This document shows, piece by piece, positions 1 to 52,836 of a DNA stretch of 52,836 bases; position 1 is the stretch's first letter; each line of letters begins with the position of its first letter. The translations under genes and the position numbers were made by a program. Source of the stretch: Bdellovibrionales bacterium (lineage in GTDB: Bacteria > Bdellovibrionota > Bdellovibrionia > Bdellovibrionales > JAGQZY01); assembly GCA_020435205.1 (NCBI GenBank), contig JAGQZY010000001.1, forward strand, positions 1 to 52,836, written 5' to 3'. The notes under the pieces were generated by a model that saw only the letters and a program-made list of their open reading frames with translations, did no database searches and had not been told where the DNA came from.

Positions 1-1039
1 CGATATTCATGGGCTCAAAACCACTCAGCCTCATCTTTTTTTGTGGGGATACCAACGTGCGTGGCCTTTGGTCTTTAGTCATTTCAATAATTTTACAGAT
101 GTGCTGAGGAGTGGTTCCACAGCAGCCACCCACCATATTGACATAGCCTTCATTGACCATATCAAGGAGGGCTTTACCAGTGTGTTCTGGGGTTTCATCA
201 TAACCGGTATCGGAAAGTGGGTTGGGTAAACCCGCGTTGGGGTAACAACTCACGTAACAATCAGCCAGTTCGCTGATCTCGCGAATATAGGGCTTTAACT
301 CTTTGGCGCCAAAGGCACAGTTGAGGCCGACGGCTAAAGGTTTGGCGTGGCGGACTGAGTTCCAAAAGGCTTCGATAGTCTGACCAGAAAGGGTGCGTCC
401 AGATTTATCAGTAATTGTGGCTGATAAAATCACCGGAAGCCTCACGCCACGTTTAGCAAAAACCCTTTCCCAGGCGCTGATACAAGCTTTGATGTTCAAA
501 GTATCGATAAAGGTTTCCGCTAACAATAGGTCAACACCCCCATCCATCAGTGCTTCGACTTGTTCTTCAAAGGCTTTAGAAAGATCATCAAAGCTAATAT
601 CCCGATAGGCTGGGTTACTGACGTCAGGGGAAAGCGAGGTAATTTTGGTTGTCGGTCCAATAGAGCCGGCTACAAAAACATAGCGGTCTTTAGCTTCATT
701 AGCTACTTCGCGCGCGAGCAATGCCGATTGCTTGTTGATGTCATAAGCCTGATCTTCCATTTGGTAATCAGCTTGGGAAACTCGGGTAGCACTAAAAGTA
801 TTGGTACTGATGATGTCTGAACCGGCTTCAACAAACGCACGATGCATTTTTTTGACCGTTTCGGGGTCGGTAAGGCTCAGGAGATCGTTATTGCCCTTAA
901 GGCTAACGGGATGGTCTTTAAATAAAGATCCTCGAAAGTTTTCCTCTTCGAGCTTCATTTTTTGGAAGCTTGTGCCAATTCCACCATCAAAGTAAACAAT
1001 ACGCTGTCGCAATAAGGCTTCTAGATCTTTCAATTTCAT
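1..1039 (-). CDS. metH: Methionine synthase MetH, N-terminal part (cut by window edge)
   Basis: About 346 N-terminal residues are visible; the rest lies before base 1. The reading frame starts at ATG 1039 with AAGGGG almost touching it, and opens with MKLKDLEALL followed by a YFDGGIGTS segment. This is the homocysteine-binding (S-methyltransferase) barrel of cobalamin-dependent methionine synthase, which transfers a methyl group from methyl-cobalamin to homocysteine. Zn-ligand Cys motifs are visible: the GLNCAFG Cys and the GGCCGT pair near residue 315-320. The gene is the last of a tight leftward run (hldD, hydroxylase, trmJ, metH) with only 52 bases between trmJ and metH, so it has no room for its own cobalamin or SAM riboswitch. 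Whether the folate, B12 and activation domains follow in the same ORF cannot be seen; a stand-alone homocysteine methyltransferase is the alternative. Confidence 0.85.
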   Translation of the reverse strand, partial: MKLKDLEALLRQRIVYFDGGIGTSFQKMKLEEENFRGSLFKDHPVSLKGNNDLLSLTDPETVKKMHRAFVEAGSDIISTNTFSATRVSQADYQMEDQAYDINKQSALLAREVANEAKDRYVFVAGSIGPTTKITSLSPDVSNPAYRDISFDDLSKAFEEQVEALMDGGVDLLLAETFIDTLNIKACISAWERVFAKRGVRLPVILSATITDKSGRTLSGQTIEAFWNSVRHAKPLAVGLNCAFGAKELKPYIREISELADCYVSCYPNAGLPNPLSDTGYDETPEHTGKALLDMVNEGYVNMVGGCCGTTPQHICKIIEMTKDQRPRTLVSPQKKMRLSGFEPMNI

Positions 1040-1091
1040 CCCCTTAATAAGAGGTCTATCTTATAGAAGAATGGCTCCGATGAAAAGCTTA

Positions 1092-1826
1092 TCAGTGGCT
1101 GCTTTGATCATTCTGCAGCATTTTAGCCTCGTGCAAACGGCGACGGGTTTGCTGCACAATCATGTTGAGCTGATGAAGCTCCTCCTCAGAGGGGCTCGCC
1201 TTCATAATGAGCTGGTTCAGCATAACCAAGGCATTCCAACGTTTTTGAGTGTCCAGCTCAAACTCAAGAGCCTCCAACCATTCGCGAAGGATAGGCTCAG
1301 GACTGGCTTTAGCTGTGGGACTTTGGGGCTCTTGATGGGGCTGCGCCCAAGCCGGAGATATGAAGAGACTGTGGATTGCCACCAGCACTGCGTGGGACAG
1401 GTTCATACTTTTTAGTTCTCCCGGAAGTTCAAAGTAACACAAGCGGTGGGCCCACTGTAAATCATCACTGGAAAGCCCGTGATCCTCAGCACCAAAAACT
1501 AAATACACGGGTTCACCCTTATTAAGGATGTCGAGCTGGGGGAGTTCACCGAGAGGCAAAGAAGCTCGGCGCTTTCCCTGACGCCGGCTAAAAGCAATGC
1601 GCGGACCCGGAGGGTTGGCTTCAACGAAGGAGTCCCAGTCTTTATAGATCTTAGCATTTCGCAATGGACTCTGCCCTTGAGCGGCGCCTTGTCGGGCCTT
1701 TTCATCGAGTTCACAGGCTGGTGAAATTAAAAAAAGATCGCTGAGGCCATAATTACACATGATCCTTGAGACCATGCCGATGTTGCGCGGGTATTTGGTG
1801 GAAACCAGAACAATTTTTAAATCCAA
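1092..1826 (-). CDS. trmJ: TrmJ-like tRNA 2'-O-methyltransferase (SPOUT family)
   Basis: Predicted SAM-dependent 2'-O-methyltransferase acting on tRNA (TrmJ modifies position 32). The 244 residues show the SPOUT/TrmH hallmarks in order: an N-terminal VSTKYPRNIGMVSR segment (motif 1, residues about 8-21), FGAEDHGLS (motif 2, about 112-120) and MNLSHAV (motif 3, about 141-147), followed by a helical, Glu/Arg-rich C-terminal extension of about 90 residues as in TrmJ. The start is TTG 1826, chosen because GGGAGGA lies four bases upstream and no better in-frame ATG exists. It begins 20 bases after the hydroxylase stop, so the two are probably co-transcribed. The exact target nucleotide is inferred from the family; another TrmH-family member is possible. 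Confidence 0.8.
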   Translation of the reverse strand: MDLKIVLVSTKYPRNIGMVSRIMCNYGLSDLFLISPACELDEKARQGAAQGQSPLRNAKIYKDWDSFVEANPPGPRIAFSRRQGKRRASLPLGELPQLDILNKGEPVYLVFGAEDHGLSSDDLQWAHRLCYFELPGELKSMNLSHAVLVAIHSLFISPAWAQPHQEPQSPTAKASPEPILREWLEALEFELDTQKRWNALVMLNQLIMKASPSEEELHQLNMIVQQTRRRLHEAKMLQNDQSSH

Positions 1827-1846
1827 GGTATCCTCCCAAAAAAGTT

Positions 1847-3595
1847 TTATAAGATTTGGTCAGCAAGAAGAAGACCATCATCAATGACGACGGCTTTGTC
1901 GGGATGGGACTTTTTAACCTCTTGCAGTTCTTCGATTAAGGTTGCACGTAAGGCCTCAGTGCCTTGGCATTGGTAAGCGAGTTCGATGAGTTCAAGCCGG
2001 AGCAGCCAATCTTCAACTGAGTTGCCTTCCATCTTAGATTGAATGGCAGCCAGGTCTTCAAACTTAAAGTCATCTTGTTGGCGCAAATTGCGTACGGACT
2101 GGTAAAGAGCATTTCGTTTCTGGTTTTTTTCTGAAAGAGTTCTTTTAGGGACCACTTTTTTGGCAAAGCTATCCGTGAGGCCATAACTATTGCGATCGGC
2201 GGGTCCAGCAAAAACGGACTGCACTTTTGAACCCACTGCCATATCAAAAACTCCCCAAGAAGGATCAAATAAGGTGCGCCCGTGAAAATGAACCGTGCAA
2301 TCGGTAAAACTGATCATGCAAAGCTCACGGCGAGGGGTGCGCTCGGTGGATTTTACGACACCATCGACGACGACTCCGGATTCGAAGTCTATACGAGCCC
2401 GTTCTCCGATGACAATGCCAAGCTTTGCCAGATCTTCAGTGGAAGCCCAAGATAGGCAGTCCTCAAAACCTTTAACGTACCCTAATGGAGAACTAAAGCC
2501 ATGGGAGTGGTATTCCTTATTGTGGCCTTTGAGTTCGTGTCCTCCCACGCAAAGTTGGGTGGGACCTTCGAAGCGGTAGTATAGGCACTCATCATCTTGG
2601 CTAATAAAATCCACAAGAATCCCCGAGATCTGTAACCCTGAGTTGAGTTGAACTGTGTTCACAGTTTCCGCTTCGATGGCCTTTTCTAAGCCAAAAATAC
2701 CGCCCCGTTTATAGGCCATCCGGCTAGCTAACTCCTGCAACACTTCTTTTAAATGATCAAAACTTTTTGCCACAAACAGTTGGGGTTGTGGTTCGGTGAT
2801 GTCATAACTGTAATCCACACAATCGACAGTCAGAGGAAGCTTTTTCACTTTGTCCTTTAAGCATTCTTTGGCCTCGCCATATGAGGAAAGGAGGCCAGCC
2901 CCATAAATTTTGGGGTTTTCGAGGCTGCCAATAAGACCATACTCTGCTGTCCACCAATTCATTCTGCCAAGCAGGGCGGCTTCAGAAGTTTTGCTCATGG
3001 AGTTATTAATTTGTTCTAGTCTTTTTTCGGCGGCTTGAATTTGCTCAGGTGTGGATTCGGGATTTTCTTTGATGTCAGACAGTTCTCGAATCGCTTCATA
3101 CTGATCTAAGTCTTCTTTGGAAACAAGGGCGTTCTTTGCTACTTTTGCATATTGCTTTAAATAATCAGCAAAATCAGGATCAATCAAAATCGGTGCGTGG
3201 CCAGCAGCTTCGTGAACAATGTCGGGCGCTGGTGTGTAAAGAATATGATCGAGAGAGCGCATATCAGAAGCAATGGGTAAAATCCCTAAACTTTGTAATT
3301 CCATAAAAGCAGCCGGAGGAATGAATCCGCTGACTGGCACGGCTGCCCAACCAAACTCTTGCAATTTTTTGCACATACTATCAATGTTGGGAATTTCTTC
3401 GACGGTGATTCCCGTCTTTTTAAGTCCTTCTAAATAACAAGAGTGGGCATTTTGGCTTAAAAAATTTTTCAACTGTCGAAGAATATACCTCCACACAGCT
3501 TGGTCAATAGGCTGGTATTGAGTGGTGTCTTGCTCGACAATGAAAGGACGTAAGTGGGCCGGGATCTTTTCTTTGATCTTTTCGATGTTTTCCAC
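1847..3595 (-). CDS. Biopterin-dependent aromatic amino acid hydroxylase, long form
   Basis: Iron- and tetrahydropterin-dependent monooxygenase, probably phenylalanine 4-monooxygenase (Phe to Tyr). The N-terminal half carries the family signature HEAAGHAPIL with two iron-binding His, and the third ligand Glu in the WWTAEYGLIGS segment. At about 582 residues it is roughly twice the length of PhhA-type enzymes; the extra C-terminal 250-300 residues have no motif I recognise, but similarly long forms are known in Bacteroidetes and Bdellovibrio relatives. Start choice: the frame can be opened as far as 3661, but that would overlap hldD by 53 bases. GTG 3595 has GGAGGA four bases upstream and sits 13 bases after the hldD stop, so I place the start there. 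Substrate preference (Phe versus Trp) cannot be read from the sequence. Confidence 0.85.
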   Translation of the reverse strand: MENIEKIKEKIPAHLRPFIVEQDTTQYQPIDQAVWRYILRQLKNFLSQNAHSCYLEGLKKTGITVEEIPNIDSMCKKLQEFGWAAVPVSGFIPPAAFMELQSLGILPIASDMRSLDHILYTPAPDIVHEAAGHAPILIDPDFADYLKQYAKVAKNALVSKEDLDQYEAIRELSDIKENPESTPEQIQAAEKRLEQINNSMSKTSEAALLGRMNWWTAEYGLIGSLENPKIYGAGLLSSYGEAKECLKDKVKKLPLTVDCVDYSYDITEPQPQLFVAKSFDHLKEVLQELASRMAYKRGGIFGLEKAIEAETVNTVQLNSGLQISGILVDFISQDDECLYYRFEGPTQLCVGGHELKGHNKEYHSHGFSSPLGYVKGFEDCLSWASTEDLAKLGIVIGERARIDFESGVVVDGVVKSTERTPRRELCMISFTDCTVHFHGRTLFDPSWGVFDMAVGSKVQSVFAGPADRNSYGLTDSFAKKVVPKRTLSEKNQKRNALYQSVRNLRQQDDFKFEDLAAIQSKMEGNSVEDWLLRLELIELAYQCQGTEALRATLIEELQEVKKSHPDKAVVIDDGLLLADQIL

Positions 3596-3608
3596 TGCTT
3601 CCTCCGAT

Positions 3609-4568
3609 TTATAAAAAGGGATCGTCTTTATCGAGGTAGGAGATATAGTCTTTAATTCCATCTTCTAAACTCCATTGTGGTTGATGAAACCCCATGCTTA
3701 AGAAGCGGTCCATTTTCGCTTCGGTAAAGTACTGATAACGGGGCCGAATATCCTCGGGAACATCAATCCAGTCGATCATCATTTCTTTACCCATATTACC
3801 AAACACATTGCGGGCTAAATCAAGCCAGGTGCGAGCTTTGCCAAATCCCATATTAAAAATGCCAGAATGGCCTTTGCCGTTAATGATTTCTTCAATCCAA
3901 CGAGTGATGTCTTTCACATAAACAAAGTCGCGCAGCTGTTCGCCATCTTTGTAATCAGGGTTATGAGAGCGAAAAAGCTTGAGGCTGCCGTTCACATTGA
4001 TTTGGCGATAGGCTTTAAACACGACACTGCTCATGTCTTTTTTAAAATATTCATTGGGTCCATAAACATTAAAAAAGCGAAGGCCCATCCAAAGGGGAGG
4101 GAATTCTTTTTCTTTTAACACCCAGCGATCAAAATTCACTTTGGAATCCCCATAAGGGTTCAGTGGTTTTAAAAGGTCGGGATCAGTTTGGTCATCAAAC
4201 CCAAGTTCACCTTCACCATAACAGGCACCACTGCTTGCGTAGATAAAGCGAGTGTTGTTGTTGCGACACCATTCAAAAAGCTTTTGCGTGTATTCTGTGT
4301 TGTTCTCGCGCAAATAATCAACGTTCATCTCAGTCGTCGATGAGCAAGCTCCCATATGAACAATCCAATCTATTTTTGGATTTGTTTTTAAAAACTCAAG
4401 CAACTCATTTTTATCAAGAAACTTTTGGTAATCCCGCTTGCGCAAAATTCCTTCCCGTGCCGATGGTGGAACGGTATCGACGCAAATAATATCTTTGCGT
4501 CCGTTTTGATTGAGTTGCCAAACAATGGCACTGCCAATAAATCCTGTGGCTCCGGTGACTATAATCAT
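3609..4568 (-). CDS. hldD: ADP-L-glycero-D-manno-heptose 6-epimerase
   Basis: Last enzyme of ADP-heptose synthesis for the LPS inner core; epimerises C6 of ADP-D-glycero-D-manno-heptose in the cytoplasm. The 319 residues form an extended SDR: NADP-binding TGATGFIGS at residues 5-13, a Ser/Tyr/Lys set in SSGACYGEG and YGDSK (about residue 140), and the family's C-terminal GKARTWLDLA segment. Length matches HldD. The start ATG 4568 gives the canonical MIIVTGATGFIG opening, although the upstream bases are TTTTCCCCC and no Shine-Dalgarno is visible. Its presence implies a heptose-containing LPS. Confidence 0.93.
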   Translation of the reverse strand: MIIVTGATGFIGSAIVWQLNQNGRKDIICVDTVPPSAREGILRKRDYQKFLDKNELLEFLKTNPKIDWIVHMGACSSTTEMNVDYLRENNTEYTQKLFEWCRNNNTRFIYASSGACYGEGELGFDDQTDPDLLKPLNPYGDSKVNFDRWVLKEKEFPPLWMGLRFFNVYGPNEYFKKDMSSVVFKAYRQINVNGSLKLFRSHNPDYKDGEQLRDFVYVKDITRWIEEIINGKGHSGIFNMGFGKARTWLDLARNVFGNMGKEMMIDWIDVPEDIRPRYQYFTEAKMDRFLSMGFHQPQWSLEDGIKDYISYLDKDDPFL

Positions 4569-4614
4569 GGGGGAAAATTAGATCAGTGGCCTCTCAGACA
4601 CAAGACCCACAGTC

Positions 4615-5793
4615 CTAGTGGGCCCCTGATAGCGCGACGCATCCAAAGGCGGGGTCGCAAGGGTCTTTGGGTTGAAAGCGCAAAGGTGTGATTCCTCCTA
4701 AAGGGGTTCTCACATTGGTAGTCTGGCCTTGGTAAATGCGCGCCCCATAATTTTGCACCTGGCCTGCAAAAGTAAAAAAACGCAAATCAAATTTCATTTC
4801 GATAGCCTCGCCCTCATATTCAAAGCTCATCTTTCCCGGGGGGGCGAGCTCCTGGGCAAGAAAATCGGGGCTATAAATGCCCTCAAAAGCTTTACGAGAG
4901 ATGCCACGGCCATTGAAAACACCTTTGCTGCCATAGGATTGACTGGGTTTAAAGAAAAACTTCTTTCTTTGGGCCCAAATTTCATCTGCCGAGTCAAAGT
5001 CACCAAACAAAAAGGTTTCGGGAATGATTTTCGCTAAGGTCTCGTCATTTTTTAGGAGATGCTTGCGCAGAAGGTTCATACGCCTTTTGTCGGCAAGCAG
5101 AGCGTACTCTCGTGGGTTTGGTGAAAAGCGCACTTGTCCCGAAAGGTAGTCTTCTCGCAAGGTTTTGGACTTTTCCTCCGAGAGGTAAAAATCGTTGTAG
5201 CGGTTATAGATATTGTTCGCTTTATTTTTGGGGTAGTCTGCCAGCGAAAGAATTTCACAGGGATGACCCAAGCTTTCAAACCACTCTTTGTAGAGCAAAA
5301 ATTCAAAATAAAGCCCCTCATTTTGTGGAATCTCATCAAGAATATTGATGGCGTCGCCGTCTTTGAAGTCAAAAGCCGCTTTGAAGCTGGCATAAAGATG
5401 ATCCATGGTCGGGTCACAACAGGTTTCCCCTTGAGCACAGCCCTGTAATACAATGGGCATGTACAGAGAGGCATTGGTGTTAATTTCAATAAGCTTTAAA
5501 CCCATTTCTGGGGTGTAATGAAAATCAAAACAGGTGAGTATTGATGGGTAATCGGGAAAACTTTTAAAAGAAAGCTCAGGGGGTAGCTCTTCTTGATAGG
5601 CAGAACTGTTTTTAATCTCATAGACCCGTTTTACGAAAGATTGCACATTTTTTAATACTTCAACGGGTAGATCGATCACAAAGGGTGAAAAGAGGTTTTC
5701 GTTGATCAAGTTTTCTTTTCTGATCTGTGGAAAAGATTTTGGAAAACTTTGAGAAATAAAATCAAATAAAAGTTCTAATTTATTATGAGCCAT
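4615..5793 (-). CDS. ATP-grasp-like protein of unknown function
   Basis: I do not recognise a named family. About 392 residues. The C-terminal third looks like an ATP-grasp core: KFFFKPSQSYGSKGV (nucleotide-binding Lys plus Gly-rich loop), FLAQELAPP, then MKFDLRFFTF and a final NVRTPLGGI stretch, as in enzymes that ligate carboxylates to amines. A middle segment, KLIEINTNASLYMP, resembles the Glu/Asn metal site of glutathionylspermidine-synthase-like proteins, but this is weak. Start: the frame opens at TTG 5808, but that codon lies inside the peroxiredoxin terminator hairpin, so ATG 5793 is preferred; neither has a clear ribosome site. It sits between a peroxiredoxin and hldD with no clear functional link. 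Confidence 0.6.
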   Translation of the reverse strand: MAHNKLELLFDFISQSFPKSFPQIRKENLINENLFSPFVIDLPVEVLKNVQSFVKRVYEIKNSSAYQEELPPELSFKSFPDYPSILTCFDFHYTPEMGLKLIEINTNASLYMPIVLQGCAQGETCCDPTMDHLYASFKAAFDFKDGDAINILDEIPQNEGLYFEFLLYKEWFESLGHPCEILSLADYPKNKANNIYNRYNDFYLSEEKSKTLREDYLSGQVRFSPNPREYALLADKRRMNLLRKHLLKNDETLAKIIPETFLFGDFDSADEIWAQRKKFFFKPSQSYGSKGVFNGRGISRKAFEGIYSPDFLAQELAPPGKMSFEYEGEAIEMKFDLRFFTFAGQVQNYGARIYQGQTTNVRTPLGGITPLRFQPKDPCDPAFGCVALSGAH

Positions 5794-5794
5794 A

Positions 5795-5820
5795 GAAAAG
5801 CGCGCCAAGAGGCGCGCGCC
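5795..5820 (-). terminator. Rho-independent terminator of the peroxiredoxin gene
   Basis: On the minus strand, 12 bases after the peroxiredoxin stop, GCGCGCC and GGCGCGC pair around a TCTT loop and are followed by CTTTTCT. The 7-bp GC stem and short T-run fit an intrinsic terminator, separating the peroxiredoxin from the ATP-grasp-like gene that starts immediately after it. Confidence 0.7.
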
Positions 5821-5831
5821 CCTAAAAGTGG

Positions 5832-6353
5832 TTAAGCGCTAACGTGCTTGTCACCAGGCTTCCACCCAGCACCGCAAAGTTCGCCGGATTGGAGTCCTTG
5901 TAACACGCGTAAGATTTCGCCAGCATCGCGGCCTACGCTAAGGTTATGAATGCCCATGTATTGAACAACGCCTTCTGGATCGATAATGAATGTCCCACGA
6001 GTGGCAATGCCAGCGTCTTCAAGAAGAACGCCAAAATCTCGGCTGACTCTTTTGGTGATGTCGCCAATGAGCGGGTAACCAAGATCCTCGAGGTCGTCCT
6101 TAATCCATTTGCGGTGAGAGTGAACGGAGTCCACGCTGCAGCCAATCACTTCAGCGCCAAGGTCTTTGAATTGCGGCAAGGCCTCACGAAATTGAGTGAG
6201 CTCGGTTGGACAGACGAATGTGAAGTCGAGCGGGTAAAAGAACAAAACGGTCCATTTTCCTTTGTAGTCTGCCAAGCGAATATCTTTGAATTCTCCGCCA
6301 TCAACGACTGCGGGAGCTGTAAATTGTGGGGCTGTTTGGCCTATCATTGGCAT
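5832..6353 (-). CDS. Typical 2-Cys peroxiredoxin (AhpC/Prx1 type)
   Basis: Reduces hydrogen peroxide and organic peroxides with thioredoxin or a similar donor. The 173 residues show the peroxidatic Cys in FYPLDFTFVCPTE (about residue 50), the supporting Arg downstream, and a resolving Cys near the C-terminus in GELCGAGWKPGD (residue about 160), so it is a typical two-Cys enzyme. Start ATG 6353 has AAGGAG six bases upstream. It is transcribed alone, divergent from xth across a 104-base gap and followed by its own terminator. The window also encodes thioredoxin reductase (trxB), a plausible supplier of reducing power. Confidence 0.92.
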   Translation of the reverse strand: MPMIGQTAPQFTAPAVVDGGEFKDIRLADYKGKWTVLFFYPLDFTFVCPTELTQFREALPQFKDLGAEVIGCSVDSVHSHRKWIKDDLEDLGYPLIGDITKRVSRDFGVLLEDAGIATRGTFIIDPEGVVQYMGIHNLSVGRDAGEILRVLQGLQSGELCGAGWKPGDKHVSA

Positions 6354-6457
6354 GCGAGTCTCCTTTTTGAGCCTGAGTTTTCAATAGAAATAGGACTTTA
6401 ACGCAAACGAGTCAAAAGAGAATTGAATTTCTGAAACCTGTCGTCTAGGGTCGCCCC

Positions 6458-7243
6458 ATGGAGAAGTTGCCTGTGAAAATTGTATCTTGGAACGTCAATG
6501 GGATTCGTGCCTGCACGAAAAAGGGGTTTATCGATTTTGTTGAAAGGGAAAGGCCTGATGTTCTCTGCTTGCAGGAAACCAAGGCCCATAGCGATCAGCT
6601 GGATGAGACCATCCTAACCCCCTTAAATTACGACAGTTATTGGACCGCGGCCTCCACTAGAAAGGGTTACTCTGGAACGGCGACTTACACCACTTTGCCC
6701 GTGGAAAAAGTAGAGCATGGGATTGGGATTAAAAAGTTTGATGATGAAGGACGTTTTGTAGTGACCCAGATTCATGACGTCCTGCTCTACAATGTTTATT
6801 TCCCTAATGGCTCGGCCAGGGAAGAGCGCCACGATTATAAGCAAGAGTTTTTAAAAAAGTTCCATCGTCACCTGATTAAAAAAATGGCTTCAGGTCATAA
6901 AATCATTGTTTTGGGTGATTACAATGTAGCTCACAAAGAGATGGATGTTTACGACCCCGTTCGTTTGTCAAAAGTGAGTGGATTTTTACCTGAAGAGCGA
7001 GACTGGTTTCAACAGTTTTTGGACTCAGGTTTTATTGATACCTTTCGCTATTTTCACCCTGACGCCAAAGAAAGATTCAGCTGGTGGTCCTATCGAGAAA
7101 TGGCAAGACCTGCTAACAGAGGCTGGAGAATTGACTACATCTGCGTCTCTGAGAACTTGAAGCCCCAGCTCAAGTCTGCAGATATTTGGGATCAACAAGA
7201 GGGGTCGGATCACTGTCCGGTTGTCCTTGAATTGGAGATTTAA
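6458..7243 (+). CDS. xth: Exodeoxyribonuclease III (AP endonuclease)
   Basis: Base-excision repair enzyme that cuts 5' of abasic sites and trims 3' blocking groups. The 261 residues carry the endonuclease/exonuclease/phosphatase fold in order: SWNVNGIRA (metal/phosphate Asn), CLQETKA (metal Glu), YNVYFPNG, LGDYNVAHKEMD (catalytic Asp and Asn), and the terminal SDHCPV (catalytic Asp-His). Start ATG 6458 has AGGG seven bases upstream. Its TAA stop overlaps the fxsA ATG (TAATG), so the two are translationally coupled. Confidence 0.92.
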   Translation: MEKLPVKIVSWNVNGIRACTKKGFIDFVERERPDVLCLQETKAHSDQLDETILTPLNYDSYWTAASTRKGYSGTATYTTLPVEKVEHGIGIKKFDDEGRFVVTQIHDVLLYNVYFPNGSAREERHDYKQEFLKKFHRHLIKKMASGHKIIVLGDYNVAHKEMDVYDPVRLSKVSGFLPEERDWFQQFLDSGFIDTFRYFHPDAKERFSWWSYREMARPANRGWRIDYICVSENLKPQLKSADIWDQQEGSDHCPVVLELEI

Positions 7244-7752
7244 TGTTTTTGCGTTTGTTCTTATTAATGACCTTAATCCCGCTCGTAGAAATTTATTTTT
7301 TGATCCAATTGAGTGGCGTCATTGGTGGCGGCAACACTATACTGCTGATTATTTCTACGGGCTTGCTGGGAGCTTGGCTTTTGCGTCGGCAAGGAGCTTC
7401 CATTCTGCAACAATTACAACACAATGCAAGCCAGTCCCAGTTGCCTACTGATGCCATCACTAAAGGATTTTTTACTTTCATTGGTGGGGTTTTATTGCTT
7501 ACCCCAGGTTTACTGACGGATGTTATTGGGATGTCATTGATTTTTCCCCCCACTCAGATTCTGTGGCGTAAATTTTTCCTGCATCAATGGGCTCGTGGTG
7601 TGCAAAGTGGAAACATTCGTGTTTATACAAGTGCTACTGGGTTTGGCGGTGGATTCTCACAAACTCATACCCGCAAGACTCGTCGCATTGATCATACAGT
7701 GATTGATGTTGAGGCCAGAGATGTTTCTGTAAGCAAAAACGACGAAATTTAA
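7243..7752 (+). CDS. fxsA: FxsA-family inner-membrane protein
   Basis: Small membrane protein of the FxsA family, whose E. coli member affects exclusion of phage T7 from F-plasmid cells; the physiological role is not established. 169 residues with two N-terminal hydrophobic segments (about residues 3-45), the family's LRRQG motif after the second segment, a Gly-rich GGVLLLTPGLLTD third/fourth segment, and a soluble C-terminal tail with a Gly-Phe-rich patch. Coupled to xth by a TAATG overlap and convergent with the Ca2+/Na+ antiporter, with which it overlaps by 4 bases. Confidence 0.85.
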   Translation: MFLRLFLLMTLIPLVEIYFLIQLSGVIGGGNTILLIISTGLLGAWLLRRQGASILQQLQHNASQSQLPTDAITKGFFTFIGGVLLLTPGLLTDVIGMSLIFPPTQILWRKFFLHQWARGVQSGNIRVYTSATGFGGGFSQTHTRKTRRIDHTVIDVEARDVSVSKNDEI

Positions 7753-8717
7753 TTGATAATGAGCCTGGATAGATAAGCCAAATAAGCCGTTAAAAACCCA
7801 AATCCGATGAGTTTTCTTTGCCAAGGGGCACGCAAAAAGAAGACGGCCCCAATGGCGAAGGTCGCCGTTAGCATCACCACCACATCCAGCGAAAGAATTT
7901 CTTCGTTCACTGCTAATGGAAAAAAGCTCGCGGTGAGCCCAGGAATGGCAAGGGTGTTGATGATATTGCTTCCAATGATATTGGCGATGGCCACTTCGTT
8001 GTGACCTCTCAGAGCGGCTGCCACAGAGGTTGCTAGTTCGGGAAGGCCAGTTCCGGCAGAAATAATGGTGATGCCAATCACTCGTTCACTGAGGCCCACC
8101 ATGCGACCCAAATTGATTCCCGCTTCCAACGCCAGCTGCGCTCCGCCCACAAGACCAATGAAGCTCGCGACAAAAAAGAAAAGAGTGCGGTTCCAGCTCA
8201 CATGGCTATCTTCCTCGATATCGCCGCCACCATTGCGATCCTGCAAAAAGGAAATTACGACAAAGGCAACAAGGCCCGCAAGCAGCATAAGGGCCTCATA
8301 AACATTGATAAATAAATCAGAAACCACATAAAAAAAGAGTCCAGAGGCTAGCAAAAGAATGGGCCAAGAGAAAAAGCTCGAGCGAACAATACCGCGAGGA
8401 TTGAGCAAAAGTGCCAATCCTCCCACTAATAAGATATTGAAGGAATTCGATCCCACCATGTTGCCAATGGAGATATCACTGATTCCTCTGTAGCCTGCAA
8501 TAAAACTGGTCACAATCTCCGGGGCCGAAGTTCCTGCGGCAATCAGAGTGACAGCGATCACGCTGGTGGGGATTTTCCATTTTTGAGCAATGCGCACCGA
8601 GGTTTCCACAAGCTTGTCGCCGGAAAGAACGAGAAGAGCAAAACCAGAGACTAGCATAAGAAGATTTTGAGCTAAGACCACGGGCCTGATCCTATCGGAC
8701 ATTTGTAGAGGAGTCAC
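7749..8717 (-). CDS. Ca2+/Na+ antiporter, CaCA family (YrbG-like)
   Basis: Inner-membrane cation/Ca2+ exchanger. The 322 residues contain the two inverted alpha repeats of the family: GTSAPEIVTSF followed by GNMVGSNSFN in the first half, and GTGLPELATSV followed by ANIIGSNIIN in the second half; their Glu residues form the cation site. About ten hydrophobic segments. The frame opens at GTG 8717; ATG 8702 six codons later is also possible, and neither has a strong ribosome site. Ion specificity is inferred from family. Confidence 0.88.
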   Translation of the reverse strand: MTPLQMSDRIRPVVLAQNLLMLVSGFALLVLSGDKLVETSVRIAQKWKIPTSVIAVTLIAAGTSAPEIVTSFIAGYRGISDISIGNMVGSNSFNILLVGGLALLLNPRGIVRSSFFSWPILLLASGLFFYVVSDLFINVYEALMLLAGLVAFVVISFLQDRNGGGDIEEDSHVSWNRTLFFFVASFIGLVGGAQLALEAGINLGRMVGLSERVIGITIISAGTGLPELATSVAAALRGHNEVAIANIIGSNIINTLAIPGLTASFFPLAVNEEILSLDVVVMLTATFAIGAVFFLRAPWQRKLIGFGFLTAYLAYLSRLIIN

Positions 8718-8760
8718 TGTTTCCCATGCTTGAGGGAGGCCACCGTGCTAGAATTAAAGA

Positions 8761-9225
8761 ATGCACCATCTTTTTATCCAAGCCTTGATCAGTCTGGTTT
8801 TGTTGCCGTTTTCAGCCCAGGCTCTTTGCGTAAAAGTTGACCAGGCTAACTTAAGGATGAAGCCCGACGCGGGTGCCCCTTTGGCGTGGACTGTAGGTAA
8901 GTATATGCCGCTTCTGGAGCTAAAACGAAAGGGGTCTTGGTACTTAGTTCGCGACCTTGAAGGCAAAAAGATGTGGATTTATTCAAGCTTGGTTACAGAC
9001 CGTTATGATTGTGCCGTGATCAAGGCGAAGACGACCAATCTTCGAAAGGGGCCGGGAACCAAGTTTGGTAAAACCCACTTGGCTCAAGCCCATCGTTACC
9101 ATCCCTTTAAAAAGTTAGATCGCGATGGTGGCTGGTTAAAGTTGGAAGATGACTATGGTTATAAGCACTGGGTTTTTGAAAAAAACCTGTGGGAACCTTT
9201 GAATTATTCCACTTTGACCTATTAA
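8761..9225 (+). CDS. Secreted protein with two bacterial SH3 domains
   Basis: 154 residues: a signal peptide (hydrophobic residues 4-18, cleavage likely after AQA at about 21), then two bacterial SH3-like repeats. Each shows the family pattern of a Leu-Arg turn followed by a Gly-Pro or Pro-Asp-Ala loop and a later W: ANLRMKPDAG...GSWYLV..KMWIYSS and TNLRKGPGTKFG...GGWLKL..YKHWVFEKN. Such domains usually bind cell-wall peptides, so a periplasmic wall-binding role is likely. No catalytic domain is present. Similar SH3 pairs are common small periplasmic proteins. Confidence 0.75.
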   Translation: MHHLFIQALISLVLLPFSAQALCVKVDQANLRMKPDAGAPLAWTVGKYMPLLELKRKGSWYLVRDLEGKKMWIYSSLVTDRYDCAVIKAKTTNLRKGPGTKFGKTHLAQAHRYHPFKKLDRDGGWLKLEDDYGYKHWVFEKNLWEPLNYSTLTY

Positions 9226-9535
9226 GGACCCTTTTTTCCGAAAAAAACAAAATTTCAAAGCTATGCGCTAACGACCTGTTTCAGGTTCTGACATAAAATT
9301 TTAGAAGGCAGCAAACCCGCGCCAGTTCTGGTTTTTATAGATTTTTTTAATAGAAGCTATAAGTGAGCTGTGGATAGAAATGTTGGGCAAAGGTCTGGAA
9401 TTTCAGGACTTTTCCAGTACTGTGCGGGTAAAAACTTGCCTTTTTTCTGTGTGGCGTGTCTAAATAGATCAGTTCCAGCGATGGGGCTGAAGAAGAATTA
9501 CTAATCATGACACATAAACAACCGGGGGGGATGGC
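9226..9535. other. 310-base non-coding gap upstream of the DksA/TraR gene
   Basis: No supported gene. A 27-codon ATG frame (MLGKGLEF...) occurs but has no ribosome site. TTGCCT at about 9437 and TAAATA at about 9462 could be a promoter for the downstream gene, but the 19-base spacing is poor. No tRNA-like cloverleaf or terminator with a T-run was seen. Confidence 0.4.
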
Positions 9536-9904
9536 ATGTCGTCACTTAGTAAAGAGTTAGTAGAAGATTGCAAAGCAAAGCTTCTCACCTCTAAGGAAGA
9601 ATTACTCAACCGTGTCCGCGATATTCGCAAGAATCTTCATATCGAAGAAAAGGGCGGGGATGAGGCTGATCAAACCGTTCGAGTTCTTAACGAAAGCGAA
9701 GTGCTCGGGCAACACGATAGAATCCGTAAACAGCTTTTTGAGATTGAGCAGGCTTTGGGTCGCATCGAAAATGGCTCTTATGGCATCTGTGAGGAAACCG
9801 AAGAATATATCGAAGCTGATCGTCTTCGTGCCATTCCTTGGACGCGCTTGAGCATTGAAGGTGCTGAAATTCGCGAAAGTCTTAAGAGAAAGTACGCTCG
9901 ATAA
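9536..9904 (+). CDS. DksA/TraR-family protein with degenerate zinc finger
   Basis: 122 residues with the DksA plan: a coiled-coil N-terminal helical hairpin (about residues 1-75) and the C-terminal segment YGICEETEEYIEADRLRAIPW that aligns with the DksA zinc finger. DksA-type proteins insert a coiled coil into the RNA polymerase secondary channel and, with ppGpp, modulate rRNA and amino-acid promoters. Only the first of the four Zn-binding Cys survives (GIC); the second is Thr and the terminal CxxC pair has become SxxG, so this member probably folds without zinc. Start ATG 9536 follows a GGGGGGG run. Convergent with, and directly abutting, the YkgJ gene. Confidence 0.85.
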   Translation: MSSLSKELVEDCKAKLLTSKEELLNRVRDIRKNLHIEEKGGDEADQTVRVLNESEVLGQHDRIRKQLFEIEQALGRIENGSYGICEETEEYIEADRLRAIPWTRLSIEGAEIRESLKRKYAR

Positions 9905-10339
9905 TCAAGGCTCGCTGTTTTCTGAGGCGAGCTGAGCATCGATTTCTTGCTGAATCTCTTGGGCTGTCCAAAGGTGACCTTTGCCTACGCCTGGACAAAA
10001 TTTCGCAACATCTTGATTCCAAGTTTTTGCATCCATCACTTCGGGCCAAAATGGCCAAGTCCGACATTGGGTAGGACGCCCTTCATAAATTTGACAGCGT
10101 TTCTGCTTCAAAAACATACATTCGCCATTTTCGCCATCGATCAGATGAAAGTAGCCATCGGTTTTTTTGCAATATTGGCGAGTGAACTCACTCGTGGTTA
10201 GCTGCAAAGCCTTGGCCATGCGAATGCGATCCTCTTTGGTCATGTAAACAAAGCCGTAGCCGTCATGAGAAACACAACACTTTCCAGAGCCCTGGCACTC
10301 AAAGCGAATACCTTTTTTCCACCATAGGTCTTTTTCCAT
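9905..10339 (-). CDS. YkgJ-family cysteine-cluster protein
   Basis: 144 residues with the conserved Cys pattern of the YkgJ/UPF0153 family (putative zinc- or iron-binding): FECQGSGKCC near residues 14-22, a Cys at YCKK, GECMFL, KRCQIY, TQCRTWPFWPE and a last Cys in KFCPG. The molecular function of the family is not established. Start ATG 10339. No clear operon partner; its stop directly abuts that of the DksA-like gene. Confidence 0.85.
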   Translation of the reverse strand: MEKDLWWKKGIRFECQGSGKCCVSHDGYGFVYMTKEDRIRMAKALQLTTSEFTRQYCKKTDGYFHLIDGENGECMFLKQKRCQIYEGRPTQCRTWPFWPEVMDAKTWNQDVAKFCPGVGKGHLWTAQEIQQEIDAQLASENSEP

Positions 10340-10468
10340 ATTGAGCTTATGCTACAGTGATTTTACTGTCTTGAACAGGGGCGAATTTGTCCCAATGTAA
10401 AACAGCTTGGCCTCAAATTTTGGAAATCCCCACAATCGATGAGATTATAGAGAGAGTTGGGGGGAGCC

Positions 10469-11425
10469 ATGCGTGGGTTAGTTGTTTACCTTTTAGGGGC
10501 CTTCATTTTAATTCAGCTCTTTCAGAACTGCGGAAGTCCTGACGGGACCTCGCAAAATTATGCCTATGAGTCGACCGAAAATGATAGCTTGAGCGTCAAA
10601 GGGGCGACCCAACAGGTAGAGGCCTCAGGTGGCGTTTCCATTTCTCTGAATATTCCCGAGCAAGACAAGAAAGAATTGGTAACCAGTGGACTTACGATTT
10701 TTCGTGTTCAATGGTTTTTTGCCCACCGGGATGGCACCCTCGTTCCCTTACAAGGAGCTGTGTATTCCTATACGATTCCATTTCCAACGCCGGATCACTC
10801 GGGACTTTATATTGCTAAAGTTGTAACGAGCGAAGGTGAGTTTGAATTTAAATTCCATCTCAATGTTGGAGAAATTCCAGGAGGAAGTGCTTTTTTATTT
10901 ATTCGATACAACGACTCTTTGGACAGTCGCGGTCTTATGCCACAACAGCAAGGACGGTCAATCTGTATGTCTACTGCTGCTGGCCAGGCTAATAAATGGG
11001 TGCGTTGTTACTTTAGTGAGACGGAGGAACTGGGTGATCAAATTGAACCCTTCTATAGTCGCCGGCCAGGGGAGCTCAACATTAAGGAGTTTGCCGGTAG
11101 TCAGTCGGCCTTGCGCAAAGTCACCCAGAATATCACCGAAGCCATGGCGATCCGCGTTTGCGCCAACCATATTGCTGCAAATAGAAATAAGCAGTTTAAA
11201 TGCCATTGGCAGGATAACTACAGTGAAAGCACCAAGCAAATTTTCCCAAATGTTCGGGGGCAGCTCGTTATTAAAAAGAAGCAAGGAGCTAATTTCGTAC
11301 AAATTCTAGCAGTCAACAATGTGACCCGTAATCAAGCCGTATATGCCTGCCATGATCGAGCCAAACAATTAACCGAAAGTGTTCGCTGCTGGTTTAGAAA
11401 TGAGTTGTTCTGGTATGAGCAATAG
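10469..11425 (+). CDS. Lipoprotein with three C-x12/13-C repeats
   Basis: Not a family I recognise. The 318 residues start at ATG 10469, preceded by GGGGGGAG; an upstream TTG at 10457 lies inside that ribosome site and is rejected. A hydrophobic signal ends in LFQNCGSP, a lipobox-like site with Cys at about 21, although QNC is not a textbook lipobox. The middle looks like an Ig-type beta domain (a LVPLQGAVYSY / HSGLYIAKVV pattern). The C-terminal half carries three copies of a short motif: a Cys, 12-13 residues, then RC or KC followed by an aromatic (CMST...RCYF, CANH...KCHW, CHDR...RCWF), which suggests disulfide-stapled repeats in the periplasm or at the cell surface. Confidence 0.7.
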   Translation: MRGLVVYLLGAFILIQLFQNCGSPDGTSQNYAYESTENDSLSVKGATQQVEASGGVSISLNIPEQDKKELVTSGLTIFRVQWFFAHRDGTLVPLQGAVYSYTIPFPTPDHSGLYIAKVVTSEGEFEFKFHLNVGEIPGGSAFLFIRYNDSLDSRGLMPQQQGRSICMSTAAGQANKWVRCYFSETEELGDQIEPFYSRRPGELNIKEFAGSQSALRKVTQNITEAMAIRVCANHIAANRNKQFKCHWQDNYSESTKQIFPNVRGQLVIKKKQGANFVQILAVNNVTRNQAVYACHDRAKQLTESVRCWFRNELFWYEQ

Positions 11426-11429
11426 ATCT

Positions 11430-11449
11430 GGGCTCTCGAATGAGAGCCC
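11430..11449. terminator. Strong hairpin between convergent genes
   Basis: A perfect 8-bp stem, GGGCTCTC / GAGAGCCC, with a GAAT loop sits 4 bases after the lipoprotein stop and 9 bases before the stop of the convergent DUF481 gene. It is followed on the plus strand by AAAAAATTTCT rather than a direct T-run, so it may work as a bidirectional or Rho-assisted terminator rather than a classic one. Confidence 0.5.
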
Positions 11450-11458
11450 AAAAAATTT

Positions 11459-12232
11459 CTAGTATTTAGCAATAATAGAAGTGGTGAAAGTGTAGTCTTG
11501 GTATTTCAGACCAGGGGCCGCAGCTTTAAATCGATAGCGCCCTTCGTAAGCAACTTTCAAAGAAAACAAGTCACTAAGTACTGAAGTCAGGTAAGGGCTA
11601 TAATTGATACGTTGGCTTTCTGCAAAGTCATTGATGTCAGGCAAGAATTCGATCCATAGACCCAAATTCACGCTTTTACTATACGAATAATCATACTGGT
11701 TGAACAGGCGTACAAAGTGGTACTCAGGATGAATTCCCTTTTCAGGATCGGCAGTGACATAAAGTTCCTTTGTGTACCGGTAACCAAGTTCAGTAAAAAA
11801 CTTAGAGGTATCATTTTTCAGCCAAAAATATTTAGCACCAACGTCGGTATCTTTTGCCTCGCGAACATTTTGAAAGCGGTCACCTCTCCATCCGTGTTGG
11901 GCAAAAAGATTGAATCTTTCTGGTGTGATCACCTTCTCATAGCGAAGGGCTGCAGACCAATTCTCGGCAGTTTGGTTGGTTTTGTTAGTGGTTACATCTA
12001 AACCTTGGGTTTGGATGTAGTGGCCAGTCAGTTTTAGGAGGCCGTAGCTCCAATCATACTCGGTGGCCTGTTTGAAACTGGTAGTTTCAGAGGACGAGTT
12101 TCCGCCGGTAACCACGTAACCTAAAGAGCTTTCGTGGCCTAGGGCCTTTTTTTCTTCAGCTTTTGCCTCTTCGGCAAAGGCACTCGGGAGCGAGGATAAA
12201 ATCAGTAATAGATAAACAGCAATCGCTTTCAT
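11459..12232 (-). CDS. DUF481-family outer-membrane protein (YdiY-like)
   Basis: 257 residues with a signal peptide (cleavage likely after AFA at about 20), a short charged linker, then alternating aromatic beta strands to a terminal KY, the pattern of a small outer-membrane barrel. The GYVVTGGNSSSETTSF opening matches the DUF481 (salt-induced outer-membrane protein) family. Start ATG 12232 has AAGGAG about seven bases upstream. It is a single gene, downstream of speB on the same strand but 73 bases away. The function of the family is unclear. Confidence 0.78.
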   Translation of the reverse strand: MKAIAVYLLLILSSLPSAFAEEAKAEEKKALGHESSLGYVVTGGNSSSETTSFKQATEYDWSYGLLKLTGHYIQTQGLDVTTNKTNQTAENWSAALRYEKVITPERFNLFAQHGWRGDRFQNVREAKDTDVGAKYFWLKNDTSKFFTELGYRYTKELYVTADPEKGIHPEYHFVRLFNQYDYSYSKSVNLGLWIEFLPDINDFAESQRINYSPYLTSVLSDLFSLKVAYEGRYRFKAAAPGLKYQDYTFTTSIIAKY

Positions 12233-12305
12233 TAAGAACTCCTTTTAAAGGGTCCTTGAGTATGACGTTTGTGAGGCCATGTCTAATATTTACGCATGAA
12301 ATCAG

Positions 12306-13340
12306 TTACTTTTGGCTATGAAAGAGGGATCCACAAAGCTTAAATAGAACACGAGCTCCCACATTGCCATCCCAACTATCCATAGAATTGGGTTCAGCGC
12401 CAGGTGAGACCTCACAGAGATCAAAACCGACGATATTTCGGCCACTTTCCGCCAAATGGAAGAGCAGGGTCTCCATTTGTGCAAAGCTAAGTCCTCCAGG
12501 GACGGGGGTTCCGGTATGGGGGCACAGAGTGGGCTCCAAGCCATCGACATCAAAAGAGATATAAACTTTTTGGCCAAGTTCGGTAACTATTTGCTGGCAA
12601 ATATCCCCCCAAGCTTCGCCTTGGGCCAGTTGCCGATTGACCTGAGAGTCATAAAAGGTGGCAATGTGATTATGGTTTTCACCAAAGCCTCTTTCTTCAG
12701 GGCAAAAATCCCGGATGCCGACCTGCACGAGCTTTTCGGGTTTTAGCTCTTCCATCACATTTCTCATGATGGAGGCATGGGAGTAGTGAAAACCTTGGTA
12801 GGCTTTTCGTAAATCCATATGAGCATCAAACTGTAAAATACTTATGGGTCCATGTTTTTCAATAAGCGCTTTGATCAAGCCATAGGGGGCAGAATGATCA
12901 CCACCGACTAAAGCGCAATAAGGACTTTTTGAAAGAACGTCCCTGGCCTGTAGGTAAATGGACTCGTTGGTTTTTTTTGAACATTGGTTGAGGAATTTTA
13001 ACTCTTCTTGTTCACCAGGGTTTAAAGACTCTCCCTGCTCCAAACGCTCCTTAATTTTTAAGGCTCGTCTTTTTAAAACGGTGGAGTTGTGAATGTGTTC
13101 CGGATCTGGCTCAACCATGTAGATACCATTTTGATAAAACTCACCGTAAAGGGCATCAGAGAGATCGAGCTGTTTGCTGGAGGTAAAAACCGTGCTGGGG
13201 CCCAAAGCGCAGCCTTCACCGTAGGAGGTAGTCATCTCCCAGGGGGCTGATAAAATAACAAGCTGACTTTCTTCCTGACTATAGGGAAGGGAAAAAACAC
13301 CATTGTTGAGATTGCCAGTAGCATTGGGATCAAAACTCAT
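12306..13340 (-). CDS. speB: Agmatinase (ureohydrolase family)
   Basis: Mn-dependent hydrolase; splits agmatine to putrescine and urea. The 344 residues carry the three manganese motifs: VGGDHSAP, FDAHMDLR, and SFDVDGLEP, with the following GTPVPGGLS substrate loop. Agmatinase is favoured over arginase or formiminoglutamase because arginine decarboxylase (speA) is encoded in the same leftward run; this is a context inference. A spacer of about 60 residues (around residues 75-135, Glu/Lys-rich) before the GGDHS motif makes it somewhat longer than typical SpeB. It starts 9 bases after the VTT-family gene and is the last gene of the operon. Confidence 0.85.
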   Translation of the reverse strand: MSFDPNATGNLNNGVFSLPYSQEESQLVILSAPWEMTTSYGEGCALGPSTVFTSSKQLDLSDALYGEFYQNGIYMVEPDPEHIHNSTVLKRRALKIKERLEQGESLNPGEQEELKFLNQCSKKTNESIYLQARDVLSKSPYCALVGGDHSAPYGLIKALIEKHGPISILQFDAHMDLRKAYQGFHYSHASIMRNVMEELKPEKLVQVGIRDFCPEERGFGENHNHIATFYDSQVNRQLAQGEAWGDICQQIVTELGQKVYISFDVDGLEPTLCPHTGTPVPGGLSFAQMETLLFHLAESGRNIVGFDLCEVSPGAEPNSMDSWDGNVGARVLFKLCGSLFHSQK

Positions 13341-13349
13341 AAACTATGC

Positions 13350-13949
13350 CTAAAACAAACTGATGTAGAGAGCAAGGAAAAGCACAATGGCCACAGAAAT
13401 AGCAATGGTGAGCTTTTCAAAGTTGTTTTCAATCCAATCTCGAATTTGGTCTCCCATAAAGAAGATAAGAGTCCCCAAGATGAAATAGCGCAGGCCGCGG
13501 CTTGCAATAGCACCAAGCACAAAAGCCGGCAAAGGGGCACCAACCACGCCAGCGGCAATGGTAAAAATCTTAAAAGGAATGGGGCTAAAACCCGCAATAA
13601 AAATCGACACAAAGGTAGCTCCATGCAGGCTTTGCACGACCACATTAAATTTGGCTTCTGGAAAAACATATTGAAAGAAAAATCCAGAAATTTGTTGCCA
13701 CACCTGCATGCCAATATAGTACCCGCCCAATGCACCAATGACGGAAAAAAGAGTGGTTAGAAAAGCATAATACAAACTGCGCTTCGGTTTACCAAAACCC
13801 ATCGCTAGCAAAAGGGGATCTACGGGCAGTGGAAAAATAGAGGCCTCGAGAAAAGACAAGATAGCAAGGGCCTTGGTGTTGTGTTTGTGTTCAGCCCATT
13901 TTAACAGCCAGTGGTAAAGCTGGTGGAGTTTATCAAAGATCATTTTCAT
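13350..13949 (-). CDS. VTT/DedA-type membrane protein (YqaA-like)
   Basis: About 199 residues with four to five hydrophobic segments and the VTT-domain hallmarks: an early LEASIFPLPVDPLL segment, GGYYIG, and AGFSPIPFKIFTIAAGV, which match the YqaA subgroup. DedA-superfamily proteins are linked to phospholipid scrambling and membrane homeostasis; the substrate here is unknown. The frame can open at ATG 13967; ATG 13949 is preferred because GGAGGA lies upstream of it. Either way it overlaps the end of the antiporter gene, so the two are translationally coupled within the leuS-to-speB operon. Confidence 0.8.
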   Translation of the reverse strand: MKMIFDKLHQLYHWLLKWAEHKHNTKALAILSFLEASIFPLPVDPLLLAMGFGKPKRSLYYAFLTTLFSVIGALGGYYIGMQVWQQISGFFFQYVFPEAKFNVVVQSLHGATFVSIFIAGFSPIPFKIFTIAAGVVGAPLPAFVLGAIASRGLRYFILGTLIFFMGDQIRDWIENNFEKLTIAISVAIVLFLALYISLF

Positions 13950-15180
13950 GGCTAGAGGATCCTCCATCGAGATACTTGGGGTAGAGTAGGGAGATCATTT
14001 TTCTGAAAGAGTCTTGCTCGCTAAGAAAGACGAATAAGGCTGTTAGTAAAATAGAGATAGGGATGGTTGCAAAAATAATTTGCTGAATTTTATCACCGGA
14101 TTCAAAACCAGCGCGTGCGGGTAGGGTGGCTAAAACAGCACAGGCTAAGCCACGCGGTCCCATAGAAGACAAAGTCAGAGCATCCATTAAGGAATAGTCT
14201 CGTTTGGGGGTAAAAATCAGGCGAACAACTAAATAGCGGGTAGCAAAGATGGCCAAGGCTAAAATGGCTCCAACGGAAACTAACCAGATATTACCCAACT
14301 GAATGAGCATTCCCAGGTAAAGAAAGAAAAAGGTCTTTAATAAAAAAGTGATTTCCCCGAGAATTTCCATTTCTTCGTAAGTGACGGGAACTTTGCTAAA
14401 AAATTGGGTCATCCACTTTGGCAAAAGATTCAAGTTGGCCAAACAAAATCCTAAACAAAGTACTCCCATGGCGCCATTCAGTCCCATCAATTGGATGAGG
14501 CCGTAGCTAAACAATGCCCAAGCTTCGCCCGCAAAGCGTATTTTAGTCATCACCGGGAGATATTTTTTAATAGCAGCCCATACAAAAGCTAAGAGAATGC
14601 CCGATCCCATAGAGATAAAGGTTTTAGGGCCGACATTAAAAAAGATACTGTAGGCGTCCATATTGCCAGCAAGAAGTCCTTCTAAGACCACCAAAAAAAG
14701 AACAATGGCAAAAATATCAGTAAAAGCAGATTCTAGGGAGAGCACGGTTTTTGTTTTTTGCTTAATGCTTAAAAACTTAACCATGGGAATGACAATGGCA
14801 GAAGAGGTAGAGCCAATGCCAAAAGCAACCAAAAGCGAATAGGGCCAGCCTACGATTGGAGAGGTCAAAGTGATCGCAATGATCGAAATTGAAGTAAAGC
14901 TCAGAATGGCCAGAACAAGACTGGGTAACCATGACTCTTTGAGATCTTTTGTGGAAAGCTGAAGTCCAGCCTCATAGAGAATCACAATAAGGGCAACTGT
15001 CGACAAAAGGTTTCCCACTTGTCCCAAGTGAGATTGATCAACAATGCCGAAAACAGGACCGATCAGATATCCAATCGCGGTCAAGAGCAGAAGATCGGGA
15101 ATTTTTGTTTTAGCAAAAAGCCATTGCAAAGCGTGGCCGCCAAAAAACAAAACGGCCATTCCAATGATTGCATATTCCAT
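13933..15180 (-). CDS. Cation:proton antiporter (CPA superfamily)
   Basis: 415 residues, about 12 hydrophobic segments, with the Na+/H+ exchanger fold: an N-terminal LLTAIGYLIGPVFG segment, ILYEAGLQL, GSTSSAIVIPMV and LESAFTDIFAIV (acidic residue in the core). No C-terminal TrkA-N or RCK domain follows, unlike KefB/C. It lies between speA and the VTT gene with a 12-base gap to speA. A role in balancing cytoplasmic pH during arginine decarboxylation is possible but is only an inference from position. Confidence 0.85.
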   Translation of the reverse strand: MEYAIIGMAVLFFGGHALQWLFAKTKIPDLLLLTAIGYLIGPVFGIVDQSHLGQVGNLLSTVALIVILYEAGLQLSTKDLKESWLPSLVLAILSFTSISIIAITLTSPIVGWPYSLLVAFGIGSTSSAIVIPMVKFLSIKQKTKTVLSLESAFTDIFAIVLFLVVLEGLLAGNMDAYSIFFNVGPKTFISMGSGILLAFVWAAIKKYLPVMTKIRFAGEAWALFSYGLIQLMGLNGAMGVLCLGFCLANLNLLPKWMTQFFSKVPVTYEEMEILGEITFLLKTFFFLYLGMLIQLGNIWLVSVGAILALAIFATRYLVVRLIFTPKRDYSLMDALTLSSMGPRGLACAVLATLPARAGFESGDKIQQIIFATIPISILLTALFVFLSEQDSFRKMISLLYPKYLDGGSSSHENDL

Positions 15181-15192
15181 GCAGAGAGCTTA

Positions 15193-17106
15193 TCACGCTT
15201 CTGGTTCTTCTAGGTAGGTATATCCTGCCAGGCCCTCTTGATAATAACGCATTAGGGTTCTCGCTTCAGCTTTGGTCATTTGCCCTTCGAGAATGCTCCC
15301 CTCGGCGGCCCGGCGCACTTGCTGAACTAATTCCTCGAGATTGTATTGCACATAGGAGAGAACCTCGCCAACAGTATCGCCCTCGACAACATCATCAACC
15401 GTATAGCCCTGCTCATTAATAGAAACATGGACAGCATCAGTATCACCAAAAAGGTTGTGAAGATCGCCAAGAATTTCCTGGTAGGCGCCCACCAAAAATA
15501 CCCCCAAATAGTAGGGCTTATCTTTAATAAAAGGATGGACGGACAAAGTGTTTTGGGCTTCACCCGTTTCAACATCGATAAATTTGGCAATCTTTCCGTC
15601 AGAATCACAAGTTAAGTCAACGAGAGTGGCCTCTTGTTCGGGCTTTTCATTGAGGCGATGGATGGGGATCACTGGGAACATATGTCCAACTGCCCATGAA
15701 TCAGGGAGGGATTGGAAAACAGAGAAGTTGCAGAAATAAGTATCAGACAGAAGAATTTTTAATTCTTCGTAAAGGTCAACATGATCATCCTCGCCACGAG
15801 TGAGATCGAGCATGCGAGTGGCAATGGACCAAAAATATTGTTCAATTTTGGCTTTTTCTGCGAGGCTCAAAAGTCCAAAAGTAAAAAGCTGCAAGGAGTT
15901 TTCATGGAGGTCCATTAAGTCATGGAAGTACTCATTAACATTTTGTACATCAAGAGTTTCATAAATGTATTTTAGTTCCAATAAAACTTTATGCTCATTT
16001 TTATCAACAGCAGGAGGGGCATCTACTTTCTCAACTTTATTCAACCCAAGGACATCAAAGATAAGCAAGGAATGATGAGCCACCAGAGCGCGACCAGCTT
16101 CCGTAACAATATTTGGTGTTCGGACGCTCTTTTCTTCGCAAACCCCCTGAATGATAGAAACCACATCATTGGCATATTCTTGCACGGAATAATTGACCGA
16201 GCTATCGGTAGAAGATGAGCCATCATAATCCACCCCAAGGCCACCGCCCACATCGAGGTAGGTTGGGTTAGCGCCCAAGCGGCAAAGTTCAGAATAAACT
16301 TGGGCTCCTTCTTTTAGGGAGTTTTTAATGGTTTTAATGTTTGGGATTTGCGAGCCAATATGAAAGTGAATCAAGTCTAGACAATCAACGATATTCTCTT
16401 TTTTCAAAATTTCAAAGGCGCGAAAAATTTCTGAAGTGGTTAAGCCAAATTTAGAGCGCGCACCACCCGAGTCGACCCAGCGACCTGAAGCTTTGGATTG
16501 AAGTTTTGCGCGCAAGCCAATTTTTGGTTTGGCATCAAACTTTTTACAAGCCTTGATAATGAGATCCAGCTCCTCCAACCTTTCCACAACTACGATCGTA
16601 TTTTTACCAAGCTTGCGAGAAAGGATCGCTGTTTCGATATACTCCTGGTCCTTAAAACCATTGCATAAAATAAGAGCTTGAGGGTCTTCGGTTTTGGCAA
16701 GCACAACGAGAAGTTCTGGCTTGCTCCCGCACTCAAGTCCCAAGTGAAATTCATTGCCAACGCGAACCACTTCGTCAATCAAATGCTTCTGTTGGTTGAC
16801 TTTAATAGGGTAAACCCCTTGGTAGGTGCCCTTATAATCCATGGATTCCATGGCTTTTTGGAAGCAGGTATTTATCAGACGAATGCGTTCTTTGATAATG
16901 TCTGGAAAGCGAATGAGCATGGGGCAGCGGATACCGCGTTCTTGTAAATCCTCGGTCAACTCAAGAAGGTCCACATGTTCGTTTTGTGGTCCATAGGGAG
17001 CTACGATGACGTTACCTTTTTCGTTGACGTCAAAGTAACCATTTCCCCATGTGGAGAGGCCGTAGAGCTCTTTTGCCTTTTCTAGATTCCAGTCTTTCAA
17101 TTCCAA
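15193..17106 (-). CDS. speA: Biosynthetic arginine decarboxylase
   Basis: PLP enzyme that decarboxylates arginine to agmatine, the first step to putrescine. The 637 residues match SpeA length. Visible signatures: the opening LSTWGNGYFDVNEKG, the PLP-binding Lys in YPIKVNQQKH (about residue 103), LGLECGSKPEL, HFHIGSQIPNIK, and the Gly-rich DVGGGLGVDYDG. The start is TTG 17106, one base after the leuS stop (TGA G TTG), an arrangement that suggests re-initiation rather than a separate ribosome site. The matching agmatinase is encoded three genes downstream. Confidence 0.93.
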   Translation of the reverse strand: MELKDWNLEKAKELYGLSTWGNGYFDVNEKGNVIVAPYGPQNEHVDLLELTEDLQERGIRCPMLIRFPDIIKERIRLINTCFQKAMESMDYKGTYQGVYPIKVNQQKHLIDEVVRVGNEFHLGLECGSKPELLVVLAKTEDPQALILCNGFKDQEYIETAILSRKLGKNTIVVVERLEELDLIIKACKKFDAKPKIGLRAKLQSKASGRWVDSGGARSKFGLTTSEIFRAFEILKKENIVDCLDLIHFHIGSQIPNIKTIKNSLKEGAQVYSELCRLGANPTYLDVGGGLGVDYDGSSSTDSSVNYSVQEYANDVVSIIQGVCEEKSVRTPNIVTEAGRALVAHHSLLIFDVLGLNKVEKVDAPPAVDKNEHKVLLELKYIYETLDVQNVNEYFHDLMDLHENSLQLFTFGLLSLAEKAKIEQYFWSIATRMLDLTRGEDDHVDLYEELKILLSDTYFCNFSVFQSLPDSWAVGHMFPVIPIHRLNEKPEQEATLVDLTCDSDGKIAKFIDVETGEAQNTLSVHPFIKDKPYYLGVFLVGAYQEILGDLHNLFGDTDAVHVSINEQGYTVDDVVEGDTVGEVLSYVQYNLEELVQQVRRAAEGSILEGQMTKAEARTLMRYYQEGLAGYTYLEEPEA

Positions 17107-17107
17107 C

Positions 17108-19504
17108 TCACTTTACAATCAGGTTTAAAATTCGTCCGGGGACATAAACAATCTTATTTAAATCCTTTCCATCGAGAGCGGCTTGGACGGCAGCAACCTC
17201 ACGAGCCGCAGCCATAGCCTCGTCCTGAGAGGCCTCTTTGGCTATGTCAATAAGACCTCGCTTCTTACCATTGACCTGCACGGCAATGGAAATAGTATCT
17301 TCAATCAGGTAATTTTCTACATACCTTGGCCATGGCGCCAGGGAGACAAAGCCCTCCTCGCCCATTTTCTCCCAGATTTCCTCGCACATATGGGGAGCAA
17401 AAGGAGCAAGAAGCAATATCAGATTCTTAAGAAGGTCTTTGTGAGAGGCCTCTTCTTTGTAAATTTCATTGGTCAAAATCATCAGCGCACTGATGGCGGT
17501 GTTGAAGCTCAGGCTTTCGATGTCATCGCCCACTTTTTTAATGGTCTTGTGCAAAACCTTTTTTAAATTTTCTGAGTAATCTTGGTCAGTTCCTCGAAAG
17601 CCTCCGCTGTCATCGACACAAAGTCGCCAAACTCTTTCCAGGAATTTGCGAACCCCGTTGATCCCCTTGGGATTCCAAGGCTTGTCTCGTTCCATGGGGC
17701 CTAAGAACAAAATAAAGCAGCGAAGGGCATCGGCACCATACTCTGCTTGGACTTCATCGGGATTGACCACGTTGCCGCGGGACTTAGACATTTTTTCCCC
17801 ATCCGGCCCGAGTAGCATGCCTTGGTGGGCCAGTTTTTGAAAGGGCTCGTCCGTGGTGGCAAGACCAGCATCATAAAGCACCTTTTGCCAGAACCGAGCA
17901 TAAAGCAAATGACCAACGGTGTGCTCCGGGCCACCGACATACAGGTCGACAGGCATCCAGTACTTTTGCTTTTCGATATCGCAAAAGAAATTGGAGTTGT
18001 GGGGGTCAATATAGCGCATGAAGTACCAAGACGAACCTGCTGAACCTGGCATGGTGTCAGTCTCGCGTTTGCCAGTGCGGCCATTCTTTTGGTAGTGAAC
18101 CCAGTCAGTATTGCGGGCGAGAGGCGGGCGACCGTCTTCGCTAGGTTCGTAATTGGCCACCTCAGGAAGCTCCACAGGAAGTTCTAGTGGATCAACAACC
18201 TCGGTTTTTCCATCATCAAAATGAACGATAGGAAAGGGTTCGCCCCAATAACGCTGCCGACTAAAAAGCCAATCGCGCAATTTATATTGCAAAGTCTTTT
18301 TGCCAATCTTCATGTCTTCAAGTTTTGCGATCATTGTATCAATGGCTTGTTGTTTATCCATGCCATCAAGAAAATCAGAGTTGCATAATTGACCGTCGCC
18401 TTCAAAGGGGAGATCATCGTCGCTTTCGAGAACACGCACCACCGGGATCTCAAATTGACTAGCAAATTCAAAATCGCGAGTGTCGTGTCCAGGGACCGCC
18501 ATAATGGCCCCAGTTCCATAATCCATTAAAACATAATCGGCAATCCAGATGGGGATTTCATTGCCAGTCAAAGGATGCAAACTATAAGCCCCGCTGAAGA
18601 CACCGGTTTTGTTGGTGTCAGACTTGCGATCAATTTCTGATTTGCGAGACGCCTCATCCACATATTTTTCAACAGCCGCCTTTTGCTCGGCGGAGGTGAT
18701 TTTTGCCACCAAAGGATGCTCGGGAGAGAGAACCATAAAGGTCACGCCAAAGAGGGTGTCAGGTCGAGTGGTAAAAATCTCCATTTTATCGTCAAAACCT
18801 TTGATCGAAAAAGTCACCTCAGCGCCAATAGACTCGCCAATCCAATTGCGCTGACCTTCTGCCGTGCGCTCAGGCCAATCAATTTTATCAAGATCTTTGA
18901 GTAGACGATCGGCGTACTTGGTGATTTTTAACATCCACTGTTTCATGGGCTTGCGAATAACTGGGTGACCACCGCGCTCGCTTTTGCCATCGACCACTTC
19001 TTCGTTAGCGAGAACCGTTTTTAAAGCTGGACACCAATTCACTGGAACTTCTTTTTGGTAGGCAAGACCTCGTTTAAAAAGTTCCGCAAAAATAAATTGT
19101 GTCCAATGGTAATATTCAGGATCACAGGTCGCGATCTCCCGCGTCCAATCAAAACTCATTCCAAAAGCCTTGAGTTGCCGACGAAAGTTTTCAATGGCTT
19201 TATGGGTGGTTTCTGCAGGGTGAATTCCGGTCTGAATGGCGTACTGTTCGGCCGGCAAACCAAAGGCATCGTAGCCAATGGGATGGAGAACATTGAAACC
19301 TTTTTGTCGTTTGTAACGGGAGACCACATCGGTGGGAGTGTAGGAACACATATGACCAATATGAAGGCCTGACCCCGAAGGGTAAGGAAACATATCCAAA
19401 GCATAAAATTTGGGTTTTTCCGAAAAATCTTCTGCGACAAAGGCCTGCTTATCTTCCCAGGATTTTTGCCACTTACTATCGATCTGTTTATGGTCGTAGG
19501 ACAC
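17108..19504 (-). CDS. leuS: Leucyl-tRNA synthetase
   Basis: Class I synthetase charging tRNA-Leu. The 798 residues contain the HIGH-type motif PSGSGLHIGHMCSY (about residue 46), the editing domain (TTRPDTLFG), and the KMSKS loop GEKMSKSRGN (about residue 580), followed by the anticodon-binding and C-terminal domains. Somewhat shorter than the 860-residue E. coli enzyme but within the bacterial range. Start GTG 19504, with GAGG six bases upstream. It is the first gene of the leuS-speA-antiporter-VTT-speB run. Confidence 0.96.
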   Translation of the reverse strand: MSYDHKQIDSKWQKSWEDKQAFVAEDFSEKPKFYALDMFPYPSGSGLHIGHMCSYTPTDVVSRYKRQKGFNVLHPIGYDAFGLPAEQYAIQTGIHPAETTHKAIENFRRQLKAFGMSFDWTREIATCDPEYYHWTQFIFAELFKRGLAYQKEVPVNWCPALKTVLANEEVVDGKSERGGHPVIRKPMKQWMLKITKYADRLLKDLDKIDWPERTAEGQRNWIGESIGAEVTFSIKGFDDKMEIFTTRPDTLFGVTFMVLSPEHPLVAKITSAEQKAAVEKYVDEASRKSEIDRKSDTNKTGVFSGAYSLHPLTGNEIPIWIADYVLMDYGTGAIMAVPGHDTRDFEFASQFEIPVVRVLESDDDLPFEGDGQLCNSDFLDGMDKQQAIDTMIAKLEDMKIGKKTLQYKLRDWLFSRQRYWGEPFPIVHFDDGKTEVVDPLELPVELPEVANYEPSEDGRPPLARNTDWVHYQKNGRTGKRETDTMPGSAGSSWYFMRYIDPHNSNFFCDIEKQKYWMPVDLYVGGPEHTVGHLLYARFWQKVLYDAGLATTDEPFQKLAHQGMLLGPDGEKMSKSRGNVVNPDEVQAEYGADALRCFILFLGPMERDKPWNPKGINGVRKFLERVWRLCVDDSGGFRGTDQDYSENLKKVLHKTIKKVGDDIESLSFNTAISALMILTNEIYKEEASHKDLLKNLILLLAPFAPHMCEEIWEKMGEEGFVSLAPWPRYVENYLIEDTISIAVQVNGKKRGLIDIAKEASQDEAMAAAREVAAVQAALDGKDLNKIVYVPGRILNLIVK

Positions 19505-19618
19505 CGAACACCTCTTCTCGTAATGGGCGGCATCTTAGCAACCTCTTGACCTGGACTCAAGTCAACAAACACCTGATTTTCTTAACTTTGCTGGTAACTG
19601 TGGCTTAAAATAGAGCCT

Positions 19619-20581
19619 ATGGCTGATCAGGCAAAAATACTTCTCGTTGATGATGACCACGATAACCTCAAGATCGTGGGCCGCCTCCTAGAAAAGGCGG
19701 GCTACGAGATCCTGGCCGTGGATTCTGGGGCCAAGGGGCTCGAGGCGATTGATGATTTCAGACCCGATCTCATTCTCTTGGACGTCAACATGCCTGGGAT
19801 GGATGGGATGCAGACGATCCAGAGGCTCAATGAAAAAAAGGTCACTGCGGCGGTGGTTTTCGTCACGGCCAATACGGATACCGACGATGTGATTCGTGGG
19901 CTGGATGCAGGTGCTTTAGACTACATCTCCAAACCTTTTTCTGGGATGGAGCTTTTGGCGCGAGTGCGTGCTCAACTGCGCGTGATTAAATTGCAGAACG
20001 AATTGCGCGAGGCTAATAAAAAATTACAAAGTATGGTGGATATTGATGATCTCACCGGTCTTTACAATATGCGTTCTATCTACGAAAAAGTGGACAATGA
20101 AATCGAAAGATCCCGTCGCTATGGTCACGGTGTGGCCGTGGTGATGCTCGACATGGATAACTTCAAACGAGTGAATGACAACCACGATCACTTATTTGGA
20201 AGTTTTGTACTGAGCGAAGTGGGCAAGATCATCAAAGACACTATGAGGTCAGTCGACTTTGCCGCAAGATATGGTGGGGATGAGTTCCTCATTTGCCTTA
20301 CCCACACTGGCATGGAGGGGGCCCTCATCTTTTGTGAGCGCTTACGCAAAGCTCTCGAAAAACATGATTTTGTCAGTGGACCTGATTCTATTAAACTGAC
20401 AGGTAGCATGGGTTGTGCGGTGATCCTCGGAGGAGAGCCCCCCATTGATGCCAGGTCATTGGTTCGTTATGCTGATAAAGGCTTATACACGTCAAAAGAA
20501 ACGGGACGCAATAAAGTGACTCCCGTAGATCTTCTTAAGGACACGCCCACGGATAACGGTAAACACGAACAAGTCTCTTAA
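19619..20581 (+). CDS. Response regulator diguanylate cyclase (REC-GGDEF)
   Basis: 320 residues: a receiver domain (residues 5-120, acidic DDD near 12, phospho-acceptor Asp in LILLDVNMPGMDG, conserved Lys in YISKPF), a short coiled linker, and a GGDEF domain. The signature GGDEF at residues 219-223 is intact, so active c-di-GMP synthesis is expected, and an RxxD inhibitory site (RSVD, 210-213) lies exactly five residues before it, so product feedback is likely. No histidine kinase is adjacent. PleD/WspR-like output; signalling partner unknown. Confidence 0.93.
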   Translation: MADQAKILLVDDDHDNLKIVGRLLEKAGYEILAVDSGAKGLEAIDDFRPDLILLDVNMPGMDGMQTIQRLNEKKVTAAVVFVTANTDTDDVIRGLDAGALDYISKPFSGMELLARVRAQLRVIKLQNELREANKKLQSMVDIDDLTGLYNMRSIYEKVDNEIERSRRYGHGVAVVMLDMDNFKRVNDNHDHLFGSFVLSEVGKIIKDTMRSVDFAARYGGDEFLICLTHTGMEGALIFCERLRKALEKHDFVSGPDSIKLTGSMGCAVILGGEPPIDARSLVRYADKGLYTSKETGRNKVTPVDLLKDTPTDNGKHEQVS

Positions 20582-20702
20582 GGGAAGCCGTGATATCGGG
20601 AGGTCTCCTCTCTTTAGTAAGTATAGGCCGATCTGATTGAAATTTTTTACCGATCCCGCAATTGTTTTGACCATGATTCCGTAAAAAATATATGACCTTC
20701 AT

Positions 20703-21389
20703 ATGGAAAAATGGATCCTCGTTGTTTTTTTATGGCTTGCCATGCCAGCTTCATCCCAAGCGCAAAACAAGTGTTCCGATCTTTTTCGGCTCATTGATCC
20801 CCCATTGGTGACAAAACCTGTGGAGGAGGAAATCCTGGCTCTGCTTGAAAGCCCTCAGGTGGACTTTGCTGAAGTGAAGGATTTAGTTTTTTCCTCGCTT
20901 ACGGGTTTTGAACCGGCTCAAATTCTTAAGCACCAAGGGGTTCATATTCATAATTTGCAAACCTTAAAGCCCCTTCGCCCCTTTGCTAATGTCATTCAAA
21001 CGGTGAACTGGGAGGGCGGATCCTATTTTGTGCAAAAAAGTGGGGGAGCTGAAAAGCATTTCAATAGTTTTTGGGGCCGATTTTTCAACATTCATCCTCA
21101 AGACCCTGCGGCCATTGCCATTCATCAGCAGGCCGGCCAAAGTGGTCAAGTCTGGGTCAATCTTGCGGTGGGGTGGACCCGTGCCTCTGGTCTAGAGATT
21201 CAAACCGCAGAAGGAGCTTTAAAAGGGATTGGGCAGGGCTTGGAACTTCGCACTTTTGATTTTACTAACGAAAAAGGCGAAAATCTATCCCTATTAGTCC
21301 TCTCGGGCCTTGGCTCGCAACCAGCCCACCACCGTCTGCTCAAGTCACTCATTCACAAATTGCAAGATCGCTATTTGGATTCTTTTTAA
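20703..21389 (+). CDS. Secreted protein of unknown function
   Basis: 228 residues with a clear signal peptide (hydrophobic residues 5-15, cleavage likely after SQAQ at about 22). The mature protein has no domain I recognise; it contains an unusually His-rich stretch (HIHNLQ, EKHF, NIHPQD, IHQQ) between about residues 85 and 145 and a Gly-rich VNLAVGWTRASG segment. Start ATG 20703, weak ribosome site. Followed by an intrinsic terminator, so it is probably a single-gene unit. Confidence 0.6.
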   Translation: MEKWILVVFLWLAMPASSQAQNKCSDLFRLIDPPLVTKPVEEEILALLESPQVDFAEVKDLVFSSLTGFEPAQILKHQGVHIHNLQTLKPLRPFANVIQTVNWEGGSYFVQKSGGAEKHFNSFWGRFFNIHPQDPAAIAIHQQAGQSGQVWVNLAVGWTRASGLEIQTAEGALKGIGQGLELRTFDFTNEKGENLSLLVLSGLGSQPAHHRLLKSLIHKLQDRYLDSF

Positions 21390-21396
21390 AGTGTTT

Positions 21397-21422
21397 GGAG
21401 CCAATTTGTGTTGGCTCCTTTT
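21397..21422 (+). terminator. Rho-independent terminator of the preceding secreted-protein gene
   Basis: GGAGCCAA and TTGGCTCC pair perfectly around TTTGTG and are followed by TTTTGATT, starting 7 bases after the stop at 21389. The 8-bp stem plus T-run is a standard intrinsic terminator. Confidence 0.8.
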
Positions 21423-21433
21423 GATTGGGCTCA

Positions 21434-22342
21434 TTAACGTGTGCTGCTACTATGTGAGACACACCTGTTGCTCGGGTTGGCGGCTTTGCAATTGAGATAG
21501 GTGCGAAGCTGTAAAGTATCGGATTTCATTTTTTCAACACTGTAGCCCTCTCGGAAAGCATAAACACCAAAGTTAGATTTATAAGCATGACTTCGCAAAT
21601 CGTCACCGTAGCCTGTATGCAAGGCCCTTTGAACATCAAAAATGCGATTGCGCTCCTTGTTGATTGCTCGCTCCTTTAATCCTTGCAAAAGAATTCCAGG
21701 CATATGTTTGGCTAGCAACCATGCCTGTTTTAAAGTAGAATCTGTCTCGTCATGGGTGTAGCGCCCATCGAGATCTTCGAGCATCTTGTTGAGACCAGTG
21801 GTATTCATGTCTTCGGCAACCGTAATAAATTCTTTTCTTGTGATCTTAGTTATCTTTTTGCATTTGGGTTTCTTGAGGTTTCTCGGGGAACCGTATCCCT
21901 TGGGGATGCGAACCCGGCCGCGAGTTGCTGGCTGATCGCGGTCATACTTTTCTTGGAAATGCTTTACCAATTGAGCATTATTATTTTTAGCCATGTGGAT
22001 AAGATCTTTAGATGAAAAATGACAATCTAAATAGAGTAGGGCTTCATCTTTTGTACCCGGATTAATAGTGGCAACGATGAGACCATGTTCGGCAACAGTG
22101 TCACCCAAGATGTCATCATTGTTCATAAATATTTGCAAATTTTGACCTTGGGTAAAGAAGAGATCCTGGTTGGCATTGGTCAAAAAATGGTGGGTGGCTG
22201 GGTAAGGCGCGTTGTCCTCGGGCGTAGAATTGCTATCAGTGGTTTCAGAGGCCGGGGAGCGATCCCCTTTGTCGGCATGAGTGCAAGCGCCAATGGTGGT
22301 GCAAAGAAAAGACAATAATAGAAGACTCTTAAGTAAGCTCAT
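21434..22342 (-). CDS. Predicted lipoprotein of unknown function
   Basis: 302 residues. Signal peptide with lipobox TIGAC (Cys at about 20), then a Ser/Thr/Asp-rich linker of about 30 residues and a soluble domain. I see no known domain; the middle is Lys-rich (KKPKCKKITKITRK) and four Cys lie in the mature part. Start ATG 22342 with AAGGGA five bases upstream. Confidence 0.6.
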   Translation of the reverse strand: MSLLKSLLLLSFLCTTIGACTHADKGDRSPASETTDSNSTPEDNAPYPATHHFLTNANQDLFFTQGQNLQIFMNNDDILGDTVAEHGLIVATINPGTKDEALLYLDCHFSSKDLIHMAKNNNAQLVKHFQEKYDRDQPATRGRVRIPKGYGSPRNLKKPKCKKITKITRKEFITVAEDMNTTGLNKMLEDLDGRYTHDETDSTLKQAWLLAKHMPGILLQGLKERAINKERNRIFDVQRALHTGYGDDLRSHAYKSNFGVYAFREGYSVEKMKSDTLQLRTYLNCKAANPSNRCVSHSSSTR

Positions 22343-22685
22343 AGTGATCCCTTTCGTTTCTTTTTAAAATATTTCGAAGGGGAGAGGTGGCAAAATACAT
22401 TGTCCTTTTCCCCAGCTGTCCCAAAAAGAATGCGAAAAAGGTGCCAAGGTCATAAAAAGGGGCTTAAGGCTCAGCTGTAAAAAGGGGGAGGTAAGCCGTT
22501 TCAGAATGAGATTTTACAACTGTGTAAAAGTTTGACCCCTGTTCATTCCTGAGTGTAGGGAGCTAACGAGTCACTGACATTTTTTGTTTTTCGCTGGAAA
22601 CATTCTCCCAAAAAGGCACTGAATTCAAATGATAAGGCACAGATTTTGAAATGAAGGATTCTAAACCTATATATTAGGAGAATCC
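22343..22685. other. 343-base gap between divergent lipoprotein genes
   Basis: No supported gene; a 22-codon GTG frame at about 22385 has its purine run too close to the start. The region must carry promoters for both flanking genes. TTGAAA and TATATA near 22647-22675 look promoter-like, but they lie so close to the downstream ATG (10-15 bases) that a transcript starting there would lack a ribosome site, so I do not call it. Confidence 0.4.
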
Positions 22686-25229
22686 ATGAAATCTATGATC
22701 CTATCTTTATTAGTCGTTTTTGCCCTATTTGGCATAGGCTGTGACTCCCTTGATTCCACCTTTGGTTGTAGCAAGAAAAATGATCAACCTATTGATTTGC
22801 AGTTGGGCGAACCAGGAAAAACTGATGTCCAAAACGAAATTCCTGAAAATAAAGAAGTGGAAGTTCTTGGTGCTCAAGAACGTATCGAGTTTGTTGGCGA
22901 GGACGGAACCGCTTGGATTCACCACGATGACGGACGCAAATTCAATGACGGCGACATTGTCGTAGGCAATGAAGATCAAAAGTATCTTTTGAAAATCAAG
23001 AAAGTAAATGAGCGCTATCAGAAAAAATCCAAAGTGTTGCTGCGTCAGTCCCGTATTGCAGACCTAGTCGATGGGAAGGACGCTCGACTTCAGCTCACAT
23101 CAACCCCTGTTTATAGCATGGATGATATGAACGATCTTAATCGCAAAGCTTTAGAGCACAAGAGTGACGGCCAAACTGTCTATGAAACTGATGAAAAAGG
23201 AAAAATCACCATTCGCAATCTTGAGCTCTTTTCCATTGATATCAATAATGATGGCAACTTTAGCAAAGGGGTCAATAAGATTTTAGGAATCCCCGTCAAA
23301 GACCCTTATGATCGTTTTGAAGTCTCGGGAGCCGCTGGCGGAAAATATCGTGCCGTCGTGAATGAAGCCACAATAGAAATCATTCCCACCATCCGCAATG
23401 AGGCCGAGTGGAGCTGGGGGCGTATTAAAAAAATGAATGCCCGTCTCGACACTCGCGTGAAATATAAAATGGATGTGACTTATGAAGCGGCTGGACACAT
23501 TAAATTAGAGCTATTAATGAAAAAGTTTATGCCAAAAAAAATCATTCCTGTGCGAGTGCCAGGAACACCACCAGTCTATTTAGATATTGAGCTCGCTATG
23601 CCAGCAGGAGCCTCGTTAAAATCAGAAATGGCTGGCACGAGTCGAGTTATTTTTGAAGCTGAGTATGAGTTTTACTCTTATGTGAATTATGATGAAAACG
23701 GCCTTTCTCACAATAAAGATTATCGCACCACGGTAAACTCAAAAAAGATTTCTGTGAATGAATCCACCATGAAAGTGGACGCGGAAATATTCTTAAAGCC
23801 CATGGTCACGGCTCGCTTTTATCGAGTGGTGGGGGCTGCTGGATATGTTAGGCCTTATTTGCGTGGTGAAATCGAAATTCCCGAAGTTTACAAAAAAGAT
23901 GATCTTTTCATTGGCGCCAATGGAGGGGTAGCTTTGGAACTCTCTGAGCCGATCTTTCTATCCAATGTCGTGAGCTATTCACCCGATGAGTATGAAATCT
24001 TTAAAACCTCTTTTGACCTAGATGGCAAAGGAAGTGACCCATTAACGCCGCAAAAAGTGGACCCACAACTGCAAAAATCAGTGACGGTAAACCAGATAGG
24101 CCCCGAAGGTTTTGTCGTTTTTGATTTAAAAGAAAAACGAGATCAATTTATGCGTTACGAATTGGTCTCAGGTACAGCAAAAGGGGTCATGGTTCCTTCT
24201 GAAACCTTTTTTATGGATGGGAAGCTTTACTATTGGCCCCTTCCGGGCTCTACCGAGGAATCTTTCAAGGTGCGCATTACCAGTAAAGATGGAAGCTCTG
24301 AAGAAGTGGAGATTTTAGTCAAGCCTACGGATGAAGTCCTTAAAGAGGTTTCCCAGGATCGCTTTGGCACGACCACCAATTCTTATTTGGTTTCCACAGA
24401 GGCTCCCGGCCAATTTGAGAATCGCGTTCCCCATCATCAGCTCGGCGGACAGGGAATCATGGCTGTAGAGACTGAGTTTCCGCCAGAGCTAGAGTTTTGT
24501 ATGCATGAAATGAATCAGGTCCCTGGAATGAGTCGCTCCATATTGCAAATCGCTACCCACTTGGGTTGGTCTTGTCCGCGTCTACTGGATCATTACACTC
24601 GCTTTATGGAGCGCAACCATGGAAGCAATAAAGAAGAAGACGTGAGGCGTCCAAAATCTATGATCCAAAATATTCAGTTCAACCCTAAAGAAGCCTCCTT
24701 TGAAGTGCGTGATTCAGAAAGCTTTCTTGGTTATATTCTAGAAAGAACTCCAAATGAGTTGCACTGTCGCCCAAGAATCACCATCAGTCGTCTTCAATCA
24801 AAAACTCACTTTGGCTTTGTTCTAGATGTTGTTGACTGTGGTCTTGATCAGTACTGGGTTTCTGGCTTCCAATATGTTGATGCTAGTACAAAAGCTCCAT
24901 TTGAATCTAAAAAAGAGATGAATGAAAAGGGATCTCATGGCTTAAGCCGCATCACATTTCAACGCAGTAAAGAGGAAGTGAGAGATAGCGAGCAGCTCAT
25001 GATCGACTTGACTCGTGGTCGCGCTTCGTGGATCAATATCAGTTTAGCGGCAGAGCCCAGTTACGAGTCCGATAGCTTTCGTGATGGGAACGAAGAGTCC
25101 AATGTGCGGGTCTACTTTTCTATCGATGAAAACTTAGAGCCTCAGATTGAAAAGGTCATCGACCTCAGCTCAGACTTTCCTTATTCTGAAAATAGACCCG
25201 TTCTAAGAAATAAAGATAAAAAAAATTAA
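22686..25229 (+). CDS. Large lipoprotein of unknown function
   Basis: 847 residues. Signal peptide ends in a good lipobox, GIGC (Cys at about 19); start ATG 22686 has AGGAG five bases upstream. The mature protein is rich in charged beta-strand-like stretches, with no catalytic motif I recognise: an N-terminal acidic/Lys linker, a middle rich in V-x-V and Y-x-Y strands (residues about 200-470) and a C-terminal part with several Cys (residues about 600-740). An Asp-rich SIDINNDGNFSKG loop near residue 185 resembles an EF-hand or dockerin calcium loop. A surface or periplasmic scaffold is a guess. Confidence 0.6.
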   Translation: MKSMILSLLVVFALFGIGCDSLDSTFGCSKKNDQPIDLQLGEPGKTDVQNEIPENKEVEVLGAQERIEFVGEDGTAWIHHDDGRKFNDGDIVVGNEDQKYLLKIKKVNERYQKKSKVLLRQSRIADLVDGKDARLQLTSTPVYSMDDMNDLNRKALEHKSDGQTVYETDEKGKITIRNLELFSIDINNDGNFSKGVNKILGIPVKDPYDRFEVSGAAGGKYRAVVNEATIEIIPTIRNEAEWSWGRIKKMNARLDTRVKYKMDVTYEAAGHIKLELLMKKFMPKKIIPVRVPGTPPVYLDIELAMPAGASLKSEMAGTSRVIFEAEYEFYSYVNYDENGLSHNKDYRTTVNSKKISVNESTMKVDAEIFLKPMVTARFYRVVGAAGYVRPYLRGEIEIPEVYKKDDLFIGANGGVALELSEPIFLSNVVSYSPDEYEIFKTSFDLDGKGSDPLTPQKVDPQLQKSVTVNQIGPEGFVVFDLKEKRDQFMRYELVSGTAKGVMVPSETFFMDGKLYYWPLPGSTEESFKVRITSKDGSSEEVEILVKPTDEVLKEVSQDRFGTTTNSYLVSTEAPGQFENRVPHHQLGGQGIMAVETEFPPELEFCMHEMNQVPGMSRSILQIATHLGWSCPRLLDHYTRFMERNHGSNKEEDVRRPKSMIQNIQFNPKEASFEVRDSESFLGYILERTPNELHCRPRITISRLQSKTHFGFVLDVVDCGLDQYWVSGFQYVDASTKAPFESKKEMNEKGSHGLSRITFQRSKEEVRDSEQLMIDLTRGRASWINISLAAEPSYESDSFRDGNEESNVRVYFSIDENLEPQIEKVIDLSSDFPYSENRPVLRNKDKKN

Positions 25230-25243
25230 ATTTCCCTGAGTGA

Positions 25244-25287
25244 AGAGAGTGTTTTTTCGCGATTGTCTCGCGACAAAAACACTCTCT
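25244..25287. terminator. Long hairpin shared by two convergent genes
   Basis: AGAGAGTGTTTTT and TCGCG on the left pair with CGCGA and AAAAACACTCTCT on the right, with one bulged C and an ATTGTCT loop: about an 18-bp stem. It fills the gap between the stop of the large lipoprotein gene (25229) and the stop of argS (25293), so it most likely ends transcription from both sides. Confidence 0.65.
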
Positions 25288-25292
25288 GAGCG

Positions 25293-27038
25293 CTACATTT
25301 TTGAGGGCGCAGGAATCCCAAGTAAAGCCAATCCCTGTTCTAGGGCAGCTTTTGTAGCGCCTGCTAAGGCCATGCGAGCCGCCTTCAAGCCTTCATCGTC
25401 GATCTTTCCAATGGGACAGTTTTGGTAAAAGCCATTAAAAAATTTAGCTAGGTCGTAAACATAATTGCAGATGCCAGAGGTTTTGTAGCCCTTTAGAGAC
25501 GTATGCATGGACCAGTTGAAGAGGCTTAGGTGCACGAGGAGTTCCTTCTCACTTTTGTGCTCAAGTTTGGACCAATCCGGTGGATTGGCTATGGAGTCTC
25601 CGAACTTATTCAGCAAAGAGCAAATCCTGGCATGGGCGTACTGGACATAGGGTCCAGACTCACCATCCAGCCTCAGCCACTCTTTCATATCAAAAACAAT
25701 TTTCTTATTGGGGTCCATCACATTCATGCCGTACTTAATGGCTCCTTGAGCGACATCATCGGCCGTTTTTTCAATCTCTTCTTTGCTCCACTCACCCTCA
25801 TAACGATTCAGGTATTCGTCCTTAATAGTAGCCTTCATGCTTTCGATCAGTTCAGTGATAGGAATGATGTTTCCCTTGCGAGAACTCATAGCTCCGTCGG
25901 GAAGCTCGACAAAGTTGTATTTTAAATGATGGCACTTTTTAGGGTCACCGAGGCCCAATTTTCCAAAGGCAGCAAAAACTTGCTTAAAGTGGAGCTCCTG
26001 GCGCATGTCGACCACCACAATGTTTTCTTGGGGATTAAATTCCTCAAATTTTCTACGGGCAAGCTCTAGATCTTTAGTGGCATAAAGCCCGTTGCCATCG
26101 GATTTTAAAAACAAGCAAAAGCCCAGCTTTTCATCCTCAAGATTCAGGCCGATTGCACCCTGATCTTCGATGAGCTTGCCTTCTTCGTAAAGCTTTTTGA
26201 CTAATTTTACGGAATCCGAGTCGACATCAGATTCCCAATACCACCTGTCAAAATGAACGCCAGCCCAATCGTAAACTTCATTCATGAGTTCAATAGACCA
26301 CTCACGAGTCTCTTTCCAAAGCTCGAAAAATTCCCCATCCTTCTTTTCAATTTGTTTTAAAATCTCTGTGAGCTGCTCTCGGTTTTTTTCTTCTTGGGGG
26401 GTTCCCTTTTCATCTTCTAGCTTGATATGGGCTGTCGAATACATATGTCCAAGCCACTCCCCTTTGTGCTTGGTGGGTACGGGCTCTTGATTGTGATACT
26501 TCAAGTACCATAAACACTTCGCAACATGGGTGCCGACATCACCAGGAAAGGTGCAGGAGATGACAGGATTGCCACAGTATTCAAAGAGCAAAATTAAGGA
26601 ATGACCAAAACACAAGTTTCGCATGTGACCAACATGAAGCTCTTTATGAGTGTTGGGTTGTGAGTACTCGATAAGGAAGGGGGCGTCGGTGGATTTTTTA
26701 TTTTTGAAATAGGTGCCCTCGATCATGGGCTCCACGAGGCCTTTGCCAAAAAAGGGACCGGTGAAGAAAAAATTTAAATAAGGCCCGAGGGCCTTCACCT
26801 CAACAGAGTCATGGCTCCACTCGGCACTTAACTTTTCGGCGACCTCTTTGGGGTTGGATTTGAGTTCCTTAGCCAATTTGAAGCAGGGGAAGGCCAAATG
26901 TCCCATATCGATATTGGGGACACTTGCGAAGTCGGTTAAGCATTGTTCAGCAGTCATCTTCAGCTGGAAGGATTGGGCGATTTGCTGGGCGATTTGCTCG
27001 GCAACTTGAAGTCGAAAAGGGTCTTGCAATGCTTTCAT
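25293..27038 (-). CDS. argS: Arginyl-tRNA synthetase
   Basis: Class I synthetase charging tRNA-Arg. About 581 residues, with the ArgRS N-terminal additional domain (residues 1-110), the HIGH-type motif NTHKELHVGHMRN (about 133), a KMSKS-like MSSRKGN (about 390) and the helical anticodon-binding domain ending in the family-typical short hydrophobic tail. The frame extends upstream to 27089, but ATG 27038 has AAGAGG five bases before it and gives the usual N-terminus, so I start there. Confidence 0.95.
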   Translation of the reverse strand: MKALQDPFRLQVAEQIAQQIAQSFQLKMTAEQCLTDFASVPNIDMGHLAFPCFKLAKELKSNPKEVAEKLSAEWSHDSVEVKALGPYLNFFFTGPFFGKGLVEPMIEGTYFKNKKSTDAPFLIEYSQPNTHKELHVGHMRNLCFGHSLILLFEYCGNPVISCTFPGDVGTHVAKCLWYLKYHNQEPVPTKHKGEWLGHMYSTAHIKLEDEKGTPQEEKNREQLTEILKQIEKKDGEFFELWKETREWSIELMNEVYDWAGVHFDRWYWESDVDSDSVKLVKKLYEEGKLIEDQGAIGLNLEDEKLGFCLFLKSDGNGLYATKDLELARRKFEEFNPQENIVVVDMRQELHFKQVFAAFGKLGLGDPKKCHHLKYNFVELPDGAMSSRKGNIIPITELIESMKATIKDEYLNRYEGEWSKEEIEKTADDVAQGAIKYGMNVMDPNKKIVFDMKEWLRLDGESGPYVQYAHARICSLLNKFGDSIANPPDWSKLEHKSEKELLVHLSLFNWSMHTSLKGYKTSGICNYVYDLAKFFNGFYQNCPIGKIDDEGLKAARMALAGATKAALEQGLALLGIPAPSKM

Positions 27039-27118
27039 CGGGGCCTCTTGTGTAGTCTCTTCATAGCAGGACCTAAAGAGCCCTGGCAAGTGAATGGTCC
27101 AGTAAAGATTCTTTTGTA

Positions 27119-27126
27119 ATTATAAT
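27119..27126. promoter_or_regulatory. Palindromic -10-like element between argS and the C25 gene
   Basis: ATTATAAT is its own reverse complement, so a perfect TATAAT is present on both strands between two divergent genes (27121-27126 plus, 27119-27124 minus). No good -35 lies at 17 bases on either strand, so the call is tentative. Confidence 0.3.
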
Positions 27127-27215
27127 AATTTAAGCGAGAGATTAAATCCCCGAAAAAAGTGTCTTAAATTGAGAATTTGTTAAAGGTCTTGGTCCTTTGT
27201 TCCGAAAAAAGGATT

Positions 27216-30200
27216 ATGAGGTTCGTTGGTTTTCTTTTCCTAATTTCGATCTTGTTACCCCATGATTTATGGGCAGCCTGTGGTGCGAATACTAGGACCT
27301 GGCAAGCGAACGCGGGAACTACAAACTGGAACACGAATAACAATTGGACTCCAGCCAATAGACCCAACACGGCAACTGAAAATGCAGTGATTGTTTCTGA
27401 CTGGACAGTACCTGCTTATCCAGGAAACAACTACACCCTCGGTTGTGTGGAAATTCAATCGGGGTCCCTGACGGTAACCAACAACAATATTCTCACTATT
27501 GGTGGCGATTACTTTCGCAATATTAATCCAGGTTCTTTAACCGTCGGTGGCGCCAACACTTGGGAAGTGGTGATGGCAGGAACGGCGGATCAAACTTTTG
27601 AGAACGTGGATTTGATACCACGACTTCGTATTAACAATGCCAATACAGTTACCTTAACTCATCCCTTTTCTATTCGAAATCGTTTCCTCGTCGATGCAGG
27701 GTCAGGTTTTGTCATCATCGAGGGTGATCTGGAAACCCAACAAACCGGAGCCTTCACTATTGAGTCGGGTGTGGAATTCACACTTGCCTCAGGGGTGACC
27801 TGGACTCTGAATGGGAACTTGGTTATCGACGGAACCTTGCACATGGAGTCTGGTTCCAAATTAAATATGGCCAACGGAACATCGCTGACGGTAAGTGCGA
27901 GCGGAACCCTTGATATTAACGGAACAGCAGGTAATGCCGTAACAATAATGGCCGAAGACTCGAGCTCAAACATTAGCTTTACGGTAGCGGGCCTTCTCGA
28001 TGCTCAGTACTTGGTACTAAACTACCTAGATGCCACGGGTGTCGCTATGAATGGTTCCATCTCTCGCTTTGACAATGTAAGCATCAATGCCATCGAGTCT
28101 GGTGGGGCTGCAATGACCATTGGTGCGGCTGCAAGCTTGACCTCCGGGATGGATAACGTGGGATTTTATGGCGACAGTGGTGGAGGCCCTTTCACCAATG
28201 TGAACGCTTCAGCCTATAGTGGAAGTTCTGTTAGCTTTAGCAACTGGTCGGGATTAGGGGACACAGCGAACGAGAATGACCCCAACACAGTAATCAATTG
28301 GGGCACCGAAGCGACCCCGGTGTTACAGGTTCAAAACGTCTCGGGTGCGGGTGTGCCTCCAGCGAGTATTGCAAAAGGGGCCGCCCTGACTCAGTTTGCC
28401 ACTTTTGCTTTTTCAATGTCTGGAACAGCAGCGACAGCAACGAATGTGACCAGTCTGACTTTGACCCTTGATGGTAGCAACCTCAATTCCGATGTTGCCA
28501 ATATCGCTGTTTATGAAGACACCAATGCTAATTGCAGCTATGACGGTGGAACCGATACCCTTATCGGCAATTATACTCCAACCGGGTCCCCTGGTACGAT
28601 CACCGTGAATATGTCAGGTGAGATCAATGTGATAGATACCACCCAAGATTGTTTACATGTGGCTATAGCCACTTCCGCGAATGCTACAACCGGCAACACC
28701 ATCGGGGTGAGCATTGAATCGACGGACGATATTAGCAATGATCAAAGCTATGGAATATCTGATACTACGGGTCCACCGGTGAATCCTGGGGTTGCTCCCA
28801 TTACGGGTACAGCAGTTTCCCGTTGGAATGGGGGATATTCTAACAACATGTTCACCACCGGTAATTGGACTCCTAATACTGTCCCAACAAATGCCATTGA
28901 TTGTGAAATTGGCACAGGCTACCAGCCACCTCGCATGACTGCGGCTTTTAACTGTTTGAATACCAAGTTCCAAAGTACTGGATCGATCAATTGGAACAAT
29001 ACAACCAATGCCTTCAATATTTATGGTGCTTGGGTCATCGAAAATGGATTTGTTTTTTCGAACTCAAATAATGCTATTGTCAATTTGGTCGGGAGCACGG
29101 ATCAATCGGTATTTATGGGATCATCCACTTTCCCTAACGATGTTACTGTCAATAGTAGCGGAACAGTGACCTTTGAAGATACGGGTGTTATCAGTGGCAA
29201 CCTCACTTTAAGTGGAGGCGGCATCACCATCGCTTCGGGTGCGAGTCTTCAGGTCACAGGGAATGTTTCAGTGGCTAGTGGCACCACCCTTGATATTGAG
29301 CCCGGTGGCGAACTGGTTATGGGCAATGGCTCTACAATTACCGTAAACAGCGGCGGAACTTTTGAAATTGTGGGTTCGGTCGCACAGTCGGCAGGTGTCC
29401 GTGCCGTTAATGATTCTAGTAGTTACACGGTCACTATTAACAATGGTGCCACCATCAGTGCTCGTTATTATTCATTCAGAAATTTAGGGTTAACAGGCTT
29501 AACTGTGAACGCTACAGCCACCATCGATGGTTCTAACTTTTTACAAAACGGAACCTTTATTTATCCTGGCGTAGCAAGTGCTAACATGCTTAGACTTTTC
29601 CAAGAAATTCCTGGCGACGTATTAGATGGGATGTCTTTTGAATCAGATGGTTCTGGTGCAGGCAGTGTCATAAGTATATACACCAGCACGGGAGCGACTT
29701 CCGACACCTTAAGTTTAACTAACTTTGCTGGCGATCTTACGGGGGCAACCTACACCAATGATAATAATTATCTCGTAGTGTGGGGGACTCCAACTAATGA
29801 ATTAAAACTCACTCAGGAGGCCACAGCGCCCGCTTCATCTGCGCAGGGGGATGTGGTGAACATGGGCCGCTTTGGCTTTCAACAGCTCAATGCCGGTTCG
29901 TTTAATGATACAGATATTGACTACATCCGCATCACTCTGACCGGGACAGGGTCCTCTTCTGATGTGGACTCTGTCATGCTTTATTATGATGCCTCTTGTT
30001 CCGGCAGTGGTGGAACACTTTTGGGAACAAAATCTTTTTCAGGGAATCCCGCTCGTGCTGAGTTCACGAGCCTTAGTGGCGTCACGGTTGAGGCCGATGT
30101 AGCGACACCTCCTCTAAGATGTGTTTATGTCGTTTTTAACCTGAATGCTTTGGCAACAAATGGGAAAACGGTTGGTGCAGAGATCACCTCCAGTCTTCAT

Positions 30201-33200
30201 GTGACTAACAGCGAAGCTTTTGATTTTAACGCTAGCTTTGCGCCACCGGTGAACTTGGGCACGACATCTATTGTTGGGTCTACCACCCAGTGGACCGGAG
30301 CCACGAGCACAAATTGGTTTACTGCGGGCAATTGGAGTGGTGGCGTTCCCACATCGGGTTTGAACTGTATTATTAATGAGGTTGCCAATGACCCTGTGAT
30401 TGGCTCCGGGACAGCCGTCTGCAAATCGGTTTCCATTGGTAATGGAAATTTAACAATCAGTGGGGGTAGCTTAGAAGTCTATGGTTCTCTAGAAAGCACA
30501 GGCACCATAACAGCATCTGCACCCATTGTGATCCGAGACGATGGGGCCACTCCAACCTCGCAAAATATTGATGTGACATCTTCTTTAAGTGAAATTCAAT
30601 TTAACAAAACGGCAGGCGGTGCCGTTAACATTAATAGTGATTTGAATTTGACGAATCAGCTGGTCATGGATGGATCGCAAGATTTTACTCTTACGGTCAC
30701 AGGCAATAACGCATTAATTTTAAATGCTGGACTCAGTCTTTCTGGTGGTGTGTTTGACATGGAAGGCGCCAGTGAATTGCAACTGGCCAGCGGTCAAAGT
30801 GTATCGGTCACGGGTGGAACATTTAGAACCAGCGGGACCAATGATGCCTTTCCACAAACACTAACAAACAAAGCACATATTACCAATACCGGGGGCAGCA
30901 GCACTTGGAGCTTTTCTGCGAGTTCAGGAACTGTGGATCTCACTGGATTTTATATCGATTGGTTAGACACGAGCGGACTGAATCTCACAGGAACGGTCAC
31001 CTTAAGTCATCTTGATGGTGGGCAATTAAGAAACCTACCCACCACGGCGGGGATGACAGCTTTACAGATCAATACTTCTGGCTCCATTCCAGCAACTTCT
31101 AGTAACTTTGGGTGGAATTGGGGGCCGACGAACAGTCCACCTTCAGAGGCGACCGCTTACTTTTTGGGGGCATCCACAGGCTGTGGTTCGCAGACGATTG
31201 ATTTTGACCAATGGTTCGGAGATTTTTGGCCTTTCACTACTGCCACCACTGCTGATAAGATTTCAACAAGTGGTTGTACCATCCTTATTGATCGGGCTAA
31301 GTCACCAGTGTCGCTCACTCAGTTGGAGGCGGAGCCGTTTGACTCTAAAGTTGTGATTCGTTGGACCACCGGCAATGAGTGGGATCATCGCGGTTTTAAT
31401 GTCTATCGTAGCTTGAAACCAGAAGATTCCTATGTGCAAATTAACAATGAGCTCATTCGCAATGATCTATTCTCCACCAATATTCATGGGACCTATGCTT
31501 TTGTGGATGAGGGTGTAATCAATGGTCAAACTTACTACTATATGCTCGAAGATGTGTCCCTCATGGGCGAGAGTACTTTGCATGGTCCATTGAGTGCCCT
31601 GCCAGCAGCCGGCTTGGGTGATCCGCCAGCGATCACGGCTGGGACGATTGCCTCAAGCTCCGATCAAAATGGGGCGGGTGATAGTGACTCATCAGGTGGT
31701 GATACAGTTGAAATTTCTGAAAATGTTTGGGTGTTAGCGCAAACAGACAGTTACTTACGTCTTAAGATCGTGATACCAGCCCTGAGCCTAACCGCAGATC
31801 CACTCAATGGATCTTACAGCCAGCTTAGTATTAATGGATACTCTCGATATAGTGAAGCTGGAGCCCCTCAGTTATTAAGCAAGACTCTTTTTATACCTAT
31901 TGATGGAAATTCGTCGTCAGCGACCTTTGAGTTAGTTGATGCGCAAACTCAGGTTGCGGCAGGCGTAAAGGTGAGTCCAGCTCCACGTTACGTGGCTTCA
32001 GGTGACAGCATGGTTCCTCAGTGGGAACTCAATTCAACGATCTATTCCACAGCACAATCTATGCCGGATCAATTTATCGAGCTGGCCAATATTGTTGTCA
32101 ATCAAGGTCAATCCTATTTGCCCATAGTTGTGAACCCCGTTCGTTACAATCCAGTGAGTCTTGATTTAACAAAGGCCAATGAATTGGTTTTAGATGTCTT
32201 TTTAGAGGGCGCGCCCGCATGGCAAAATCCTCAGGTATCCGTTTCGCCGTGGATGCGTGAAGGCAGTATTAAAATAGGGTGGAGCAAAGAAGGAATGTAT
32301 AGTGTGAGCTTTGATGAGCTTTACGAGGCTGGGGTCGTTGCGCCTGTGGCAGGTAAAGACATTTCACATCTACACTTGCGCGTGGCTTCTGTTGACCTTG
32401 GCATTTCTGTAGACTCAGCAGACAGTGTCTTTAATTCTGGAGACAGCATTCTCTTCTATGCTCCTTATCTCAAAACGGATGAAGATAGCTTAACTTACGG
32501 AGCTCTTTACTTTGATGACAGCCTATCGTCATCGTTGGCAAGCCAGGCGGATGCCTCTGTCGGTGTGTTGCCAGCGACGACGTCGTCGGGCTTTACTGCA
32601 AAAAACCATTATGAACAGAATAATCTCGCTGTATTTAATGAGCCCTACACTGAGCAAACCGATCATTTTGTTTGGTCATTGATTTATGGTGTGTCGGGGG
32701 GTGCCCGCACAGGTTTGAGTTTTGATGTCCAGCTTCCGCATTTGCAAACCTCTGGCGAGGTGGTCCTTCGGGCGACAGTGAAAGGAAGAGTGGCCAACAG
32801 CGTTAACACCCACCACAACCTTGAGATATATGTCAATGACAGTGCCTCAGCGGTGGCTCAGGCTTCATTCTATGCCGTCGAGCCACAGTCACTTGTCTTT
32901 AAGATTCCCGTCGAGCGTTTTGCTTCTGGTTTGAACAAGGTCGAACTGCAGGCTACGGGTAACAATTTGCCAGCTGGCGAATATGATATGTTGTATGTGG
33001 ACGATGTTGAAATTTTCTATCCACAACAATGGGCTGTTGATGGTGATCAGGCTTTGATACTGGATCAACAACAAGGCTTCTCCTATTCTCTCGACGGATT
33101 TACCCAGCCTTCCATTAAGCTCTATGATGTGTCGTCGCCATCAGCATTAGTTGAGTATGTCAATTTTGCAACAGCAGCGACTTCCAATGGTTTTGCTGTC

Positions 33201-34592
33201 GACTACGGAGTTCCGGCCTCAGTTGGAGGGCGTCGTTTATGGGTTGGTACAACGAACCAGTTTCATTCAGCGAGCTCGTTTAAATTGATCGAAGGAAGCC
33301 GCTGGAGTGATTCTAATCATCAAGCTGATGTTGTTTATATTGGGCATAAAGATCTTCTCAAAAGTGTTAAAGCACTTGGAGATTTACGAGAATCTCAAGG
33401 TTATAAGGTTGAGTACATCAATCTGGAGTCCTTGTACGATGAGTTTGGAAATGGCTTACACAATGTGCAAGCGGTGAAAGACTTTGTGGACGCGAGTCAA
33501 AACTGGCAATTGCCACCACGCTACTATGTTCTTCTTGGGGATGGAACTTATGATCCAAAAGGTTTTCAAAACGATATCATTAAGTATCGTTTCCCAATTA
33601 AGTACATGAGTGGTGTCAGCTTTGATTACGCTAGTGACCATTGGTTTGTGGCCAATGAGCAAGGCATCCCTCAGGCCGTGGTGGCGCGGATTCCAGCTCA
33701 CTCTTTAGCTCAAATGGAAATTTATGTTCAAAAAGTTTTAGATTATGAAAGCGGCGCCAGGAAGCCTGGGGCATTGGCGGCAATGACGTTTGTTTCTGAC
33801 AAACCCCAGTACACTGGCGAGGACTTTGAAACCCCCATTGGTGATATCCAGAGCTTGAGTGAGGTTTCTAAAATTACAAATGTGAAAGAGCAAATCAAAC
33901 GGTCAGAACTTTCCGACGCAGAAATGAAGTCAGCCCTTGTCGATGCTTTCGCCAATAGCAGTGTTGTTCATTATATGGGGCACGGTGCTGAAAATATGTG
34001 GGGTGGGTCTAGTGTTTTTGAAAACGCCGATGCAAGTGCTCTAACGAATAGCAAGCTCCCCATTGTGGTAGCGATGAGCTGTTTAAATGCACAGTACACT
34101 GATCCAGACTTAACGAGTTTTTCTGAAGAGCTCTTGTTCAACCCGCAAGGCGGGGCTATAGCCTTTTGGGGCTCGACAACATTTACACCGCCGTCGATTC
34201 AGGATATTTATCAACAGTCCTTTTACCGAAATTTAGCTCAATCGGCAGAACAAGATTTGGGTGAGATTGTGAAAATGTCAAAAGTGGAAGCTGGCTTGAG
34301 CAGTCCTCATGATGAGGTTCTTTACTCTTGGTCAATCATTGGAGATCCGCTTCTAAAGCCAGCTATTCAAATTCAATCCTCGAACGCTTCGACTTCTCCC
34401 GTCAACGCCTCGCCCTCTTCTGGTACAAGTCCACAAGGAGGAGGTTGCTCGGCCATAGCCTCCTCCCAAGGGGGAGCAGGCCAAGGAACGCCATGGGCAC
34501 TTGTCATCTCCTTTATCTTTGAAGTGTTGATGGTTTTACTGGTGATGAAGTTGTCAAAAGTCCTAGCACGACACAGTCTTAAAAAAGATTAA
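27216..34592 (+). CDS. Giant secreted C25 (gingipain-type) cysteine protease with sorting-like C-terminus
   Basis: 2458 residues. Start ATG 27216 (AAAGGA upstream) is preferred over TTG 27177; it gives a signal peptide cut near residue 20. Three beta-rich modules of about 490-500 residues follow, each opening with a W-x-N/G-x-N-W pattern (NNNWTP at about 46, TGNWTP at about 547, AGNWSG at about 1035) and filled with Gly/Ser/Thr/Asn right-handed-helix-like repeats. A fibronectin-type domain (GFNVYRS) lies near 1360-1465. The C25 catalytic domain is near 2035-2390, with His 2256 in YMGHG and Cys 2289 in AMSCLN, the expected catalytic pair. The last 48 residues are Cys 2411 after a Gly triplet, a hydrophobic helix and a basic tail (ARHSLKKD), which resembles an envelope sorting signal. 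It probably acts at the cell surface or after release; the substrate is unknown. Confidence 0.85.
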   Translation: MRFVGFLFLISILLPHDLWAACGANTRTWQANAGTTNWNTNNNWTPANRPNTATENAVIVSDWTVPAYPGNNYTLGCVEIQSGSLTVTNNNILTIGGDYFRNINPGSLTVGGANTWEVVMAGTADQTFENVDLIPRLRINNANTVTLTHPFSIRNRFLVDAGSGFVIIEGDLETQQTGAFTIESGVEFTLASGVTWTLNGNLVIDGTLHMESGSKLNMANGTSLTVSASGTLDINGTAGNAVTIMAEDSSSNISFTVAGLLDAQYLVLNYLDATGVAMNGSISRFDNVSINAIESGGAAMTIGAAASLTSGMDNVGFYGDSGGGPFTNVNASAYSGSSVSFSNWSGLGDTANENDPNTVINWGTEATPVLQVQNVSGAGVPPASIAKGAALTQFATFAFSMSGTAATATNVTSLTLTLDGSNLNSDVANIAVYEDTNANCSYDGGTDTLIGNYTPTGSPGTITVNMSGEINVIDTTQDCLHVAIATSANATTGNTIGVSIESTDDISNDQSYGISDTTGPPVNPGVAPITGTAVSRWNGGYSNNMFTTGNWTPNTVPTNAIDCEIGTGYQPPRMTAAFNCLNTKFQSTGSINWNNTTNAFNIYGAWVIENGFVFSNSNNAIVNLVGSTDQSVFMGSSTFPNDVTVNSSGTVTFEDTGVISGNLTLSGGGITIASGASLQVTGNVSVASGTTLDIEPGGELVMGNGSTITVNSGGTFEIVGSVAQSAGVRAVNDSSSYTVTINNGATISARYYSFRNLGLTGLTVNATATIDGSNFLQNGTFIYPGVASANMLRLFQEIPGDVLDGMSFESDGSGAGSVISIYTSTGATSDTLSLTNFAGDLTGATYTNDNNYLVVWGTPTNELKLTQEATAPASSAQGDVVNMGRFGFQQLNAGSFNDTDIDYIRITLTGTGSSSDVDSVMLYYDASCSGSGGTLLGTKSFSGNPARAEFTSLSGVTVEADVATPPLRCVYVVFNLNALATNGKTVGAEITSSLHVTNSEAFDFNASFAPPVNLGTTSIVGSTTQWTGATSTNWFTAGNWSGGVPTSGLNCIINEVANDPVIGSGTAVCKSVSIGNGNLTISGGSLEVYGSLESTGTITASAPIVIRDDGATPTSQNIDVTSSLSEIQFNKTAGGAVNINSDLNLTNQLVMDGSQDFTLTVTGNNALILNAGLSLSGGVFDMEGASELQLASGQSVSVTGGTFRTSGTNDAFPQTLTNKAHITNTGGSSTWSFSASSGTVDLTGFYIDWLDTSGLNLTGTVTLSHLDGGQLRNLPTTAGMTALQINTSGSIPATSSNFGWNWGPTNSPPSEATAYFLGASTGCGSQTIDFDQWFGDFWPFTTATTADKISTSGCTILIDRAKSPVSLTQLEAEPFDSKVVIRWTTGNEWDHRGFNVYRSLKPEDSYVQINNELIRNDLFSTNIHGTYAFVDEGVINGQTYYYMLEDVSLMGESTLHGPLSALPAAGLGDPPAITAGTIASSSDQNGAGDSDSSGGDTVEISENVWVLAQTDSYLRLKIVIPALSLTADPLNGSYSQLSINGYSRYSEAGAPQLLSKTLFIPIDGNSSSATFELVDAQTQVAAGVKVSPAPRYVASGDSMVPQWELNSTIYSTAQSMPDQFIELANIVVNQGQSYLPIVVNPVRYNPVSLDLTKANELVLDVFLEGAPAWQNPQVSVSPWMREGSIKIGWSKEGMYSVSFDELYEAGVVAPVAGKDISHLHLRVASVDLGISVDSADSVFNSGDSILFYAPYLKTDEDSLTYGALYFDDSLSSSLASQADASVGVLPATTSSGFTAKNHYEQNNLAVFNEPYTEQTDHFVWSLIYGVSGGARTGLSFDVQLPHLQTSGEVVLRATVKGRVANSVNTHHNLEIYVNDSASAVAQASFYAVEPQSLVFKIPVERFASGLNKVELQATGNNLPAGEYDMLYVDDVEIFYPQQWAVDGDQALILDQQQGFSYSLDGFTQPSIKLYDVSSPSALVEYVNFATAATSNGFAVDYGVPASVGGRRLWVGTTNQFHSASSFKLIEGSRWSDSNHQADVVYIGHKDLLKSVKALGDLRESQGYKVEYINLESLYDEFGNGLHNVQAVKDFVDASQNWQLPPRYYVLLGDGTYDPKGFQNDIIKYRFPIKYMSGVSFDYASDHWFVANEQGIPQAVVARIPAHSLAQMEIYVQKVLDYESGARKPGALAAMTFVSDKPQYTGEDFETPIGDIQSLSEVSKITNVKEQIKRSELSDAEMKSALVDAFANSSVVHYMGHGAENMWGGSSVFENADASALTNSKLPIVVAMSCLNAQYTDPDLTSFSEELLFNPQGGAIAFWGSTTFTPPSIQDIYQQSFYRNLAQSAEQDLGEIVKMSKVEAGLSSPHDEVLYSWSIIGDPLLKPAIQIQSSNASTSPVNASPSSGTSPQGGGCSAIASSQGGAGQGTPWALVISFIFEVLMVLLVMKLSKVLARHSLKKD

Positions 34593-34618
34593 CTCTACCT
34601 TTGGCTGGCCAGAAAGCC

Positions 34619-34647
34619 TTGCTCTTAATAGCCACGCTATTTAGAAT
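34619..34647 (+). promoter_or_regulatory. Candidate promoter of the RiPP-like operon
   Basis: TTGCTC (34619-34624) and TAGAAT (34642-34647) are separated by exactly 17 bases and would start transcription about 20 bases before the precursor's GTG. The -10 matches 5 of 6 consensus bases, the -35 only 3 of 6. Confidence 0.4.
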
Positions 34648-34674
34648 AAAAGTCTAAGCAGAAGAGGTGAGCTC

Positions 34675-34845
34675 GTGAAAGAATCAAAAAAAGAAAAGAA
34701 AAAGAAAAAAACCTATACTCAGCCTAAGTTAAGAAAAGAAAAAGTCATGGCCTTTGGTGCTCTTTGTAATGGTTCAGCGACGGGTGGAAGAAAATCTACG
34801 GCAGGGTCACCAGATTTCTGTCAGGCCAATAAGCTTTTGTCTTAA
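34675..34845 (+). CDS. Putative RiPP precursor peptide (56 residues)
   Basis: Short ORF read from GTG 34675, with AGAGG seven bases upstream, to TAA 34843-34845; its stop is 10 bases before the next gene. The N-terminal part is a very Lys/Glu-rich leader (residues 2-12) followed by YTQPKL (14-19), matching the YxxPxL motif that PqqD-type recognition elements bind in lasso and related leaders. The C-terminal half changes character: FGALCNGSATGG (27-38), then RKSTAGSPDFCQ (39-50) and NKLLS, with two Cys (31 and 49) and many Gly/Ser/Thr, as expected of a modified core. No signal peptide or hydrophobic segment is present. Its place directly before an RRE protein and a radical SAM/SPASM enzyme is the main support. 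The leader/core boundary and the final product are unknown. Confidence 0.72.
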   Translation: MKESKKEKKKKKTYTQPKLRKEKVMAFGALCNGSATGGRKSTAGSPDFCQANKLLS

Positions 34846-34854
34846 TGGAATTTG

Positions 34855-35736
34855 ATGTTAGATTTAATTCCCCAAAATCGGCAAGAGTTGATACCAAATT
34901 GGCCGACTTATTTTAATCGAAAGCTCAACCATGAGCACAATGTCTCTATTCATGGGGTATCGATACAATTTAGAGTGTCTGAGGCAAAGCTCACCGAAGA
35001 ACTAAAAAACTTCTTTCCAAAAACATGGCAAAGAGTTCAGGGCTCACCAATCGTTATCGACTGGGTTTCCCCAAAAAATGGGGCCGATTGGGACAATGTC
35101 ATTGATCCCAATTGCATTTTTGCTGAGGACTATGTTTCGCAAAGGGATTTCCTGACTCGCCAGGTAAGTAAAAGCCACTATCAGCTCATGGCACCCTACA
35201 AAATTGATGACGGTTTTTTTAATTTTTTAAGATTTTTAATTCCTGGTGAACTTTTAAATGAAGGAAAGATATTGTTTCATAGCTCCTGTGTTGTGAATAA
35301 GCAAGGCGAGGCTTTTGTTTTTTTTGGGCCGTCAGGAGCTGGGAAAACAACCATTGCTCAACTTTGCCAATCCGCTGGCGGCAATATTTTGGGTGACGAC
35401 ATGAACTTAATTTATGTTCAGCAAGGCAAGCTTTTTGTAGAGGCAGCAACTGTTGGACAAAGATTTTTTTCCATTAATAATTTCGGGAAAAGATACCCGG
35501 TAAAGAAACTTTTTTGGATTAAAAAATCTTCTCATTTTTCAGTGGATTTTTCTGTTGAAAATACTTTATCAATTTATTTATCAAGCTTTGCAAATTTATT
35601 TTGGAATGGGCTTGGTGAGGAAGGATATCAGCAAGTTTTTCGGATTCTTCAAGAATTTCGTAAGGCTAAAGCTGTAAATGTTTTGAATTTTGCAAAAGAA
35701 GAAAGGGTGTGGGGTTATGTCCAAGGCATTAAATAG
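34855..35736 (+). CDS. HPr-kinase-like P-loop protein of the RiPP locus
   Basis: 293 residues from ATG 34855. A Walker A motif GPSGAGKTT (residues 158-166) followed by GGNILGDDMNLIY (Walker B-like acidic pair) gives the HPr serine kinase / PEP-carboxykinase-like fold. It is not the classical HprK: the N-terminal HprK domain is absent and no HPr gene is nearby. Kinases of this type occur in some lasso-peptide clusters, where they phosphorylate the peptide, so a tailoring role on the precursor or product is plausible. The gene is clearly AT-rich. It overlaps the PqqD-like gene by 20 bases. Confidence 0.75.
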   Translation: MLDLIPQNRQELIPNWPTYFNRKLNHEHNVSIHGVSIQFRVSEAKLTEELKNFFPKTWQRVQGSPIVIDWVSPKNGADWDNVIDPNCIFAEDYVSQRDFLTRQVSKSHYQLMAPYKIDDGFFNFLRFLIPGELLNEGKILFHSSCVVNKQGEAFVFFGPSGAGKTTIAQLCQSAGGNILGDDMNLIYVQQGKLFVEAATVGQRFFSINNFGKRYPVKKLFWIKKSSHFSVDFSVENTLSIYLSSFANLFWNGLGEEGYQQVFRILQEFRKAKAVNVLNFAKEERVWGYVQGIK

Positions 35737-35995
35737 AGTTTTTAAGCGCAATCGCAATTTTCCATGGCAAACTTTGGATTCCGAAACGGTCATTATAGAT
35801 CCAGAAAATCAATTTTCCTTTGAGCTTAACGAAGTGGGATCGTTGATTTGGAATCATCTTGATGGGCAAACGTCGCTTTCAAAGATAAAGGAACGGATTC
35901 TTGAAACCTATGACCAAAATGAGGAAGAAGTTGAGATGGATCTGCTCTCCCTGGTGGGTCAATTGGCGGAAAGTCATTTGATTCAGATGGTTTAA
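35717..35995 (+). CDS. PqqD-family RiPP recognition element
   Basis: 92 residues from ATG 35717; an upstream in-frame start at 35690 is possible. The order of a winged-helix PqqD fold is visible: two short beta strands (ETVIIDPENQFSFELN), the conserved NEVGSLIWNHLDGQ helix, then KIKERILETYD and a last helix LVGQLAESHLIQ. Such proteins bind the leader peptide and hand it to the modifying enzyme. It overlaps the kinase gene by 20 bases and ends one base before the radical SAM start, so these genes are surely co-expressed. Confidence 0.85.
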   Translation: MSKALNRVFKRNRNFPWQTLDSETVIIDPENQFSFELNEVGSLIWNHLDGQTSLSKIKERILETYDQNEEEVEMDLLSLVGQLAESHLIQMV

Positions 35996-35996
35996 T

Positions 35997-37049
35997 ATGA
36001 ATAAAGATCTATTTGAGAAAGTTCGAAAGAAATCAGTAGAACAAGCCATCCCTTTGCAAGCCTCTTTGGAACTCACTTATCGTTGCAATGAAAGATGCAC
36101 ACATTGCTATATAGAAAAATTTCAAGATGATCCAGCAAGAATTCTCGAACTTGATGACTGGAAAAAAATACTCAAGGAACTGCGAAGCGCAGGGACTCTT
36201 TATCTTGTTCTCATGGGTGGAGAACCCACCTTAAGTTCCCACTTTTTTAGCATTTTAAACTATGGTTCGGATCTTGGATTCTATATGTCTATCATTAGTA
36301 ATGGCTTGAAGATTCAAGATATTGAATATGCGCGAAAGTTGAAAGAGGGTGGACTGAGGTTGGCTACTTTTAGCCTATATAGCTTGGACCCATTAATCCA
36401 CGATAAAATGACTTCTGTAAAAGGTTCTCATGCAAAGTTGATGAAAGCGATCTTTCTTTGCCGTGATGCTGGGATCAAAGTGTCGCTGAATGGCCTCCTC
36501 ACCGAAGCCAATGCTAAAGGTATTTTTGATCTCTACGAGTGGGCGGATACAGAGGGCTTAGAGCTCAAAGTAGACCCCAACGTCACTGCAAAACTGAACG
36601 GAGATATGCAGCCCACACTTTACAGAGCCTCAAGAGAGACTCTGACTTGGTTCTACCGTGAACGAGCAAAAAGATGGGAAAACGCTTTGCCAACACCTGT
36701 TGTTGAGCCCAGTAATGCTTATGTGTGTAATGCTGCTAAAGGAAAGTGCGCCGTTAATCCCTACGGTGAGCTTCTGCCTTGTATTGAAATCAGAGAGGCT
36801 TTTGGTAGCTTGGTAGAAAAGTCCTTTGCAGAGTTATGGGCTTCAGACAAAGCTATCAAGTGGCGGGAGCCAAAGATCAAAGACCTTTCTCTTGGTGAGC
36901 ATCAAGCGATTTACGGTTTTTGCGACCACTGCCCAGGCATGGCAAAAAATGAGCATGGCAAACCAATGCAGCTCACTGACTACACTAAAGTAGTCGCTGA
37001 AGTAAAAAGCCAAGTTTTTCGCGAATTTCAAAGGGAATCCGATCTGTGA
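35997..37049 (+). CDS. Radical SAM/SPASM peptide-modifying enzyme
   Basis: 350 residues. The radical SAM cluster motif CNERCTHC (Cys 30, 34, 37) starts the barrel, followed by the SAM-binding MGGEPTLSS (GGE motif) and SIISNGLK. The C-terminal SPASM domain has C244-x6-C251, the NPYGELLPC segment (Cys 262) and the terminal CDHC pair (309 and 312), for one or two auxiliary [4Fe-4S] clusters. Enzymes of this architecture make C-C, thioether or C-O crosslinks or epimers in RiPPs; which reaction occurs here cannot be told. It probably acts on the peptide encoded at 34675 with help from the upstream PqqD protein. Its TGA overlaps the GTG of the next gene. Confidence 0.9.
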   Translation: MNKDLFEKVRKKSVEQAIPLQASLELTYRCNERCTHCYIEKFQDDPARILELDDWKKILKELRSAGTLYLVLMGGEPTLSSHFFSILNYGSDLGFYMSIISNGLKIQDIEYARKLKEGGLRLATFSLYSLDPLIHDKMTSVKGSHAKLMKAIFLCRDAGIKVSLNGLLTEANAKGIFDLYEWADTEGLELKVDPNVTAKLNGDMQPTLYRASRETLTWFYRERAKRWENALPTPVVEPSNAYVCNAAKGKCAVNPYGELLPCIEIREAFGSLVEKSFAELWASDKAIKWREPKIKDLSLGEHQAIYGFCDHCPGMAKNEHGKPMQLTDYTKVVAEVKSQVFREFQRESDL

Positions 37050-37444
37050 GGCAGTTTGAAATTAAGATCCATGGCAATAGTATGTATCCCATTTTAAAAA
37101 ATCATGATCTCCTTGGGGTGGAATCCTTTGACAAGCCTGAGGAGATTGACAAATTTGCAGTGGGCGAAGTTGTCCTTATCAGGGACCGCAGAGAGTGGGT
37201 CGTTCATCGAGTGGTTGATTTTGGGGTCAAAGCCACTATGGGAGATTGGTCTCTCTGCATAGATGCCCCCACAAAGATTTGGGGTCGAGTCCTCACAGTC
37301 AACGGAGTGCCAGACCCTCTCTTGCGGGATAAAAAGGTGAGTTTGATTTCTCAAATTATTTCTGGGCAACCTATGGTTTTTCGCAAGTTTTTTAGAGTAG
37401 TGCTCCTCCTCTATGTTTTTCTTAAAAGGCGAGGGTGTTGCTGA
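37046..37444 (+). CDS. S24/S26-like protease, Ser/His type
   Basis: 132 residues from GTG 37046, which overlaps the radical SAM stop (GTGA). It shows the S26 fold: nucleophile Ser 12 in HGNSMYP, GEVVLIRD, then VVHRVV with His 54 and TMGDWS. A His at this place rather than Lys is typical of the SipW/archaeal (S26B) branch. There is no N-terminal membrane anchor; instead a C-terminal hydrophobic stretch (RVVLLLYVF) followed by KRRGCC may tether it. Removal of the RiPP leader is the obvious role from context but is an inference. Its stop overlaps the next ATG. Confidence 0.8.
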   Translation: MRQFEIKIHGNSMYPILKNHDLLGVESFDKPEEIDKFAVGEVVLIRDRREWVVHRVVDFGVKATMGDWSLCIDAPTKIWGRVLTVNGVPDPLLRDKKVSLISQIISGQPMVFRKFFRVVLLLYVFLKRRGCC

Positions 37445-38340
37445 TGATCCTTCATCCCATGAGTCAATGGAATCCGGATCAGATAGCCGCCCACCATCTC
37501 AAGGGCCTGGCTTTTGCCGAACTGAAAAGAAGTGAGTTCAAAGAAGATTGGCAAGTTACAAGCTTTAGAAACCATCATATGAAAAAAGAGTTAGAGGCTC
37601 TCGGCCCACAGTTCTCACAAAAAAATCTGCAGGTTGTGTTGCTCAAAGGTTTTGCCTTACTTGGTGATATATACCCGGACTGGGGGAGCCGCTTTACTTC
37701 CGATGTGGATATTCTTGTGGACTCCTTCCAACTCAAGGAAGTCACCAAGATTTTGGCAAGAAATGGTTTTAACAAACAAGAAGAAAAAACTTGGATGGGC
37801 AATCAATTTAAGAGCCTCTTTATTAAGAAGACAGAACAGTGGGAGATCTCTATCGAAGTTCATAGCCGATTGTTCTGGCACCGTCAAAAGTTAGGGCATC
37901 AGCTGAAGCCTTCGACGCAAATTTCAAATTATTATATTTTATCTGATGAGGATATGCTTTTGCATCTAGCTGGCCACTATGCTTTTCAGCACAACTTCCT
38001 TAAGCTTTTCTGGCTTGTCGATATACAACGGTTTCTTGAAAGACGATCAAATACCTTGAACTGGTCTATTTTTTGGAAAAAAGCTCAGTTTTTTCATTTG
38101 CAAGAGAGTTGTAAAATTGTCCTTTTTCTTTGTGGGGAACAAGGGGGCAAATGTGCTCCAGGCTTATCTTGGCGGCAAAAAATGCTTCGGAGATTGGTGA
38201 CTCAATCATTTCTTATGGCTCCAAGGTCTCAGCCTTGGAGATATCATTTGATAAAAGTCCTTGTTAAAGACTCTATTTTTGACAGTCTTCGTTATACCCT
38301 CCTGTGGTTTTTTTCCTACAAGCTTTCCCTCTTTAAATAG
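37444..38340 (+). CDS. NTP_transf_5-type nucleotidyltransferase
   Basis: 298 residues from ATG 37444, overlapping the protease stop (ATGA); a GTG at 37435 is also in frame. The catalytic segment is KGFALLGDIYPDWGSRF (about 68-84) then TSDVDILVD with the metal-binding Asp pair 87/89. Proteins of this family are frequent in kinase-bearing lasso clusters and in other RiPP loci, where they are thought to transfer nucleotidyl groups, but the acceptor is rarely known. Late part is rich in aromatic and basic residues. Last gene of the tight core. Confidence 0.78.
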   Translation: MILHPMSQWNPDQIAAHHLKGLAFAELKRSEFKEDWQVTSFRNHHMKKELEALGPQFSQKNLQVVLLKGFALLGDIYPDWGSRFTSDVDILVDSFQLKEVTKILARNGFNKQEEKTWMGNQFKSLFIKKTEQWEISIEVHSRLFWHRQKLGHQLKPSTQISNYYILSDEDMLLHLAGHYAFQHNFLKLFWLVDIQRFLERRSNTLNWSIFWKKAQFFHLQESCKIVLFLCGEQGGKCAPGLSWRQKMLRRLVTQSFLMAPRSQPWRYHLIKVLVKDSIFDSLRYTLLWFFSYKLSLFK

Positions 38341-38387
38341 ACAATAAAAGAGAATGACAATTTTCGTTTTTTGAAGGCTAATGAGAT

Positions 38388-39431
38388 ATGGCCAAATTTT
38401 GTATGGATTCTCACAAGCTCCCATATAACCTCAAAGCTTTTGAAAGTTGTGTGCTGCATTTTGAAAGCCAAGCTCTTAAAGGAAATCCGCTCAATGACCC
38501 AGTTAATCGGCAAAACTATTTGTTAATTCCAAAAGGAAGAAAATCCCAGTGGCCGATTGTTTTTCATTTATCGGGCTACTTTTCTACAGGGTATCAATCT
38601 TTTGATGTCAAAACTTTGCAAAAAAATATAGTTCAGCAAATTGATGAGTTAACGGAAAAAGGAGAGTGCCCTAGGGCTATCCATGTCTTTGTGGAAGCCA
38701 CAACTTATTGGGGAGGATCTCAATTTATCAACTCTCATGGCTGTGGACAGTATGGCGATTACCTCTATAAAGAGCTTATCAAAGGAGTAACGACGAAGCT
38801 CCCGGTTCTTTCTGACCAAAAATTTTGGGCGATTATGGGAGCCTCTAGTGGTGGGTATGGAGCTTTACAGTGGATTAGTCAAAAACAATCCCCCTTTGGA
38901 TTAGCTTACGTTGTGTCGCCGGATAGTTATTTTGATGCTTCGCTATTGCCAGAACTCCTACGCTCAGCTCCCGAAATTGCAAAATACAAAAATTTTTCTC
39001 AGATAAAAAGTTTGATAGCGAGTGGTGAAATTCAAGACAAAAGATCATTTTTCCCCCTCGTTAATGTGATTGCTATGGCTCATTGTTATGCTCCGAAAAC
39101 GTCTTTTAGCAAAGACTTTCTCATGTGGCCCATTGATTTATACTCAGGGGTTGTCGATAAAAAAATATGGGGATCATGGTTGCTGCATGACCCCATCCAT
39201 TTTTTACTAAAACGAAAGGCCCACCTTGTGGGTAAAGAGATTCACCTCGATGTTGGAAAGTACGACGAATATCATTTGCAATTTGGTACAAGGCAGATTG
39301 CCGCCTTATTGAAACAACTTAAGGTTAAGCATAGCTACAATGAGTTTTCTGGAGCTCACCGAGGTTTGACAGGGAGGAGAGTCCAGTGTTTAAAGGGTCT
39401 CAGCAAAAAATGGAGATCCTATGTCGGATAA
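38388..39431 (+). CDS. Esterase of the alpha/beta-hydrolase fold
   Basis: 347 residues with the esterase D/S-formylglutathione hydrolase-like plan: LSGYFSTGY oxyanion region, nucleophile Ser 153 in MGASSGGYGA, a candidate Asp in GKYDEYHL and His in SGAHRG. No signal peptide is seen. It begins 47 bases after the nucleotidyltransferase and shares the AT-rich composition of the RiPP genes, so it may belong to the same locus (product hydrolysis, self-protection or a separate activity). It overlaps the transporter gene by 11 bases. Confidence 0.75.
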   Translation: MAKFCMDSHKLPYNLKAFESCVLHFESQALKGNPLNDPVNRQNYLLIPKGRKSQWPIVFHLSGYFSTGYQSFDVKTLQKNIVQQIDELTEKGECPRAIHVFVEATTYWGGSQFINSHGCGQYGDYLYKELIKGVTTKLPVLSDQKFWAIMGASSGGYGALQWISQKQSPFGLAYVVSPDSYFDASLLPELLRSAPEIAKYKNFSQIKSLIASGEIQDKRSFFPLVNVIAMAHCYAPKTSFSKDFLMWPIDLYSGVVDKKIWGSWLLHDPIHFLLKRKAHLVGKEIHLDVGKYDEYHLQFGTRQIAALLKQLKVKHSYNEFSGAHRGLTGRRVQCLKGLSKKWRSYVG

Positions 39432-40443
39432 TTATCACCTCGACCCAGCCGTGAAACGAGCGACTTGGCTGACAGTCATAGTGGCTATCTCCTTATTTAC
39501 TATTAAATATGTGGCCTACCACTTGACAGACTCCCAAGCCATTTTTTCTGAAGCTATGGAAAGTATTGTTAACGTATTTGCTTCCATCATTGCTTTTTTT
39601 GTCATTCTTTACTCGGCAAAGCCTGCGGATAGAGATCACCCTTACGGCCACGGCAAAGTTGAATATTTGTCTGCGGCTCTTGAGGGAGGACTCATTGCTT
39701 TCGCTGCGGTAGTCATTGTCAGTGAAGCTATTCATGCATTTTATGAAAAAAGACCACTCAGGTCGCTAGACATAGGGCTCGTATTACTTGGTTCCACGGG
39801 TCTAGTTAATTATTCTTTAGGGTTTTATCTTAATTATATCGGCAAGAAGAAGCACTCTCCAGCTCTCGAGGCCAGCGGCACTCACCTAATGGCTGATTTT
39901 TGGACGACTGTGGCCGTGGTCGGGGGGCTTAGCTTAGTTTGGCTCACAAATATTGCTTGGATCGATACTTTGTTGGCTGGTTTAGTGGGACTGCATCTTA
40001 TTAAGGAAGGCTATCACCTTATTAAAAAATCCATCGATGGTCTTCTTGATAAAGAAGAAGACAGTATTGTTAATAAAATCAAAGAACTTGTGAATAGCCA
40101 TCGTATGAAAGGAATGCTTCAGGTCCATCATGTGCGAGTGATGCGTTCAGGGAAGTACCATCATATTGATGCTCATCTTGTTGTTCCAGAATTTTGGACA
40201 GTTGAAGACGCTCACGATAAAACCAATGAGTATGAAAGGATGCTTTTTAAAGAATACCCGTTTTCTGGTGAATTTCATTTCCACATTGACCCTTGTCGCA
40301 AACTTTATTGCCAATATTGCAATCTCGAGAACTGTCCAGTGCGCCTGGAACCGTTTAAGGACTTTAGAGATATGTCCTTGAGCGAGCTCACCAATACTGA
40401 AGAGCCTGATGAGGTCATTTCTCAATTAGATAAAGACAGCTAA
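39421..40443 (+). CDS. Cation diffusion facilitator (CDF) transporter
   Basis: 340 residues with six hydrophobic segments and the CDF motifs: SEAMESIVN in the second helix (the usual D-x3-D is E-x3-N here), DHPYGHGKVEY after the third, and the TM5 metal site HLMAD (H-x3-D). The cytoplasmic C-terminal domain shows HHVRVMRSGKYHHIDAHL. The extreme C-terminus carries a CRKLYCQYCNLENC cluster that many CDF proteins lack and that could bind metal. Metal is not predictable (Fe, Zn or Mn). Coupled to the esterase gene and convergent with ggt, with a 4-base overlap. Confidence 0.85.
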   Translation: MSDNYHLDPAVKRATWLTVIVAISLFTIKYVAYHLTDSQAIFSEAMESIVNVFASIIAFFVILYSAKPADRDHPYGHGKVEYLSAALEGGLIAFAAVVIVSEAIHAFYEKRPLRSLDIGLVLLGSTGLVNYSLGFYLNYIGKKKHSPALEASGTHLMADFWTTVAVVGGLSLVWLTNIAWIDTLLAGLVGLHLIKEGYHLIKKSIDGLLDKEEDSIVNKIKELVNSHRMKGMLQVHHVRVMRSGKYHHIDAHLVVPEFWTVEDAHDKTNEYERMLFKEYPFSGEFHFHIDPCRKLYCQYCNLENCPVRLEPFKDFRDMSLSELTNTEEPDEVISQLDKDS

Positions 40444-42095
40444 ATGCCGTTGGCTCCGCCTTCAGCCCGTGAGTCAAATGCAGCCTCTAAGAAACCCTTT
40501 TTGTTAACTCGAACGCCATTGACTTTAGAATGCCAGCTTTCTTCAACCTCGTGCCCAAGTTTTTTAAGTCCCTCAATAGTTTCTGGCGCGAAACGATGTT
40601 CATCGACAAAAAGTGTGCGAGGTAAAAACTGATGGTGAATTCGTGGCGCCTGAATGGCGTCGTCCATGTTGTAGTCCTGAGCTAGGACTCGATAAAGAGT
40701 TTGTAAAACTCCAGTGATGATGCGTGACCCTCCAGGAGCACCGAGTGCCATGACAATTTTCCCATCTTTTTTATCCGAGACGAGAGTTGGGCTCATTGAA
40801 CTTAGGGGCCGCTTTCCGGGCTCTACTTTATTAGCTGGCCCTTGCACTAAACCAAAAAAATTGGGTTCACCGGGGCGTGTGGTGAAGTCATCCATTTCAT
40901 TATTGAGAGCAATCCCATATTTATCGCTCACGACTTTTGAACCAAAAACCGTATTGAGGGTCACGGTTAAAGCCACAGCATTGCCCTTAGCATCGAGAAC
41001 AGTAAAATGTGTAGTTTGCGGGGACTCTTTGTAACTAACGACCTTCACGGGGTCGAGCTTGAGGACTTTATCGTCGCTGATCAGCTTCACCGATTTTTTA
41101 ATTTCTTCTTGGTCTAAAAATATTTGTGTTGGATTCTTATGAAAATCGGGATCAGCTAACAAAGTGCGATTGCGAAAGTTGATTTTCATAATTTCCGCTA
41201 AATAGTGAAGTTCAGCAATACTCAGCGGCTTTTGTTGATCCACTTTCAATTCTTCAATCATTTTGAGGCTCGCCGCAATGATCAAGCCTCCGCTGGATGG
41301 GGGCGGCATGAGGTAAACTGTTTTTCCTTTAAACTCAGTCGTAATTGGTTGCAACCAGCGAACCTTATAGTGACGCAAATCATCTTCAGAGAGAACACCA
41401 CCCAAAGATTGCACAGTTTTCACTATATCTTGTCCAATCTGCCCTCGGTAAAAAGGAGTGATACCTCGGTTGCGCATTTCTTTAAGAGCTTTGGCCAGTT
41501 GCTTTTGCTTCAAGAGTTGGCCGGGCTTGTATGAGAGGCCGCGACGGTTGAGAAAATACTTTTTTCCGGCAGTATTAAATTTATCTTTTACGCTGTCCGT
41601 GCGTTCCACCCATTCACCACTGACACGAAAGCCCTTATCTGCCAATTTAATGGGTTCGTCAAAAAGCAGGCTCCAGTGAAGTTTGCCATACTTTTTGTGC
41701 ATAGCCCATAGACCCGCGGGGAAGCCCGGAACACCAATCGCATTGGCGCCATCCAAGGAGGCTTTTTCATTTTTATTTTTAAAGAATTCAGGGTTTGTTT
41801 TTTTAGGAGCCACTTCGCGAAAATCCAAAGCTTCTACGGGTTTCTTCCCCATTTTGATAAGAGCAAAGCCACCACCACCGAGGGCTGCGTGGCGAGGATT
41901 TGTCACGGCTAGGGTTAATCCAATGGCTACAGCCACATCAACGACGTTGCCCCCTTTAAGAATAATTTTTTGGGCGATATCGGCGGAGAGCTGGGTTGGG
42001 GTGGCCACCATCATGCGATGGCCTTGGGTGGGGACGGCGACAGCAGGGGGGCACAGTAGGTAAATGGCTAATAATATTGAGAAAAATGATTTCAT
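40440..42095 (-). CDS. ggt: Gamma-glutamyltransferase, secreted
   Basis: Periplasmic N-terminal-nucleophile hydrolase that splits glutathione and other gamma-glutamyl compounds. About 551 residues: signal peptide ending near AVA (about 22), large-subunit motifs (LGGGGFALI, PGFPAGLW, GRxxxxK-like region), the autocleavage site with nucleophile Thr in PQTTHFTV at about residue 360, and small-subunit motifs PLSSMSPT and GAPGGSRI. A complete precursor therefore appears to be encoded. The frame opens at 42098 (two adjacent Met); ATG 42095 is equally possible. Confidence 0.92.
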   Translation of the reverse strand: MKSFFSILLAIYLLCPPAVAVPTQGHRMMVATPTQLSADIAQKIILKGGNVVDVAVAIGLTLAVTNPRHAALGGGGFALIKMGKKPVEALDFREVAPKKTNPEFFKNKNEKASLDGANAIGVPGFPAGLWAMHKKYGKLHWSLLFDEPIKLADKGFRVSGEWVERTDSVKDKFNTAGKKYFLNRRGLSYKPGQLLKQKQLAKALKEMRNRGITPFYRGQIGQDIVKTVQSLGGVLSEDDLRHYKVRWLQPITTEFKGKTVYLMPPPSSGGLIIAASLKMIEELKVDQQKPLSIAELHYLAEIMKINFRNRTLLADPDFHKNPTQIFLDQEEIKKSVKLISDDKVLKLDPVKVVSYKESPQTTHFTVLDAKGNAVALTVTLNTVFGSKVVSDKYGIALNNEMDDFTTRPGEPNFFGLVQGPANKVEPGKRPLSSMSPTLVSDKKDGKIVMALGAPGGSRIITGVLQTLYRVLAQDYNMDDAIQAPRIHHQFLPRTLFVDEHRFAPETIEGLKKLGHEVEESWHSKVNGVRVNKKGFLEAAFDSRAEGGANGI

Positions 42096-42189
42096 CATCC
42101 GCTCCCGGTTTCCTCACTTTAATCATGAAAATAGGGAAATATCAACGTCCGTTCTTGCGAATGAGGGGGCCCTTTGTTACAGCCAGTCC

Positions 42190-42858
42190 ATGCAGGTTAA
42201 AGTTGCAAAACACAATCCCTACGTGGCCATGATGTATGGTGAGTTTGCCCCTTGGTCCTTCGATGAGTCAGCTCTCGACAATCGAGGGCAATGGCGTAGC
42301 GCTGTTTTTCAATGCCCTGAACACGTCCCTTTAGATTTAGAGATTGGAACGGGGAACGGCACTCACTTTGCCCATCTTACCGAAACTCATCCAGAGCGTT
42401 GCTTGGTGGGTTTAGAATTAAAATATAAAACTTTGGTGCAAAGCATTCGTCGCTCTTTGCGAGCTGGCTGCAAAAATGGTCGGATGGCTAAAATAGGTGC
42501 CGAACAGATCTCTGAGCTTTTTGCTCCAGAAGAAATCAATAATGTTTATATTCATTTTCCAGATCCTTGGCCTAAGAAGCGCCAACAAAAAAATCGCCTC
42601 ATTCAGGAAAAGTTTCTCAAAGATCTTTATATGGCCATGAAGCCCGGCGGTGAAGTTGAGTTTAAAACAGATCACTATGGTTATTTTTTATGGGCTGTTT
42701 CAAAATTTCGATCCAGCCCATTCATTATAGAATTTTTCACTGAAGATCTTCATCGCTCTTTTCGTAAGGATAAAAACTTTGTCACTCACTTTGAGTCTTT
42801 ATTTTTACACAAACGACAGCCTATATTTTGTTGCATTTTAAAAAAAGCAATTCCCTAG
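42190..42858 (+). CDS. trmB: tRNA (guanine-N7)-methyltransferase
   Basis: SAM-dependent enzyme making m7G46 in tRNA. The frame extends to 42064 but ATG 42190 gives the usual length of 222 residues and avoids overlapping ggt. Motifs: LEIGTGNGTHF (SAM-binding loop), VGLELKYK, then NNVYIHFPDPWPKKR (the TrmB signature) and FKTDH. No strong ribosome site is seen at the chosen start. Confidence 0.92.
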   Translation: MQVKVAKHNPYVAMMYGEFAPWSFDESALDNRGQWRSAVFQCPEHVPLDLEIGTGNGTHFAHLTETHPERCLVGLELKYKTLVQSIRRSLRAGCKNGRMAKIGAEQISELFAPEEINNVYIHFPDPWPKKRQQKNRLIQEKFLKDLYMAMKPGGEVEFKTDHYGYFLWAVSKFRSSPFIIEFFTEDLHRSFRKDKNFVTHFESLFLHKRQPIFCCILKKAIP

Positions 42859-42871
42859 GCTTATGATTCTA

Positions 42872-44293
42872 TTATTGTGAGCGACACCCCGTCCACCGAT
42901 GTTCATTGATAGGGTCGACGACTTTCCACGCAGGGGGTTGGATGGGATTCACAGTTTTCATCCCGCCGTTGCCCCCATCACATGCGGAGGAGTAGGTTTC
43001 GGTTTCTTCCCAATGAGTGAGCATTTGATCATTGGGATTGAGAAATAGATAGGGCAGAACTGGCTTCCAGGCAGGACTGTGTAGGCTACTGAAGCTAGAG
43101 ACCTCAAAATAAGGTTCATTGGTCACTTTAAAGATCAGTCCTTGATAGTAGCGGGATTGATTTGAGCAATTGGCCATGGCCTTGCCAAGATGGGGAAGAC
43201 AGCGGATGGTCCCTTTAGTCTCTGCAACAATGTCGACAACTTGCCCAGCTTTTAATCGGAGAGTGGTCACTGCTGAGCTGCTATTTACCAACTCGCCACC
43301 TTCATATGACCATTGAATAGGTTGAGCCTCGAGGGAATTACCAAAGAATTCATTTCCTCTAGCGTTTGCATAAATCCCTGTTGGAAGGAGCTGGCTATTG
43401 GCTGGCCAGTAAATTTTTAAATAGGCTTCGACAGCGGTGGGATTATTCAGGCGAATGTTGGCAAAACGGGTTCCTGAAAAATCGATGAGGGGGCCGTGAG
43501 GGAAATTTGTTTGCACGGCGACGTGAATTTTAGGTGTCTCTTGTTGGAAATAAAAAGGCACACCCAGTTGGCGGTTATGGTGATCCTTGTCTTCAACGAG
43601 CCAACGGCAGGCCTCAAGGTCTGAGTGCAAAGAGCTTTGGTTTTTGACCATGTTGGCGGGAATAATATTATTGTCATGAAAATCGGTCTTGTAAGTAGCA
43701 TCCTGACAGATCCAATAAAAGTACCCTTCACTATAAGGAAGGGTGAAGTTCTTTTGCTCTAAGGAGGAAAGGGAGGTTAAAGCCTCTTGTGTCTCTTCAT
43801 CGAAAGGAAAATTCTGCAAAACATCGCCGTGTAAATTAGCCACTCTCAAACTTTTTAGAGAAATTTCGGTGATAATGTCATCGTTCTTTGAGATTTCTGC
43901 GACAATGTCACACTGAAGTTGCACCTGTTGCAGAGGTTTTTTGAATAAAACATCTGGGGAAAGAATATCAATAATAGGCAACATCTGAGCATTTCGAAAT
44001 TGAGTCGTATAGCGATAGGACTGCCCACGCTGTGAATGACTGCAGAGGGTTTCTACTTTGACTTGCCATTCGTTTAAGTTGGAAACCCCCGCCATCTCAA
44101 TGGAACTTGCGAGATCGATATTCAGAGTGTCTTTGACATTGTGGCGACTTCCATTGGCATGAAAATAGTAGACCTCATCGACAGGAGGTGGAGATGTTAC
44201 GGGCTCTACCGAGATTTCCTTGTCCGGGCTGCAGGAACAGAGTCCGAAAATCAGGATCATATGGGCACAAAGTATAAAATAAATGGATTGCAT
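42872..44293 (-). CDS. Predicted lipoprotein of unknown function
   Basis: 473 residues. Start ATG 44293 has AAGGAG eight bases upstream. The signal ends at a lipobox, LCSC (Cys at about 21), followed by a Pro/Glu linker. The mature protein is beta-rich with about 10 Cys spread along it, so periplasmic disulfides are likely; I recognise no domain. Single gene. Confidence 0.6.
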   Translation of the reverse strand: MQSIYFILCAHMILIFGLCSCSPDKEISVEPVTSPPPVDEVYYFHANGSRHNVKDTLNIDLASSIEMAGVSNLNEWQVKVETLCSHSQRGQSYRYTTQFRNAQMLPIIDILSPDVLFKKPLQQVQLQCDIVAEISKNDDIITEISLKSLRVANLHGDVLQNFPFDEETQEALTSLSSLEQKNFTLPYSEGYFYWICQDATYKTDFHDNNIIPANMVKNQSSLHSDLEACRWLVEDKDHHNRQLGVPFYFQQETPKIHVAVQTNFPHGPLIDFSGTRFANIRLNNPTAVEAYLKIYWPANSQLLPTGIYANARGNEFFGNSLEAQPIQWSYEGGELVNSSSAVTTLRLKAGQVVDIVAETKGTIRCLPHLGKAMANCSNQSRYYQGLIFKVTNEPYFEVSSFSSLHSPAWKPVLPYLFLNPNDQMLTHWEETETYSSACDGGNGGMKTVNPIQPPAWKVVDPINEHRWTGCRSQ

Positions 44294-44341
44294 GGCTTTT
44301 TCTCCTTGTTGAATGAGGAGAAAAGCAAGCTCTGGGCCAGT

Positions 44342-44626
44342 TTACCAATAGGTGGTTTCCACCATGGCGTTATCGTCGAGGTAAACCTGGCAGCTCAAGC
44401 GTTCGCCAGGATGGGCGTTGGCTTTGTTCAAAGTTGTGTGTTCTGCTTCTGAGGCGGGCTCGAGGGGGGAGGTTGGGAAAACCATCATACGACATTTCCC
44501 GCAAATCCCATCGCCCCCGCAGCTACTGGCAACAGGGATGTCATGAGCGAGTAAGTTTTCCATTAGAGAAAGACTGGGGTCGAGATCAATGACTCGATTG
44601 AGCTGAGGAATATTAATCTTTGCCAA
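44342..44626 (-). CDS. Plant-type [2Fe-2S] ferredoxin
   Basis: 94 residues. The cluster ligands are Cys 36, 41 and 44 in SSCGGDGICGKC and a distal Cys in RLSCQVY (about 79), the plant/adrenodoxin-type spacing. Start TTG 44626 is preceded by GAGGAG six bases upstream. Single-electron carrier; the partner reductase or oxygenase is not obvious nearby. Divergent from the SDR gene across 59 bases. Confidence 0.88.
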   Translation of the reverse strand: MAKINIPQLNRVIDLDPSLSLMENLLAHDIPVASSCGGDGICGKCRMMVFPTSPLEPASEAEHTTLNKANAHPGERLSCQVYLDDNAMVETTYW

Positions 44627-44685
44627 GATGGACTCCTCTGAAAAAGTTAATGATCTTTTTCGTTCCTATGGTATCAGGTAGAGAT

Positions 44686-45363
44686 ATGGAAACAATTGCT
44701 TTTTTAGGTGCTTCAAGGGGCTTGGGGCGCGCCGTAGCTGGAAAATGGTCTCAGCTAGAGATTCAACCGATCTTCGTGGCTCGTGGTAAAAATCAATTAG
44801 AAAGCCTCAACCAACAGTGCGGGCAAGGTGGTGAGATTTGGATATGGGATTTTTCTCAGGTTGATCGTATCCCCAGCCTATTGAACCGACTGCGTGAGGC
44901 ATCACCGGATCGTTTGATTTATTTCGCGGCCGGTGGTCCCTATGGGGATTTTTCAAAGAAAGATTGGAAGGATCATCTCTGGTCTTTGAGGGTGAGCTTT
45001 GAAGCCCCCGCGCACTTGCTTCATGGCCTACTCCAGGCGGAGGCCTTTCCAAAGCTTAAACAGATTATTTTTATTGGCTCAGCTATCGCCGATGACCAAG
45101 CCGACCCAAAGGCCTCGAGCTATGCGGCTGCCAAACATGGGCTGCGTGGCCTTGTTGAATCCGTCATTCAAGAAGGCCCTAAAGTGGATTTGAGGCTCTT
45201 CCGCCCCGGTTATCTTGATACGGATCTTCTGCCGGCAAACGCTGCGCCTCGCCAAGCAGGCGAGGTCTTAGATGTGTCGATGGCCGCTGACAATTTCTTA
45301 ACTTGGGCTCAGAACCCCAAAGGGGAAAAAGTATTCACCTTAAAACATCCTTTTAGCGAATGA
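44686..45363 (+). CDS. Short-chain dehydrogenase/reductase (SDR)
   Basis: 225 residues from ATG 44686 (the frame extends to 44620 but without a good start). NAD(P)-binding GASRGLGRAV at residues 8-17, YFAAGGP, the catalytic Ser in IFIGSAI and YAAAKHG (Tyr-x3-Lys), then LRLFRPGYLDTD. Substrate not predictable. Located 73 bases before trxB. Confidence 0.83.
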   Translation: METIAFLGASRGLGRAVAGKWSQLEIQPIFVARGKNQLESLNQQCGQGGEIWIWDFSQVDRIPSLLNRLREASPDRLIYFAAGGPYGDFSKKDWKDHLWSLRVSFEAPAHLLHGLLQAEAFPKLKQIIFIGSAIADDQADPKASSYAAAKHGLRGLVESVIQEGPKVDLRLFRPGYLDTDLLPANAAPRQAGEVLDVSMAADNFLTWAQNPKGEKVFTLKHPFSE

Positions 45364-45436
45364 GCTAACACCCAAGTCCTTTTAATGGACCCATCTCTGT
45401 GCTACTTCCTAATCTTTACAGAGTGTGGAGGAATTT

Positions 45437-46369
45437 ATGAGTCAGGTTGAAAATGTGATTATTATTGGATCGGGTCCCGCGGGTTTGACAGCAGCGATTT
45501 ATGCCTCTCGGGCATTACTCAATCCACTCATGATTGAAGGCGAAGAAGTGGGCGGGCAGCTCATGACGACCACGGATGTTGAAAACTATCCCGGGTTTCC
45601 TGAAGGGATCATGGGGCCTGAGCTTATGATGCAAACGAAAAAACAAGCGGAACGTTTTGGAACAAGATTTATTTCAAAAAATGTGACTAAAGTGGATCTT
45701 TCTTCTCGCCCATTTAAAGTATGGATTGGTGAGCAAGAGTTTCAAAGCCAAGCTTTAATTATTTCAACTGGAGCTAGCGCTAAGTATCTAGGCTTGGAAT
45801 CGGAAAAGAAGATGCTTGGACGTGGGGTTTCCGCTTGTGCAACCTGTGACGGAGCTTTTTTTAAAGATCAACAAGTGATTGTTGTGGGAGGTGGTGACAC
45901 AGCTATGGAGGAGGCCGTTTTTCTCACGCGTTTTGCCTCAAAAGTCATTATCGTTCATCGTCGTGGGGAGTTTCGTGCTAGTAAGATTATGGCAGACAAA
46001 GCCTTGAATCATCCTAAAATTGAGGTCATGTGGGACTCTCAGCTCGTCGAAGTGGTTGGTGATAAACTGGTCGAAGGTGCTAAAATTGAAAATTTAAAAA
46101 CAGGAGATGTGACCACTGTTCCCGCTGAAGGCATCTTCATTGCTATTGGACATAAGCCCAATACCGATCTTTTCAAAGGACAATTAGACACCAATGAAGT
46201 TGGGTACTTAGTGACTAAACCTCACTCCTCCTGGACCTCAGTCGAAGGGGTTTTTGCTGCTGGTGATGTGAGTGATCCCATCTATCGTCAGGCCATAACG
46301 GCTGCTGGAACTGGATGTATGGCGGCCATTGATTGCGAACGCTGGTTGGAGGAGAATAATCACTCGTGA
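45437..46369 (+). CDS. trxB: Thioredoxin-disulfide reductase
   Basis: FAD/NADPH enzyme that reduces thioredoxin. 310 residues from ATG 45437, which has GGAGG five bases upstream. FAD motif IIGSGPAGLTAAIYA at about 9-23, redox-active CATCDGAFF (Cys-x2-Cys, about 134), NADPH motif VVGGGDTAMEEA and the final FAD segment VFAAGDVSD. The window's peroxiredoxin may draw on this system. Confidence 0.95.
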   Translation: MSQVENVIIIGSGPAGLTAAIYASRALLNPLMIEGEEVGGQLMTTTDVENYPGFPEGIMGPELMMQTKKQAERFGTRFISKNVTKVDLSSRPFKVWIGEQEFQSQALIISTGASAKYLGLESEKKMLGRGVSACATCDGAFFKDQQVIVVGGGDTAMEEAVFLTRFASKVIIVHRRGEFRASKIMADKALNHPKIEVMWDSQLVEVVGDKLVEGAKIENLKTGDVTTVPAEGIFIAIGHKPNTDLFKGQLDTNEVGYLVTKPHSSWTSVEGVFAAGDVSDPIYRQAITAAGTGCMAAIDCERWLEENNHS

Positions 46370-46392
46370 TATGATTATTTTCGGAGGCGATT

Positions 46393-46887
46393 TTGGCAAA
46401 AAAGATCAATACGGAAGATCTAGTAAAGAAAATTGAGAAGATCACTCGTGAACGCATTATTAAAGAGAATGTGGTTAGCCTTGACCGTTATCGAGACTTG
46501 AAAGTTAACAAAGAACCCAAAACAATTTTAGTTATTGAAGATGATGAGACTATGCGCAGAGCTTTGTCTCGTATTTTTGAAGCGGATGGACACTCTGTGC
46601 GCGCGGCCGCCGATGGCACTCAGCTGTCAACAGTGCTCGATGATCACCCTATTGATTTAATTATTCTTGATGTTGGCCTTCCTTGGATTAATGGCTTTGA
46701 GCTAGCAAAGCTTCTCAAAGAACACAAAGATCTGCAGGAGATTCCTCTTATTTTTGTTTCTGGAAAAACCAGCGAACTTGATGTGAAACGTGGATTTGAA
46801 GTGGGTGCGGACGACTATATTAAAAAGCCATTTAATATTGACGAGATAAAGAAAGCCGTTGAAACCTTACTAAAGATCAATAAATGA
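46393..46887 (+). CDS. Response regulator, receiver domain with N-terminal extension
   Basis: 164 residues from TTG 46393, with GGAGG five bases upstream. A charged helical N-terminal extension of about 40 residues precedes a single REC domain: IEDDE acidic pair, phospho-Asp in LIILDVGLP, Ser/Thr switch in FVSGKT and Lys in YIKKPF. No output domain, so it probably acts by protein-protein contact. It follows trxB by 23 bases and its stop overlaps the next gene's ATG. Confidence 0.88.
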   Translation: MAKKINTEDLVKKIEKITRERIIKENVVSLDRYRDLKVNKEPKTILVIEDDETMRRALSRIFEADGHSVRAAADGTQLSTVLDDHPIDLIILDVGLPWINGFELAKLLKEHKDLQEIPLIFVSGKTSELDVKRGFEVGADDYIKKPFNIDEIKKAVETLLKINK

Positions 46888-47507
46888 ACCAAACTTCTAA
46901 AAAGAAAATTGTTATAGCTTTCACATTAGCTTTTGTGAGTGCCTCGGTCTTTTTATCGTTTTTGATTCAGCTACACCTATCGCAGCCGCTGACACAGTTT
47001 CAGACAGCTATGCATTTAAAGTCGCAACAAATACTCGAAGATCAAAAAAAGATTATGAAATTGAAGCACCCATTGTGTGAGCAATATCAGTTTCGCACTT
47101 CTTGTTTTAAAAAAGTTTTGCAAAGTCGACTTCCTTTTGAATTTCCTACAGAACTCATGCTTTGGTCTTTAGTAGGAAAGCAAGTGACTGATATGGATAA
47201 GGGAAGTCATCTTTTAAAAGGTGAAAAAATAAAGTTCTATGTTGTAGAAAATATTCTTTTGCCGTGGTTGTTTGTTGATTTTAGCAAATTTTTTGTAGCT
47301 CACCACAATGATGCTGAGATTGTTTCTATGTCGAGAACTATGTTTAAGCAGGCAAAAGCTCGGGTACAAAAAATGGTTAAAAGTGAACTTTCGAATATCA
47401 AAACCAGTTTAGCAAAACGGCAACCGGGCTCACTGAGTTGGGAAAAAGACTATCTAGCTACGGTGACCAAGCAGCTAGATAATTTAAAGAACTTAGAGCA
47501 TCCCTAA
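46884..47507 (+). CDS. Small membrane protein of unknown function
   Basis: 207 residues: a basic N-terminus, one transmembrane helix (about 9-29), then a Gln/Lys-rich coiled-coil-like segment and a mixed domain with two Cys (CEQYQFRTSC). No known domain. Its ATG overlaps the response-regulator stop (ATGA), so the two are co-translated and may form a small signalling unit. Confidence 0.6.
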   Translation: MNQTSKKKIVIAFTLAFVSASVFLSFLIQLHLSQPLTQFQTAMHLKSQQILEDQKKIMKLKHPLCEQYQFRTSCFKKVLQSRLPFEFPTELMLWSLVGKQVTDMDKGSHLLKGEKIKFYVVENILLPWLFVDFSKFFVAHHNDAEIVSMSRTMFKQAKARVQKMVKSELSNIKTSLAKRQPGSLSWEKDYLATVTKQLDNLKNLEHP

Positions 47508-48379
47508 TTTTTTGATGAAGTTGGTCGATGCCATTTTGGATCAAGCGCATCACGCAAACTATCATTGAGTAAATTCACTGACAAAATTAAAAAAAACATA
47601 AAAAAAGTTGCGGCCCCGAGGTTCCACCAAACTCCCTGGTGCAGCTCCAGTTTAGCATCATCGATCATCATCCCCCACGAAGGTGTTCCAGGCTCAACTC
47701 CTAACCCTAAGTAGCTGAGAATGACTTCAATCTTGATAGCATTGACAAAAATAAGGCTAAACTGGATGAGAGCAATGTGAAAAACATTAGGCAAGATGTG
47801 CCGAAAAATCTGCCGCCGACTTCCAGCACCGAGAGCTTTAGCGGCTTGTACGTAGTCTTGGGCCTTGTGTTTCATAAACTCTGAGCGCACCAGTCGACAA
47901 AGTTGAATCCAACTCGTCAGTCCTAAGGCTATCAATAGATTTAGAATTCCCTGACCCAGCATAAAGGCAAAGGCGGAAACTAAAAGAATGTAGGGAATAG
48001 AGTCTATAGTCGTGTACAGCCATACCACGAGGTCGTCAGTTCGCCCGCCAAAATAGCCAGCTAAGGAGCCGAAAAAAAGTCCTAGGACGGTCGCGAGTGT
48101 TGTTGAGAACAATCCCACCAAGAGGGCTGTTTGCGTGGCATGAATGGCTCGTGAGAGGACATTGCGTCCAAAGAGGTCAGTACCAAACCAGTATTCCCAT
48201 GAAGGAGGTTGATAACTGCGATCGTTGGCAATAGTTTGAAAATCGGTAGCAATCCAGCCAAGGGCCGAGAAAAGAGCAAGAGCAAGATACAAACTGATCA
48301 TCAATGCAGAGAACAGGGCCACGGGGTTATGGCAAAGGCGATTGAGACTCGGGTGAGTTTTTAGGACTGAGCTTTTCAT
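47504..48379 (-). CDS. oppC: Oligopeptide ABC transporter permease (OppC type)
   Basis: 291 residues; N-terminal hydrophobic helix, then the periplasmic segment typical of OppC/DppC (WFGTDLFGRN) and the EAA-type cytoplasmic loop AAKALGAGSRRQIFRHILPN. About six transmembrane helices. Overlaps oppB by 4 bases (ATGA). Substrate is a peptide by family; specificity unknown. Confidence 0.9.
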   Translation of the reverse strand: MKSSVLKTHPSLNRLCHNPVALFSALMISLYLALALFSALGWIATDFQTIANDRSYQPPSWEYWFGTDLFGRNVLSRAIHATQTALLVGLFSTTLATVLGLFFGSLAGYFGGRTDDLVVWLYTTIDSIPYILLVSAFAFMLGQGILNLLIALGLTSWIQLCRLVRSEFMKHKAQDYVQAAKALGAGSRRQIFRHILPNVFHIALIQFSLIFVNAIKIEVILSYLGLGVEPGTPSWGMMIDDAKLELHQGVWWNLGAATFFMFFLILSVNLLNDSLRDALDPKWHRPTSSKN

Positions 48380-49317
48380 TTTAGCTCTATCCTTGGGTCA
48401 ACCGCAGTGAGCACCAGGTCACTAAGGAGATTAAACAACATATAGAAAATAGACCCGATGACGGTCATGGCTTTGATCACTGGAAAGTCGGCATTTTGGA
48501 TGGCTTGAATAAGGAGCCCGCCCACCCCCGGAATTCCAAAAAAGGATTCCAAGAGAAGTGACCCAGTAATCATTAATGGCATTTGCATGATTACGATCGT
48601 CAATATGGGGACTAAGGCATTTTTTAAGATGTGCTGAGAGTACACAGCAGTATCTTTGAGTCCTTTCGCTCTAGCGGTGCGAACATAGCCTTGTAAAGAT
48701 TCATCGAGGATCGCCGTTCGATAAATTAAAACTCCGGGGCCAATAGAGACCGTGACCGAGATCATCCAGGGCAAGATGAGGTACTGCCAGCGGCCGCTCC
48801 AGCTGGGGTCCCAGCCCGTAATAGGAAAAAGCCCCATTTTATAGGCAAAAAGATATTGAAAAAGGATAATGTAAACAAGGTAGCTAAAGCTCATGAGTGC
48901 CAAACAGGCGATAAGCACACCTCGATCAAAGCATTGACCACGGTAGTATGATGACAAGAGCGCTATACCAAGGCTTATCAGGAAACTGATAAGAAAAGCA
49001 GGAAGGGCCAAGGAAAGAGAGGGGCCAAGACCGCGCCAAAACATATCCATAACTCTTTCTTGGCTAGACCAACTTCTTCCCCAATCAAAAGTGACAGTTT
49101 GTTTTACAAAAGAAATATACTGCTGCAAAAGGCTACGGTCTAAACCCAATTCGCTTCGGATGCTAGCAACCCGTTCTAAGGAAGCATTTTTGCCAGCAAT
49201 AAGAAAGGCCGGGTCGCCGCCGACGAGGTGAAATAAGATAAAAGTTACCAAAGTGATGCCAAATAAAATTGGCAAGGCAAAAAAGATGCGTCGAATGCAG
49301 TAGCGCAAAAGGCTCAT
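48376..49317 (-). CDS. oppB: Oligopeptide ABC transporter permease (OppB type)
   Basis: 313 residues with the OppB opening (an N-terminal helix, then FHLVGGDPA and LGLDRSLLQQY) and the EAA loop ARAKGLKDTAVYSQHILKNA. Six transmembrane helices are expected. Overlaps oppA by 4 bases (ATGA) and oppC by 4 bases, so the three are co-translated. Confidence 0.9.
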   Translation of the reverse strand: MSLLRYCIRRIFFALPILFGITLVTFILFHLVGGDPAFLIAGKNASLERVASIRSELGLDRSLLQQYISFVKQTVTFDWGRSWSSQERVMDMFWRGLGPSLSLALPAFLISFLISLGIALLSSYYRGQCFDRGVLIACLALMSFSYLVYIILFQYLFAYKMGLFPITGWDPSWSGRWQYLILPWMISVTVSIGPGVLIYRTAILDESLQGYVRTARAKGLKDTAVYSQHILKNALVPILTIVIMQMPLMITGSLLLESFFGIPGVGGLLIQAIQNADFPVIKAMTVIGSIFYMLFNLLSDLVLTAVDPRIELK

Positions 49318-51065
49318 AACTTAGGCTTTAGTTTCGATTTTCTTTCGAGATCAATTCGCAGATATTGGTAAAAGTCATTGATCCCCGGGTACTCTTTATA
49401 GTTTCTCAGCCACCCTTGGTATGGCAAGCGAAAAACCCGATGCAAAAGGAAGATGGCGGGAACCTCTTCATTGACGAGCTGAACCATTTTTCGGATCAAA
49501 GCTAATCTCTCGGGGCTAGGCGATAAGAGGCTCATTTTTTCGTACATTTGATCGTAATCGCGATTGACGAAATTGAAGTTATTTGGGCCGGGCGAAATGT
49601 TTTTGCTAAAGAAGAGCTGAAGAAAGTTCTCGCTATCAGGGTAATCTGCAGTCCAAGCCATAAAGAAGATTTCTGCTTGTCGAGATTTCAATTTTTTATC
49701 GAATTGTGGCCAATTGTTTGGAATCAATTTAATTTTAATCCCAATCTGCGCCCATTGTTGCTGGAGAAACTCTCCCATTTGTCGTGACCATGAGCTAGCA
49801 TTGGTCAGCTCGAAGCGAAAGGTAGGAAGTCCCTTTCCATCTGGGAATCCGGCTTTGATCATATAGGACTGAGCCCTCTGCAAATCAAAATCATAGGGTT
49901 TTTTATAACTTTTTTTGTAGCCTCGAAAGCCAGGAGGAAGAGGTGATTGAGCTGGAATTCCGCGGCCGTTATAAAAAGTATCAATAGAAATTTGATTATT
50001 GATAGCCATAGCCATGGCCTGGCGGAGATATTTATTCTTACCTAAAATAGGATGTTCCATGTTGATGCCAATAAAAGTGACGTCAGGACGAGGTTGATTT
50101 AAAATCTGAATCCCTTTTTTGCGAATATCTTCCCGGAGTGTTTTCCCGTTAAAGACTTGGCTGTAATTATCTTTGGGGATGATAGCATGATCTAATTCTC
50201 CACGCGCAAAACTTAACCACATGGGTTGGCGTTCCGGCATAATTTGAATCACAACTTTTTTTGCAAGAGGCAGTTTTTTTCCAGCATCTTCAAGTCGACT
50301 CAGCTCTCGGTCGACATCTTCACCTTCGTTTGGATACAGTTCGGTTCGATAATTGGGATTGGCTTCCAAAACAATTTTAGAATTGCGAATCCATTCTTTC
50401 AGGAGAAATGGACCCGTACCAACGGGATGGTTAAGAAATTCATTCCCTGTTTTTTCAACAACCTCCCTAGCCACAGCAAATGTGGGAGGGAGCGCGAGCA
50501 TGATTTCAAAAAGAGGAAAGGCTTTGGTGAGCTTGATTTCTAAAGTGTATTTATCTTTTGCAGTCAAACCGGAAATGGGGCTGTCGTAATTGACTTTACC
50601 TTGACTGAGCTCTTGCCTCCACTCATTGAGGCCTTGGATGCGTCCGTCAAAAACCCACCATCCTGTGGCCTTATGACTTGCATCTGCCAAGCGTTTCCAA
50701 GAGTAGATAAAATCATGAGCGGTGAGTTCTCTACCTTTTCTCGCAGGGAAGGCTTCATGGTCTTGAAAGTAAACGCCCTTTTTTATTTTAATTGTGTAGG
50801 TTAAGCCATCAGGAGAGATAGTTGGCAGAGACTCTGCCAATTGAGGCTCCAATTGTAGGGGCCGTTTTAAATAATGATAATGATAAAGGCCTTCATAGAT
50901 TTGCGACACGGCTTTGATCATGTAGTTGTCTGCCGCCTGAATGGGATCGAGTCCTTTGATATTGGCATCAATCACACCATAAATGGTATCGTCATTCACC
51001 TGGGACTTTTTGGTACAACTGACCAAGCTCACCATGATGACAACAAGGATGCCTAGGACTTTCAA
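49314..51065 (-). CDS. oppA: Oligopeptide-binding lipoprotein (SBP family 5)
   Basis: About 583 residues. The frame opens at GTG 51077, but TTG 51065 has GGGG five bases upstream and leaves a compact lipoprotein signal (MKVLGILVV...VSLVSC, Cys 17). SBP-family-5 features: LDPIQAADNYM, LAESLPTISPDGLTYTIKIK, HPVGTGPF and RPDVTFIGINMEHP. Captures peptides in the periplasm for the OppBC permeases. Confidence 0.9.
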   Translation of the reverse strand: MKVLGILVVIMVSLVSCTKKSQVNDDTIYGVIDANIKGLDPIQAADNYMIKAVSQIYEGLYHYHYLKRPLQLEPQLAESLPTISPDGLTYTIKIKKGVYFQDHEAFPARKGRELTAHDFIYSWKRLADASHKATGWWVFDGRIQGLNEWRQELSQGKVNYDSPISGLTAKDKYTLEIKLTKAFPLFEIMLALPPTFAVAREVVEKTGNEFLNHPVGTGPFLLKEWIRNSKIVLEANPNYRTELYPNEGEDVDRELSRLEDAGKKLPLAKKVVIQIMPERQPMWLSFARGELDHAIIPKDNYSQVFNGKTLREDIRKKGIQILNQPRPDVTFIGINMEHPILGKNKYLRQAMAMAINNQISIDTFYNGRGIPAQSPLPPGFRGYKKSYKKPYDFDLQRAQSYMIKAGFPDGKGLPTFRFELTNASSWSRQMGEFLQQQWAQIGIKIKLIPNNWPQFDKKLKSRQAEIFFMAWTADYPDSENFLQLFFSKNISPGPNNFNFVNRDYDQMYEKMSLLSPSPERLALIRKMVQLVNEEVPAIFLLHRVFRLPYQGWLRNYKEYPGINDFYQYLRIDLERKSKLKPKL

Positions 51066-51183
51066 TTCAACCCCCACACAAAAAGACTTTCTGCTGTTCT
51101 AAAGGACCTAACCAAGGGAGTCAAAGAGGCCTTTAATGAGAAGCTAAGATACAAACCATAGAGTTTGAATTATAGTGGGGTCT

Positions 51184-51843
51184 ATGAGGAACCAAATTTC
51201 GAAAGAGCAAAGCTTACTCCACCAGTGGGCGCCAAAGCCTGAGCCCATTCTAGAGATAGAAAATCGCCTAAAAATTGACCATCGCTTAGGAATTAATATT
51301 GATAGCATGGAAGGCCTCTTTTTAAGGGCTTTGTGCTTGCAACCTCATGTGGAAAAGGTTGTGGAAATAGGAACCCAGTATGGTTGCTCTACGACATGGA
51401 TGGCCATGGGTCTAAAAAGTAAAGGAATCATATACACTTGTGAGCAGGATGAAAAATGCATCGCGGCAGCCAAAAAAACTTTTACACAGTCTAGTTTTTT
51501 AGAAACAGGCTGCCGGGTGGAACTCCTTGAGGGGCCAGCTTTAGAAAGTTTGCCCAAAATATCAGCAAAAGGCCCCTTTGATTTGATCTTCATTGATGCT
51601 AACAAATCAGGCTATTTAGACTATTACCATTGGGCCAAGGACCATCTAAAAAGCGGTGGCTACCTTATTGCCGACAATGTTTTTCTTTTTGGTCATATGT
51701 TTCACCCTGATCGTGTCGATGCAAAGCACGAGAAAATGCTTAAAGTGATGCAGGACTTTTACCAGGCCCTCTTTAGCAACCCAGAATTTTGCACTTCTAT
51801 GATTCCCACGGCAGAGGGAATGCTGTTTGCGGTCAAATCTTAG
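51184..51843 (+). CDS. SAM-dependent O-methyltransferase (COMT-like, class I)
   Basis: 219 residues from ATG 51184 (an in-frame GTG lies at 51175). Motif VVEIGTQYGCST binds SAM, followed by acidic YTCEQDE, FDLIFIDANKSGY and GGYLIADNVF, which fit the cation-dependent catechol/caffeoyl-CoA O-methyltransferase family (the IDANK Asp is a metal ligand). It lies between the two halves of the peptide transporter and 67 bases before the ATPase gene. Substrate not predictable. Confidence 0.85.
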   Translation: MRNQISKEQSLLHQWAPKPEPILEIENRLKIDHRLGINIDSMEGLFLRALCLQPHVEKVVEIGTQYGCSTTWMAMGLKSKGIIYTCEQDEKCIAAAKKTFTQSSFLETGCRVELLEGPALESLPKISAKGPFDLIFIDANKSGYLDYYHWAKDHLKSGGYLIADNVFLFGHMFHPDRVDAKHEKMLKVMQDFYQALFSNPEFCTSMIPTAEGMLFAVKS

Positions 51844-51910
51844 TGATCTATGGGATGACGCGTTTCTCTAGTCGAAGTTTATCACCGTCTTTCGTGGTAG
51901 CCTTGTTCCT

Positions 51911-52836
51911 ATGAAGCCCCTTTTGGAAGTTAAAAATCTAAATGTTGAGTTTGTTACCGAGGACGGTGTCGTCCCAGCGGTAAAAAATGTGAGCTTCCAA
52001 ATTCCCAAAGGCCAAACTGTCGGTTTGGTCGGAGAGTCGGGCTCGGGTAAGAGTGTAACAAGTCTTTGTACAATGGGGCTTTTGGCAAGCCCTCCAGGAA
52101 GGATCACCTCTGGTGAAATTTTTTTTGAAGGTGAAGATTTATTAAAACTATCAGAGTCACAAATGAGAAAGATTCGCGGCAATCGTATTTCCATGATCTT
52201 TCAAGAACCTATGACCAGCTTGAATCCTGTTTTTACGGTTGGCTACCAAATTGTTGAAGCCCTCAGACTGCATCAAAAGCTATCAAAAAAGGAGGCCTGG
52301 GAGAAGGCCGCCCATCTTTTAGATCAAGTGGGTATTCCTCACCCGCAGACGCGAGTGAAATCCTTCCCCCATGAGATGAGTGGAGGCCAAAGACAGCGGG
52401 TGATGATTGCAATGGCGATTGCTTGTGAACCTGATTTGTTGATTGCTGACGAACCCACTACGGCCTTAGATGTCACTATCCAAAAACAGATTTTGGAGCT
52501 CATAGCGGATTTGCAAACTCAATATAACATGAGTGTGCTTTTCATAACTCATGATCTCGCTGTGATCGGTGATATCGCCGATGAGGTGGTCGTCATGTAT
52601 CGCGGGGATGTGGTGGAAAAAGGGGATACGCTCCAAATTTTTAATGAACCCAAGCACCCCTACACAAAGGGCCTTCTGGCTTGTCGCCCTTCAATGACAA
52701 AAAATTATGGCCGCTTAGCCACCGTCAGTGATTTTATGACTGCCGATGGGAAAAGTAAAAATTTTGATGACAAGGTTTTGGGCACTAAGCTTGAAAAATC
52801 ATTCAATGGAAAAGAACCACTGCTTGAGGTTAAAAA
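51911..52836 (+). CDS. oppD: Peptide ABC transporter ATPase, probably fused DppD-DppF type (cut by window edge)
   Basis: 308 residues visible from ATG 51911. Walker [11 protein letters not shown]-loop [10 protein letters not shown], signature MSGGQRQR, Walker [13 protein letters not shown] and H-loop FITHD are all present, followed by the OppD-type C-terminal KHPYTKGLL. After a short linker the frame ends in EPLLEVK, which repeats the protein's own N-terminal PLLEVKN, so a second ATPase domain seems to begin here. It would energise the OppABC system transcribed in the other direction. Confidence 0.88.

Follow-up and report, generated by a model that had tools for sequence, protein, structure and literature searches.

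The closest described counterparts of the locus reported here are the linear polyphosphorylated peptides (LPPs), for which lppA-K-B-S-D-N of Paenibacillus alginolyticus was described in 2026 (PMC13381572). Their gene set combines an HprK-like kinase, a discrete RiPP recognition element (RRE), a leader protease resembling archaeal-type signal peptidase I (SpI) and an NTP transferase with a YxxP leader; a macrolactam cyclase is absent, the genes often lie among polysaccharide genes, and two RREs are sometimes present. LPPs were said to be restricted to Bacillota, and the term 'radical SAM' does not occur in that paper. A second point of reference is provided by the lasso peptides paeninodin and pseudomycoidin (PadeK, ThcoK, PsmK, PsmN; reviewed in PMC9266682), whose systems have an HprK-like kinase with residues of the His-Lys-Asp type, an NTP-transferase gene, an RRE, a YxxPxL leader and a conserved C-terminal Ser; PadeK phosphorylates this Ser and PsmN adds hexoses there.

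These features recur, in another phylum, at positions 34675-38340 of the window, i.e., the complete stretch analysed (positions 1-52,836 of contig JAGQZY010000001.1, assembly GCA_020435205.1, from a Bdellovibrionales bacterium), or in homologous loci. Six + strand genes, overlapping or a few bases apart, constitute the locus (Table 1). The sequence-only reading had placed all six correctly, and its motif-based calls of PqqD, Radical_SAM/SPASM, NTP_transf_5 and signal-peptidase-like proteins are supported by profile searches; its delimitation of the locus holds for the six genes but overlooked a likely member, the C25 peptidase gene upstream. Scans for promoters and terminators yielded signal no higher than in shuffled sequence.

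Table 1. Features of the locus and its upstream neighbour (window coordinates)
Feature	Position	Strand	Evidence
Giant secreted C25 (gingipain/PorU-like) peptidase	27177..34592	+	PF01364 9.5e-59; NF033707 4.8e-53
Precursor peptide, 56 aa, GTG start	34675..34845	+	Family of 35 sequences
Precursor leader, YTQPKL motif	about 34675-34758	+	Invariant Y14, P17
Precursor predicted core ALCNGSATGGRKSTAGSPDFCQANKLLS	34759-34842	+	Small-residue box before G28/A29
HprK/PEPCK-superfamily kinase, predicted C-terminal Ser phosphorylation	34855..35736	+	AlphaFold2 fold search; invariant residues
PqqD-type RiPP recognition element (RRE)	35717..35995	+	PF05402 2.7e-16; conserved in loci
Radical SAM/SPASM peptide maturase, without fused RRE	35997..37049	+	PF04055, PF13186; nearest solved SkfB, PqqE, SuiB
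S26-like Ser-His protease of archaeal/SipW type, predicted to remove the leader	37046..37444	+	TIGR02228 4e-6; SEC11A/C profile match 1e-8
NTP_transf_5 nucleotidyltransferase-family protein, PsmN/LppN-like	37435..38340	+	PF14907 1e-35

When compared with LPPs, the locus is distinguished by the regular presence of a radical SAM/SPASM enzyme, a conserved two-Cys GGRK core, a conserved hydroxyl residue at the C-terminus, its Bdellovibrionota host and a co-occurring giant C25 protease. In relation to paeninodin and pseudomycoidin, a radical SAM enzyme and an S26-like protease replace the cyclase and the B2 protease, and the core lacks a conserved Asp/Glu ring acceptor. Neither an asparagine-synthetase-like cyclase nor a B2 protease was found among the window genes and recurrent neighbours, in line with the earlier proposal of a pathway distinct from classical lasso peptides, although its kinase, RRE and nucleotidyltransferase resemble the accessory proteins of kinase-bearing lasso clusters. 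Judged by its sequence, the locus is a radical-SAM variant of the LPP-like enzyme set in another phylum, since that set has already been described, from Bacillota only and with no mention of radical SAM. The novelty suggested in the sequence-only reading must be divided: a cyclase-free set of kinase, RRE, SpI-like protease and NTP transferase was known from LPPs (PMC13381572). What is new is the radical SAM enzyme, together with a conserved core bearing two Cys, and the link of the peptide to a giant C25 protease. The LPP-like set now reaches beyond Bacillota, and the locus would unite radical SAM modification with HprK-type phosphorylation of a terminal Ser, a pairing not found in the literature searched.

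Precursor family and homologous loci

Homologues were searched for in 369 Bdellovibrionota genomes and, outside the phylum, in plasmids and by one six-pattern contig scan. A profile search detected the precursor family in 34 of the 369 genomes (E-values down to 5e-28), bearing out the initial impression of a short precursor-like peptide, and tblastn located homologues with 52-66% identity beside the closest homologous radical SAM genes; the precursor matched no NCBIfam model and was not found in plasmids. Across the 35 family members Y14, P17, C31, G37, K40 and C49 are invariant and R39 is nearly so, placing an Arg-Lys pair between the two Cys. The consensus YxxPxIxSExLxxFGAxC, with YxxPx[LIV] in the leader, is followed by a conserved C-terminal part; of the LPP leader consensus YxxPxVLxHQxIxFETxxS with its variable C-terminus, YxxPx[LIV] alone is matched. 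A Ser near the predicted core start is not conserved; instead, the C-terminal residue is Ser or Thr in all 34 complete copies. The tblastn and profile results identify the short ORF as a genuine, conserved precursor and not a chance reading frame. As in RiPP clusters generally, a short leader-core precursor is conserved in homologous clusters (35 sequences) and a leader-binding RRE is present; a YxxPxL leader with a discrete RRE is found as in lasso systems, and a radical SAM/SPASM maturase with a Cys-containing core as in sactipeptide systems.

The recurrence check proposed in the sequence-only reading came out in its favour: a short ORF encoding YxxPx[LIV] and two Cys is a regular feature of homologous loci. 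The kinase gene lies alongside at 32 of 35 precursor loci, the other three being accounted for by a 10-kb insertion of a giant gene or by contig breaks, and a radical SAM gene is present at nearly all loci with sufficient contig, two radical SAM clades serving a single precursor family. The S26 or NTP gene was not detected at some loci (L085, L088, L090); some have two RREs, and several are surrounded by polysaccharide genes. A weak additional match in genome G672 (locus L124) belongs to a different cassette with three radical SAM genes.

Maturation enzymes and transport

The radical SAM enzyme matches Radical_SAM (PF04055, 5e-24) and SPASM (PF13186, 7e-8), and its CX3CX2C motif and SPASM Cys are invariant. 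Its best solved match is SkfB (profile E=1e-33; model 4e-15), followed by PqqE and SuiB, with CteB also among the nearest solved relatives; all four are peptide maturases, which argues against the non-peptide substrate that the sequence-only reading had named as grounds for its refutation. SkfB, SuiB and CteB, nearest by both profile and fold, likewise accompany a Cys-containing conserved core, but here the RRE is a separate protein and not fused. No curated NCBIfam family, including those of sacti- and ranthipeptides, was reached, so that the bond formed may be of a type other than thioether. Two of the plasmid-encoded relatives (Thiodictyon, Photobacterium, Macrococcoides) were examined and belong to other systems (25-27% identity).

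By sequence the kinase is weakly matched (PEPCK_ATP 1.2e-6; HprK_rel_A/B about 3e-5); at the level of a predicted structure, its assignment is settled by the AlphaFold2 model (pLDDT 92), for which a search of the PDB ranks PEP carboxykinases and HPr kinase 1knx highest. H142, K164 and D182 are invariant among 31 homologues, D182 being the only strictly kept member of an Asp-Asp pair, and translation probably starts at ATG 34855 rather than TTG 34852. The protease resembles archaeal-type signal peptidase I, with a weaker S24 match, and S12, H54 and D67 are invariant in 25 homologues, the same Ser-His-Asp type as S29/H68/D93 of LppS (PMC13381572). In 30 of 35 precursors small residues occupy positions -3 and -1 relative to the predicted G28/A29 cut, a requirement of signal-peptidase-like enzymes. 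In the NTP_transf_5 protein K68, D87 and D89 are invariant (24 homologues).

No MsbA-like transporter, which belongs to the LPP core cluster, was found beside the six window genes. ABC transporter ATPase genes occur at 20 precursor loci. An ABC ATPase and an ABC-2 permease are encoded by separate genes at many loci as well as on contig C80 of the present genome, which has a permease homologue (45% identical, E=1e-69).

The giant C25 protease upstream

The C25 gene ends 83 bp upstream of the precursor on the same strand and encodes 2,471 residues, or about 2,460 from the likelier ATG 27216, with an N-terminal signal peptide and a C-terminal tail in which GGGCSA is followed by a hydrophobic segment and RK. 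It shares the C25 domain and a PorU-like region with PorU (type IX sortase) and the gingipains; however, the giant proteins comprise about 2,000-3,500 residues and have another C-terminal tail, and the score against the PorU model NF033707 (180 bits) stays below its cut-off of 420, whereas that of the C25 domain itself is reached. Arg or Lys precedes the bond that gingipain-type C25 enzymes cleave.

Of the 35 precursor loci, 18 include a giant C25 gene, which in nine cases lies immediately upstream in the same orientation. Such genes are present in 27 of the 34 genomes with a precursor, compared with 2 of the remaining 335 (Fisher p=3e-32, uncorrected for kinship). The co-occurrence is repeated in several families, and a genome of the same genus (G001) is devoid of both. 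This near one-to-one presence provides a lead on a phosphopeptide role at the cell surface.

Proposed pathway and alternative readings

Gene set, conservation, folds, catalytic residues and co-occurrence, all at the level of sequence, support our view that the locus probably encodes a RiPP pathway with a Cys-modifying radical SAM enzyme, phosphorylation of the C-terminal Ser, further decoration and leader removal by the S26-like protease; what follows on the individual chemical steps and the order in which they occur, on the cleavage site and on the product's function is inferred. The RRE would bind the YTQPKL motif and present the precursor to the other enzymes, and the SkfB-like enzyme would modify the conserved core, most probably by at least one thioether (sactionine-type) bond at C31 and/or C49. 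The kinase would add at least one phosphate to Ser56, as PadeK does in paeninodin, and the NTP_transf_5 protein would attach a nucleotide or hexose to the resulting phosphoserine, by analogy with PsmN in pseudomycoidin. The LPP kinase acts on core Ser3 (PMC13381572), so that the site could differ. The S26-like protease would remove the leader, most likely at G28/A29 in the box A26-F27-G28, releasing a 28-residue core that would probably be exported by the ABC transporter encoded on contig C80 and act at the cell surface with the giant C25 protease. The conserved C-terminal Ser, two Cys and cut box make each step directly testable.

The same four core enzyme families without cyclase or B2, the polysaccharide genes around several loci and the two RREs at some could also indicate that the locus is simply an LPP, yielding a linear phosphopeptide with the radical SAM enzyme as a minor or dispensable addition. 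We regard this as rather improbable in view of the radical SAM gene at nearly all loci with enough contig and of the conserved core with its two Cys, LPP cores being described as highly variable; moreover, LPPs are reported from Bacillota only, with phosphorylation at core Ser3 and no mention of radical SAM (PMC13381572). That the locus represents a SynChlorMet-type (Scm) or GeoRSP cassette is very unlikely: both also pair PqqD-type with radical SAM proteins, Scm adds the kinase-like ScmC to ScmD, ScmE and ScmF, and weak profile matches exist, yet the bit scores lie far under the curated cut-offs (kinase-ScmC 15.6/125, radical SAM-ScmE 57.8/400, radical SAM-GeoRSP 79.6/400, PqqD-ScmD 33/100), the precursor fits no NCBIfam model, and the Scm models examined do not name S26 or NTP_transf_5. 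On the curated cut-offs, membership in Scm, GeoRSP and HPr-rel-A is rejected. An incidental short ORF beside enzymes that act on a non-peptide substrate is scarcely credible, although radical SAM folds include cofactor makers (MoaA, NirJ), given the RRE, the leader motif and a precursor that is conserved at contig-covered loci and was mostly found independently of the radical SAM gene.

A further alternative addresses what the product does and is compatible with the proposed pathway chemistry: instead of a free natural product, the precursor may yield a secreted inhibitor, maturation cofactor or substrate of the giant C25 protease, with the conserved Arg-Lys between the two Cys as the contact site. 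The co-occurrence described above favours this, as do the invariant K40 and near-invariant R39 in view of the Arg/Lys cleavage of gingipain-type enzymes; still, G048 and G133 carry the module but show no C25 match, G038 has a giant C25 protease but no precursor, and we consider such a role a minority possibility. Somewhat more speculatively, the radical-SAM-modified, C-terminally phosphorylated and glycosylated peptide could be a dedicated partner of the cell-surface C25 protease, its two-Cys loop and invariant Lys after a near-invariant Arg being cut by, inhibiting or activating the enzyme, such that peptide and protease would constitute a single, hitherto unknown surface system in Bdellovibrionota.

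The peptide locus and its precursor family

The window lies on contig C79 of a 2.83-Mb Bdellovibrionota genome (G000), whose nearest named relatives in a six-pattern scan of genomes are Bdellovibrionales MAGs. As the sequence-only reading had proposed, it contains, at 34675-38340, six ORFs that are all on the + strand and overlap or almost touch, and family searches back that reading's PqqD, radical SAM/SPASM, NTP_transf_5 and S26-like calls (see table). Its HPr-kinase-like call is upheld at the superfamily level, since the AlphaFold2 model of the P-loop protein (pLDDT 92) matches PEP carboxykinases and the HPr kinase/phosphatase 1knx in the PDB.

Features of the window and of related loci (loci in their own contig coordinates)
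Feature	Position	Observation
Six-ORF peptide locus, window	34675-38340	+ strand
PqqD protein		family search 2.7e-16
Radical SAM/SPASM protein		Radical_SAM 5e-24; SPASM 7e-8
NTP_transf_5 protein		family search 1e-35
Protease		signal-peptidase-like; archaeal-type SpI nearest in family search
Kinase		P-loop protein; weak likeness to PEPCK and HprK-related kinases in family search
Giant C25 protease, window	27177-34592	2,471 aa
Giant C-terminal tail, window	34400-34592	GGGC[SG]-like, hydrophobic, basic
L094, precursor	7754-7933	poly-Gly insert, Thr end
L095, precursor	267-494	poly-Gly insert, Thr end
L016 (G251:C296), rSAM gene	21-1037	RCTHYN; in-frame TGA in search result
L143 (G000:C80)	933-2986	S26-like protease, ABC ATPase, ABC-2 permease
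L139 (G000:C149)	2744-4392	methyltransferase adjoining second NTP_transf_5 gene
L124 (G672:C56)	3100-7696	three radical SAM genes, PqqD-like, kinase-like, 63-aa precursor

The short precursor-like peptide belongs to a conserved family: tblastn with the 56-aa ORF found a related peptide at 52-66% identity adjoining the closest homologous rSAM genes, and a profile built from nine sequences detected the family in 34 of 369 Bdellovibrionota genomes (E down to 5e-28). Judged by this conservation, the ORF is a real precursor. Y14, P17, C31, G37, K40 and C49 are invariant in 35/35 aligned precursors, and E22, G33, R39, L54 and S56 are kept in ≥90% of them. Complete copies end exclusively in Ser (n=32) or Thr (n=2), the single precursor ending in Ala being truncated at a contig end. 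The two Thr-ending precursors, L094 and L095, have their poly-Gly insert right before the first Cys; nature has here varied the residue offered to the kinase, so that they could serve to test which one it prefers.

The kinase gene adjoins the precursor at 32/35 loci; of the other three, one has the two genes separated by the insertion of the giant C25 gene (10 kb), one is divided between two contigs, and one stops at a contig edge. PqqD and rSAM genes occur at every locus with a sufficiently long contig, and most loci also have genes for the S26 and NTP_transf_5 proteins. Of the features whose recurrence the sequence-only reading put forward as a check, the short ORF with YxxPx[LIV] and two Cys (Y14, P17, C31 and C49 kept in 35 copies) is regular at homologous loci; gene order and strand vary between genomes, so that the genes remain together despite rearrangement. 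The search covered the 369 Bdellovibrionota genomes and, outside the phylum, one six-pattern scan and plasmids.

Relation to known systems and proposed pathway

The locus shares kinase, RRE, SpI protease and NTP transferase, and several of its relatives share the polysaccharide-gene surroundings, with the linear polyphosphorylated peptides (LPPs), which are reported to have variable C-termini, to be phosphorylated at core Ser3 and to be confined to Bacillota; a radical SAM enzyme, present in the loci studied here, is unmentioned there (PMC13381572). With paeninodin-type lasso peptides it shares kinase, C-terminal Ser and NTP transferase, although these require a cyclase. No paper joining RiPP, radical SAM and HprK was found in the literature searched, and in the only one to combine the terms HPr kinase, radical SAM and precursor peptide, the kinase comes up for lasso clusters alone. 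Hence, the pathway appears to be of a known kind, its kinase, RRE, protease and NTP transferase matching those of LPPs, with the radical SAM enzyme as the new element.

Among the catalytic residues, kinase H142, P-loop K164 and D182 are invariant (n=31); lasso kinases have a comparable His-Lys-Asp-Asp set (PMC9266682), whose second Asp is not strictly conserved here. Protease S12, H54 and D67 are invariant too (n=25; profile also matching SEC11A/C) and correspond to LppS S29/H68/D93 (PMC13381572). Likewise invariant are K68, D87 and D89 of the NTP_transf_5 protein (n=24) and, in the rSAM enzyme (n=29), C30, C34 and C37 with SPASM C244, C262 and C309. In the L016 rSAM gene, which has RCTHYN in place of CX3CX2C, the last Cys of the motif is gone, through decay or assembly error.

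A pathway can be proposed as most likely by analogy with PadeK and PsmN (PMC9266682) and with LppK, LppS and LppB (PMC13381572): the RRE would bind the YxxPxL leader, the rSAM enzyme would modify the two-Cys core, the kinase would phosphorylate the terminal Ser, the NTP_transf_5 protein would extend this phosphate, and the S26-like protease would remove the leader. In 30/35 precursors, all but the five most divergent, small residues occupy -3 (A/S/T/V) and -1 (G/A/S) of a bond two residues before Cys (window G28/A29). This fits type I signal peptidases, which need small residues at both positions.

The nearest solved relatives of the rSAM enzyme are SkfB, PqqE and SuiB by sequence profile, and SkfB, SuiB, PqqE, CteB and anSME by fold (model pLDDT 95). 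Because of this SkfB-like structure and the invariant Cys we infer thioether bonds on the core Cys, which could possibly carry a disulfide or another radical modification instead. The rSAM tree has two fully supported, long-branched clades, the window type being one; its profile (E<1e-50) detects 16 genomes, including G075 and G175 as weak matches from the other clade. Mapped on the kinase tree, the clade labels change about four times, at least two changes being forced by supported branches, so that the rSAM has been swapped while precursor and kinase were retained. This suggests that both types perform the same or an equivalent job.

A giant C25 protease and other neighbours

Relatives of the giant C25 (gingipain/PorU-like) protease upstream of the precursor occur, by clustering of neighbour proteins, at 18/35 precursor loci; in nine cases the gene immediately precedes the peptide genes in the same orientation, either 6-83 bp away or overlapping slightly. 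Phylum-wide, 97 genomes encode some C25 domain and 29 a giant one (open frame ≥1,900 aa); the precursor is present in 27 of these 29 (Fisher p=3e-32, kinship ignored); five of the seven precursor genomes without a detected giant are fragmented assemblies. Two genomes have a giant but no detected precursor; in one of them, G101, the contig with the enzyme set begins inside the kinase, so that the precursor may merely be missing. The pattern recurs in several families, including genes on separate contigs; in G001, the sole same-genus genome, neither precursor nor giant C25 was found.

The giants share a signal peptide, the C25 domain and a C-terminal tail of GGGC[SG], hydrophobic stretch and basic end, and most start with ACG..W..NW. 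All complete giants of L068, L069, L075, L131-L138 and the window have such a tail, which has the look of a sorting signal for the cell surface not described before; for the window's, no NCBIfam model matched. It is tempting to conjecture that the invariant Lys, preceded by Arg, in the precursor's two-Cys loop might be recognised by a C25 enzyme specific for Arg/Lys.

L012, L013, L018, L022, L071 and L072 have the peptide locus amid genes for surface polysaccharides, glycosyltransferase and Wzz-like ones among them, a setting also reported for LPP and paeninodin clusters, and L071, L072, L075 and L081 have two PqqD-type genes each, reminiscent of LPP clusters reported beside lasso clusters. 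Elsewhere in the window genome, L143 and L139 form a second, scattered set that resembles parts of locus L021 and may supply the transporter needed by the window pathway. Finally, the cassette L124, whose precursor has YxxPxI and C..GGNRK..C, bears distant likeness to both the window family and SynChlorMet cassettes.
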